NCBI GenBank assembly: GCA_000310025.1
Contig: FN649740.1
Location: forward strand, 1,483,069 to 1,547,068
Direction: 5' to 3'
DNA length: 64,000 bases
Source: Ectocarpus siliculosus
Lineage: Eukaryota > Sar > Phaeophyceae > Ectocarpales > Ectocarpaceae
Below are positions 1 through 64,000 of this stretch, piece by piece (position 1 is the first letter of the stretch; every line of letters starts with the position of its first letter). The position numbers and the translations under genes are program-made. The notes below the pieces were generated by a model, which saw only the letters and a list, made by a program, of their open reading frames with translations, made no database searches and had not been told where the DNA came from.

Positions 1-243
1 TGCTTTTGCACATGTGGGTAAAACCCCCAAGCCAGCCATACCACCGTAAAATGGAGGTCGGCATGGAAACCCACGAACAGCGATCCACCCACGCGTATGG
101 GGCCGAGAACGTTCAGACCGCGCTCCGCACAACGAGGCACGGGGTCGCGGTCAGGACGACTTTCTTCACACCGAAAACGACGGCGACCTCCACAACAAAC
201 CGCAACGATCATAACAACCGTCAGCGGCGGCGGAAGATCTCAC

Positions 244-2144
244 CACCAAGACTGTCTCGAGGCACTCCTTTACCCCGACCGAGTCCCTCTCCGTCGCACG
301 CGCCACGGCAAACCGGTTAAGCTCGCCCGTGAGGTCCAGCAGGCCGCCCAAGTACTGGTCATTGCCGTCGATTTCAACGGGCACCATGAAATGCGAAAAC
401 GAGGAGGGGTAGGCACCAAAGTGAATTAGGTAGGTTGGAAATGAAATGGAGCGAAAATGCCCGTGCGCGTTCTTGGAGTGCAATATGCCCTGTGCACGGC
501 CGGAACCACGATTGATTTACGTTGGGTCGACCCTAGTGTGGGTGAAGGGAGTTTCAGGTGTGAGGAAGGTGCGAATTGTCGGATGCCACGTGCGTACATA
601 CCTCAACAGCAAGCTACACCATCTAGATGCGTTCACTCGTGAGATCGAGCAACTCTCCCCGTATTTCATGGCCGTTTCATTCCACTGGAGCCGCGCGGGA
701 GCAGAGAGGTCCAGAACAGGTTCGTGAGAGAGGGCACGAAGGCAAGCATCCGCGGTGCAAGCGTGTCGGCAACATATACCCGCAGGTGCTGGCTGAGTGG
801 ACATACTACTTCGCAGTCCGGCGAAAGACCGTAACTTGGCACCGCTGCAGTGATCGCACTCTGTGCTTACCAAGGCAGGGCGAAGGCAGGGGTTCTCGCC
901 ATCATTCAATTCACTGTGCACCTCCGAAAGTGTCAAGGTAAGGTACCGTAAGAGGCGCAGAGATGGCACCCCCCCCTGGGCCAATTTTCAAAGTTCGATT
1001 GCTTCACAACCAAGATTGTGACACCACCAAAAATGGCAGTTTTGGAAGCATCTCGTCCATGGCTTTCCATAGACATACCGAGCTCGTTCAGCACCTACTT
1101 GGTTGTGAAACAATCGGGCATTTTGAAAATCGGTCTAGGGGGGATGCCATCTCTCGGCCTCTTCCGGAATACCACGATACGGTATACGGTACGGTACAGA
1201 CACTCTTGGTTGTGGAGTAATCGAGCTTATCGGTCCAGGGGGGGTGCCATCTCTCCGCCTCTTCCGGTACCCATAGTGGACGACCTCTTTTCGAAAAGCG
1301 AACACATTTCGCACAGGCTACAAACCCAGGAAGACAACGCAAGAAAGAGGCCCTCTTCCTCCCTTCCCATCCCTTCTGTGCACGCTTCTTGGTGGACGAC
1401 GTTTGATGCAAAAACAAAACGTCAACGTTACTCCGTTTCAATCGCTGCGTCCCGAGACCGGTATTGTAGACCACAAAACTCCGTCGTACGGAGGGTCACC
1501 CACCTCTTCCGTGTTGACTAGGCCGACCTCGGCCCTCGTTGCCAACCTCTTCTCCTTTAGCCACAGCTCGTACAGGCGGGCTTCCGCGAATTCCTACAAG
1601 CGTGTGTACGCATAGCAGGGGATAGCAGGGAAGAGGGCCCCGGCAGAGAGCTCGACAAGCTCAGAATTGTACACACGCGAAACACAGCGTGAGAAATAAA
1701 TGAACAGAACTGGTACTGCTCTACGGCTTTCGTGTTTCCTGGTGACGGCTGTGGTCACTTTTCCCGAAGTTCCTTAGGATGCTTGGCTCGCCACGACACG
1801 AAAAGCGGCGTGCTTTACGTGCTATAACCCCGAAGCGATCACGAACAAAACTGCTGTAGGTATTGCTGGGGGCCGGGAGGTCGGTGGCTATGCGGCAACG
1901 TACCACCACCGCCGACGCCAAAGAACCACCATGATGAAAAAAAAAACACTTCTCAATCTGTAACACGCGCGCTCTATTGTCGCGGATGTTCGTGTCCGCG
2001 TCGCACGCGTGATTCAGTCACACCTCCATCGAGCACGAGTAGGCCCCCATCCTTAGCCGGGGTGTCTCGTCGATGAGGGGAAGGAGACCCTCCGCGGCCG
2101 TCCGACAGTCCGAAATCTGCTTCTCCGCCTTCTTCAAGTCAGCC
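244..2144 (-). CDS. TRAX (translin-associated factor X)-like gene, partial
   Basis: Three consecutive exons are seen: 2144-2024, 1593-1504 and 354-244. Their phases (1+120, 90 and 111 nt) fit together. The peptide shows the TRAX pattern: a helix ending in an acidic EEFAEA motif (family: EYVEA), then LYELWLKEKRL, then YLGGLLDLTGELNRF (family: DYLLGVADLTGELMR). TRAX is the catalytic partner of translin in C3PO, the RNase that clears the passenger strand in RNAi and processes tRNA leaders. The E-x-x-E pair and the Asp and Glu of DLTGEL are the positions of its acidic active site, and all are present. The acceptor at 355 (CAG) is preferred because no AG lies just upstream of the longer frame. The 5' exon, ending in phase 2, should lie between 2145 and 3946 but was not found. 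The 3' end lies beyond base 1. Confidence in the family is high; the model is partial. Confidence 0.8.
951..1265. repeat. Small foldback/MITE-like repeat with an extra arm
   Basis: Bases 951-1014 and 1098-1165 are an imperfect inverted repeat of about 65 bp (GAGAGATGGCA, a C-run, then TTTTCAAA and CACAACCAAG). They surround a loop of about 83 bp. A third copy of the arm, in the same orientation as the second, lies at 1205-1265. It sits in an intron of the TRAX-like gene. No coding capacity and no clear target-site duplication are seen. Confidence 0.65.
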
Positions 2145-3946
2145 CTGGGATAGGGTCAAGGGGGTTAGGGTTGCGCACGTGACAGCAAGAGAAGGCATGG
2201 GGGACGTCAAGCATCGGGAAACACACACACACACACAATTTAAGCAAAAATTACAGCGAGCAGTCAGTGGCAAAAACAAGTGCAACATATATCTTGCTTG
2301 TCTACGGCAAAGTGTGTGGTTTAGTCTATCGTTAAACACGCCGGCAAACATACGTAGCGGTAGCAAAGCAGGAGCGGTGAAATAAACAACAGTGCCGCCG
2401 TCGCTTTTGCCTAGACCCCCCAACCAAAAACGTACACACGCATGAAGCGAGAGGGCATCGCCGCCCAACACAAAGCAGCAAGGCCACACGGTTCTTGAAA
2501 GCTGATGTCCACCTCGGGATGAAAAGACTTTCTGGTCATCCGTGAATAACGTCGAACACAGACAGCCCCTAGTCCTCCCCAAGTAAACCGCGACAATCCC
2601 TCGGGCCCTCTAGGGACCCAAGTCTAGCTTTCGTTATGCACAGGTTCAAGCTTGCGCTCAAACTCAGCCCGGAGAGTACAGGAAAGAGCACTTGAACGCC
2701 ATGCGACAGGCGCTTCTAGGAGGACAACGGTTGAGTGCTTGGCGACTATTGCGACTGTACCCGGTGTGCCCAGGTGGACCCCTTAGGGATCAACCAAACT
2801 TTTGAACATTCCAAGGAACACGCTGTTTATCTTCTCATGACGTGGGTTCCAAAGGGTCGTTTGGTGGAATCTACTCTCCGAGCTGCTCGTTTCCCGTAGT
2901 CACAAAGCAACAGGCTGGGCACGTCAGTCTCGATGGCCCTCCTCGCTGACGCATATAGACCTCGGAGATCTGCGTCATCGTTGGGGTCGGAAAACACCTC
3001 TCTCCCACCCCTTTGCCCGCCTTCAATAACCCCTCGTGTCCTCGCAAGAAAAAGCAGGGGCCATCTCCCGGCGAAACACCAACTACGTTCTTTGTGTACA
3101 CGCTCGGAGGTCTGCGTCTTCTGGTTAGCCGGGACCTACCTTCCCCCCATCTTTTCAATAACGCCTCGTGTTCTCGCAAGAAAAGCACAGGGGCCATCTC
3201 CCGGCGCAAACACCAACTATCTTCGCTACGTGCGCTCGCAGGTCTGCGTCATCTGTTGGGCTGGGAAATACCTCTCCCCCCCCTTGTCCGCGCCTCCCGT
3301 AAAGCCTCGTGGCCTCGCAAAGAAAAGCAGCGGCCATCTCCCGGCGTAAAAACCAACTTCATCCGCTACGTACGCCCGCTTGCTCGCTCACCGGTGGAGG
3401 CTGTAGATGGCCATCTTGCTCCACTTTTGAATGTCTCGTGTCCGCTTGATGACGGCCTCCCTGTGTGTTCACAAAAAAAGGAAGTACGCATCGAGCGGGC
3501 GCATGACGCATGTGTGCGCGCGAGTGTGTGGGGGGGATTGCGGCCACGGTTGACGCAGGCGGGGGCGGTGGAGGAGAAGGTGAGGCAGCAGAACACGATA
3601 GGACACGAGGCGAACAGGCAAAAACAGAAAAGCAGAGGTACAAAACGCCGAAAACTAACCTACTGCATGCGGCGATGGGGTTTACATACCCGTGTCCACC
3701 GCCACGGAAGCGCAATTCCCACCATCGCATGCTTCCGCTCTTCTCCGCTAGTTGTTCGGGCCTACTTGCGCTCCAAAACCCCAACGAAAGCACCAAAATC
3801 ACCGACGCTGAAATGGTCTCCCGCCCGCTCCACTCGCCTTGCCCCCGCCCATCTATTCCAAACTCGGGAGGTCAACCACAAAAATCACCCGCCTCCCATC
3901 CCCGGTTCTCTGTCTTCGAAGTACTTCTAACCCCTTCCCCCCGCGT
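2145..3946. other. Gap between TRAX and translin genes
   Basis: No convincing exon was found. The stretch should contain the 5' exon and promoter of the TRAX-like gene and the 3' UTR of translin. It holds a short CA/TG run near 2221-2238 and the tandem repeat at 2930-3440. Open frames here are in the repeat or are low-complexity. Confidence 0.5.
2930..3440. repeat. Tandem repeat, about 130-140 bp period, three to four copies
   Basis: The blocks CCTCGTGT-CTCGCAAGAAA and GGGGCCATCTCCCGGCG recur near 3032, 3164 and 3304, each followed by a diverged ACCAAC...CGCTACGT block and a GGTCTGCGTC block. A partial copy precedes them from about 2955. Copies differ by indels, so the array is old. Reading frames through it on both strands come from the repeat and have no recognised domain. 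Confidence 0.75.
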
Positions 3947-6900
3947 TTACCTCTTCTCGTCGAAATATGTCATGGCCACGCGGATGGACTCGAACTCTTC
4001 GGTGTCCAAAACGGGCCCCCCTTCTGCCTTCTTCTGCTCCTCCTCTTCCTCCTCCCTCTCTTTCCGTTTTCGGCTGCCCCCGCCGCCGTCCTCATCGGCA
4101 TTGCCGTCTCCCTCGTCCGCTCCTGTCCCCACCAGCGCCAGCTCGTACAGGATGTCGTCCACCTTGCGGACGTCGTACTTGACGCCGTCGAACTTCCTAC
4201 GGAGCGGGCCGTTGCGGAGGTCGAACTGCACCAGCTCTCCGAACACGCCGCGGCACAGCGAGGCGCAGGCCAGGATAGAGCTGCGGTCCAGGATGGAGGC
4301 CTGCGTGGGTGTGCGTGTGCGTCTTTTGCATTAGATTCGACCGTGTTAAAATCGGCTGACCAATGAGAAGACGCCAGTCTCAGTGCGGTTGACTACAGAA
4401 AGCGCTTCCGAAGGTCGTGAGTGAGTGTTCGTGTGTTCGTGTTGCCCCTGCGAATTTTCCTCCACCTCTCTCTCGAGTGTTGGCAAAAACAGCATCAATC
4501 GCAGACATCGGCTGCGTACCATCTTAACCAGACATCGGCTGCGTACCATCTTCACCTGGACGTAGACAAAACTCATTCCCCGGCCATAGGTTACACCAAA
4601 CACGTAGCATCGCTATCTTCACCTGAGTGATTGCGTATCGTGAGAGCTCAGAGGTGAGTCTCATGGCCGCTCCCAGGTACTCGTCATCGGCGACCTCCTC
4701 TTCAAGCGCAGACTTACGCAGTAGCCGCCCTGGGGAGGACGTGAGAAGCACGAACAACCATCCCCGACGTGCGAAAGTAAAGATACACCGCGCATGTGTG
4801 CGCGGGCCAATTCCGCAGTACGAAGGCAAGGTTTGTCACCTTCCGATGGTCGGGGTCTGGAGTTCGAATCCCTGCCGCGACGATCGAAGTTCGCAGTATG
4901 TACATACCTACAAGCTCGCGCACACGGAGAGAAGCCCAACCCATCGGGGAGTGGAATGCTGTTAGCTATTCTGTCCTTCATGCCCAATCGACTTGACCCG
5001 AAAAATTTGTCGATGACTATCTCTCCGCTGGAAAAAATTGCACCCGAAAAAAATGAACAAGCTTACGCTGTGGAGGACCTCTCGCTCAAATATTGTCTTC
5101 TTCATCAGATGTATCGGCGGTTGCCTGGAAGGACGTGCAGGACGGGATGGGGGGCTGCAACATGCTACGGCTTGTAGAATGGGGCAACCTCGGTTGTCTG
5201 TATTATCTGCAACAAGTGCTGTCGTGTCAACCAACCCCGGGTTTCATGGGCGGTCCTTGCCCGGGCACGCCTTGGCAAATCAACACAATTTTTGCCGACA
5301 ACAAAAATTCCTGGGTCTCCCACTGTACGCAACCTAGACTCGAACACATTCGGGGATACCACGGAGTAGATATTTCAAGGCCCTCTTTCCTCGAAAACAC
5401 GTGCTGAGGCTGCTTCTGCTACTACTGGTGCTCCCGTTGTTGTTGTTGCTGCTGCTGCTGCTACTACTGGTGCTACCGTTGTTGTTGTTTTGCTGCTGCT
5501 GCTGCTGCGCAGCCTTCAAAGTCTAAAAAAAAAAAACTACGGCCGTCCAACCTGTCTGCAGGAAGTAGACGAAGGCCTTGGCCTTGACGAGGTTTTCGAG
5601 CGCTCCGGAAACCCTCTCGTTGCGAACCCCGTCCTTCGAGCAGGCCTTGTCAACGCCCTCCAGCTCCGATGCCATCAGGTCCGCGCCAGCTTCCAAAACA
5701 AATCGAGAGACAAGAAGAGGGGGACGGGGTACCCTTGGAGAGTACGAAATGGGGGGGGGGGGGGGGGGCAAGAAGTCGAGGTGGAGCCAGACATTAAAAC
5801 CCAAGGGGATAAGGATGGCATCGTGCCTACCATGGGGGGTCTGTTGGAAGCGAAAAAAAATTCGAACCGCCAACGGTTACGAGGTTTCTCACTGACCTTT
5901 CAGCTGCTCCTGAGCTGCGTCCAGGCGCCCGTTGTGCGCGTAGAACAGAGCGGCGTTGGAGACGTCATACAGCTTGCCCACGAAGGGAAACACGAGCCGC
6001 TCACCCTCGTTTGACGCTTCCATCTCCTTGCCGAGGGACTTTGTGCAATATCGAGCGGCGATGTACCCAACAAATAAAAAAAAAAGCGGAAACGACAACG
6101 GGACGTTTGCACCAGCCGTTAGTTTGTCGATAGTTTGTCGTCACACGCCAAATGAAAGTTGCAATGTCGGGATGGGATGGACAAAACCAATAAAACTTCC
6201 AAGACTACGAACAACAACTAGCAGACAGCCATTCCAGCCGCACCGGCGATCGAAACTGTTTTTGGCCGGAAAGGGGATAGCAACGGTGACCACAATCGGG
6301 TATGCTGTCGTTCCTCGTCCCGCACGCAACCGTGTGCCCTTCCTCCCCATACACCCGGGCGTGCCCCGGCTCAACATTTTGATACTTCCCCCGACCGCGT
6401 AGCAGACAAAGAGAAACCGGGCTGCTGGGATCCGAACGCTGCGTTTATCATTTTTTTTTCATACAGACGTTTCAACGGATATGTTTGTGCCAGGTAAGGG
6501 GTTGCGCCTGTGTGAGTGTTGCAGTGAAACACTCCAACCATTGCAGAGGGACGAGCTAATATACGCATCAGACAGCAGGTACAAAAGCAACTACACGTAT
6601 GTCAAGGACTCCCGCGTGCGATAAGCCTTGCAGAAAGAGATCAACACAAGTGCCCCCCGGCCCCCGCTCCCTCGATTTTCATTCAACACGCCTCTCGGTA
6701 TGGACGTGCGTCTCAGGACGCACGATATCCGAGGAACACCGCCGAGCGCAAGCGTTTGGGGACGTTTCTGAGCATGGAATTAGGGACGCAGACTACACCA
6801 ACAGCAGTCCTGATCGTTCAACCCTGGCCTGCCGCTGTAGGCGCCGCTCGACCACGTACACAATGAAACCATGACCCTGAAGTCGCACAACTTGCTATAT

Positions 6901-7112
6901 TTGCCGAGCGCGTACCCACCCGGCTGTAGACTACGCTGTGCACCTGTACAAGAGCTCAACAGCAGTCAACAGCTATGAAGGGAGTGTCATTCCCAGCCTT
7001 GATATTCCCCCACCTGGAGTTCTTCTTGCCCCAGGCCCTGCCCGAATGCCGTGACCGAGCTCACAGGGACACGCGGCCGGATCACACGTCCACCGCCAGT
7101 GTCATCTGACAT
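3947..7112 (-). CDS. TSN: Translin (C3PO subunit)
   Basis: A five-exon model: 7112-7014, 6038-5897, 5689-5552, 4729-4623 and 4300-3947 (stop at 3947-3949). Lengths 99, 142, 138, 107 and 354 nt sum to 840 nt, giving 279 codons plus stop with every phase matching; all introns are GT-AG. The C-terminal half carries the translin signature: a YLGAAMRLTSELSRY helix and then RRKFDGVKYDVRKVDDILYEL, close to the family's KYDVKKVEEVVYDLSIRG. Translin is an all-helical RNA- and ssDNA-binding protein that forms the C3PO barrel with TRAX. After the fold the protein continues with an acidic, Glu/Lys-rich tail of about 60 residues, longer than the ~228-residue animal protein. The N-terminal exon has no clear match. 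An in-frame ATG at 7289 would add 59 residues that look like an organelle presequence. The adjacent TRAX-like gene supports the call. Confidence 0.85.
4790..4880 (+). repeat. tRNA-like sequence, possible tRNA-derived SINE or tRNA relic
   Basis: Bases around 4857-4880 read GAGTTCGAATCCCTGCCGCG, close to a tRNA T-arm (internal box B). Upstream, AAGG-TTTGTCA-CCTT at about 4828-4843 gives a 4 bp stem with a 7-base loop, like an anticodon arm. The acceptor and D arms pair poorly. It lies in a translin intron on the opposite strand to that gene. A decayed tRNA or SINE head is more likely than a working tRNA. Confidence 0.3.
5409..5512. repeat. Trinucleotide microsatellite (CTG/TTG/CTA mix)
   Basis: Runs of GTTGTTGTT, GCTGCTGCTG and CTACTACTGGTGCT make up about 100 bp, with two similar halves. 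It lies in the intron between translin exons 3 and 4. The minus-strand frame through it reads as Gln, Asn and Ser runs but joins no exon. Confidence 0.8.
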
Positions 7113-7502
7113 GCTGAGCCTTGTTGTATAAGTGCTGCGGCAGCTGCTGTGCGAGATACCACACGGAGGTGCGAGGGTGACCGCTGTTGAGGGCGTGGGG
7201 CGTAGCAGCGCCGACGAAGCGGTCTTCGAGATCTCGCTATTTCGAAAGGCCAGCAAACTGAGGCGGAATGTTCTTGCAAGTATCAGCATAGGCGCCGTGT
7301 TCCTGTGTGAGCGATGCACGCGGTAGCTGCTGGGCTGTTCTCCACGGCGTTGGGCGGACAGCACTGATGGCGATGTTTGTAATTGCGCCGCATCTACGAA
7401 CAATCTACGAAGACCGCGGTGTGTTCGTCACCACCACACACCACGCACCGCACACAGGCACGTGGTACTTGCTGGCTTTGCGGGTACAGCCGCCGTATCG
7501 CT
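7113..7502. promoter_or_regulatory. Shared divergent promoter region, translin / Fcf2
   Basis: The translin start (7112, or 7289 with the longer frame) and the Fcf2-type start (7503) point away from each other with 390 or 213 bp between. This space must contain both promoters. No TATA box is evident. A shared promoter is inferred from layout only. Confidence 0.4.
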
Positions 7503-10500
7503 ATGGAAGACAAGCCTAAAGCGCGTTCGTCGAGCATTGACCTGGGAGCCACTGTCGTGGTGAAGAGAGATGGAGAACTCCTTGGACAACGAGGTGAAAG
7601 CGGGCAAGGGCAGACAGCAGTAAAGCTGATATTGTTGGCCTTCCCAGACAGACACAGACGCGGGGTAGTTGTTCAGCAGTACTGCACGTGCAGCGGAAGT
7701 GGAGGTGTGCGTCTTATCGCCCAACGAGATCAGTATACCTCCTTGCCGATATGATGCTGCTCACGACTTGTGTGTCACTGTTGATTTGTGCTGGCGATGC
7801 TGTCTCTGTCTCCCCGACGCTCCCCACTGCTGTTGCATGTAGTTGATGGTTGCTGCAGGTCATGCTGCTGAGAGCAGGGACGGATGTATGCTGGCTGCTC
7901 GATATAGGGGATATTCTCGTGAGGGAGACCAGTTGTCGCCTGGTCTAAGCTACACGTGAGGCGCTTATCGCGAAGAAACAGCCCCAATCTATACCAAAAG
8001 AATAGTCAAGTGCATATATCGCTCCGCTTCCTTCAGGGTGATTACCTGCATTGACGCCCAGTGTTTGCCGGTCCCACGTTGGCCGACACAGCTCGGTTGA
8101 TCCACCACCGAGAGTACCAAGGGGGAGTCAATGACAAACGATAGAAGTACTCGGAAAGCTCTCGATGCGCCCGTTCTAACGCCGGCCTTTTCGGCACGGG
8201 GTAATGATTTTCCTGTGGAGCAATCGAGCGCTGAGACTCGGTCCACAACACCGACGTCAAGCACCGCGTGCGCACGGGAGGCAGGAGTGCGCACCGAAAA
8301 CAACCGCTGACTCCACCCCCCTCCCCCCCCCCGAATATGAGCGTCTTTCGTTTCCCCACGCCCAGCGTATAGTATCACGCCATCGTTGTCAAACGATGTT
8401 GTTCGCCACACCCATGATATCAACATGTACGTAGCGCGAGGACGCTGGCGCCCCTCGACCTCCCCGAAACAGACTATGATGTAGTGTAAACCCTGTCGCG
8501 AATATTGTTGTATTTTGCGTGTCCCCCTGATCCCCGCCAACCAGGTTCTGTGGTAGACAAGAAGCAGGGCTGGTACAAGGTCCAGCTCCCCGGGGTGGAC
8601 GGCATCAAGAGCTTCCGATGGGCGGAAATAAAAGAGATGGAAGCCCCCCCGCCTTCGCCTCCCCCTTCGGCAAATCCAAGCCCAATCAAGCCTCAGGCAC
8701 CATCCCCGTCCAAGAAAAATTCCTCCGAATCCACGGCGGCGGCGGCGGCGGCAGTAGGTGTTGCCGGGGACAAATCGTCGTCGAGAGGGAAAGCGGCGGG
8801 GGCGTTACCGCCGAGACATCCGTCGACCGCGTCGGCTGCTTCCGCCGCGGACGAGAAAACGGTGAGCGGGAACAACCCAGCAGCAGACTGTGTACCGGTA
8901 GGTCTTTCTCTCAACCCTGGCCAGCTCTATCGCCCCTCGAGCAAATCCGGCAGGAGCGAACGAATCTCTTGTTAGATACCCACCTACCCGTGCGATTGCT
9001 GATGCTTGCAGGGTAAAATCAGTCGAGGCAGGTACGTACGACTTGCGTCGGTTTCAGGTGGAGGTTTTGAGTTTTTCCCGCTCTGGACTTGCCGCTGCTC
9101 TCATGTCCATCCCATGAAATCTCGCATCCGCCCTTGGCTGTGACTGCTCCTGTGTCTGGGGTGAAGGTGGCAACAAGGCAAACCTGATGGCATCCATTCG
9201 GTGCACGTTCGGTGGTGGCTTTAGTGTGTCCAAAATAGACAACACCACAACACCACACTGCTGTTTGTATGTACAGAAACGAGGTGTCCTTTCTTCTGCC
9301 GGACACAAAATTGCGTATAGATGCATGGCTCCTGTAGGTACACCCATGCAGTGGTTGTTGTGTCCACGCGTTGGAATGTCTGAGCGGCTCCCGAAAAATG
9401 AGCTTGTGATTTCTGGTTGAATGTTGCCCCTGTGCCCTGCTGTCTACCTGTGTGTGTGTAATTACCGCCTGAACAATGAAATGACATGCCTCAAAGTGGG
9501 ACCCAAAACGCGAACACGCCTTGTTATTGTCAACGGGCTCGTGGGCGGGGAGGAGGTTGAACGACAGCGCTCAGGCTCTGGATTCGAAGGGTCTGCGCAA
9601 GGAGAGACAGCACCATCGCGTGTAGCATTCCTGATGTGCATGTGTGTGTGTGTGGTTTGTTCTGCCCTCGACCTGCGATAGATGACAACAGTTTGGAGAC
9701 AGGGCTTGAATCGTCTTTCTCCTCACCTCCCCCTCCCCTTGTCTACAAAACATGCTACGTGGCTTGCTCTCTCACGGCCCATGCAACGCCTCGTTTCCCG
9801 CAGTTGTATTTTGCACAGCACGTGCGCGCACATACCCCGTCCATAATACCCAACATGCTTAAAACCATGCTCTGTGCCTCCAGCCCGTTTGTCTGCCTGC
9901 ACACGACGTCCTGTCTTACCTGCGTGCCGTTTCCCCCCCCCCCCCCCATCCTCGGTACAAGGTGACCATGCGGCGGCGATTAACAAGGGGGCATCCCTCC
10001 GAGAATGATGCCGGTGTCACCCCTAGTTCCTCGACGCCGGAAGTTTCAGACCAACCGGACCAGGAGAGAGAAAAGGAGGAGGAGGAGGAGAAGGCACGAG
10101 GGGGGAGCGCAGGGAAAACGGCCGACGTAGATGACGACGAAGAGACGGAGTCTGAGGCGAACCGCGAAGTAGACGAGGACGAGACTGATCTGGACGACGT
10201 CGAAGAAGGGGGAGGGGGCGGAGAAGACACAGATGTTGGCGAGGGGCACGAGGAGCGGGCGCGGGAAGAGGAAAAGGGGCACGGGGAGAAGAAGCAGCAC
10301 GAGGAGGAGGAAGAGGAAGAGGAAGAGGAGGAGGAAGAGGAAGAGGAGGAGGAAGAGGAAGAGGAGGAGGAGGAGGAAGATGTTGATATCGACGCTATGG
10401 TAAAGCTTGCGGCGGCTGCGGCAAGAAAGCACAACGCCTCCTCACAGGCGAGGGCATCAGGGGGATCAGCCACAGCAGCAGAAGCATCGTCGGGAACAGG

Positions 10501-13500
10501 AGCAGCAAGCTCCGGAGCATCGGGGGATAGCCGTGTACCAAGCGGTAAGGGGGTAACCAAGTCCCAGGCAGCGCGAAGACGGCCGCGCTTGAGCGGCGTG
10601 GCCCCGAGAACGCTCGACAGCGGTCTCGCGAGCCCCAAGTACCTCCAGTACAGTGGAACTGCAAAGGGGAAGAGTTTGACGGTGAGCAAGCAGGTGTGCG
10701 CTATCTTCGGTCATTTGTTGTGCGTCAGCGTCGGAACGTCGCGCCGTCGCCGTCATGCTCTCGGTGCCCCCTCGGATGGTGTAGTACGTACTAGCCCTTC
10801 ATCCATCCGCCTTCTCTTCCGTCCAACCTATTTTGCCCCCCCCCCCCCCCANNNNNNNNNNNNNNNNNNNNNNNNNNNNNNNNNNNNNNNNNNNNNNNNN
10901 NNNNNNNNNNNNNNNNNNNNNNNNNNNNNNNNNNNNNNNNNNNNNNNNNNNTGGGTTTTCGTCGCTTGGCAACGACGTTGTAAAACAAGCCCCCCACTCG
11001 GTGTTTGCCATCGGGATTGGGTTTTCGTCGCTTGGCAACGACGTTGTAAAACAAGCCAATTCACTTCGTGAACTCGGCAACCAGGTTACCGTTTTTTTTT
11101 TTACCTCGGTTTTTTTTTTGGCGGTAACCATAATGGTGGTCGAGTAGATCATGTTGTGCGTGGTGGAGAATCCTCACTCCGCGCAACGGGGGATGATCGC
11201 ACCACGTTGTGTTAAAATGGTCAAGCTTCCTCGAGGCAGTTACACAGTGCTTTACAACTGTCTCTGGAAGTGAAAGCACCAGAAAATAAATTAAGTCATA
11301 CGTAGCTGTCATCCGTACGCAAGGAAGTAAGCACAAGATGCCGAACACCCTTAGCAGGATGCAGCTCACCCTTCATGCGACTCGCCAAATACCTCACGGC
11401 GCTTCGCGCTTGGTGATGTGAGAGCCTGGTCCGGTGAGAACCCGGCGTGCTCCGTCCCGGCTTTGTAGGGATGCGAGGTCAATGGTCAAACGACTACGGC
11501 ATGCACGACTATGAGTACACCCCCCCCCCCCCCTCCCCCCGTCCGTGACATGTTGTCTTTTTGTGACTCCTCCGATTTTCCTCCGACGCTGCTCCCCCCT
11601 CCCTGTCTTGCTTTTATCAGGCCTCTGTGTCGTCGGGCGTGGTGGACGGCGGCAAGGCAGCCAAGCTCATGGCGGGGAGCTCTCTTTACAGCGGCCGCGA
11701 CAGAGCCATGGTGCGTGCCGTGTGGTAGCCCTTCGTATGACGCTTTTTTCCCGCGGCAGCGGTGGTGCCGTGGATGGTATGATGTTTGTTGCCTACATTA
11801 TCCCTACCATGTTGCGTTGTACACTATGTTTTGAGAGCGGGAAGAAGGCATGCCGGAACGAACAGGGTTTGCTATTGAACTGTGACACTCTCCCCCCGTT
11901 CTTTCCCCCCGGTTGGCAACATCGCGCCCGCCCCTTGCGCCTATTCCTCCGCTGTGTGTGTGCGTGTGGCTGCTTCCCGTCGGCCGCCACTATCTGAGAA
12001 CAAGTCAGACGTATAGCAAATGCTTGTTGGGTGAGCCTGTTTGGCTATGAACCGAGCCCTTCTTCTGGTATGGCTTACACGTGGCAAGACCATCAGTCAT
12101 ATCCTCCCGTCGCGCCTTCCCAGCCATCTATGTGTGTGTGCACGCGTGGGGCTCCGTCGTTGTGTCTGATTTATGCCCTGCAACAATCGTTGAAGAAGAA
12201 AGCGAGAGAACCGGTAGGCGGCAACAGGGGGGAATGGCATGTCGGATACAAATTCCTCCTTCCCTTTTGCACCCCCTTTACCCGGCTTGTTTGACGTGTG
12301 CATGCGATAAACAACAGCTGTTGGAGAGGAGCAAGGCACCAAAGGACGACACGGCTGGAAAGGGTTGGTTCAACATGGAGCAAGCGGAGATGACGCCGGA
12401 GCTGAAGCGTGACCTGCAGGTGGGGGGTGCAGGAAGCTGGTCGCGGGGGGTTGTCTTGTTGTCGTTGGTGGTGGTTCGTTGCTTGTCTACACAGATCCAC
12501 TTTTCGTCTCGTGGCAATGATTGTAGGGGTGTAGCAGGTTGTTTGCAAATGGAGTAACATCGTGTACGAGACATTGCCATGTGAAGGAGGTGCGTGGAGC
12601 TCAAGCGTAGTTGTGCAGGTGCGTGGAATTCGGCTGCTGCTTCTAGTTGTCGTCATATGGTACCTTCCTGCATCCCCAAGCACCTTCGAGCCATGCGCCC
12701 TCTCTCTCTTGCTCGGTGCCAAGAGTGCTTCACGCGGTGAACGGGGTGCATCGAGAGTCTCCGCATACATATTGCAGATGCCCTCATCTTCCGTGCTCCC
12801 TTACTTCTTTTCGGATACCAATTTGTCGAATCACAAAACGCGATTGTGCGTGCCACCGTTCACCACCACCACCCCCCCTGCAAGTATTAAATAGTAGGCG
12901 TGCCACTGCCGTTGAGTGAAGTTGGTAGCGATCTCTCTTCCATCCCCGCCGTCTCTTTCTCCAAGGTAGTGGCGGGCACGCAGCATGTTTAGCTATCATG
13001 TTGCCAGATTAGTCTACGCGCTGCGTTTAAGTTTTTGTGTTTTTTGCTTGTGCCGGTTTTCTCTTTGTCGAAGACTCTTTCCTGTGTCTTGTTTCAATTT
13101 TGCATATCCCCAACGCACTCCACCTACACTCCCTTTCTTTTCTGCTTTATCGTGGCGGTGGGGGGGGGCGGGGCTCGGGCGGGGCGGGAAACAGGTCATT
13201 CGCATGCGGAACTACGTGGATCCGAAGCGTTTCTACAAGGCTTCGGACAAGGTCTCCAAGTTCATGCAGGTAAAAAAGTGGGAACAACCACGTGTTTTCC
13301 TCTATATCGGTGGACGAGTATCCACCAAAACCCACGTATCAGCTTGGTTTCGGCAGTACCACGAACCGCGTCCTACCTTGGCGTGTTAGCAAGGCGGCGT
13401 GCTTGCTCAATACCACGTTTCTTTTTGGTCGAGCCTGCTTTTTTTTCCTGTCGCTGGAAACGTAAGCATGCTAGCCATCCAGTATCTACCTTCCAGGTTG

Positions 13501-14852
13501 TTCGCTCGGAACTCCTACCAACATTTTTTCTGACTACCCTCCTTCAGGTGTTAGGGATTCTACATATAGCGCGCACCTTGTTTGGGTTGTACACCACATG
13601 ACGAATTAGCCCGAAAAGAACGTGTGTTTGAGCCTTCGGCGGTATCATCTGGATGAAATTATTGCTTTGTTTCGTCAAGACCGTTGTATTTGGGGCGGGT
13701 ATGCAGGCCGCCTGCGCCGGTGTGTCGGTTCGACGCTTCTATGTCTCCTCCGTCAAAAGGCGCCAGCAAGCGGGCTATAGATGCAGGCTATAGATGTCCG
13801 CAAATGCTCAAGGGCCTCCGGTGCAGGCCTCGCCCGCTCCCCGTTCAAGTCTCCCGTTTGACCACCGCGCGGCCCCTTCCCCCTGCCACTGCCACCGCTC
13901 GCCTCTTCATTCTCACTCGTTGGTGATGTTCCTGCCCTCGGGGATGGTGATTGATGATGGCACCTTGCGAACAGATCGGCACCGTGAAGGAGGGCCCCTC
14001 GGAGTACTTCTCCTCGCGCATGACCAACAAGGAGCGCAAGAAGACCCTGGTGGACGAGCTTCTCGTGGCCGATGACGCTTTCAGGTACTAGCTGTAGATA
14101 CCACGCAACAGCATCTGACGAGTCCACACACCACGCGTACGTGCAAGCGAGAGGTTTGCTGTCTTGTGTGGTGTAGGTTTATGTTTGCTATTTGAACAGC
14201 AGTCAGGTCTTGTTGCGTTCGTGTTGCGCATGCTCAACACTGCGTTTTTTTCATGTGTCACGTTGTAGTTGTTTTTTTTTTGTGGTGATTTGTAATGTAC
14301 GAATGCTACCCACGAGGCCAACACGGGGCCCAAAATGAAACGAAAAGGAATACCTTCCTACCAATAGCTATGGTGCAGTGTTGACCAGCCCAAACACCAA
14401 ACAGCGAGGCTGCTCGTGGCAGACGGCGCCTTTCAAAACAACGGTTACATGTCGTTGTGATGCCGTTGCCTTGTGTTGTGCCTGCCTTCCCTTCGCGAGA
14501 ACGTGCAGCCCGATCTCCCCAATCAGATTGAGGTTGGCCTGGACGCAAGCACTTTTGCTCTCCTCCGAATACTGCACCTCGTGAACGAAACGAACCGGAC
14601 GACAAGCCCGAGGACTGTTCCGAGGAACCCCGTGAACCCATACTTTCCCTTAATATTTTTCCCTAGCAACATAAAATCTGGCCCTTATCCTTTTCCTTAT
14701 CCTAAGCTAAACGTGTAATCCGGACTCTACGCAACAGGGCGTACTCCAAAAACCAATACGGTTCCATTCAGTCGAGAAAGAGGGCAGGAGGAAAAGCAGC
14801 CTACAACGACCAGAAGCGCAAGAGGAAGGGGGGCATGCAATGGAAGCCCTGA
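7503..14852 (+). CDS. Fcf2/TDIF2-type pre-rRNA processing protein
   Basis: An eight-exon model: 7503-7593, 8545-8897, 9962-10681, 11621-11710, 12318-12419, 13195-13269, 13975-14084 and 14738-14852 (TGA at 14850). The sum is 1656 nt, or 551 codons plus stop, with all phases matching. Exons 5-8 encode the Fcf2 domain: GKGWFNMEQAEMTPELKRDL, NYVDPKRFYK, then GPSEYFSSRMTNKERKKTLV and a basic SRKRAGGKAAYN tail. Fcf2 (yeast) and DNTTIP2/TDIF2 (animals) act in the nucleolus in early 18S rRNA cleavage with the SSU processome. Exons 1-2 hold a small VVVKRDGELLG...GWYKVQL segment, perhaps an SH3-like barrel, followed by a Pro/Ser/Ala linker. Exon 3 is very acidic and has a near-pure Glu run (about 10298-10380). 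The start ATGG has a good context. The join of exons 1-3 to the Fcf2 part rests on phase only; the C-terminal call is strong. Confidence 0.85.
10298..10380 (+). repeat. GAG/GAA microsatellite coding a poly-Glu run
   Basis: An almost pure run of GAG and GAA codons inside exon 3 of the Fcf2-type gene gives about 26 consecutive Glu. The antisense strand is open for 257 codons (9916-10689) only because of this bias. Confidence 0.9.
10852..10951. other. Assembly gap of 100 Ns
   Basis: Exactly 100 Ns follow a poly-C run and come just before the SINE-like repeat. The fixed size suggests a gap of unknown length. It is in intron 3 of the Fcf2-type gene. Confidence 0.99.
10952..11541 (+). mobile_element. 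SINE-like non-autonomous element, copy 1, with poly-C tail
   Basis: About 580 bp that recur in inverse orientation at 54880-55445 with high similarity along the whole length. It starts with a block (GGGTTTTCGTCGCTTGGCAA and on, about 45 bp) present twice, 67 bp apart, in this copy. It ends GGCATGCACGACTATGAGTA followed by a C-run. That 3' end resembles the 3' end of the LINE at 53.1 kb, so it may borrow that LINE's machinery. No protein is coded. It was inserted in an intron, in sense with the host gene. Confidence 0.7.
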
Positions 14853-17800
14853 CAGGCTTGCTGCAGCGGTGTCGCGTACTCACAGACCATGGGCGTTGTC
14901 GCGCACTGGCAGACAAGGGGCGAGTGCGCGGTGGGGGCCCGGGCAACTCGTATGTTTGTGCGACGCCGGTGGTCTTGACGCCAGATCACAGGGACATGGA
15001 ACAGTAGAGGGGCAGTGAAACACTTAACGGCGTGTGCTCAAACGTAAGTGTTGGGCCTTTTCGGGGCTGAAAAGGTGCGTTTGTTGTCGCAGCTAGGGTA
15101 GATACCTGAAGCGGTAGGAATAGGAAGAAGGAGACTCGACCGCAAGATTACTGCTAAAAGGCCGGGTGTCGTGGCAACCCTGGGCAGCTTGTAGGGATGT
15201 CTCGGTGTAAACCGGGGCAAGGTTTGGTCATAACAACCCTCGGGGGGAGCGTGTTCACCAAGGGAAGATGAACAGAGACCCAACATCCGGGATCTGATGT
15301 GTTGTCCACCGTACAATTTTGTTGCATCTGGCACGTATTCCGGTAGGGTACGACGGGGGGTTCAAATTGACGGGTACCCTTAATGGCGTGTGTAGAGACG
15401 GGGGCTATTGCCAAACTAAAGCATGCTTGACGTCACGACCCAGGAATCGCAATGAAGCTGGGAGGGTTGAACGAGATTCGTGCCGTAGACCGCACGCTCG
15501 CTCACAAGAGCAGCTGTGGTTGTGTCGTGCACAATTTCAATCACAGGTGATGAGAGCTGTAAATCTAGCCAGGGCTGTGTCAGAGGGCTTACCAAAGGAG
15601 GCGAATTCCGAATGGTGAATGTAGGCTACAGTAGTCCGTCGTCTTTCGAGTCTCTCTTGAGGTCAATGGCTGTCGCAATCGATGGGCCAACGGTAGAATG
15701 CGGTAGGCCTCTGAGGGTAGGAATTAGAGAGGAACGCGTTGACGTTTGGAGCAGACAAGGAGCGGTGCTGCACGAAGATGTCGCCGCACCTTTGTCTTAA
15801 CCTCAGTGTTGCCTCCATCAGCCTGTACCCAATAGGATACGGAATCGTATCACGGCACCCCAACTACTAAAAAACAACAAAGAAGTGAAGATCACCAACG
15901 AGGAGCCATGCAAAATCATCGACCCCGTGGCAAATTGCAACGGCGCGCTATTTCCAGGCCTGGGCAAGCCGGGACACGCATAAACCCTCCCTACGTTCTC
16001 CTTACCAGCTCTGCGCCACTAATGTGTAGTCTACGTCATTAGGAAACATAAATACAAACACAGAAGACTATACCCATTCGAGATAAGACCATTGTCGAAC
16101 GGGATGTGTTGAAGTCTTTACAGTGAATGGAGGGAAACCGGCTGCGAGTGTTGACAGCGCTGACTCTTGGGTGTAACCCTAGTTTTGCCGTATTGTTCAG
16201 AGTAGTACCATGGTACATCATAAACAGGTGGATGGTGGCCGGTCGGTCGGTGGTACGCGTTGAATTTCCTCATCTTCACCGTTGTGTAGGCTATTTCGCG
16301 GTCTATTTGGATGGGCACGAGATCTCCTGGCTGTCTCGCATACCCATCTGCCTCGCCAGCCGGGGTGATGTGTCTCGTGCTGTTGAACGCTTTGAGCGTT
16401 TTCGCAGATAGGACGATATGATGTTTTGTATTCATGTGAAGAAAACTAGCGGCACGCTAAAAGGGTATGGTATCCAACCTTCGCAAGAAAGTCTTGAACT
16501 TATGCACAATAAATCTTAAACAAGTAAAGCCTCACTTCACTAACTGGCAGAGGCCAAAGCACGAATGATTCGACAACCAAGGCCTCGAACGAAAAATCAC
16601 AAATTTATTTGTGGAAACACCGCCAACAACCAGGACTGAAAACTGCCAAAGAAACATGGCCATTGCAACAAGCACTCGACTCTGTACACCGCTCGCTCGT
16701 GTAACGGCGAAAAGTCGATCAAGGCTTGATGATACGTGCACCCGATACAACTTCTGCACCAAGAATCCGCGGTCTGGTTTGTCCAACGTCTTTGACACAT
16801 CCCGTGACCAGTGGGGCGTAAAACGAGGAATACCCAAGCGAAGGGTAGGGCCATTAGCCCGCACGTCACGCGAACAAAGACAGAGGGCAAGTCCTCAAAC
16901 GAAACCGAAGGCTCCGCGTAAGTTCAAGATTAGACGCAACCCAGTGCGTGTGGGCGGGAGCAACAACGAACACATGCTGCCAACAGCATGCGAGAAGGGT
17001 CCGATGATGACCAACAGTAGCAGAAACTCATCACAAGTCGCGATCTCACTCAAACGTGGCACCAAACCCTACAACAACGTGGACGACACGCGCCCGAAGA
17101 AAGACAAAACCCGACCAGCCTCTCCTCGTCCTTACATACACCCACCTACGACACGACACGGCTATGGTTCAACACGAAGAAAAAAACCTCCAAACAAGGT
17201 GTGGGCGGAAACTTCCCTTGTTTGGAGGACAACAGGCCGAGAAGGGGGCCGGGAAGGCCCACAAGCACAGCTATCGGAACACCGAAAGAAATGCAACAGT
17301 GACACCGCCCTCTGCCATTTGTGCGGGGAACACTCTCGGTGCATTGCCCTTTTTTCATCGCCGCCGCTCTCTGAGAATTCCACACACGTAAATACACATG
17401 CGTGTTCGTGCCATGATCCAAACTTCAACCCAACTTCGTTCCCATTCTTCGCAACGTGTCACTCCGGAAGATGACCGAGCGCATTCATGCCAAGCACCCA
17501 AGCAGAAACGCAACAACTAACTCGTTCGAAGCAAAGAGAGAGGTGTGAAGTTGAGATACCTTCCTCCCGCGTGCGTATATATGACAGACAATTGCACCTC
17601 CCCTGTCCACGGGAGCAGGGCCAAGTTTTCTATTCAGAAATATCATCACACTGCTCCATATCAACCATGGGCGCACGGCTGCCAAGAAGGGCACCAACTT
17701 CAGCTATCTTGTGCAGCAATAAGGTGGAGGTGTGTTCGTACACAGACGAACCCCGCCCCCCTCTCCCTCTCGAACACCTCTGTTCCATTCAGATTGTCTA

Positions 17801-18060
17801 ACCTTGTCGCCCTGCTGCTGCCACTCTAGAATAGCAAAGTCGTGGTACAACACGAAATGATTCAATACTCATTCCTCGAGGGGAACACATGTTCAATGTG
17901 AAACACGGGTTAGTGGCCCAGACAGAGCGACAAATTAGACCCAAAAGGGTGGTGGGTCACCACGTCAATGAAAGGGTGGGGGGGGTGTACGTCTACCCAC
18001 ATTAACGCCTTCCCCGCTTCTTCTTCATCCTTTCTATTATCGTCTGTGCCCTTTGGTCTG
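14853..18060. other. 3.2 kb without a supported gene
   Basis: No exon chain or repeat family was recognised on either strand. The longest frame (16611-17474, plus, 287 codons) is rich in Thr, Ser, Arg and Pro without domains and is probably chance. The stretch would hold the 3' UTR of the Fcf2-type gene and of the minus-strand coiled-coil gene that ends at 18061. Confidence 0.5.
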
Positions 18061-19864
18061 TCACATGTACAACAGCATTGCCATCGGAGGCGGCTCCCTG
18101 TTCTCCTTGAGGCACGTGAGCATGTTGACCGAGGACGCCATGCTTGGGCGGAGGTGACGGGGCTGGCAGAGGCACGCCTGCAGCCAACCGCACACCTTTC
18201 ATGTATTGGCAGGGCCAGCGGCAAAAAGCACCAGCGTTAGAGGCGGAGGTTAGTTGAGGCCACCCACGGAGCGGGACAGGAAAACGGGGGCAGGGAATGT
18301 CCATGAGTTTACTTGTCGAGCCATTTTTTGTTCTAAGGGACCATCGCCATCGTACACACGTGGATACAGATGATCGTTCACAACCCTTTTGAACGATGTT
18401 CTGTTGGGTAGCCATGCCCCTTGCACCCTCACTAACAGCTCCCCCTAATACCTCATGCACTCTCCGAGTTTCGCACAAACACACTCACAGCATAGCGGTA
18501 CGGTACCGACGCCGCGAGGTTCTCCGGCTGCACGATCTCCCTCCCGAAGGATCCATCACCAAGAGTCCTCGCCATCACTTCGAACTATTGTTTCAAATAT
18601 AGGGGATGATCGATCGATCCATCGATTTGTTGTAAAGGGGGGCTTGTTTTCTCATCATTTCGAAACTTGTTGAAAACTTGCACCAAACGATAAAAAACGC
18701 CATGCACACCTAGGTCGCAATCGCACATAGGGAAACGACACAACAGGGTATGCCCTGGTCGAAAAGCGACAACACCTGGGTACACAGTCATTAACAGCAG
18801 TAAAATGCACTGATATCATTGGTCAGCGCCCAATTTCACCCCGGTAAATACTTCCGAAAAGGCGCAGGGTATACCCTGCCGTGACCACTTTTCTCAACAA
18901 CTGTACCCTGTTTTCGGAAATGTACCCTGACCTGACGGGAAATGAGATCCTTTCATCAATCATTCCCCCCGCAGGAGTCTTCCCAACTCCTTTTCCCCCT
19001 CCTTTATCGTTGTTGTGAGAGTTGGGTATTCCCACCTCAAAGGCCCATGCCAGGGCATCAACCATCTTCTTCTCCTCGACGACCTTCTGCGTTTCGATGA
19101 ACACCTTGCTTGCGCTCTGAAACGCCCTGTCTGCGACGTTGAACACCTGCTCTGCCATCGTGACCCTCTCTTCGGCATCCTCCTCCTCGTGAAGGGCATT
19201 GTTGTTCTCGCCTCCGTTGCCTGATGAAACAACAAAAAGACCAAACGATACATCCGGCAGCAAATGGTGTTATTGGCGTAGGAAGGTATCCGTCGTGTTG
19301 GAACATGCCCTAAATTGAAACGAAACTTAGACGCAAGTGCCCCATCACGTTTTTTCTTGATGGGAATCTGTGTTTGATCATCCGGTTGACAGGTCCAAGA
19401 CAGTCTGATGATATTATCGTATTCTTCTCCAGAAAAAGCAGGGAGCTTACTGACGTGAAGCTCAGTTGCGAGAACGGCCAACGTCTTTCTACCGGGAGAC
19501 ACAAAAAGCACGGGAGTTATTGCGTCGGCCGAGAACGCTTGCCGTGGATGATGAAGCGAGTTTCAAAGGCTTGACGTCGATAGTGATTGAAGGTTGTCTT
19601 CATCTTGTCTTCTTGCGTATTTCATGGACCTCCCCCAATTGTTTTCAACGCGAAATGTGGGGGGTCGACAGACAACGCCATATCTTCCTGATTCCACTCG
19701 CAGCTGGCTATCGACTTACGGGCGCCATTCTTTTTCTTGTCATCGATGGCTGCCTCAAGGGCCTCCTTGGCGGCACACCACATGTCCTTGGCCACGTCGA
19801 AAGCCGTCCTTGCGGCGGCTACATTGCGAGCCGCAACATCATCATCTGTCGTGGCCGCCATCAA
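18061..19864 (-). CDS. Small coiled-coil protein, unknown function
   Basis: Three exons: 19864-19720, 19220-19036 and 18177-18061 (TGA). The sum is 447 nt, 148 codons plus stop, with matching phases; the donor GTAAGT at 19719 is ideal. Exons 1 and 2 each carry a similar helical block (AAARTAFDVAKDMWCAAKEA and MAEQVFNVADRAFQSASKVF), suggesting an internal duplication of an amphipathic helix. An acidic link lies between them. The last exon has HLRPSMASSVNML, which recalls the end of a protein-kinase C-lobe, but no kinase core is seen and this may be chance. The frame is also open a short way upstream of the chosen ATG, so further 5' exons are possible. The third exon is the least sure. Confidence 0.5.
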
Positions 19865-20233
19865 CGACGAAGTAGCGATGGCATGCGGGATGAGTGGTAC
19901 ATCAGGGTGATTGTCTGTTCAAATCTGCTGACCTCTAGAGGGCATTCAGATGCGAAACAGGTTTGTATATTTACGTAGTATTCCGCCAAACTCGCCAGAT
20001 CTCTCGAAACCTGCCCGAAGACAAGGTTCTGAGATTTCCTACAAGAGGGACAATCTGAAGTTGATCTTCATCTTCTTACCTCTTCAGCGTTTTCATGAGA
20101 TAACACAAAATAAATAAGTATCAAACCAAACGACGACCACATGCAACGAGAGGAAAACAACTACAACAACGAGCACGAGAAAACACAGCATTTAGCAAGT
20201 CTAGTGTCAGTATTTTTTCATGCTCCATTAAAA

Positions 20234-21534
20234 TTAATTCTCACCCGGGTCCTTGCTGCGCAAGCGCAGCACCAGATCGCGGGTCCGTGGCATCTTCATG
20301 AGCATCTTGGTGCTCGAGTTGAGTACGCGGTTGAGTCTTCCGTTCGTGATCATGACCCTCCTGTGGATGAGCACAGAAACAATATTACGGGCTTAGTGTA
20401 CAGCTGTGAGTAATCGTGTGGCCATTCGTCTCACACAAGGCCAACTACCTATTGTACCTTCGTTCTATTTCTAGTCAGCAATGCTGATACCATTGTGGTG
20501 CTCTGTTCTTGAGTTATTCTGGATTGTTGTTTTTGCACGGTCCAACCAATGCTCCGGTCTACGTTAAGGACTCGCTCGTCCTTTGTTTTAGTGTTCGGAA
20601 TGTGTCAAACTATAGTTTCTTTGCCCCAAATTGTTTTTGGGTTCCTCGATGACAACGATTTCAGGGGGACTGTGATCCCCATTACACACAGTTCCCGACA
20701 GTACTCTACGCAGCAAAATTGATTAAGCAAACATATGGGATAAAGTGTTCAATCCGTGCTTTGGGGTTAGGGTGAGGGCTAGGGATAGGGTCTGCGTGTG
20801 CCCTCCCAATTATTTTTCAAGATACTCTTAGATTCCTGCGTAGGCGTCCGTTCCGGAAAGAAATCTCTCGGTCGGAGGAGGTCTCCGGTGGGGTGGGGGG
20901 GGTGTCCTTGGGGGCGGGGGGGGGGCGTACGTATCGATTTTTCCCCTATACTGTAACGACCTCATTTAATCAGGACAGGGAGTGTAGACTAAGCGTCTTC
21001 CGAGAGGGACGATGGGGTATATTTGTACAAGCACTGAGGCACACAAAACCACCGGCGCCAACCTGTTCGACGTAGTATTTGAGTCTTCAACTTGAACCAG
21101 GTTCGGCCGCTGCTCGTCCACTGCCTGTTGAGGGTCACAGTCATCCTCAGCCTCAGCCTCGTTCTCCCTGCCGAAGTCAATCAAGGTCACATGTGCGTAG
21201 ATAATAATATTGTGTTTGCTAAAGCAGATTTTCAAGATCGTTGCACTGAGGACCATTTGACCGATTTCTCGCCACAGCGGGAACTACTGTCCTACTTACA
21301 ACATCTTCCTTTTGATTTGACGGGCATGGTGCGGCAGGATGTTTTGCGTGCAGGACAACATCATCTACACTATTTCTTCGAAACTGCTCGTGGATGTCAG
21401 CACTGAAGGCAATCTCTCACCTGTTCTTCTTGGGGAGGCATACCTCCAGTACCTTCTGCACTGCCATCCCGACAGGCCCAACACTGGTAAGCATGGCCAC
21501 CACCAGGCAAGAACTGAAGAATACCATTGTTGTT
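20234..21534 (-). CDS. C-terminal exons of a probable membrane protein
   Basis: Three linked exons: 21534-21421, 21218-21063 and 20360-20234 (TAA). Phases agree at both joins (phase 2 each). The first exon encodes a hydrophobic stretch, CLVVAMLTSVGPVGMAVQKV, likely a membrane segment, then a basic CLPKKN stop. The second reads VTLIDFGRENEAEAEDD and is acidic; DFG here has no other kinase motif around it. The last is basic (MLMKMPRTRDLVLRLRSKDP). This would be a last membrane helix with a charged cytosolic tail. Upstream exons should lie between 21.5 and 23.3 kb but were not found. Function unknown. Confidence 0.4.
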
Positions 21535-23334
21535 CTGAGATTGTGTAAGTGAGTGTGGCGCCACGGCAGAAAAGTACGTAGTAGTGTAGGGTTGAGACTT
21601 GTTAGATCACAGAATAGCAGGCATGTGTCCATACGGCTTTGACGTGCAGAATGAACCCACTCTTACGTAGTGCTTGCTGTCAACTTCACTGGCAAAAAGA
21701 GAAGCAGATTCAACGGGAAGCTACGCTTTGCCTACCTGCAGTGTACACCACCTCCCGCACCTGTGGTTCTTTTCTTCAACGCGTTTTCCGTAGGTCGATT
21801 GCGAGAAGTAGGGCTGTGTTCCGTGTGGGTAAGCTAAATAGAGGTGCATCGGAAGCTCACGGGCGGGTCTTTACATCGCTGTAGAGGAGTTGAACCGATG
21901 ACAGCTTTGTCTGATTGATGCGAGCAACGACTGAGTCACGTCGTCATCACTTGACGGTCGCTCCCGATCGTTGAGCAAAAACCGGTCGTTGAGATTTTTT
22001 TTATTTTTTGGAGTAGTCTGCTGTAGACAACGGGTCTTATATGGTTCGAAAAACACAGGCTGCTTGCTGTCTAGACTACACGTCTACACGCACGATGACC
22101 AATCAGTAGTTGTTTGCTTCGAAGATGACGCAAAAACACCCTACCTAACCATTTCGGTGGGAAAAGCTGCACGCCGCGCAGGCAAGATGGGTTGGAATGC
22201 GCCGGCGTATCAAAGATTCAGCCCCGTGCAAAATGGCTCAATACACCACATCATCCCCTGATTCATTTCATTTTCTCTCGCGATTGTATTCTTACACGGC
22301 CCTACTCGATTGATTGCTTCTCTTGGACGCGTAAAAACTGATTAAGTGCGGATGTAAGTTTTCATTTATTAGAGTTTACAATCACAAACTATATACCCGT
22401 TCGAGACAACCCCACAGTAGAAGGGGATAAGAGGGGGCGGATATGTTAGTACAGGAGAAACAAAGTTCCTTTTTGGTTCGTTGAGGTTCACCGGGCGGGG
22501 TTCTTCGGGGCTTCGAGGCAAGACACGTCAGCTGTGTCAGCTGTCAGCTGTCAGCTGTTGTTGAGATTGGGAAACGTCACAACGAACTGGCAGCTGGCAG
22601 CCAGTTGTGGGCATTGGTCCTGCTGCCTGTTTTTATTGTGTCGTTTTTCCATCATGACACTCTATGCTCTCATGAGCCCTCTCCGGACGGAACATTTGTC
22701 GGTGCCTCGATCGCCAAGACAAATACAATGTATATGCTATGTTTCCTCTGTATCGGCAAGAACACTGCGGAACCTCCTTCACATGAAATTCGTTCCATGA
22801 GAGAGGCGTATGCTTTTGAATCCCCTTGCCGCAAAGCGCGCGAGTGTATAATTTTGTATGAGGGCACGGCCGTGGATAGACCTGTACTGATGTAGGCCGA
22901 AGCTTGTACATTGGTTGTTACAACGGTGTTTATGCGTGTAGTCTAGACTACATGTCGCCGGAGAAACGCAGCTCGGCGAGGGCCGAGATGGGAAAAGTCT
23001 TGTATTACATGGTAGAGGAATGGAAACCGGATTCCCACTACCAGAGAGGAGTGCACACACAACACCTAAAGAGGGCTTGTCCTCTCAGGTAGCCCTCTGA
23101 ATAGGCACGTGTTCAAGTACCCTGTAAAGAAGATCTTTGCATGTTGTACGGGATGAGGTGTGTGAAAAATGACGCTTTTTTTTACGAGACTGTCACGGGA
23201 TATCTCTGCTGCCAATCATCAAGGAAAGAAACATTTCAAAAGAAAAAAATAAAGTTATCCCTTCCCGAAGGCCAAACCAGCCCCCAACGGCCCACTTTTC
23301 TTCTCTCTCACCTTGGGCACTAAATAGATATACC
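21535..23334. other. 1.8 kb without a resolved exon
   Basis: This stretch lies between the membrane-protein exons (minus) and the Pmp-repeat gene (plus), so it should hold upstream exons of the former and the promoter of the latter. Short CAGCTGT-type repeats occur at 22528-22600. The palindrome-rich motif TCTAGACTACA occurs near 22068 and 22940 in a loosely inverted arrangement. No exon was resolved. Confidence 0.4.
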
Positions 23335-26300
23335 ATGAAGCCTTGCTCTCTCACGCTCATCGCCGGTCTTCTGGCAGCGCCAGCTGCGGCGGTCGAATAC
23401 ACCGTCGCCACATGTGCTGACCTTGCGGATGTCGACGATACCCAGGTCACAGGCCTTACCATCGACACCAGCACCTTCGCCTGCGACGAGTACACCCGCT
23501 TCCCTGTGCGCAACTCCATGACGCTCAAGGCCACCGTTGCCGCGGTAGAATTCGGGAACTTCTCGCTGAAGGTTCTTGGAGAGCTGACGGTCGAGCCCGA
23601 CGTCACGTTCAACGGCGTCGTGGACCAGGTCTGCTGTAGGTACTGCTGTAGGAGGTTCGGAGGGAAGAAGCGCAAATACAAATGTAGGACCAAAAAAGTC
23701 GACAAATTCAAATTGGAAGATTTGAGGATCCCTGCCTGGCTGATGTTGGGGTTCGGCAGATGAACAAGTCCAGCTCACAAGCAGTGTACAACAGTAGTGC
23801 GGTTTGTTTTGGGGCCGCGTAGGGGCAGTACGTGCAGCGTACGCTACATGCCCACCGAAAAGCTTTATCCTAAGGTTAGTTACTTGTAAGCGGTGTGAAG
23901 AAAAATTAACACAAACACGAAAACTCTTCGTTCGAGTGTATTTGCGTGAGATACGCCCCCTGTCGCTGGAGGTGGAAAGTTGTCAAGGCTGATTACTTGG
24001 TACTTCGTATGTACAACAATGTAAAGGCTAGACTTGCCCCCGCGGTTTGTTAGGTCGCTGCTGTACAGTAGTTCCAAGCTGTTCGATCTAATATACTGGG
24101 GGGCTTTTCACCCGACGTGTGTACGATGTAAAGTAGACGCGCAGATCAGGCTATTACTCCTCCCTCAAACGGGGTCTGTCTTTCCTCACGACGAGAGTTG
24201 ACGCCAACTCACTGCTTTCCCTTCTTCTTGGCCGTCCGTTTGCAAAATGGGATGAACCCAAGAATTGATGCCGGTACGCAGAAAAGACATGCATGCAACA
24301 CTATATGTAAACAGGCAGCACCTGCCCGCGGGTTGTTTATCGCGGTATGCATAGGACCAATTGTCCCATAGGATATTCTCATAATGTTGCTACTGGCCGT
24401 ATAGACCGAATTAACCGTGGTCGGTAAATCGGCGTTTGCGAGAGCCCGCTAGTGTTCTCTGTCCGTTTGTGTTCTCTTTCCGTGATGAGGATGGATGGTC
24501 TCCCCCCATCCTCTCACTGCTCTCTCTCTTTGATTTGCTGCGCGGCTGAAAAAAAAAATGGCGGAGGCAAGCGTGTGCGACAAAACAAAAGTCATCCCGC
24601 ACACCTAGCTAGGCACTATCTGGTAAAAACTCAACGACACATCCATACCTCCGCGGTCTGAAGTGGGTGCGTCCTTACCCCGCCCCCACGGAGAAGGCCC
24701 AACTTTAGAATTTTTGTCTCCTGTTCGTTTGTTCCGCATGTTTTTATACTCTTGTTCATTACCCACTACTACTGTATGTACGAGTAATATATTCGTTCAA
24801 TAATGCAACTCAAATACTCAAACCTGTTCAACCTGTCGCACACAGTGATGACAACAGCAGTGTGCGAACTTGCACCTTACATGCCAGCATTGACAACGTT
24901 GTTGTAAGTATATCATCCACACATCATCGAATCAATTTTCAGTGACTCTGTCAAAGCGCGGAGTAGCATCACGCATCGACGCGCGTGCACGAAAAGAACC
25001 CCACAAAGCTCAACGAAACCCTAAGTAGCCCGCAAGTTAGGTGGGAGTGTTCCGTTTTCGCCTACCGTTCCACATACCACTTTCAGACATTCACGCACAA
25101 CTAACTACGCCAACCACCAACGAACGCCGTTTCGGGGTGAGAGTTTAGGCCCCGTCGAGAGTACGTCCGTCTCCTCTTCTTCCTTCCTTCTCCTTCTCCT
25201 CCTCCTCTTCTCCCCGTCCTCCTCGCCTTCTCTCCCTTAGCCCGACCCCTACCCCCCTCCCTCCCTCAAATTCCTCACACTGCCTTCTCCCTTTCTTCGC
25301 TGGACCCCGACTTTAGTTCTTCCGATGCGCGCCGAGAACACTGCTGGCTATAGTCTTGCGCCGCAACAGCCTGCGCTAGCCCTATGACACCCCCTGAGGG
25401 TGCGCTGATCATGCTCTCCCTCTAGTCGTCTAGGTGTGGTACGCCAAACAGCGTAAAGGTGCGGCGAGCGCGGCAGAGCGCACACGTCTACGGGCACCCA
25501 GATGTACCACTCCCCCCCCCCACAGGCACGGTGCCCCTTCATATATACCAGTAGGAATCAGCATGGTCTGGTGTTATATAGGATTTAGTATGGCGTTCGG
25601 GGAGGGGGCGGAGGACGGTCACTTCGTACCCTCCGCCCCCCAAATAATCCTACCAAAGAAGAAGACCTAGGTGTGCAAGAAATTCTTTTTCGCACACTCT
25701 TTGCGGAAAAACAACAAATATCAGTTTCCACAGAAGAGCAGCGCGGCCGGCGTACATCCACGCAACGGTAAAAGGCTCACAGCAGTAGACTACAATACCT
25801 ATCTTGGGAACCAAGTTTTGCCAAATTCTGTCCGCTGCAGGCTTCAAAGTTGTTGGCGCAAACCGCAGCCCCTCCCCACAAAAATGTGAAAATCGTATCA
25901 ACCAGCGCATCCACGGTGCTGTGCACCCGCGGAAGAGGCAAAGCACGAGAACGTGCCCACCACGTGATCAACCGCCGCCAATATTTGAGGCAACATAAAT
26001 TGAGCGCCAGAGAGTACATTGCACAACAATTCAACTTGATTAGTGCAGAGGATCGAGAGGTAGCCACGGATGAAGTTGGATTCTTGCGGTTGCATACAGG
26101 CACCATGCTTATGCCCTGCCGTACTGACGGCAACACCGAGCATTGATCATGTTAGCTGCTGATCTTGTGCATGTACAGCACTTGGAATTGTGCTGCAAGA
26201 CGAACCACAGGTAGAGTACTCTTGAAGGGCGTCAGCTAGGGTTTTAACTGCAATTGCTGTTGGGGTGCCCCCCCCTCTCCTGCTGCTGTTGTTGCACCGC

Positions 26301-29300
26301 ACATGCTTGCGCCTGTTGACTCATAACCCTCGCCCAGCTGCACCACTCTCCTGATCCCGAAGAAAATAAAGATAAAGAAGGACGGAGTAGCGACAGTAAA
26401 ACGGCAGCTACACCAACAGCGAAATTTTTGGTCTTAATATCGTTGCGCTATCTGATATCGCACGCAGGCACCGGTCGGCCTACCTGCTACACTTTGAGGT
26501 ATTTTTTCCCGTGTGAATACGCACTTAGCATTTGTTATGCCGACAACGCGAGGAAATACTTACACACGAACACTGCACGAAACCCCGCCCCCCCCGAGTT
26601 GCCCAAACCCATCAAACACCATGGGCTGCTCTTCTTACCGCACAAGTTTAGTTGCTCAGATTAACTGCGCCAGAGGTCAAGCTAGAGCAAGCAGGTACGT
26701 TGGGAGCGTGAGCTCGAAAACACTTCGACCCTCTTTGCGACAAGAACACGAGCAAGCGAGAGAGCGCGCAGCAGCCGCGTCCGGTACAACGTTTGATCAC
26801 AGCGTTCAGTGCAAGAAACAAGCCTCGAGGCGTGCACACCTACGGCCAACCCACTCATGTAACGACACCAAGATGATACAAACTTCGTCTCAAAACATCA
26901 TGCCCGAACAGAACGATAAAACAAAGAACTTATGCACAGTCAGTACAAACGACACAGGCTCGTTTGCGGCCTCGTCCCGATAGGTTTCAGGCAGTTTGCC
27001 GATAAAACGCGAAGAAAATGCCATGCCAATAAACCACGGACACCCAGCGTGGCTGAAAACAATTGAAGCCTTCTCCCCCCGTCGGTCTGTCTCCCTGCGC
27101 ACCTAAATTAGGTGCGAAAATTGGTCTAGAGAAAACGCGCACTCTAGCCGGCTGGTCAGCCTTCGGTTCGTACGTCTAATAATCTCGTACCCCGGGTCGT
27201 CGTATTTGTCGAATGCATCCAACGGCACCTAAGTGAAGCACGAACCTGTTGAGCCGCCAACAACGACGCGCAAGACATGGCGTTGAAACATGGGTTATAA
27301 TATATCAGATCACACGCACCCTTAGAAAGACAACCCCGGTTTTAGATCTTTCGTTACGATGTGGATATCTGACGTGCAAGAATGCCCGTCACGACATCCC
27401 CAACCCCAAGCCAAGTCCCTCAAGGGACGCTACATGCACCTGCCTGTATTCGTAGCCAGATCTCAGTTCCAGACGTCGTCAACGAGATCCGCAACACCGC
27501 CATCTGTGTCCCCCCGGGTCGACGCCCTTCTCGCTCTACCCGTCAGATTCCCACCGCTGGAGCCAGGTTCGCCCGATCCCACTTCATCAAATCGTCTAGG
27601 GCACCGACCGAACCGTAGCCGTTCTCGTCCGACTCGGGGTCCTCCAGCTCTGCGTTCTTCGACTCCGCGGCATCGCCGGAGGAAACGTCGTTGCTCGCAG
27701 GGTCCCCGCCTCCACGTCGTTCCGTTCCGCTCCGTGCGATTCCTGCTGCCCCCTCGAGGCGAGAAAGAGTGCCAAGGCAACACACGAGGATGGGCGTAGT
27801 CGAGTCTCGACGGGTAGTTAGGGTCGGGCGTAACCCTCGATCGGCCCAGTTTGAGGAGCACCCACCGTAGGCCGGGAGGCAGACCTCCCCTCGGTTCGCA
27901 CGGATGTCGGCGCCACCCGACGTAGTTCTGCTGCCGCAAGCGAGCGGGAACTTCCGGCCCTGCACCCGCACCTGTTGTACAGGGCCGTCTCCGGATTGCA
28001 ACCACACGCCAGCGTGACTGTTCTTCTGTCAGGGCCGATGCAAGCATTACTCGGACAACCAAAGCACGCAGTTCTCGGCTGTGAATTCGTCGCCGTTGCT
28101 CCCGTTTCCTGGTGGGTCGACACCCCATCCTTTGTCGGCAAACTCTCTGTCGCCGGCATGGTCTCCCTCAGGCCATTCTGCCAGTACCGGAAGATGGCGT
28201 TACCCCGTTTCCCTGCTTGCGCAAGGAAAAACACGATGGACAGGTGGCTGTCGTCTTCTTCTTAGGGTGCTGGAGGATGGCGTAGCGGATAAAGCTCACG
28301 AAGTCGTCCACGTCGCCGTCGACGCTTTCGAGCAGCTGGGCGGGAGTTATGAGCACTGCCATACGCCGCTTCATCTTGTAGAAAAACGTGGTCGTCAAAA
28401 GTGTCGCGCATCCGTCGATATCCACGGCCCACGTGCCGTCCTGCTCCTCGAAGAACAACAACGGCTTCTCAAACAAACCCTCCGTCCGGCCGCGCTTAAG
28501 GCCGGGTACCCACCACGTGTCGAGCGGCAGCCCGGAAATTGCCGGGAGGTAGTCACAGCCCGACTCGAGGGTTGTGTGTAACCCACCCGCATTCCTTTCG
28601 CCCGCACGCCTTTTTTCGCTTCTTGCCTGTTGGTTGGCCTGCAGATAGCATCGTCGGGGCAGAGAGTCTCCTACCCGCATTCCGCTTGCTTGGCTGATAA
28701 CCGGCTTGTCTTGGGTTCCCGCCGTGACTCCTACGCCGAGAGAAAATGCGGTGATTTCCCCAGGCCTCCGATTTTCGCCGTTCGTCTTCGGCAATCGCGC
28801 GATCTTTTCTTGCGGACGCCTCCCTCCTCGTCTCACTCTGCTGCTTGTAGCAATCCTCCTCCGTGAGGTTGCTCTCAAGATCGGGCAGGCCACCCGTATC
28901 CCTATCAGAGGGCCTCCTCCTGCTTTTCCTGCCCGACCGGGTCTTTCCTCCCGTCCGACGGACGAGCGCACCGGAATCTCTCGCGTCGCGCTTTGTCGGG
29001 GCGAAGGGGGTGCGCAACTCGGTGGCTAGGTTGCCCTCTGTCCTGCTCACGCTTCGTGGACGTTCACTTGTGACGTCGCCTCCTGTGCTGTCGACCACTG
29101 GAGTTCGCGGGGTTATATGCCTTCCGTAAGCTGGTGAAGGCATCATTTTGGGTGCTTACCCCCGCGTCCGGGAATAACAGGGCTCCCAGGCTGGTTCCGA
29201 GGCGACGCCGGTGGCGTACCCGGTTGAGCTTGGGGCTGTTCATCCCACAAGCCCGTTGGCCCCGCCTACCTCTCCCACTGTTCATCTGGCAGCAGCTCGA

Positions 29301-32300
29301 CCTATGCCGGCCGTTATTCCATGGATTAAATACCTGACCAGGGTGTACCACACAAATTACATATTGTCACGTTACACGTACAGCTTACGCAGGCGCACAC
29401 CTATTCGTAGTGTGGGCTCTTCCTTGTCTCTTGACAGCTATGCTTAAGATCTGATCCTCTGTACGGGCAGGGTTTTGCACCTGAGAACGTGACGGACTAA
29501 AACCTGTTTAACTACGCATATTCATCCTGGCTCTGTAATGCTGCGGCGTTGAACTCTTTATGCATGGTCTTGAGTGCACGTACCTGAGCGCCCCGGTCAT
29601 GTTTGGCTCGTCTGTTGGCAAAGCACCGAGATTAAATTGAACTTGAAGACAGTCGTACTTGCCCTCTTGAAGCCCAAATGAGCTGAAACTTGTTGTGATA
29701 GCCTGACCCTGAGCTGTCGTGATTGCACCGGGCATTTCCATCGTATGTTGGGGGGAGGGTGTATCCAGTGGATGTGCATGCGCAACATGCAAGAGCGTGC
29801 GTTCGGACCCAAGGCATGGGCTCTCCTGAAATTTGAGTCTTGAACACACCATGCTTATCCCCTGCCACACACAATCACATCAAACCTTTGCATTAGGTGG
29901 CCAAACAACCTAGGTATATGGCGGCAGCAAGATTAGACTGCAAGACACCAACCTCGCGCGGAGGTCGGTTCGCGCGTGTGAAGCTACCTCCCTGATCCTG
30001 GAGCAGCCGCATGAGGGTACACTGTAGCTAGAGTCCATTTTTTCCCCCTTCCGTGCGCCACTGGACGTACAAAATATACCCTGGTGTGCCCTGGCATCGT
30101 TTTTACATGTACTGCTCTTGAAAACTGAACAGTTTAGCCTCTCGTCTGCCCTCTAGAGCCGGCGATAGGGGTGGATGTCCGTTGCCAAGCGACCCGACTG
30201 ATCAGAGGGGTTTTCAACGGGGACTGCGTTCCCGTTGGAAGATTTGTTTCTCATACTCTTGTTATGGCCGCGCAGCACTGTTCTTCCCTACATCTACCAA
30301 GCAAGGCCCTTGGTCTCTTCAAGGTCCCTTCGGGACTCTTGCGAAGTCTCAGGACTCTCCCCTTCTCTTTCTTACCTTTCGGTCAACTAAGTGCCGATTC
30401 AAACCACCGTATCTGGAAGCAGTCACTCTGTGAGCCTCTGCACACTGTTATTATACAGCAGGGGCCATTACCAGGGATACACCCAATCCAGCGGTTACAT
30501 CCCAACAGGTTACGAGCCTTTCAGGTTCTACACCACAGGTCATCGAGCCTACTTCCAACGGTATACTTCAGTATAACGGTAGCCTATGCTTGATGGGGGA
30601 AAGCGAAAAGAAAGAAACCGAGCCCGGACCTGTCGAAGGCTGCAACTCTGGTCCAAGAAGTCCGCAAATCTAGGCCCAACACCATGCATGGTCCACTGGT
30701 GTTCGCGCCGTTACCGACGCAATCCCCCACACTGCTGCCTTGGACGACACTTTTACTCAATGGGGAAAAATACTTTTTGTTTCTTTCTCGTCATTTTTTC
30801 TTACTATTGCAGCGGGCTGGTGCTACCTCTGTACGGTATGCTTCCATCGAACTCCCTCACTGGAGCATTCAGCCCCGCTGCGCTCTGAAATTGTAGTGTG
30901 CACTCAGCGGCCGACTCCACCGCCCGGACATGTTCTTTACGTCACGGTAAGAGACGCATTTGTTAGGGCAAGTCATTTTTGGTGCCCCAAAGCCTGTCTG
31001 CTCTATCTTTACATTGCCGGTTGTTTTATAGGTAACGAATCGCGATTGGAACGCAAGCCGAAAAGCATCTGATGAACCCACGCAAGTCAGACGGGCCAGG
31101 TTTTTGCCACCGCATACACCCCCCGATTACGGTAGTTTCCTGTAGGAGAACAGCTGCGGTGAGCAAGACAAAGACAAGCTCTAAACTTTGCAGTGGCGAT
31201 GTTTTTTGGAGAACTTGAGTCCTTGCTCTGTTTCAACTGCCCGGCACTTCGACGCCCCCAAGGAACCAATCGTCGTGTTAGGTTGCACTGAGAAGGTCAG
31301 TATTCAACTCATTCTACTGGTGTTTCGAGGGCTACACATAGTGATTCCGGGTGCAGCACTGATTCTGTTGGATCCTGTCTCGTGCGAAAATCTTCAGGTC
31401 AAGAACGGAGGTGTCCTTTCTGTGGCCGAGGGGGCGACCTCTACCTTCATGGGCACGTCGGAGTTCAGCGACAACTCCGTTGCAGTGAAACAGCTCGGGG
31501 CGGTGTCCTGCGGGGACGGCTGCGAGAGGACTGGACGCGGCCTGAGCTACGTCGTCAAGAAGGGCGGTGCAATCCACAACAAGGTGGGACCATCTGTCGC
31601 ATCATATCGTTTTTTCCCCGATCCATCGTCGGGTGAACAGTCGGCGAGTGCTTGACCTCTTCCTCGATTGGTTGAGGCGCACGCCCGTTTGCCACCGCTC
31701 CACACTGGAGAATGACGGCCGTGCAACTTATCAAGGACTGGCCAGGCGAGGGACACTACAATTTCATGTCCTGGGGTGGCCGATGGTGAAGTGCTTGTTT
31801 GTTTGATATAGCAGTCCACTGTCTTTGCCCGGTGGTGCATGGCAGGCTTGCATCGTTCTGGTCTGCCATGTGAATAGCGCGTTGATCTACGGTCGTCCTT
31901 GGGAGAGTTGGTCATTGTTTTCATGTTCACTTCGAACCTCCCACATAGGGCCCTCCCTAGCCCCAAGGTCCCTTGGGTTGAGTTTTTTTGTGCACGTTCC
32001 GCGTAGGGGCTTCCACAGCGCTGATATGTCCATCCTGGCGGATGGACAGGATTTGAGGTGTTGTTTGACAAACATCACACACACGAGGTGTACAGACAAG
32101 CATAGACATCATCGGGCAGCATTTGTAGTTGCGGTGTTGGGCTCTCCCCCGCGGGCCAGGCGATCTTGTGCAGCTTCTTTAGCACCGTTCTTGCGCATGC
32201 TCCGGAACGTTTCGTGTTCACGTCTCCTGCGCGCGCTGGACAAAGTTACGCTTTGTCCGTCTTTTTTCCGGGGGTTTCAGCCGACTATCTCAATCTACAG

Positions 32301-35300
32301 ACTGTGCTGCGTCCAATTTTCGCGGTACTTTTGGCTCGGATCAGTCAATATTCAACTGCTTCGAAGTAGTTTAGATAATGGAGACCAACGTGTTGAGAGA
32401 GCAGGCACAGCGGGTATAAGTACGATGTGAGTACTACTGTTTGTTGGAGCACACCGACAGAGTCGAACGACATTGCAAAGCAACCGGATGCGTGGAGAAA
32501 CGGAAAATTGGCACGCGCGCACAAACAGCCGGACAATGCCACTTGAGTAGACAAGAGTAACCGACGAATATGGCAATACCGTGCGTGTTCGAGGAATTGT
32601 ACATACTTCTATACAACCTCAAAACACTCCGTTCATTTTCATCTCATCCGTGCATCCGCGCCTACGTTCGATTCCGTACTACAGGGGACGCTTACGTTCG
32701 AGGGGGACGCCACTTTCGAAAGGAACGCGGTCCACACCGAGGATTCCGTCGAGCAAGGGAAGGCCGGGGCAATCTCCAACACCGGCTCGGGCACCATCTG
32801 GTTCAAGAGCAAGCTCACAATGAAGGACAACGAGGCCGAGGCGAGTTCGCGCGAGTATTAGGCGGAGATGGTGTGTGCTCGCCTGGTACGATGGGATCTT
32901 CGCCTATGCAGAAACTGTGTTCTAGGTCTGATGGCATGCGTTTGATGATCTGATCTGTTCCGTTCAACGGCTGGGACAAAGAGTGCTTCGTGCTGCGCAC
33001 GGTCACACAAGTACGGGGGGTATCGGGGACAGTTTGGTGTTGAATGCTAGGCGCTCGAGTTGGGCGAAGATACGTGGCTGTATGATCCTAAATCGAAGTA
33101 TCGAGTAGGGCGGATGCACGCATACGTTACACCTGCAACCTTGGACCAACGCGTTGGGTGAGTCTATCTCACGATATCACGGCCCACAGCGGTCTTGCAA
33201 CGGCAACATGCTAATCCTCCATTTGAAACCAATACATTTACGAAAACCCCGGAGACTTTGAAACGCCTGGTGGGTTTCCAAGAACCTCGGCGAAACGGTT
33301 GGTTTCAGCTGGTATGTCCTCCCATCGCTAGAAGCCTAAATCTTAACTGGAGCCCATCCCGACCCACCCATGACCTCTGACCCACGGCTGTCAATATGTG
33401 GCGGCGGCCGTTATACAGGGCTTCTTCGAGGGTCTTGGTGGAGCGATATACAACCGCGGAGAAATCATTGTCGACGGTGAAAGCCTTTTCTCCCTCAACA
33501 CAGCCTCCGTAAGTTGTCGTTCTTGTTTCTTCATCCGTTGCTGTTTGGCATTGTTTGATGAGGTACTCCTTCAGTACCACGCAGGTCGCGAGAAAATAGT
33601 CTTGCTTCAGCGAACTCTCTTCCCAGTCTTTTGTGTCCTGCACCCCAGAAAGCACACAGCACTGCGGAATGCTAATCGTGGCGACGATTAATGCTTTTTC
33701 TCCTTGTCGTCTTGAGCAGGACGGAGGAGGGATCTACCAGACACCGATCGGCAAAATGACGTTCAACAGCATGGCCACTTTCTCCGAAAACAGTGCATAC
33801 GAGGTACTTGGATGTCTAATTTACACACGACGACGCCGTCACAGTATGATTCGTTGAGCTTTTACACAGGCTCCTTGTAGTGTTTCGAGGGATGAATGTA
33901 ACAAAGCCAAATCTGCGTTTGCAAGCTTAGCGTCTTTGCAGTGTCAAACTACCTAAATGCTTGCCGTGGTGGTACTTGCCGTGGTCCTCTCATATAGGTC
34001 AAGTCCAACAGACCTTTTGGACCTGCGGGATGGAATGAGTCAGCTTACGAGCCTCAACCCACATGGATACGTTAGTAGAAAATGAATAAACTGTGGCGAA
34101 TATTTGTTGGTGAGTTGTGTTGTGCTCGCAATTCAAAACTTATCCTGATTGGACAAATGTTACAGGTGACTTTGAGGGGTAGGTTATCTCTCACACCCGG
34201 CACTGACGTGCAGTTCCCGCCGCAAGAGACTTCGTTTTCATGTAGATATGTTTCATGTGATGATTTTTGTCCAACAACTGTTAGACACTACAGTAGCAAC
34301 CACAAACGGTTCCCAATTTGTTTTTTTTTGTTTTTCGACGCCTGTCGTGACGCAAGATAACGTGGCATGTGGTCCAGCCCTCCGGCGGTCTCATTTTGAA
34401 ACATCTTACGGTGTGTCCTGCTTTCTTGTTGTTCCCATGCCGTCGCCAACGTCAACAGCTGCGCGGGGGCGGTCTGATGAACTATGGCGGCGTCGTCAAC
34501 ATCAACGCCGGTAGCCTCTTTGAACTCAACGGGGCCAGTGGCTCCGGCGACGGCGGCCTCGGTGGAGCAATTTACAACGGAAATGAAGGGGCGGTCACGT
34601 GAGTGACGGCAACACAATGCGTGTTTAGTCATGTTGGGTGTTTTCCCCAGGGGGCAGACAGATCGAACGCCGCGGATCAGGTCCGGTGCCGACCAACTTT
34701 TGTTCACTTCTGCACTTTTTTCCTTGCTTGTGCTGGCCCGCAACGTTTCGAATCCCTCATGACCTTCCCTCACCCGGCGATGTCTTGGAGCGGCCCATCC
34801 GTACCGGGTTACCTATAGTTCAGATCTATGTGACCCGTGTGCCAACCCACTCGCCACGGGATAGACAACTCTGAGTTTGGGTCGCACCTGCCTACCACAA
34901 TGTCTGCAGCTTGGTTCACTGACGTGTACTACTTGGAAATTCAGCCTGCAGCGATATTTTTTGTGTTACGGCGTGACATTCAGCCAGAGACAAAACGATG
35001 GCTTGAACGAACAAAACATGGGGTCAGAAAATCCACTACCTCCTACGCTAGTGTAGCCAACAATCCTTGAGAGGCGCCTCAACACGAATATCAATATCGC
35101 AATCTTTGAAAACGTGCTTGTGTCACTGGTCGGTGTTTCGTCAAGGGTCGCAAATCCCGTTCCACGTAGATACTTGTGGGGCAAAGAGCTTTCCCGCGGG
35201 TCAACCGCGCGGGTCGAGGGGGTTCCATTGGCGGGACAAGCGTGTTTGGGGTGGTTGGACGAATATACATGGGTGACCAAACTACCGTAGGTGACGTAAG

Positions 35301-36364
35301 GTATCACACCCCCTGAACCGATTTCCAAAGCTTGATTTGTCCTCACCCGAAAGAGTAGCGGGGCGTACATGTCGACGATGGAAACATGTCGTCGAGAGCT
35401 TTCCGAAAACACATTTGGCTATGGCACGCTATTACTCGTGGGGTGATCATCGAGCTTTGAAAATCGGACCAAGGGTGGGTGGTATCTTGCATCGACTACG
35501 GTTTTGGTTCGTGTGACATAGTCCTGATGAGATCGAGTCTTCGCTGTCTCGTTTTTCGGAATCGCGCTCATGAAGTTCCCGTCGCTGTCGTAGGCCTTGC
35601 CCCTCGTCTCACTTGCGAACGCATGTCTGTCTCTCTCTTGCGATTGAGTTCATCCCGGTCTCATATAATGCGATACTTGTTCCCTCCGTTGCTCCGTGCT
35701 GCCTACGGTATGTGCTTTCTTTTGTAGGCTGATGGGTTCGACAACTTTCAGGGAGAACGCGGCCTACGAGGGCGGAGCGATCTACACCGACGATGGCAGC
35801 GTGGCGAACGGCGAAGCCGCGTCCGTTACTACTTTCCCCGATGACACCGTTTTCGAAGACAACAGGGCCGATGTGAGAGCGTGAATGTTGGCACCCTTGT
35901 GTGCCCGCTTCTCTTGGGGGTTACAGACAACACAAACACACCGCAAACCACGGATACGGCGGAGGGGGTGGAGGCAGATGGTACCGGTTGTCTTTTTGAT
36001 GTTGGGGGTAATGCGACATTCGCACATGGCGATACAACCGCGACTGATTTCCCTTAGCCCGAAAGAATGCGATACCTGACGAAAGGAGTATCTGGGGTCT
36101 CTCTCTCTGGCACATGGAATACCCGCTAACAACACGCGGCCTAGTTCGGGAATTGAAACCCCGATAGGTTGTGTCAGTTCTTCACCATGTCTAAGAACAA
36201 GGCCAACCAACCAAGCACATCCCGCCGCGGGGGCACAAGGCGTGAACTGAACAAATCTCCATCTGTCCCGCATCGACCCCTCGTTCGTTTCGAACCCATC
36301 TTCTGCAAACCAGTTCTGCCCGGACGTGTTCGACGGCGACAACGACAACTGCCCAGTGGTGTAA
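23335..36364 (+). CDS. Secreted protein with Pmp-type (GGAI/FxxN) repeats
   Basis: An eight-exon model: 23335-23628, 31398-31583, 32685-32840, 33419-33508, 33720-33803, 34459-34598, 35728-35872 and 36314-36364 (TAA). The sum is 1146 nt, 381 codons plus stop, and every phase fits. Residues 1-19 (MKPCSLTLIAGLLAAPAAA) are a clear signal peptide. Exons 2-7 carry repeated FxxN and GGAI motifs: FSDNS, FERNA, GGAIYN, FSENS, FRENA, YEGGAIYTDD, FEDNR. This is the pattern of chlamydial polymorphic membrane protein repeats, which fold as a right-handed beta-helix. Similar repeats occur in algal extracellular proteins. The C-terminus is Asp-rich with two Cys. A wall or surface role is inferred. Intron 1 is 7.8 kb and may hide further exons. 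Intron 3 seems to use a GC donor (AG-GCGAGT at 32841). Confidence 0.8.
24405..24530 (+). repeat. Dispersed repeat, part A
   Basis: The blocks GACCGAATTAACCG, CGGTAAATCGG and TTTCCGTGATGAGGATGGATGG recur at 36955-37070 in the same orientation with about 75-80 % similarity by eye. It sits in intron 1 of the Pmp-repeat gene. No coding content. Confidence 0.55.
25150..25270 (+). repeat. Polypyrimidine (CTT/CTC) tract
   Basis: About 120 bases almost only of C and T (TCTTCTTCCTTCC and similar) within intron 1 of the Pmp-repeat gene. No coding content. Confidence 0.7.
27463..29146 (-). pseudogene. Unidentified decayed coding-like stretch
   Basis: Several long overlapping minus-strand frames run here: 29146-28553, 28971-28168 and 28128-27463. 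The most protein-like part (about 28530-28250) reads LPLDTWWVPGLKRG, LLFFEEQDGTWAVDI, LLESVDGDVDDFVSFIRYAI. No domain is recognised. No single frame spans it, so it looks like a frameshifted transposon or gene relic. It lies antisense inside intron 1 of the Pmp-repeat gene. The frames could also be a by-product of local base composition. Confidence 0.3.
30294..30510 (+). repeat. Dispersed repeat, part B, copy 1
   Basis: AAGGCCCTTGGTCTCTTCA, TCTCAGGACTCTCCC, TTTCTTACCTTTCGG and GCCGATTCAAACCACC recur in order and orientation at 37085-37305. No coding content is supported. Confidence 0.75.
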
Positions 36365-36954
36365 GACGTCAACCAGCTTGTGATGAGCGAGCGTCTAGTG
36401 ATGGGCGAGTGTCTAGTGATGAGCGAGGGTCATGATGAAGAGTTGATGAGCAACTACTAGATTTTTTTGTGTCTGAGGGTGCTGCCGTGAGGTGAGTTTT
36501 TCCCCACCGTTCGAACGTCTATCGCCTGCGATACGCTTGGGTGTATTGGTTTCCCCCATGCTTATAGAACGTTTCACGGCGGCACGGGGGAGGGTATGTG
36601 TGCTGTGCGTGCCGACATGGTGCCTGTTGTTAACCGCAAACGGTTATTGATACATACGACGCCGCCAATACGCATGTGCATGTCTTCCCACCACGTCGCA
36701 AGACATGACTCAGTGAAGTGGTCTGGTGTGGGTGGGGTTTGACGATTCTTGGTGAAGGACACGAGAGGAGAAGGCGGGGATCTCTGGCGTATGGACGTCA
36801 CGGATGCGGAGTGGTCGAATGGTCTTGTTCTCACCAATGATGTCATTGTAGACAGTAATCTGATTGTACACACCTACGGGTTATATATTGAATTGAACCA
36901 TTGGAGTATGTTACATTGGACCATTTTCGTTTATAGTAGAACATTCTAGGACTG

Positions 36955-37305
36955 TCATATCGGTCGAATTAACCGTCTACTACCGCGATCGGTACGTTGG
37001 AATAGCCCTTTTGTAACCTCTTTCCGTGACGAGGATGGATGGCTCGCCCCCACTCTCACTCTCTCTTTCCTTGCTTACCTTAATCTACCAAGGCCCTTGG
37101 TCTCTTCACTGTCCTTCAGGATTCTTGCGAGTCTCAGGACTCTCCCTTCCTCTTTCTTACCTTTCGGGCAAATTCACGCCGATTCAAACCACCTTATCTG
37201 GTCTACAAACAAGTGTCAACCGTCACTCTGTGAGCCTTTGCACACTGTTCCTACACCGTGGCCATTGCCAGGGATGCACTCTATCCAGGGTGTTTACATC
37301 CCACT
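36955..37305 (+). repeat. Dispersed repeat, parts A and B joined
   Basis: This copy contains, back to back, the part A seen alone at 24405-24530 and the part B seen alone at 30294-30510. It is therefore the fullest version of the family in the window, about 350 bp, just downstream of the Pmp-repeat gene. No frame of note. Confidence 0.65.
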
Positions 37306-37639
37306 GTATCATGTACCTCCGCCGTCCGCAGCAGAATGGCTAAATCTCACCCGTAAAGAAATCACACGGGTGTTCGTACGAGAAAGAACGCACGGACCAG
37401 CGGATGTATGTGCTCAGCAGTCGCAAAGTAGTCGTCAAATTTACGCTGCCCGTTGCACATGTAGTTGTACGTCTATGAAGTGAGCGTACACATTTACGAA
37501 TGTGGCGAGCTCTTGAGAGTTTGGCCTGTGTCAATGCTTCGTGAGCGATTCAACGGGGGAGAAATGTGCGTGGGAGTGGGGACTAGGTTTCACAACCGTA
37601 TTTTGGAAAACGAAAACCTTGGATATGGACGCCATTGAA

Positions 37640-37795
37640 TTGGAAGGAGGAGTGAAATTGTCACATAAGGTTGCGACTGCGAAACGGGTTGATTATTTAG
37701 AGGGAGTCGGGACAAGGTTTCACTCCGGGACTTGGGACACCGAAAGCCTTAGATATGAATGTCATGGGCAAGAATGAAGGCGTGAACTTTGAGAT
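37640..37795 (-). repeat. Copy of the 50.8-52.2 kb repeat, inverted
   Basis: GGAAGGAGGAGTGAAATTGTCAC and GACACCGAAAGCCTTA..GAATGTCAT match, in reverse complement, blocks of the ~0.5 kb tandem repeat at 50.8-52.2 kb. It lies just outside the left end of the Ngaro-type element. Confidence 0.6.
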
Positions 37796-38002
37796 TCTTG
37801 TTTCCGTAGGGCCCTATTTCTTCAGCGATCGACACCATTTTTCAATGGATCGTCACGTTGTGTTCGTAGTATTTTTACTTCTTCACACAAGTGTTGTGAT
37901 ACTGCGAAAACCACTCGCGGAAACAAGGGTTTGATCTCAGATGCATACCAACGGTGAAACAGATTGGTGCTCGATCAAAACTCGTCGGATTCACGTTACG
38001 GT

Positions 38003-38298
38003 AAGGGGAGATTTGTTGTAGGAGCAGACGGAAACAAATCAAGGTTTATTGAAAGCAGTCGAATTTGTAACGTCGTTGTTAGGGTATGCATAAATTGCTA
38101 CGGAAATACGGGGTCCCCTCCCAAGCGGGAGCAGGGGAGTAGCCACCACCTCGGCGCTCTATCGAAGCTAGGTGTTCACACAAAGTCTTACGAGGACTAG
38201 TCTAGAGAGAGCAACGCATAGACAAGGAGCGAGGTGGACACTGTGAGGGCTTCGAGTGGTTTGCCAGCTGGAGGAGCGGCAAACAAGTTTGGTCTTTC
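38003..38298 (+). repeat. Ngaro split direct repeat A1
   Basis: Begins AAGGGGAGATTTGTTGTAGG and ends GTTTGGTCTTTC. It is about 99 % identical to A2 at 46680-46975. It marks the 5' end of the element. Confidence 0.9.
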
Positions 38299-39179
38299 AA
38301 TCAGCGAGCCGTCGGGACCCGAGAGGGCCGCCCAACAGCAGCAGCAGTTGTACGAGGGAGCGCGCTGCTCCATCGCGGTGCTAGAGGAACGCCGGGAGTA
38401 CCGACGCGTGTCCACACCACTGAACGGTACGAGTGGGTCGATATGTGTGGGTCGATAGGATCCGATGCACGTTGGATGTAATACTGGTAGCGATCCAGTC
38501 GCGATTGTTCCACCTCTGCCGTTGGGTTGCTGGGGTGATCGCAGGCGGCGGGAATTTTAATTGGAGCATGGGTGCATACATGGAGACACACGCCAATTCG
38601 CCAGCTGACGTACAAAACGCGACCGGTGTCCTCGCAGGCACGTAGCCATTACGGCGCAGAGATGGTCGCGGATACACGGCACAGTGCATGCAAGCTGAGA
38701 TGGATGTCAATTACGAGGGCAACACACCGAAATATCACGAGGCAACACATGGAAACAATTTTTTTTTGGTTGTCTACTTGTTCAAAGTACGCTACTGTAT
38801 CACCAGGGTCCTTGGTTCGGTGTGGCATGCTGGATGATGGGCTGCTGTGTACTGATACCATGCCGAGACATATCAGCTGAGATATACGGATCATCTGGCA
38901 TACGACATAATTGCATGCATGAAATGATCACAGCCCAGCAGCGCACGAATACAAACCAATTGCTGTTTGGTAAAACCAATTGATGGCCGTTGTGGATGTG
39001 CATACAATATGCATACGCATTATGCTGGAAGTCATGAATCCGACTCACAGAGGCTCTGAGTAGCAGTATGCACGTGCATTGCGTAACATGGAATCATCTG
39101 GTTCACATTTGGTCTCAGATACGCGCCGCTTACCAGGGTTGTCGTCTAGCGCGATTCACGCAGACACAAATCTGCCGGA

Positions 39180-41560
39180 ACCAAAACACATAAAAAGTGT
39201 TTGGCGGCGGTGGTAAGGGAGGGGGGGAGCGCTTGTCAACAGTGATACATACCTAGTAAGGGATGTTAAACTCGGGCAATTACCCTACGCTCCACAGGCA
39301 TTACGAAATAGAGTTACAGCAATGCAGGGTCCACACACACAAATAGTGCGCGGCGGCTGTGGTGGTGGAAACGTTTGATTATCAATAGTGCCACATATAA
39401 TTCACGACACCGAGATCCATGCCGGAACCACACGCATACATAGGGTGTGGCGCGTACATACAGAGTGCACATACCGGATCCACACACATCCAGAGTGGTG
39501 GCGGCCGTGGGTGGCAGGCTTGTTTGTTATACATCGCTACTTACCAGGGTTGTTGCTCAAGGAGCGATTCACGCCTAACAACAGAGTACATACACCGGAA
39601 CCACACACATAAATAGTGGGTGGCGGCCGTGGGTGGCAGGCTTGTTTGGTAACAGCACTACTTATCAAGGTGGTTGCTTGGAAGCGATTCACGCATAACA
39701 TACAGAGTACATATGCCGGGACCACACACATAAATAGTGTGTGGCGGCCGTGGTGGGTAGACTTGTTTGTTAAACAGCGCTACTTACCAGGGTTGTTGCT
39801 CGAGGAGCGATTCACGCATAAATACAGAGTACATATGCCGGGACCACACACATAAATAGTGGGTGGCGGCCGTGGTTGGTGGGCTTGTTGTTCCAACAGC
39901 ACTACTTACCAAGGTTGTTGCTCGAGGAGCGATCCACGCATAAATACAGAGAGTACGAATGCCGGGACCACACACATAAATAGTGTGTGGCGGCCGTGGT
40001 GGGTAGACTTGTTTGTTAAACAGCGCTACTTACCAAGGTTGTTGCTCGAGGAGCGATCCACGCATAAATACAGAGTACATATGCCGGGACCACACACATA
40101 AATAGTGTGTGGCGGCCGTGGTGGGTGGGCTTGTTGTTCCAACAGCGCTACTCACCAAGGTTGTTGCTTGAGAGGAAATTCACGCTTGTGCACAGAGGGT
40201 ATGAATGCCGGGACCACACACATCAATAGTGTGTGGCGGCCGTGGTGGGTAGGCTTGTTTGTTAAACAGCGATACTTACCAAGGTTGTTGCTCGAGGAGC
40301 GATTCACGCATAAATACAAAGTACACATGCCGGAACCACACACATAAAATAGTGTGTGGCGGCCGTGGTGGGTGGGCTTGGTGTTCCAACAGCACTACTT
40401 TCCAAGGTTGTTGCTCGAGGAGCGATCCACGCATAAATACAGAAATGCCGGGACCACACACATAGATAGTGTGTGGCGGCCGTGGTTGGTAGGCTTGTTG
40501 GTAAACAGCGCTACTTACCAGGGTTGTTGCTCGAGGAGCAATTCACGCATAAATACAGAGTACATATGCCGGGACCACACACATAAATAGTGTGTGGCGG
40601 CCGTGGTGGGTGACTTGTTTGTTAAACAGCGCTACTTACCAGGGTTGTTGCTCGAGGAGCGATCCACGCCTAACAACAGAGTACATATGCCGGGACCACA
40701 CACATCAATAGTGTGTGGCGGCCGTGGTGGGTGGGCTTGTTGTTCCAACAGCGCTACTTACCAAGGTTGTTGCTTGAGAGGCAATTCACGCTTGTGCACA
40801 GAGGGTATGAATGCTGGGACCACACACATCAATAGTGTGTGGCGGCCGTGGTGGGTAGGCTTGTTTGTTAAACAGCGCTACTTACCAGGGTTGTTGCTCG
40901 AGGAGCGATTCACGCATAAATACAGAGTACACATGCCGGAACCACACACATAAATAGTGTGTGGCGGCCGTGGTGGGTAGGCTTGTTTGTTAAACAGCGC
41001 TACTTACCAAGGTTGTTGCTCGAGGAGCGATTCACGCATAAATACAGAGTACACATGCCGGAACCACACACATCAATAGTGTGTGGCGGCCGTGGGCGTG
41101 GGCTCGTTGTTCCAACAGTGCCATTTACCGGGGTTGTTGCCTGCGAGGCAATTCACGCTTGTGTAGAGAGGGCATAAATGCCGGGACCACACACATAGAT
41201 AGTGTGTGGCGGCCGTGGTGGGTAGGCTTGTTTGTTAAACAGCGCTACTCATCAAGGTTGTTGCTCGAGGAGCGATTCACGCATAAATACAGAGTACCTG
41301 TGGCCGGAACCACACACATAAATAGTGTGTGTCGCATGTGGTTGGTAGGCTTGTTGTTAACAGCATTACGCACCAGGGTTGTCGCTTGAGGAGCGATCCA
41401 CGCAGACAGGGTATATGCCGGAACCACACACATCAATGGTGTGTGACGGACGTGGTTGGTGAGCTTGTTGCCACAACAGCAGTACCCCTCGAGGTGTCGC
41501 CTTGGGCGATTCCCGCAGTCGAGCATGTGTCGAAACAACTGCATGTACACACACGTTCAC
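39180..41560 (+). repeat. Array of about 19 tandem repeats of ~121 bp
   Basis: The marker GTGTGTGGCGGCCGTGG recurs about every 121 bp, from near 39200 (diverged) through 41207 (best conserved 39600-41300) to 41440 (diverged). Each unit holds CCACACAC-ATAAATA-GTGTGTGG, a perfect 8 bp stem with a 7-base loop, and GTTGCTCGAGGAGCGATTCA. Neighbouring units alternate between two subtypes (for example ...TACTTACCAAGG / GGGG). The array fills the leader of the Ngaro-type element between A1 and the gag-like ORF. Open frames across it are repeat artefacts. Confidence 0.9.
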
Positions 41561-41632
41561 CAGTCATTTTGTGAGGCAACAAAATGTTGAGCATTCCGAA
41601 ACCGCGGGTCGTGCATGTTGTAACCGCTTTAG

Positions 41633-43122
41633 ATGGCTATTGAAACGAGGTCGCGCCAAGGGCGAACGGCAGGAAGAGGGCGGACTGGTGCGCGGGGGGC
41701 GGCCAGGTCTGCTGGGCGGTCTTCGTCGAGGGCCGCGGCGGCAGCAAAGTCCAATGGGCGCTCCATGTCACGGCGGCCTTCCCGGGCGGTAGTGCGTACG
41801 CCTGAGCGGGGAGCGGGCCGCCCGTCACGGGCACGGTCGTCCCCCAGAGACGGGGGCGACGGAGGCACTGACCACGCCACTATGGACGGTTTCCGCCGTG
41901 AGTTGGAGGAGCTACGGCGCCAGACCGCGGAACGCGACGACGTCATCGAACACCTCCAGGAAGTCGTCGCCAGCAGGAACGGCGCGATCCAACAGCTCCA
42001 GGCCGAGATCGACGACGTTGTCCGTCGGGGTCCCGATTCCGATCCGCCGGAGGCGGGCGCCGCGGGAGCGGGAGCTCGCGCGGAGAACGGCGAGGTGGCC
42101 ATTGTGGGGACGGTTGCGCCGTCAGCGGGAGCTGGACGAGCGACGGTGACGATGAACGTTTCATCCGGACACGTTCAGCAGGTCGCTTTCAAGGAGGACC
42201 TGAAAGCGTGGCGCAACCCCGCCGCCATCAAGCCCTGGCTCATCACCACGGAGCGGCCTCCGTTCGTCGGAATGTCGAAGACGAACATGCAGGCCGCCCT
42301 GCGAAGTGTAGCTCACGTGTCAGCTCCGGTGGTGGAGATGCTGAACAATCTGTCCGACTTCGATATGCGTATGTTTGTGCCGAACGGGGACGACACCAGC
42401 GGGGAAGGGATCTCCCTGCCAGAGCACCTTGAGATTTGATCGAAGCCATCCAGACGATAATATCGAAGGGCGTCATGTCCGACGAGGGCCTCCAACGCGT
42501 AGAGGTCCTGGTCAAAGGCCTGGACCGAGGGCTGAAGATGTTGCGACGGCACTGCAACGAGTTTCGCAGCAAGCTGCGCAGCGCCGAAAACTACGACATG
42601 ATGGCCGGACTGGTCAACGATGACCTCAATTGCTGGGCGGGGGAGCTTTTCGACGCGGCGACGACGTTCGCCAAAATACACGTGTCACCGCCGACCGCCG
42701 CCCAATTTCCCGCCGTCGTCACGCCGGCGTGGCCCGACCTAACGGCATACGTCAACGCTGGCGGCCTCCGCAACTTATCCAACCAGCCACAGCAGCGGCA
42801 GTCGTCCACATCAGGTTCGGGCAAGTCAAAGGCCGCGACAGCCGCGAGGAAGGGCGGGAATCAGTATTGCTTCGCCTTCAACTCGGAGGAAGGATGCCGT
42901 CGATCGGCCCGCGATTGCCGATGGGTCCATGCTATCGATCCTAACAAACGCGGTGGCAAACGGGCTGGGGGTCGCGGCAAGGATGCTTACGGCAGTGGCG
43001 GGGGGAGCAAAGGGGGCCGGGGCGACGGCACCAGCGGCAGTAGTACCGATCGCGGGGGAGTCCGCAACAGATCTTCTAACGGTGGCGGCGGCCGCGGTGG
43101 AGGCGGAGCCAAGAGCCACTAG
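41633..43122 (+). CDS. Gag-like region of the Ngaro element (frameshifted)
   Basis: Two frames follow each other: 41633-42439 (268 codons) and then 42436-43122, opened by no ATG of its own. The break is at a short T run near 42435, so a one-base loss or a programmed shift is likely. The first part is Arg/Ala/Ser-rich and then has a coiled coil (about residues 85-125, FRRELEELRRQTAERDDVIE). The second holds a C-x8-C-x6-C-x3-H cluster (about 42868-42930) resembling a CCCH zinc finger rather than the CCHC knuckle of LTR elements, then a Gly/Arg/Ser-rich tail. This would be the nucleic-acid-binding coat protein of the element. Confidence 0.6.
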
Positions 43123-43380
43123 GGACACGGGCTCTGTCATGCGACAGGGCCAACCTCGACGAGCTACCCGCGCGCGCCTTCCGCCGAGGGTGCTGTGATG
43201 GAGCCGACGAGGACGGCGCCGAGGAGACAGCAAGGTGGGATTGAGAGCCTTGATGAATGCGCCGTGGCATTACAGCAGTTAGCACAGGCCACCGACTCTC
43301 AATCCATCCGAAGATCATTAGGCACTTGAGCAGATTTGAATTTGGAATGGCTTGACAGGAATGATGGGCATTTCGAATAC

Positions 43381-45435
43381 ATGCTTGAAACATTGCGTAC
43401 ACTGCCTTGCCCGCGAGTTGAAGCCGCACAAGTTCGGCGGTGGTTCGGTACCGTGAAGGAATTTCCAAATATCGATCTGTTGATTCAAATTGTCAGCGAG
43501 GGAGCCCCTGTAGCGGTCACCGGACAAGGAGAAATGCGGGCTGCCATAGATTACGGAAACCACAGTTCGACTAGTAGATTCTCGGTGGAGATCAGGAAAA
43601 AAATTGTGGAGGACGTTCTGGCCGGTCGAGCGTTTGTATTTCCGCGGGAGGCGGCTAGTCGCATTCCGGGCATTCGCGTGTCACCGATAACAGTTGCTGC
43701 GTCGGCGTCGAAGGTCAGAATATGTCACGATTTGACCAACGCTATCGCCGGGCGAGGCGTCAACGACGACACCGACACGTCAGCAATTCCGGAATGTAAG
43801 ACCGGACATGTCCTTCGGGAGGTCATCTGGCGCATTTTATATCTGCATAAGCTGGGCGTGCGTGATGTTGCGGTTCCTCCCCGCATACTGCTAGCAAAGA
43901 TGGATACTAAGAGTGCATACCGTCAGGTGCCGGTGGAGGTGAAAAAGTCACCGCTTTTCAGTTATATGTTCGAGGACTCTGTAATAATAGATCGATGCCT
44001 GCAATTTGGGTGGACTAGTTCGCCATCGTTGTGGGGTGTATGTGCAGCAGCTGTGGAACACGCACACAACAACACGTCTTTTTCGAGTGCTAAAATCACG
44101 CGTGAGGGACGCGAAGCCACAAGTCATGTACATGTAGTGCCGGCCAGAGAACACGAGGTCCGTGCCAAGTTGCCTCCCGAGTGCGTTTTTCCCCCGGGTT
44201 CCGGAGGGAGGCTCCGGGACAAGTTTTGGGTGAGGACATATGTCGATGACGCGTTATTTGTCGAGTTGGAGAGTTTCCTAGGTGGAAGGCGATGCATTCG
44301 AGCGTCCCAATCGTTCGCATCTGACAGCTTTCGTTTGTTCGGTAACCGTGACTCCGGAGAGCCCCCGCTGTTTGCTCAGGAGAAAACCACCCCATGGGAT
44401 ACGCGCGTGGAGATGTTGGGCTGGATGATAGACACAGTGGCCATGACTATTTCGGTTCCACAAGCGAAAATAGCACAGCTGCGAGAGCTTCTGGCAGAGT
44501 GGCCAACAGACCGACAGTCGGCGTCAGTCAAGGATGTACGATCTTTGCTAGGCAAGCTGTTACACTTGTGTGAGGTAATCCGGCCTGGCAAGTTTTTCGT
44601 GTGCCGAATTCTGAACCAGCTGAAGCTAGCGCCACTCACGGCGAAAGACACAACCACGTCAGGGGTTGTTGACCGTCGCACGAAACGGTATGGGCGCGTG
44701 GAGTTGGGTCCGGAGTTCCACGATGATTTAGGTTTTTGGCGACTCGTCGTAGAGATGGCCACGGGAGCCGATGGTGTCACTAGATTGGGAGCTCCCCTGT
44801 TCTCTTGTTTTATGCAGCCGCCTTCCCTGACTCTAGTAAGTGATGCGAGGGGGGATGGCATGGGAGGATATTGCTTGGAGACGGGCCAATGGTGGCGGGT
44901 AGATTACGAAGAAGACGTTCGAGTTCGCCTTCGCACCCGCGTGGAATCTAGGGACGATTTGTCGGTGAACGTGTTCGAGCTGCTAGGCATGGTGCTGACG
45001 GCGTGGGCGTTGACTGTTCACGCCGGGACGCGGCCAGAGTACCCGGGGCAGAGTATCTTGATGAGGGGAGATAACATGAGTGCTGTACACTGGGTCAACA
45101 AATGCAGGGGGGCGCGAGAGCCTAGGTCGGGAGCACTTATGCGTATGCTAGGGTGCTTAGAGATGCGCAGCGGTTGGCGGTTTCGGGCCAAGCATATCCG
45201 AGGCGTGCATAATACTTTGGCTGACGGTATTTCGAGATGGACGCGTGATGAAATCGCTGTTAACTTACACGCCTACCGGACCGATATTCGCTGGCAGGAA
45301 CACCTCTTGGGCCAAGAAGCCACGGACATTACTTCCGCGGTCTTGGCCTCAAGCTCATCGGACGATCAGTTGCGAATTCGTCTCAACGCAATTACGCGTC
45401 AGGTTTCCGGTCTTGGTGTGTCTTTCGCAGGATGA
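43381..45435 (+). CDS. Reverse transcriptase / RNase H (Ngaro)
   Basis: Counted from 43336, the RT has motif A KMDTKSAYRQVP (Asp near residue 189), LQFGWTSSPSLWG, and the catalytic YVDD near 301. RNase H follows with its acidic residues in LVSDARGD (about 501), NVFELLG (545), LMRGDN (578) and LADGISRW (629). No methyltransferase domain follows. The first in-frame ATG is at 43381. The same frame is also open from an ATG at 43198 except for a single TGA at 43327, so the ancestral start may be 43198. The stop overlaps the recombinase start (ATGA at 45432), so the two may be translationally coupled. It copies the element's RNA into DNA. Confidence 0.95.
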   Translation: MLETLRTLPCPRVEAAQVRRWFGTVKEFPNIDLLIQIVSEGAPVAVTGQGEMRAAIDYGNHSSTSRFSVEIRKKIVEDVLAGRAFVFPREAASRIPGIRVSPITVAASASKVRICHDLTNAIAGRGVNDDTDTSAIPECKTGHVLREVIWRILYLHKLGVRDVAVPPRILLAKMDTKSAYRQVPVEVKKSPLFSYMFEDSVIIDRCLQFGWTSSPSLWGVCAAAVEHAHNNTSFSSAKITREGREATSHVHVVPAREHEVRAKLPPECVFPPGSGGRLRDKFWVRTYVDDALFVELESFLGGRRCIRASQSFASDSFRLFGNRDSGEPPLFAQEKTTPWDTRVEMLGWMIDTVAMTISVPQAKIAQLRELLAEWPTDRQSASVKDVRSLLGKLLHLCEVIRPGKFFVCRILNQLKLAPLTAKDTTTSGVVDRRTKRYGRVELGPEFHDDLGFWRLVVEMATGADGVTRLGAPLFSCFMQPPSLTLVSDARGDGMGGYCLETGQWWRVDYEEDVRVRLRTRVESRDDLSVNVFELLGMVLTAWALTVHAGTRPEYPGQSILMRGDNMSAVHWVNKCRGAREPRSGALMRMLGCLEMRSGWRFRAKHIRGVHNTLADGISRWTRDEIAVNLHAYRTDIRWQEHLLGQEATDITSAVLASSSSDDQLRIRLNAITRQVSGLGVSFAG

Positions 45436-46460
45436 TGGGTTACGAAAAGTTCTTGAGCGCAGAGTCACCGCACACAGAGATGGTGTGGGCCTTGATTGAC
45501 TTTGCGGCGTGGTGTTTCGAGTCGGAAGGAAACCAGGCCGGGACTATATCGGGGAAGTTGGCAGCGGTGCAGTACCACCACAAGGTGGAAGCACATGTAG
45601 AGATAGTCACGTCGTCGCCGTTGCTGAAGTGTGCACTTCGGGGCATTTCTAGGTCCCACGCGGTCGCCGGGGTACGTCAACGAGTTCGATTGCCGATCAC
45701 TTGGAGGATGTTGCGAGGGGGTGAGAGCATGATTCCCACTTGGGGAATAGGAGGACGCGTGATGTGGTTATGTTTGAGCTTAAGTTATTTCTTGATCACT
45801 CGGTCGGACGAAATGTTTGCTGACAGTTCCGGGGTCGGGCATCCAGTACATTGTCTCACGAGACGGGATGTTGCGTTTTTCTCTGGGGAGGAACAGTTGG
45901 AGTATGTCCGATGGCGAGAGGCGGATAAGATAGAGGTGCACTTTAGAGGACACAAGGGTGACCAGGACCAGACGGGGTCGGTCAGGGCTCGTACACGGGA
46001 TGAGATTAACGGCCCACAATCGGGGTACAGAGCAGACGGCGGAGCAGTTGCGCTGATGTTGGAGCTGTTATCATGTCATGCAACGTTACCCGATGATGCG
46101 CCGCTATCATCATACCGTAGCGGCCGTGCAGTGAAGGTTCTGAAGTATGACCAAGCCCTTCGGGCGTTGAGAGAGATTGTCGAGAAGTCAGGGCGAAATC
46201 CAAAGGACTTTGCGTTACATTCGCTCCGAATTGGAGGGGCTTCCACCTTGGCGGCTGGAGGCAATGTTTCGGAAAGAGTAATCCAGAGAGCAGGAAGGTG
46301 GAAGTCTGATGCGTACAAACCGTATACAGTAGACAACACGGAAGACTCGCGAATGGTGTCACGTATACTTGGGGACAAGGATAAGGGAGTCGAGCGGCAG
46401 CCAGGAGAAGGCACGGTGTGGGGTAGGCATAAGAGGAGGCTAATATCACCGAACGAGTAG
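45432..46460 (+). CDS. Tyrosine recombinase (Ngaro)
   Basis: 342 codons, intact. The catalytic set is visible: Arg in FLITRSDEM (about residue 124), H-x-x-R in HSLRIGGAST (about 262-265), then GRWKSDAYKPYTV with the nucleophile Tyr near 295-298. This is the phage-integrase fold used by DIRS-like elements to insert a circular cDNA in place of an integrase or endonuclease. ATG overlaps the stop of the RT/RNase H frame by four bases. B1 starts 20 bp after its stop codon. Confidence 0.95.
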   Translation: MMGYEKFLSAESPHTEMVWALIDFAAWCFESEGNQAGTISGKLAAVQYHHKVEAHVEIVTSSPLLKCALRGISRSHAVAGVRQRVRLPITWRMLRGGESMIPTWGIGGRVMWLCLSLSYFLITRSDEMFADSSGVGHPVHCLTRRDVAFFSGEEQLEYVRWREADKIEVHFRGHKGDQDQTGSVRARTRDEINGPQSGYRADGGAVALMLELLSCHATLPDDAPLSSYRSGRAVKVLKYDQALRALREIVEKSGRNPKDFALHSLRIGGASTLAAGGNVSERVIQRAGRWKSDAYKPYTVDNTEDSRMVSRILGDKDKGVERQPGEGTVWGRHKRRLISPNE

Positions 46461-46479
46461 TAGCAGGATGACCTCGAGG

Positions 46480-47238
46480 TTGGCGCAGAAAATGGTAGGG
46501 TACCTTTTTGGGGACTTGGTCATCTGAGACTACTGCGGGCAGTAAGATTAGCCCCTGCACCGAGAAAAAGAGAATTTGTGGTTGCCGCTCGGAGGAAAGA
46601 GAGAGAAGCAGTTGGCACCTCTCTCTTTCCTTCGGCCGTGGAAAAATAACGATGAAGGCAATTCGAAAGGAAAACAATAAAGGGGAGATTTGTTGTAGGA
46701 GTAGACGGAAACAAATCAAGGTTTATTGAAAGCAGTCGAATTTGTAACGTCGTTGTTAGGGTATGCATAAATTGCTACGGAAATACGGGGTCCCCTCCCA
46801 AGCGGGAGCAGGGGAGTAGCCACCACCTCGGCGCTCTATCGAAGCTAGGTGTTCACACCAAGTCTTACGAGGACTAGTCTAGAGAGAGCAACGCAGAGAC
46901 AAGGAGCGAGGTGGACACTGTGAGGGCTTCGAGTGGTTTGCCAGCTGGAGGAGCGGCAAACAAGTTTGGTCTTTCCCGCCCACCCACCCCTTTCCTTTCG
47001 AAGGTGGGGGGAGGCAAGGACCGTTGCAGTTGCTGATTGGCGAAGAAAATGGTAGGGTACCATTTTGGGGACTTGGTCATCTGAGACTACTGCGGGCAGT
47101 AAGATTAGCCCCTGCACCGAGAAAAAGAGAATTTGTGGTTGCCGCTCGGAGGAAAGAGTGAGAAGCAGTTGGCACCTCTCTCTTTCCTTCGGCCGTGGAA
47201 AAATAACGATGAAGGCAATTCGAAAGGAAAACAATAAA
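46480..47238 (+). repeat. Ngaro right end: B1, A2, spacer, B2
   Basis: B1 is 46480-46680 and B2 is 47037-47238. Both begin TTGGCG-AGAAAATGGTAGG and end AAAACAATAAA. A2 is 46680-46975 and matches A1. The 61 bp between A2 and B2 (CCCACCCACCCC and on) is found nowhere else in the window. Confidence 0.9.
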
Positions 47239-47255
47239 CGCTATTTTTACGATAC

Positions 47256-47440
47256 CGGTGTCGTAAAAAACGACACCGCACGAAATGCTTCGAAACTACA
47301 TTCTCTTGTGTTCCTACGGCTCTTAGCTGTCGCGCAAGCCCTCGTTCGTCCCATTGTGACCGGTGGTTGCCGAGATATGGCCCAAAGTGGTATCACGGCA
47401 CCACCTCGGCGGTGTCGTAAAAAACATATTTACGACACCG
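47256..47440. repeat. Two related hairpins flanking about 130 bp
   Basis: 47256-47278 reads CGGTGTCG-TAAAAAA-CGACACCG, and 47410-47440 reads CGGTGTCGTAAA...TTTACGACACCG. Both are followed by C(A/G)CGAAA. They lie between the end of the Ngaro element and the foldback element. They could be terminal hairpins of a small element or the outer edge of the foldback arm. Confidence 0.5.
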
Positions 47441-47467
47441 CGCGAAACTTTCCGCGGTTGTCCTGCT

Positions 47468-49327
47468 ATACCTCCCGTCAGATTGCTGAACCACGCCTAA
47501 CTCGGCCCGCATCGTGTTGGCACGGCTCACAGCTATCATTCAAGCCATCCTCCACCCCAATCGGACCGGTGGGTGCAGAGAAAACGCTCACACGCGGGGG
47601 TTCAGTGGCGCAACGGCCGGTGGTGCAGATATGCGTAACTGCTCCACTAGGCCAAACTCTATGTCAAGTGTGCTGTGTGCCCTACCAAGGCTTGCATTGT
47701 GTCGGCACGGCTCACAGCTATCATACACGCCATCGGACACCCTGATTGAACCAGTGGGTGCAGAGAAACGCCCACCCACGGGGACTCATCGCCCAAAGAC
47801 CGGTGGAGCAGATATGTGGCCTTTGAGCCATTTCCTCACCACATTCACTGTATCCTCTAGTCACATTTACTGTATTTGCTGATCACATACTACGCTGTCA
47901 TAGGATACACTGTATCCCTGATCACATACGCTGTATTCCCTGAGGGGATACACTGTATTCCCTCGTCAGATACACTGTATTCCCTGGGCAGATTCACTGT
48001 ATTCCCTTATCAGATACAATGTTTCCCTCGTGAGATTCACTGCATTCCCTGATCAGAATCGCTGTATCCCCTCGTCAGGTACACTGTTTTCCCTGATCAG
48101 ATACGCTGTATTCCCAGAGCAGGTACAAGATATTCCCTCGCCATACAGTCTACACTGTCTTTCCAGAGCAGATTCATTGTGTACCCTCATCAGACACATT
48201 GTATTCCCTCGCCAGATTCACTGTATTCCACGGAGTGCAGCACATCTGATGAGGGGTACAGTGAATCGGACGAAGGGAATACAGTGAAAAGTACAAGGAA
48301 TACGGTAGTGTATTTGAAGAGGGAATACGGGGATCCTTACCAGGGAATACAGTATCTGATGAGGGAATACAGTGAAACGAATGGGGCGATACAGTGTATC
48401 TGATGAGGGAACACAGTGAGTCTGCTCAGGGAGTACAGTGAAAACTACAAGGAACACGGTGTATCGGATAAGGAAATACAGTGATCCTGACCAGGGAATA
48501 CAAGTATTTGATGATGGAATTACAGTGAAACGAGCGAGGGAATACGGTGTATTGTATCTGATGAGGGAATACAGTGAATCTGCTCAGGAAATACAGTGTT
48601 AAGCGTATCTGATCAACAAATACAGTGTATGTGATCAGGAAATACAGTGTAGACTATGTGTCCAGGAAGTGCAGTGTATACTACATACACAGCACCGTCC
48701 GAACACGGCGCCAAGAGGTGTCCGTGAGCAGAGAGTAGTACCGATAATGCAGGTGGGGTGGCCGTCGTTGACGGGAAGTGCCGCTAGTTGAGGGGGAGTG
48801 CCCCAAACCACCAGGGGGGGGGCGTTATCGGGGGGGTACCCGTTAGTCGGGGGGGTGGGGAGGAGTGCCCGTTAGCCCGGAGGGGAGCCCGTTGGAGAAA
48901 ATTTCCCGTATCCAGGGGGTGCCCCTATCCTGCCACAGTCTTCGTAAGATGATCAGCGCCCGGTAGATATAGTTTGGCCTGGTGGAGCAGTTAAGCTCCA
49001 CTAGCCCTTGAGCCGCTGATCCCCCGTGGGTTGGCGTGTCTCTGCACCCACTGATCCGATTGGGGTGCCCGATGGCTTGAATGATAGCTGTGAGCCGTGC
49101 CGACACAATGCAAGCCTTGGTAGGGCAAACAGCACCGTTTACATAAAGTTTGGCCTGGTGGAGCAGCTAAGCCCACCGGCCCTTAAGCCACTGAGGCACC
49201 GTGGGTGGGCGTTTCTCTGCACGCACTGTTCTGATCGGCGTGTCCGATGGCTTGAATGATAGCTGTGAGCCGTGCCAACACGATGCGGGCCGAGTTAGGC
49301 GTGGTTCAGCTATCTAACGGGAGGTAT
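47468..49327. mobile_element. Foldback element with long compound inverted repeats
   Basis: The left arm (from ATACCTCCCGT at 47467) and the right arm (to ACGGGAGGTAT at 49327) are inverse complements over several hundred bases. Each outer arm has two tandem units of about 190 bp (GGCACGGCTCACAGCTATCA, GTGGGTGCAGAGAAACGCCC, CTGCTCCACCAGGCCAAACT). Each inner arm is an array of 22 bp units (CAGATACACTGTATTCCCT) that reads one way from 47838 to about 48235 and the other way from about 48243 to 48655. A G-rich spacer lies at 48660-48945 in the right arm. No ORF of note. This is the build of a Drosophila FB-like foldback transposon. Confidence 0.8.
48808..48860 (+). other. G-run cluster, possible G-quadruplex
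   Basis: Four or more G-runs (GGGGGGGGG, GGGGGGG, GGGGGGG, GGGG) lie within about 45 bases, enough for a stable four-stranded structure. They are inside the right half of the foldback element and have no mirror copy in the left half. Confidence 0.55.
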
Positions 49328-49690
49328 GGCGAGACAATTGCTATGTACCCCCCCCCTAGATGCTGCGGACCCCCCTCCGTTGACCATGTCTCTGCGGGAA
49401 GATATCGGATGGGAGTGTCCGATAGCTTGGAAGAACGGCATGGACCGTGCAGACACGACGCAAAAGGTTGGAGGTCAATTGGAGCGGTGTGGACGGAGGT
49501 TCGAGACGATTACTGCTTCCTGACATGCTGCGGAACCCCCATTTTCAGCATATCTCTGCAGTCACCGGTCGGATTTTGCTTCTAAGTAGCGTTACAGAAG
49601 CTGTAGTTCATACCTACACGATTCATTGGTTTGAGGTCGATTGGAGCTCTGTGGGTGGAGATCTGCCTGGTGGATCAAATGAGAAGTTTC
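49328..49690 (+). repeat. Decayed extra units of the foldback arm repeat
   Basis: CTGCGGACCCCC, TGTCTCTGCGGGAAGATATC, GTGTCCGATAGCTTGGA and GCCGTGCAGACACGACGC follow the order of the ~190 bp arm unit but are diverged. A further partial unit starts near 49630. They suggest the right arm once reached further. Confidence 0.45.
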
Positions 49691-49819
49691 TCCACCGGTG
49701 GAGCAAATAGCATTGCCGTTTTTTCTTTGGTGCCTTCGTGTGCAGGGTGTGTTCGTCGATTATGTACTCCAATTTTCAACGTGATTGTTCGTCTGACGTT
49801 TGGTACCATCGTCGAAAAG

Positions 49820-50739
49820 TTATATTCCGTCGACTACGCCTCTCTGTGCCTTATTTGAGGCGCAAAAGATTGGCGCTGACACATACCACCTCTCCTCCGC
49901 TGTAGGAACGACGCCAGGGTCAACTACGTATTCGGCTTCGTTCTTTTTCTCTTCCGCCGATGTCCACCTTCGGCCGAATCCTCCATCCTTGCTCCGGGAT
50001 TTGTCCTTCCGCCCCCGCGGGTTGGCGGGTGTCGCAGTACAGCCAATGTGCGATCGCTCCTCTTCTCGCTTCACATCAAGACGTCTTCCTTGCGAGTCGA
50101 AACGTTTCGGCCTCCCTTTGTTGGGGGCCTGCGCTGGATTCGCGGTCGTCTGCCCACCGAGCAGGTACTGGACGAATGCCCCGACTTTGGGTCTGTTTAT
50201 ATCCAGGGCTTGGTCAGGCGAAACTGAACGCAACATTTTGTCCGCGTTCTTTTTTATCTTGGCAATCATCGTGGCGAAGACTAGGCGCTGATTGAATGCC
50301 TTGCGACGTTCTGCCGCGCGTTCTGCACGTTCTGCGGAGTACACGCCCTCGTTGTCGTAGTCGTCGTCGAACGTAAGCCCCCTTGTGATCGAGGAGGCAT
50401 CGCTGCCGTCATCCTCCTGGTCATCGCCACTACTCTACCCTTGCCCGAGAAGGCATCACTGTCGGGATCCTCCAGGCCGTCGCTGCTACTCCTATTCTTG
50501 TCCGAATAGTCGTCACTGTCGTCTTCCTGCCCCTTGATGCTACCATTCCCGCTTCCCCCCTTCTCCACGCTCTTCTTCGGCAGACTGCCGTCGATCCCAC
50601 TGCCATCTGCTGTGCACCCCCCCGAAAGCTTACCCCCGCCCACTCCTTTCTCCTGCCAGTTTGGTGGTTCTTGGCGTACCGGCATCGATCGGGCATGCGC
50701 TACGTTGGCGTCGACGAGACCGGGATAAACCCTCTGCAT
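49820..50739 (-). pseudogene. Unidentified charged protein, probably frameshifted
   Basis: Two minus-strand frames (50739-50281 and 50344-49820) seem to be one acidic-then-basic protein broken near 50420. The upstream part is Asp/Ser-rich (DSDDYSDKNRSSSDGLEDPD). The downstream part reads ERAAERRKAFNQRLVFATMI and later a Lys/Arg/Glu-rich tail. No domain recognised. It lies between repeats, so a transposon relic is possible. Confidence 0.3.
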
Positions 50740-50814
50740 GCACCTCTTGAATTCATCATCACATTGTACGAGGCGGGTTCGAGATTTTCATCCTCGTTGG
50801 CCTTGCAAACGATT

Positions 50815-52160
50815 CCGGAGCCAAGGTTTCGGTGTCCCACGTCCCGGTGTGAACCCGAGTCCCGATTCCGACATGCATATCTCCCTGGTTTGATCGAATC
50901 AGAGGTATAATATCGCAGGGCATCGCTGCCAAACATATGCTTTATTGTCAGCTTCGAGGAGGGTAACTCGTCGAGGTAACTCATATGCATCTGAAACAAT
51001 ACGCTACGTTTTCAGTAGCACGACACCGTGGTCGGCTTGAGAGCTTGGGAGTGAACGTGGCGCAAACCTTCTGTAGCACCCCAAAGGAATTGGTACAATC
51101 GTTGAAGAAATAGAGCTCCATGGAAACACGGTCGTCACGAAGGTCACTCATTCATTCTTGCCGATGACATTCATCGGCAGGCTTTCGGTGTCTCAAGTTG
51201 CCGTGTGAAACCGGATCCGGACTACTTCCAAGCATGCTGTTTCACTGTCGTAACCCTACGTGACAATTTCACTCCTTCCTTCTTGTCCATGACTTCATAT
51301 CGAGAGATATATGTGCCGGAAGGCCCGGTCTGAAATAGAGTCCCGACTCCGACACGCATATCTCCTCGTTTGATCTGATACTACATCGCAGGTGTCATTG
51401 CGCAAAGAATGGTTCACTGTCCGCTTTGAGGAGGGTCACTCGTCGAGAGAATCCATATGCATCTGAAACAACACTGACTCTGTTTTTTTGGTAGCACGAC
51501 ACGGTAGTCGCATAAGGAGTGAAGGTTACTCAAAATCTGTGATATCCAAAAACACGTGGTACCATGTCGTTGAAGAATAGAGCTTCACGGAAACACGGTC
51601 TTCACGAAGTTCACTCATTCATTCATGCCGATGACCTGACATTCGTAGGCAAGGCTTTCGGTGTCCCAAGTTGCGGTGTCAAACCGAGTCCCGCCTTCTG
51701 CGAAATACTCTATTCATACGTAAGGCTTTCGGTGTGGTGTCAAACGTGAGTTCCGACTTCTTCCAAACATGCTTTTTCAATGTCGTATCCCTACGTGAGA
51801 GTTTCACCCCTTCCTTCTTGTCCCTGGCATTCATATTGAGAGCTGAGTTTGCCCGAAGTCCCGGTGTCACACGTGTACCTCTCTGGGTTGATCGAATCAG
51901 AGGCATAACATCGCAGGGCGTCTTTGCGTAAAACACGTTTCACTGTCATCTTCGCTGAGGGTCGAGGCCACCGATGTGCAGCTGAAGCTAAAACTCTGCA
52001 TTTTCAGGACGTCAGTAGCACGATACTCTTGAATAATGGGATATGGAAATACTACGAAGCCAACACGGTAATCCAGGGTGAAACGGTATGATGTAGTTGG
52101 GACTACTACATGCAAGCGGACCTATCAATTTCACTCCTTCCGTCCATGAAATCAGGTTCG
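50815..52160 (+). repeat. About 0.5 kb tandem repeat, three diverged units
   Basis: CATATCTCC...TTTGATCGAATCAGAGG...ATCGCAGGG, GAGGGT..CTCGTCGAGG, CATATGCATCTGAAACAA and AGTAGCACGACAC recur near 50875, 51355 and 51885. GGCTTTCGGTGTC and TTTCACTCCTTCCTTCTTGTCC blocks lie between them. A single inverted copy is at 37640-37795. No coding content. Confidence 0.7.
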
Positions 52161-52703
52161 GCGGTATTCGGGAAAATACTGTGACAGGCGAGGCAAATAT
52201 AGCATCTGTTCATCCACCTTGCGCTCGCGTCCAATCTCCTGTCTCCCAAACCTATGCACCGTCCGAAGCAGTTTCCGATCCGCACGTGCTGACAATGCTC
52301 CGCTGCGGCGTTTCCGTCGCTGATGCCCTCCGGCGCACTCGGCGAAGGATGTTTGGCTTTCCACCCCCCACCCTCCTTCCACGCTTTGCTCGTGGAAACC
52401 GAAGGTTGCGCGCTTCCCCCAACCTCTTGGGCAAGTGAGGCTAACCCGTTGCGGCCTGTACACCCACCTCCTACAGATATTTCACCCCTGTCCGCCTCTT
52501 TTGAACATGTGACCCGCCGTCTGCATTCCACCTTCGTCAGCCCTCTTCCCACCCCCACCGTCTCCCTTTTTTCTCCCATTTCTCCTTCATTCTCCTTTTA
52601 TTTCTCCCCTCAACCTGCGCCCTCGTTCTCGGCCGTCCTAAGGCCGTCTTGAGAAAGACAACATGTTGGTCCTACATGTATAACGGCAACCACATGTTGG
52701 TTT

Positions 52704-52908
52704 CGGCCGAACAATGGCTTGCGCGATAGCTGGTGCGTGGGAACACAGCAAAGTTGGTTTTGTGCCCATTAATGTGTCCTCGGAACATTTCGCGTGGTTT
52801 GGGTCCGGCCGAATGACGGCTTGTGTGACAGCCGGGGCCTGGGAACACAGCACAATTAGTTTCGTGCCTATCGGAGGTGTTTTCAGAAAGTGTCGCGCGG
52901 GGTCGTAA
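52704..52908 (+). repeat. Two tandem units of 102 bp
   Basis: CGGCCGAAC/TGA...GGCTTG.G.GA.AGC.GG...CTGGGAACACAGCA...TT.GTGCC is present at 52704 and again at 52806. Between 52160 and 52704 no gene or repeat is seen; the frames there are low-complexity Pro/Ser. Confidence 0.6.
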
Positions 52909-53087
52909 ATGAGATACCGGCGATACCGGCGAGGTGGTGGAAAGAGAGAAAAAGGGAAGAAAGAGAAAGGAAACAATGGGAACGAAAAGAATAACAGACA
53001 GCTTCCCCAACGCTCCACGGGAACAATCACCAAAAATTGGCCACTTACGACGACAGAAGATCACATCGGGGGCACGGCGAGGGGGGG

Positions 53088-54900
53088 GGGGGGGGCGTAC
53101 TCTTATGTTTTGCATGCCTGAACGGTTAGAGACCACGCGTCCTCGAGAGGACGGGCCAGTGTTCCGATAGGACCAATCACTGATGGCCAATCGTTCCTTC
53201 CTACTTTCCCACAGATGGCTCAATATGGTCGTTCATAGTTTATCTATCCTATCGATATCACGTCCCGCCTTTTCAACCCATTTCCTATGCACAGCTAACG
53301 TCTTCTCCTGGCTATCCAATACCTCAAACATTTCCCTGTACTTTTCTTCTACTTTTCTCAGCTCGGTCATGTACACTTCCCTCTCCTTCATGTACAGTCG
53401 ACATCCCGCGACTACATGAACACGGCCTTCGCACTCTGAGCCGGAATCACATTTGAACTTGGCGTCTTCATTGCCTACCTTCCTACATCTTCGGCTATGT
53501 TCTCGAAGGCCAATGTCCACACAGTCCTGAATTTGTACTTCAGCTTTGTCCCTGCATCCATTGGTCCATGTAGGTACTCCTTGAACCCTGTTCCTTCTTT
53601 CAACATTCTGTACACTTCTATGCCCTCCTTATCCTTGGTTTCTTGTCTTAGTTCTGTTCTTCTCTCTCGGTAAAAGCAACAGACATCTTATCCTTGAACC
53701 CTTTTAGGCCCTCCATATCCAGCGTATCGCCTTCGTCAATTTCGGTCCCCGTCCATACGTCACCTACAACCTTGACCCACTTCGTGGGTTGTCTACCCCT
53801 CTTCTTGTTTGCCCACTCCGCCTCCCAAGCTATTCTCGGTAACGTCTCCTTTCCCATATATCCCACATGCGGTACTGCCATGTCAGTTTCCTTGCATCTC
53901 TTCCCGATCGTAGGGATCGGATTCCCAGTTCTGCCCTAACGACTGCATTACTTGTGGTGCTTGGAGCACCCTTGGATAAATTTCGCTGCTTTCATCCGCG
54001 CTACCTCGAGCTCTTTGACTACCTTCTTATTTCCACCCCATACATACTTCTCCGGCGTAGTATTACGCTCTTCAAAACCGTAGATTTGATGCGTTTATCG
54101 AGTTGCCGGTTTGCGAGTATTGGGTGCAGCTTCCCTTATCGTTCTTTGCCCTTTTTCGCTACCTTAGACATGTATGTGTGCATTCCACGAGTAGTGTTTT
54201 GTGATCTCTACTCCGAGGTATGTGTACTGGTCCACTACTGCAAGCTCCTCGACCCTCCACTTCCATCTATGTTCTACTGGTTCCTCCCTGTCCTTGTTGC
54301 ATACCATGACGGCACTCTTCTTAACGTTGGCAGACAATCTCCACTTATCAGCAAACTCCTTCGCCGCGTCAATTTGCAGTTGCAGTCCCTCAGGGGTGTC
54401 AGACATCCCCACAAAGTCATCCCCAAACAGCATTCCCGACACCGTGCTTGCCCCTACATTTACTCCCTTCCGGACTGCTTCTACGACTTTCAACAGATCG
54501 CTGATGAACACCTGGAACAATGTTGGGGACATAGTGCAGCCTCTTGTGGGACCCCCTGTTCAATGTTGAACAAATTAGACAGTTCTCCGTCTAGCGTGGC
54601 CGCGCTTTTCGTACACTCTGTCATCTTCTTCAGCATTCTCCACATTTTCCCTGATCCTGTACTCGGACAATTGTTTCCGCAGCCCATTTCTCCATACTGT
54701 ATCGTATGCCTTTTGCACGTCCTCGAAGAAGCAGTACGTCGGCTTTCCCTCCCTGTTTCTACCTTTGATGAATCTTTAACTTTAAATGCGTGGTCTACGC
54801 ACCCCCTTTTCTTGGGGAAACCTGCCTGGCCCTCACTGATCATACGTTCCTTTTCCAATACTCTCACTATCCTATCGTTGGGGGAGGTGGGGGGGGGGGG
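53088..54900 (-). mobile_element. LINE (non-LTR retrotransposon), decayed, 3' part
   Basis: Read from 54909 downward, the frame has MISEGQAGFPKKRGCVDHAF, then (54532-54164) the RT core LFGDDFVGMSDTPEGLQLQI, where FGDD replaces the usual YADD, then KWRLSANVKKSAVMVCN. The C-terminal parts follow: IAWEAEWANKKRGRQPTKWV (53881-53648) and a Cys/His piece CDSGSECEGRVHVVAGC (53520-53233). Several frameshifts and stops separate them. The element ends in a C-run on its own strand (G-run at 53080-53096). A second insertion at 54880-55445 cuts its 5' side. The long plus-strand frame 53867-55054 is its antisense shadow. Confidence 0.85.
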
Positions 54901-55445
54901 TGTACTCATAGTCGTGCATGCCGTAGTCGTTAGACCATTGACCTCGCATCCCTACAAAGCCGGGACGGAGCACGCCGGGTTCTCACCGGACCAGGCTCTC
55001 ACATCGCCAAGCGCGAAGCGCCGTGAGGTATTTGGCGAGTCGCATGAAGGGTGAGCTGCATCCTGCTAAGGGTGTTCGGCATCTTGTGCTTACTTCCTTG
55101 CGTACGGGTGACAGCTGCGTATGACTTAATTTATATTTTCTGGTGCTTTCACTTCCAGAGACAGTTGTAAGCACTGTGTAACTGCCTCGAGGATGTTTGA
55201 CCATTTTAATACAACGTGGTGCAATCATCCCCCTTGCGCGGAGTGAGGGTTCTCCACCCCGCACAACATGATCTACTCGATTACCATTATGGTTACCGCC
55301 AAAAAAAAAAACGAGGTAAAAAAAAAACCGGTAACCTGGTTGCCGAGTTCACGAAGTGAATTGGCTTGTTTTACAACGTCGTTGCCAAGCGACGAAAACC
55401 CAACCCCGATGGCAAACACCGGCGGGGGGCGGAGGGGGGGGGGGG
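54880..55445 (-). mobile_element. SINE-like element, copy 2, with poly-C tail
   Basis: This is the inverse copy of 10952-11541, colinear over its length, including the CCGCCAAAAAAAA block and the GTTGCCAAGCGACGAAAACCC end. Its tail is the G-run at 54880-54900. It abuts LINE RT sequence on the 3' side, so it appears inserted in or next to the LINE. It has only one copy of the start block that copy 1 carries twice. Confidence 0.7.
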
Positions 55446-55539
55446 CGGGGGGTTAAAAATACCACGGAAAAAATATAGGGATTTGTCCGGGTGGGATTCC
55501 TGCCATTGCCCCGTTCATCATCAGTCCGGAACAAAAATA

Positions 55540-55885
55540 TCTATCCGTTAGCCACCTCCGCCCTGCTCTCTTCGGCTGCAGTCGTGGCTTCTATCTTTCG
55601 ATGTCTCCCCCCCCGTTTCCTCTTCCCTGACCTTTTGGTCTTATGTCCGGTGATATTCTAGTTCCACTCCTGCACGCGTAGTCTGCCTAGCTTCTCTTGC
55701 TCATTGTACCATTTGACCATAAAATTCTCCGCTCCCTCTATCGCCCCTTTGTACCACGGCAACCCCTTCTCCACCTTCGCCGCGATAGGCCAGCAGTCAT
55801 GCGGTATCCTGAACGTCCTCAGGTCGTCATCTGTGGATTCGGCATGTCATGGAACTCGACGAAATCGTCCTTCAAGCATAAAAGC
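55540..55885 (-). pseudogene. Possible 5' LINE fragment
   Basis: The minus frame reads RIPHDCWPIAAKVEKGLPWY and EGAENFMVKWYNEQEKLGRL, then a stop and a Lys/Arg run. It lies upstream of the SINE-like insertion on the LINE strand and may be the same LINE's interrupted upstream part. This is inference from position only. Confidence 0.35.
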
Positions 55886-55939
55886 TGTATCTGAATCGAA
55901 TGATACATCCATACCTGCTCCACTACAATTAACATGCAA

Positions 55940-57423
55940 TCATGCATGTGCGCCAAAACCCAACTTCAACAAGCTGAGCTTTCGGCGAAGAAAAAGGGGG
56001 GCTATGTGGAGGTCAGGATATGGAGATTCAGGGAGCACAGAAACACGTACATAAAGAGAAGGATCTGAGGAAATATGTGAAAATAGGTTACCGTTCCCCG
56101 AGGGTCCACGACTCTTGCGATTCTCAACGGCTGCGAAGAGTTGATGAATCTTTGGGAGAATGAAAAAATGGGTCCACGAAGGCTCGCCCACTCGCCGCAC
56201 CACCCTAGCTTGACTGAGTTCGCTCGGTCACGCTTGGCATTCCTCGCCACATTGCACCAAAGGAAATAGCCAACCTCCGGTGGCAGGACATAGCCACCAT
56301 ACTCCCGGACTCTCCGCTCACCTAGAGTAGAGGGTTCCATACATAACATCCAATTCTTTTTCGGGCGCCCACTGCCTGGGTCCTCCCTTCCCATGATATC
56401 TCCGAACATCAGTCGCTTCGGGAGTCACCCGTCAGGTTGTCTGCCCAATGCTCCTGCACACAGACGTCGCCGTAGTCGGACAGTAGTCTCCACCTTTTGC
56501 GCTTCCGACCTTTTTGAGGGCTTGGCCGTATGAGATCTGCCGATACTGGCGGCGCGTGCGGCGGTAGCCGATAACCCGTAGCAGAAGCCGATAATGTGTA
56601 CTCGACAGGTCGTAGCTCTTGCGGCGCGGGGCTCACGCCATGCATCCGTACAGCAGGGCCTCCATCCCTTCCGCCTTTAGAAGCCAGACCTTTAGTGCCC
56701 ACGGTGCGGTCGGTCGGTCGAAGAGCTTCCGGGTTACTTCCGAGGGCACGCCCTCACTACTCTGCTCCGTTGGTTGATCTTCTGCGTGAGTTCAGCATCT
56801 TCTCTGACCCGACTACCCAGATATCGAAACGTCGCTGTCTGGGCGTGAATCCGTCCCGCTGCTTCGATCACCAGCGGTGCCGCAGGTGGTGGGGGTGGCG
56901 GTGGCGGCGCTCCCTTCTTCGGTTTATTCTCCGGCACCTTCAATCAGGAGAGTCTGAGTCTCCTTCTCCGACACTGTCAGTCCGAAAACTCCAAACACTC
57001 CACGACAACGGTCATCATCCTCGCCAGACCTTCGGCCGATCTCGATACGATTCCGGCGTCGTCGGCGTACAGCATACCCCACGCCGCCTTCCGGACTTGT
57101 TCCAGCGGTGTCGTTGCCCTCATCCCAATCTCCCCCTCGAGGTATACCAGACCCCTGAGGATGACGTCGTCTTCGCTGAATCGTACCAGAACTACCTCGA
57201 GCGCTGCCGCGAAGAAGATTTTGAACAGCATTCGTGACATCAGTACACATCTGTCGCAGTCCCTGCTCCCCGTCGTCCATGCGTAACGGAGCTTACATGC
57301 CGTCATGGAACTGGTCTGTACGTGGAATAAATCCGGCTTCTTTGGGACACCATCATACCTCGGAGTATAACCATCGGTTGGTATGATTAGGAGTATTGCC
57401 CAGGCAGCATTTTCGTTCCACAA
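55940..57423 (-). mobile_element. Second LINE, decayed RT and C-terminal region
   Basis: Frames 57423-56977, 57280-56924, 56943-56734, 56702-56409 and 56409-56002 are pieces of one protein. They show, in order, WGMLYADDAGIVSRSAEGLA (the catalytic YADD), FGLTVSEKETQTL, ATFRYLGSRVREDAELTQKI, and MFGDIMGREDPGSGRPKKNW, the usual order of RT palm, thumb and C-terminal linker in LINEs. At least four frameshifts make it dead. It differs from the LINE at 53-55 kb in its active-site motif, so two lineages are present. Confidence 0.85.
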
Positions 57424-57724
57424 AGAAAACAGGTAAGTAGACTATTTATCGTCGCGTACGGCAGAAACTCTCACTGGTAGCTCGTATCAGAGATCCAGAG
57501 GCGGTTGTCGAAGTCGGTGTGTACGTGACCTCGAAACCCTGCTAAAGGTCGAACCGTACGTGTGTTAGGGCCGGAAAAAACACCGTTCGTTGACCGGAAG
57601 GTTTCCTCGTAGGTGGTAGTTTATTTCGCTTAGTATTTTCACATGTTGCCTGTCGCAACAATCCACCCGTGCACTCTGTTGCAACTATTGCATCCGGCGA
57701 TGTGCACAATCAATCGTAGCAACG

Positions 57725-58606
57725 ATGACTTGGGGTATTTGCTGCCAACCCTCTGTTCTCACGGTAGGCAGCGTTGCCACTCAGCGCAAGGAGGGTGGCG
57801 AAGCCCTCGGGCGTCGAGAAGAGGCTCGCTCGCTCTTGAGAGAACGCCTGCAAAAGGTCAGCAATATACTTCCCATAAAGACTGCGAGGTGGTTGGGGGG
57901 TTCATTGTTTTATGTATCGAGCGTTAGGTAATTACCCGTGCGTTTCGCATACTGAGGTATCTCCGTTTGTTGAACACCGAACGCCTTTCTCCTTGCCGGC
58001 AGCTCCAGATACTGATGGAGGCCGAAGTTGTGTAGGTACATATCTCTGGCCGCTACGACGTGTGCCAATGAGTTTCATGCCATGCACACAGGTTCCAGCG
58101 ACCCCGCCCATTACCACCGGGTTGGCGTTCCGGGACAAACACCTGGCAGCGGAGGTCGTCGAGACCGTGAAGCAAGAGCGGTCTGTGATGCTTGCCAGAT
58201 TTTGCCAGTGGATAGTGTTCGGTCCATGTATTGCTGCTCTGCAAGTTGTGCAATGGCGTGTTTCTCAATCTTTGAGAACAAGCAGACAACGCAAGTTTAA
58301 GTGTCCAGTCGCAAAAAAAGCAAAAACTGCAACAACTTCGCAAGGGTGAATGTATTCTGTGGCAGGAGGTCAGAGTGTAGGTGGACAGGTCGAAATCAAT
58401 CAAAAGAGGCCAAGCTGGTGACTTCAGGTCGTGTGGATGAGAATAGGGACCCGCTTCCTCTCGACGGGGACCACCTTGTCCGGATGCGCTCATAACGGCT
58501 CAATCGCAACACTTTTCAGGTCGCACCACCAGACACCGATCCGGAGGGAGAACCATTACCTGGTGAAATTGCGTCTCGGACATCACCATGTGGGCGCATA
58601 CCTTGA
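57725..58606 (+). CDS. Small helical protein, unknown function
   Basis: A four-exon model: 57725-57856, 58003-58029, 58092-58184 and 58520-58606 (TGA). Lengths 132, 27, 93 and 87 nt give 112 codons plus stop, all phase 0. The peptide has a charged helix (GRREEARSLLRERLQK), a second helix (FRDKHLAAEVVETVKQERS) and a Pro/Asp/Glu-rich end (APPDTDPEGEPLPGE). Nothing identifies its function. The 27-nt exon and the GTGTAG donor are the weak points. Confidence 0.45.
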
Positions 58607-61600
58607 TGCCAGCCTGCTTGAATTATTTCGCCGACATCCCTTCTGTCGAACGAATCGTGGCCGTTTGATACTATACAGGTGAACGGCGAACAGACCTAGC
58701 CACCTCGTGGTAGTTAGACCTGACAATATCCAGCTATACTCCTGCTGTTTGCAGCTTTTTCAGCGCGGCAATTTGCGACTGTGGCCAGATGAGCTTCACC
58801 CATACCTTCAACGGCGTGCGTGTGTTCATAACCGTTGGCGTCGAACAGACGACGGCAGGCAGCGGTTTACCATGGAGCGGCGTATCCGTGCTCGGTCGTC
58901 GTCTAGCCACGGCGCAGGGTGGAACGGGCATCACGAAGAAAGCCACGACAACTGCGCTGGGAGTGCACCCTGCCGTAACTGCGGTACGGGCAGCGCAGGA
59001 TAGAAGCGCTTTCGACAAACGTGCCGTCTACGTCGACCTGATGGCGAAGAGCAAAGATAACGTAGGAAGAAGCTAGCGCTGCCCTCCGTGCGGTTGCGAA
59101 GTCGGGGCAAAACCTCGGGAGTACGCATTCCACTTCTTGCGGTTGGAGGAGCGATGACTTCAGCATCAGGGGGAGAAATCGCAGAACGAGCGCTATATAT
59201 ATAGAGAGAGAAATAGCGGTCGGATGCATACAAGCCGTATGCTTAGAACAAAGAGCAGAGGCCTCGCGACCGGGGTCGCGGAACGTACGGAACCACAATA
59301 GCCACGAGACAACCGGGGTGAGGGAAGCAGAAAGTCGACCTTACGGTAGTCGTCCAGAAAACGACCTCGATGTATGTAGATGTTGTAGAATAGTTTCCAT
59401 TGAGGGACTTGGTCGGTTGTGGGACTTTTTCTTTTGCAGCTGTAGTCTCCCGGCTGGTATTATTATTTGTGGGGCGAGAGACGGGTCTGTAAGAGTTAAC
59501 GCCTCCTATTGAGTGTGCCGGCGAGACGATGTGCGTTCTCCGTGGGTCTCTCTCCCCAACGCGTGGCCTAGAAAGGTAATACGCAATGGAGCCATTCGAA
59601 ATGACAACAGCAACAAAGAGGCCAGTTTCCCTTGCATCAAGCCCTTTCCATCCAGGACAAGGTTGGGGATTACGTCTGGTTTCTTCTCAATCCCTCCGCG
59701 GGAGGCACAGACTCCCAACTCCTCGGAAAAGCACCCAAGAACAGACGAAGCTGCCACACCCAACACGAAAATGACAGCCATGCCGGAGACAAGGCGATTC
59801 CAACGCAGCATTCCCATCATACACATATCATCCACGTAACCCCAGGAAACCCAGTAGATCCGTACTCTGCCTAGGAGTACTAAGTACTCTGCCTAGTGCT
59901 CCCAAACACTTCATGTTGGGGCTGTGATTGAGTCTTCAACACTAGTACTTATTTACACCATCAACAATTGCTCTGACCTTTCTCCAGCTTTTCCTCTCCC
60001 TTCCCTACTTTCTCAAGGACAAGAAACTACTGGACGTGTCCGTAATACTACGCATACGAGATTACACCAAATCAACAATAAGAGATTCAAGTGCAAGTCC
60101 ACTACTAGACTGAAATGAAGCTGATTTAATGTTCCCGGACTGAGATAGGAATATAATACACACAAACAATACAGATGAAAGAAGGACCAAATCGCTTCAA
60201 ACACTCAGTCGACAATCACGATGCTCACATAACGCGCTCGTTCCCCAGCGACCTGAGATGGATCAGACGTCATCGTCACACTTCATGTTCGTACATCTTA
60301 CCCTTTTTGCCCTCCGCGTCTGCCAGAGAGGATTGACCGACAATAAAACACCTAGCTCATACCCTATTCGCATTCAACACCAACAATAGGACAACAGGTG
60401 ATCATTGCTGTACACGTTGTTAACGCATGTTTCCTCCATGTTCTATGCTATTCTGGGATGGCCTCTCCCTGATCCCCAAGCCGTAACATGCCTCACTCCC
60501 TATCGTGCTTTGCGGCGCTATTTTCAGCTTTATGGTCTATCATCCGCCGACTAAAGCAGGTGACAACGATGTTGTCCGACCACGCATTCATGGAACAACC
60601 CAGCCATTGATCGTTTCAACGCCCACAATGTCCCTTCCCCTCCTTTTTCTCTCGCCGCTGCCTACGTGTGCCCTGGGCCATTTATCGAATCAAATAAGCC
60701 TCCCCTACGCTACAAACGTTCTTGCAGTACCCTCACATAGAGAAAAATCACATCATGATCTCGAATTCCACTCCTTGGGGTGGCTCGTCCGTCCAATAGT
60801 ACGAAACAGTCGACTATCGGTGGGAGATGAGACGAATCCACACTTCGCGCGGCCAACTCACGAGCAAAACCTGCATGTACCAGCAACACCATCTCGCCCC
60901 GTACACCGCGCACGAACGGGGGTAAATCAAAGAAATCTTGCATACTTTTCAAACTATTTGAAGTAAATCGTCGGTGACAATATTGTTAAAAACTACAACG
61001 TATTGCTGCGCAGAGGCGTTGGGCCGAGCAGCCGAGGAAATGCAAAACATCGACCACCAGGTTGTCGCAAGACGCAGATTTCTGAAATATTTACTACGGA
61101 GTATTCCCGAGCGCCTGAAATATTGATAGATATACATACCCTAGCGCCACCATCACGCTTACTATATCTGTCGTTGTTGTTGGGTGAAGTCACTGCCGAA
61201 GCAGATCGTCAACCAAAATAATCATAATCGAGCAATATGACTCACAATCAAGCAAAAACTCTAAATATCAAGCGATTACATGCAAACCGGGTGTCCACAC
61301 AGGCTACTACACTGTAATACAGGGGCTCCATATTCTGACTTGTACTCGGCAACAAGCTGAAGAGTACATGGCTAGTCAACATTGGAAGTAGCCAATTAAT
61401 ACCAACAGAGTCAGCAAGAACTGTACATCAGCCATCACATTGGTTGTACTACCCCCCCCCGATAACAACAAACATAGAGCCAATGGTGATGTGTGCCGGA
61501 CCAGCTGTTGGTTGCATGGGGTTGTCCATCACAACGATCACCATGACGCGCGAGGCAGAGCCGCTCCTGCTCTCCGAACATGTACAGCGCGGTTGCCTCC

Positions 61601-61763
61601 CACCCTACCTACCCCTTCTCGCCGTATTGTGGCGACAACCCTGTTCCTCTAGGTCCACGTAATGCTCTTGTCGCGAGCAAACAATCAACGCCGTTCCACC
61701 GTGTGACACGGCGGGGAGCGCAGTTGCAGAACGACGCCAGACACGAAGTTAACGATCAGTTTC
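58607..61763. other. 3.2 kb with no firmly supported gene
   Basis: 58734-59075 is open on both strands (plus: MSFTHTFNGVRVFITVGVEQ; minus: PTVMNTRTPLKVWVKLIWPQ), and its look differs from the neighbourhood; which strand codes, if either, is unclear. 60505-60966 is open on both strands without domains. The rest shows no repeat or exon that I can support. Confidence 0.4.
59506..59835 (-). CDS. Possible secreted or membrane-anchored small protein
   Basis: An open frame of 109 codons starts MDDMCMMGMLRWNRLVSGMA and continues VIFVLGVAASSVLGC, which would be a signal peptide or anchor. The following part is Gly/Lys-rich and then hydrophobic. Only the N-terminal half looks natural; the real exon may end near 59640. 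No family recognised. Confidence 0.25.
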   Translation of the reverse strand: MDDMCMMGMLRWNRLVSGMAVIFVLGVAASSVLGCFSEELGVCASRGGIEKKPDVIPNLVLDGKGLMQGKLASLLLLSFRMAPLRITFLGHALGRETHGERTSSRRHTQ

Positions 61764-62526
61764 TTAGTCGATCATGCAAGGAGCCTTGCCGGTGACGGAG
61801 CACATGTTCCCGTTGTCCTCGATGTCGCTCTGGCAGCAGTCGTCTCCGTCCAAACCCTCTCCGCGATTGCTGCAGCCATCGCCGCCGCACTCGCCGCACC
61901 CGGCCTGTCGCATGGCGAACAGTGGCGGAGTGGATTTAGCAGGTGTCCAAGGTTCACGTACAAAAGTAGCACAGCAAGGTGTGTACGAGAACAGGCACCC
62001 AACAACAAGAAACCCTGTTCGCGTCCAACGCGACCGCACACAGCCGTGTTGCTTCGAAAATCGCGAAACGGGGCACAACCTTCAAGACTTCAGTACTCTC
62101 GGGTCTATCCCAAACGGGCATTTGGAACACGACCACAACCAATCGCCGAGAAGGATGGGGTGATCTTTGCCTCCTTCCGCCCCACCCCCACAATCCAACC
62201 AATACCACCATCTTTTTCAGCAGCGGAGCGGTTTGATTTGGGCTGACGCCGAATCGAGCACTACACACCCACCCGCCAACCAAGAACCGCTTGCACGGAA
62301 AGACCCCACTTACCGAGCAACAGAAGTCACCCCTCTGGATCCCGTCGCACGTGAAGCCGGTGCCGGTGACAGACGTCGTCCCATAGGACCAGACAGACAT
62401 CCTGTCGTAGCCGCCGCACGCCTCGTCCGAGGCGCCGGCGCACGCCATGTCGCACTCGGACTCGGGGGCCTCCCCGTGCTGCTCGTAGTCAACAATCTCC
62501 ATGGACCCGTTCGACGGGCACCAGCA
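61764..62526 (-). CDS. WSC-domain secreted protein, last two exons
   Basis: Exon 62526-62314 (213 nt, phase 0 both ends, GTAAGT donor) encodes the end of a WSC domain: CWCPSNGSMEIVDYEQHGEA, then SECDMACAGASDEACGGYDR and MSVWSYG, with the family's Cys spacing and C-GG-Y motif. Exon 61904-61764 (141 nt, TAA) adds a small Cys-rich domain (CGECGGDGCSN...DDCCQSD..CSVTGKAPC). WSC domains bind carbohydrate and are common on secreted and wall proteins of brown algae. Upstream exons, with the rest of the WSC domain and a signal peptide, should lie above 62527 or beyond base 64000. The acceptor at 62527 (AAG) is less certain than the others. Confidence 0.8.
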
Positions 62527-64000
62527 CTTCGTTTGTTCATTCGGTTTCACGGGAATGATAGATGAGACGGGAGGTGACAAAAGTAGGTCAGCGAGTGGGT
62601 GGCGGAATGCAGACGAATATCAACACACGCATTGTGCGATACGCTAGCGCGGCGGTGGTCCACGGCGGCTCCGCGCGGGGACACATGCTAACAAGTAAGG
62701 GGTTAGCCGGGTTTGGAATGGATAAAGCGGAGAGAACAGGTACAGTCCAAAACAGAGTTCTTGTGCACGAATGAAGAGCAGGGCTCGATGTTCTAGCACT
62801 CCATTAATTTTCACAGCGCCTCCATCTTGTTGGCTTGAGACGAGGCATGTATCGATCGATCCCCTCCCCACGCGAAAGAAGATTTGGGCTTGTCCGAAGC
62901 TGTTGCGGTTTGGAATTTGAAGCGTCGTCGTCGTCGTCGCTGCCGTCCTCGTGAGCATGATCGACAGTTGGCACTGTGGACCACCTATCATGGCCACGAC
63001 GCCGTGGGTACGCATTGATGTCGTGTGCTAAGCATACGGCGCTGAGCGAGGAGCGGCGGTAAAGGTTTTGCTGAGCGTTCGTCGGGCGACGAAAACTTGA
63101 TCTCGGTTCGGAGGCGCCTCAGATCCGAAAAACAAGGAAAATCAACTCATTGAGTGTGGTTCAGTTCCCTCACCTCCTTTCCCCACTGCGTCCCGAAGTA
63201 CGGGGAGCCTTCGCACTCTTGCATGCACCGCTGTGTACGGGTTTGGTTTGGCGTCAACAGAGGAGGGAGGCGAAGAGTAGTAGCCACGCAAAAGACAACA
63301 CAGTTGTACGCGTCGTCGTGAAAGAAGGCATAACGCGAGGGTAGGGGAGATTAGTCTCTGTGAACCATCCACAGCGGTGGTTCAAACGGCGAAATCAGTG
63401 CTTCGGCTGTGCTCGATCCGCCCTAGTAACTTTATCGCACTTTCCCTCCCTGGAACAAGGATGGCGGTGTACCTACGATTTCACAGCCACCAGCGTCCTT
63501 CAGTGCTCAGGAAGGGCCAGGGTTCTGAGTTCTAAGCAGCGTTTAGATTTCTCAGGTAAAGCAGCGGTGTGCCCCTAGGGTCCGCGTCGCGGACCCGTTT
63601 TTGGTCACGGAACTCTCCCTTTCTCTCGAGGGAACGTGTACTTCGTCGGGATCCATGATAAGTCGTCCTGTAGCGGACGGCCCCGCTCGGCGATACGTGC
63701 ATGTGCCGTTTCGTTGTGTCTGGGAGTTTTTTTTTTTGTCTTGACTTCAAATCAGTGCTCACAGCGCTATATCTGAGTATATGGAGCCTCCACAAAAACG
63801 TTAACTTCAAAAATTTGAAACGTCGTGAATTTTTCTCATATGCTCGCACATTTCACGCGGTCACTCGTCGCACCCCTTTGCATTCACCTTCCCCTTGCCC
63901 CCTCACGGGCTCCCTCCCTGCAGCTGCTAAAACGTGCTCACTTTATCTTGCCCCCCACTTACACGTGCCGGCCTTTCCACGTTCTCTATGCCAACTAACC
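62527..64000. other. Upstream part of the WSC gene, unresolved
   Basis: No exon could be joined. Minus-strand frames such as 63015-62644 have no WSC features. Sequence near 63585-63600 (GGGTCCGCGTCGCGGACCCG) is a perfect short palindrome. Nothing else was supported. Confidence 0.4.

Follow-up and report, generated by a model that had tools for sequence, protein, structure and literature searches.

In the general model of Ngaro and DIRS transposition, the internal B1-A2 junction restores the ends of the element in reverse transcription, a circle with a B-A junction is formed, and a recombinase carries out the insertion. Described Ngaro elements, including types 1-4 of Cafeteria burkhardae (PMC8547959) and those of fungi and Xenopus (PMC3783388, PMC9210276; these and the other papers below are cited from excerpts), share the order A1-ORFs-B1A2B2, a Gag-like ORF1, an RT-RH region, and a tyrosine recombinase with HxxR and Y, and carry no methyltransferase. 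DIRS/Ngaro-like elements are mentioned in Ectocarpus siliculosus (PMC3145265), and for Ectocarpus an excerpted report gives 15 Ngaro families with 3893 copies, of which 689 are intact (PMC12477816). Full-length Ngaro copies may thus not be rare in Ectocarpus, and the statement of an earlier note on this DNA that such elements are usually found broken may fail in this lineage.

Within the 64,000 nucleotides of E. siliculosus DNA analyzed here (the window), an element of 9236 bp occupies positions 38003-47238 of the plus strand. Its features are those just listed, with the RT-RH region recognized by motifs, and its anatomy matches the Ngaro definition in the available text of PMC8547959, PMC3783388, PMC9210276, and PMC4157794. 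On this anatomy we read it, with a probability of about 0.85, as a Ngaro-type retrotransposon of the tyrosine-recombinase kind that is young and near full length. The class is a known one, and as a transposon record alone the element is ordinary.

Terminal repeats and insertion site

Self-comparison together with ORF calls confirmed the order A1-ORFs-B1-A2-B2 that the earlier note had read from the letters, and the ends it had given proved exact (Table 1); the tandem array of the leader, the two frames of ORF1, and a fold-back-like element downstream are additions to that reading. The A and B pairs are both in direct orientation, and identity ends sharply at every edge. When positions 36501-49000 were shuffled 20 times by mononucleotide, the longest off-diagonal direct blastn match was only 26 bp, and chance therefore does not account for paired repeats 296 and 202 bp long. 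Each pair has three differences, the approximate number proposed earlier, which combine to 6 in 498 positions (1.2%; one transition and five transversions). The insertion therefore looks young, as had been claimed, in the sense of low repeat divergence. B1 and A2 overlap by AA (46680-46681), the last two bases of B1 and the first two of A2, and the hairpin region of B1 has a fold z of -5.0 (folding window at 46561).

Table 1. Positions of the element's predicted features and of its flanks, in window coordinates
Feature	Position	Strand	Basis or remark
Left flank of insertion	37991-38002		Joined to the right flank through AA, yields CGTTACGGTAACG as predicted empty site
A1, 5' terminal split direct repeat	38003-38298	+	3/296 differences to A2
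Leader between A1 and the ORF1 ATG, 3334 bp	38299-41632	+	ORF and repeat coordinates
Tandem array: 17 units, each ~122 bp, at 39469-41534; upstream of them, partial units that are older and diverged (39170, 39320, 39417)	39170-41534	+	Self-comparison, covariance model
ORF1a, basic N-terminus and coiled-coil-like stretch	41633-42439	+	Gag-like by position; weak sub-threshold Pfam matches only
ORF1b, in a different frame from ORF1a	42433-43122	+	ORF and motif reading; C-x8-C-x6-C-x3-H finger (42868-42930), Gly/Arg-rich tail
RT-RNase H ORF	43330-45435	+	Open from 43330, first ATG 43381; in-frame TGA at 43327 just before
Tyrosine recombinase ORF, 342 aa	45432-46460	+	Profile and motif evidence; ATGA overlap with the RT ORF stop
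B1 repeat	46480-46681	+	3/202 differences to B2; ends CAATAAA; holds hairpin 46590-46634
A2 repeat	46680-46975	+	Pairs with A1; AA in common with the end of B1
Spacer A2-B2, 61 bp	46976-47036	+	Self-comparison
B2, 3' terminal split direct repeat	47037-47238	+	Pairs with B1
Right flank of insertion	47239-47250		Compared with left flank

Comparison of one flank with the other revealed no target duplication of 2-9 bp. Rejoined with one AA, the flanks form a 13-bp palindrome, CGTTACGGTAACG, with 6-bp arms around a single central base (6+1+6); rejoined with 0, 1, or 3 A, they have palindrome arms of 2 only. Arms of 6 bp arose from random joins of window stretches with P 0.011 when AA was used and P 0.029 when 0-3 A were allowed. 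The pre-insertion target was probably CGTTACGGT-AA-CG, with AA retained once, and AA fits as the exchange point because it is common to B1 and A2 and because the flanks joined by it are palindromic. Near-identical repeat pairs in a young copy fix the ends of the family to the base, with the qualification that ends and target are both read from a single insertion, which is too little to establish a target preference. The copy also predicts the B-A circle junction and the AA exchange point, and it offers one testable target, a palindrome in which AA is kept once.

Following the Ngaro/DIRS model, RNA would be produced from the leader, and Gag, RT-RH, and recombinase would be translated; copying across the B1-A2 junction inside the element would complete the cDNA ends; a circle with a single B-A junction would form; and the recombinase would link that junction to the chromosome by strand exchange at AA. 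The B-A junction, searched as a 20-base pattern, gave nothing usable in viral contigs.

Around the element, the GC content of the window varies from 0.49 to 0.59 in 2-kb steps, a range compatible with a brown alga, and a fold-back-like element starts about 220 bp downstream. Pfam scans of 10 of the 30 listed window ORFs yielded two matches, to WSC and to DUF3339, both below threshold, and a read-through scan of 60000-64000, on the minus strand only, returned no match.

Reverse transcriptase and recombinase ORFs

The RT-RNase H ORF may, by its motifs, be of the DIRS/Ngaro kind. It contains what we take to be the RT blocks KMDTKSAYRQ (43897-43935) and YVDD (44233-44265) and four RNase H blocks (44827-45237). 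Pfam RVT_1 matched the ORF as a fragment and under the curated cut-off (E 0.0018 to 0.044), no Pfam match to RNase H was found in it, and an NCBIfam search for RT gave nothing. Searches for RT relatives returned nothing usable from viral contigs, genome contigs, or, by tblastn, phages; tblastn against plasmids returned seven records, the best at E 1 and none with an annotated feature. Protein sequence searches of the PDB gave chance-level matches only.

The integration enzyme is, as predicted from its ORF, a tyrosine recombinase and not a DDE integrase, for which the six-frame Pfam scans of the element gave no rve match. The recombinase ORF contains LITRSDEM (45792-45815), HSLR (46218-46241), and GRWKSDAYKPY (46293-46325), and a PHROG integrase profile matches it at E 0.00089. 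Among 19 plasmid records found by tblastn, 13 are annotated as integrase or tyrosine recombinase, each match being insignificant alone (best E 0.2) and many of the records being near-duplicates. A profile built from six of these 13 plasmid records aligned by hhalign to residues 12-294 of the ORF with 98% probability (E 2e-13), a score flattered by the choice of the six sequences for their similarity to the query; the RT ORF, run as a control, reached 0.1%. The aligned residues take in HSLR and GRW and leave out the final Y. When the ORF and the six plasmid sequences were placed in one multiple alignment, five columns were invariant, those of H263, R266, and Y298 among them. Pfam and NCBIfam had no match to this ORF, the PDB sequence search was at chance level, tblastn found nothing in phages, and viral contigs yielded nothing usable. 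An AlphaFold model had a mean pLDDT of 36 and was unusable.

The tandem array of the leader

The array has diverged edges, a homogenized centre, and a two-unit period of 246 bp, the pattern that unequal exchange yields. We give even odds to the view, which concerns the array only, that it is an ordinary minisatellite grown within the element by such exchange and without function in transposition. No copies of the array were found elsewhere in the window, where all 27 covariance-model matches at E 1 or better fall inside it, and its pattern gave nothing usable in genome contigs or viral contigs. Rfam had no gathering-level match in the window and, on 37900-41700, a single match, at chance level (E 4) and lying outside the array. 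ARAGORN called neither tRNA nor tmRNA genes in the window, and so did not take the cloverleaf-like units for tRNAs. On the minus strand Pfam matched DUF3708 in two frames (E 1.1e-9 and 7.4e-5), which we discounted because no single stretch passes and because the match falls in the tandem array, its score being summed from repeats.

Folding divides the units in a way that speaks both for and against a minisatellite. As sense RNA, 12 of the 17 units fold better than shuffles (plus strand, z -2.6 or lower), and these are 12 of the 13 central units, which argues against an inert repeat; the others are 41053-41175 and the four edge units, whose failure to fold better than shuffles is what a minisatellite would lead one to expect. 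Sense also beats antisense on average, the mean z over 17 units being -2.85 on the plus strand and -1.93 on the minus strand. In a background of 502 folding windows (both strands, arrays left out), seven reach z -3 and two reach -4, both of the latter being the B1 hairpin.

The RNAalifold consensus of the units is a four-way junction, in which covariation contributes -0.27 of -30.75 kcal/mol, a term near zero. With all 17 units aligned, 95.3% of the cells are paired. Twelve cells are changed on both sides, against 6.2 in shuffles (4/500 as high), a point against the minisatellite; the covariation score was reached by 0/500 shuffles, and all slid versions scored lower. Neither the pairs with double changes (4, a number equalled or exceeded in 118/500 shuffles) nor the additional pair types (17; 98/500) are unusually many. 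G-U cells number 96 and A-C cells 9, an excess favored by the structure having been predicted on the plus strand. The alternative pair types depend on which units are counted: over all 17, non-canonical types exceed canonical ones by 24 to 17, as a minisatellite would allow, whereas over the 13 central units the canonical types exceed by 12 to 7, which tells against it. A stricter test, in which columns of the same consensus base were re-paired, was weak, giving P 0.16 for double-change types, 0.03 for canonical alternative types, 0.08 for non-canonical types, and 0.0055 for paired cells. Two old outlying units scored higher under a sequence-only model (34.4 and 33.7 bits) than under the structured one (28.1 and 23.6), in favor of the minisatellite, with local matches being compared to full-length ones; the oldest outlying unit still has the first hairpin, in which one pair shows a compensating change. 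Taken over tandem units that are not independent of each other, covariation in the four-way junction is weak to modest.

A structured RNA leader is thus possible from these predictions, and promoter monomers or an inert minisatellite are as likely or likelier. Tandem monomers are carried by the mouse L1 5' UTR, a likeness in the leader of a retrotransposon to which the element is unrelated. Our guess is that the array most likely has a role in expression or RNA handling, whether as promoter monomers or as a leader of structured RNA, or else that it is inert. We think it unlikely that the array is a run of some 17 functional RNA modules of the sense strand (the four-way junction, ~105 nt) that the element uses in its life cycle, for example in recognition by its own Gag/RT or in driving translation. 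Were the array shown to be such a module and conserved, the Ngaro life cycle would gain a new part. Among the best matches listed in the literature searched, of which excerpts were available and which did not extend to subscription papers, Repbase, or supplements, none reports a structured leader of tandem units for Ngaro or other tyrosine-recombinase retrotransposons, and this is not proof of absence.

Intactness, rival classes, and comparison with described elements

The earlier description of the copy as almost complete holds for its length and fails for ORF1, which is split over two frames. With the RT and recombinase ORFs as its training set, a codon model places a move of the coding signal between frames at ~42400, and it is a weak model, in which another frame outscores that of ORF1b over ~42800-43100, within ORF1b. 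Because of the frame change near 42433-42437, Gag may be broken. We put slightly below even the chance that this is a dead copy, with young repeats and a frameshifted ORF1, mobile only through proteins of another copy, a reading compatible with Ngaro that competes only with the element being intact. The switch of coding signal fits a dead copy, as do the in-frame TGA ahead of the RT ORF, the overlap of ORF1a and ORF1b by a few bases only, and the lack, by eye, of a classical slippery heptamer or an ATG at their junction. However, so tight an abutment is also compatible with a programmed change of frame or with an intron, and the ORFs for RT and recombinase are both open and linked by ATGA. The copy is young, yet its intactness is not clear. 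Pfam matches of ORF1a to SlyX and similar families were rejected as sub-threshold and resembling coiled-coil matches.

The claim that the element is Ngaro-type stood as to the direct split repeats in Ngaro order, the RT-RH and recombinase ORFs, and the failure to find a methyltransferase, inverted terminal repeats, or an internal complementary region; it is qualified by the possibility of a PAT-like element of the DIRS group that has lost its methyltransferase and mimics Ngaro, which would transpose in the same way, through a circle and a recombinase. We hold this to be very unlikely, and keep it in view because of the warning in the excerpted PMC4157794 that a methyltransferase-less PAT lineage, reported there from C. 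briggsae, can mimic Ngaro. The same source describes Pat1 as the only PAT element with a Gag zinc finger, and the element here has a CCCH-type finger; the finger is not diagnostic, however, since a figure legend in PMC4157794 has members varying in it within some groups. PAT-like elements also occur alongside Ngaro in Ectocarpus (PMC12477816, in excerpt). Against a PAT-like origin, six-frame Pfam scans of 38003-47238 (E 1 and E 0.1), which barely detect even RT, found no methyltransferase and likewise no protease. The RT-RH ORF stops ~65 residues past the last RNase H motif, leaving no room for a methyltransferase domain, and the internal repeats B1-A2 lie downstream of the recombinase ORF, the Ngaro arrangement. 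Neither inverted terminal repeats nor an internal complementary region was found by comparison of the ends, where the sole minus-strand match is the hairpin within B. Placement needs a tree, structure alone being homoplasious (PMC4157794, in excerpt).

Compared with described systems, the preferred Ngaro-type reading separates the element from DIRS1-like elements, which have inverted terminal repeats and an internal complementary region, and from PAT, Toc3, and Kangaroo, which share split direct repeats, RT-RH, and recombinase with it (and, in Pat1, a Gag zinc finger) but carry a methyltransferase. VIPER elements have the same repeat layout, with A1 at the 5' end and B1-A2-B2 at the 3' end; they are known from kinetoplastids, and telling them from Ngaro requires a tree (PMC6681497, in excerpt). 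The DIRS/Ngaro families of Ectocarpus are of the same class as the element, likened here by their description in the available text of PMC12477816. Amphibian Ngaro elements, according to their excerpted description, have an SGNH hydrolase ORF; the element has none after the recombinase, because only 19 bp separate the recombinase stop from B1. At 9.2 kb it is longer than the Cafeteria Ngaro elements (~6 kb; PMC8547959, in excerpt), and its 3.3-kb leader with a 122-bp tandem array is a difference from Ngaro as described in the texts available.

Predicted folds within the Ngaro-type element

For the units of the leader array, which has a two-unit period of 246 bp, the predicted consensus fold is a four-way junction, and on the plus strand folding is stronger than in shuffled sequences in 12 of the 17 units. 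Among 502 background windows, taken from both strands outside the arrays, the lowest fold z is -5.0, in the window at 46561, which corresponds to the B-repeat hairpin. Both B repeats end 3' in CAATAAA (46675-46681 and 47232-47238), a motif that resembles a poly(A) signal and directly precedes the B-A junction.

Features within and around the element
Feature	Position	Remarks
Tandem array	39170-41534	inside element leader; units ~122 bp
Hairpins, one per B repeat	46590-46634, 47147-47191	
Fold-back-like element	47458-49337	starts ~220 bp 3' of B2
Inverted pair	10989-11539, 54880-55430	~551 bp
Sub-threshold WSC domain match	61957-62580	minus strand

Right flank and the wider window

The arms of the fold-back-like element (~350 bp, inverted orientation, 83% identity) are separated by 22-bp tandem subrepeats. 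A near-perfect palindrome, TTTTTACGATACCGGTGTCGTAAAAA (47244-47269), lies 5 bases to the right of the insertion point.

The stretch with a sub-threshold WSC match (E 0.0066) is possibly a host exon. Members of the inverted pair are 96% identical and probably represent two copies of another mobile element; a gap of 100 N occupies 10852-10951.
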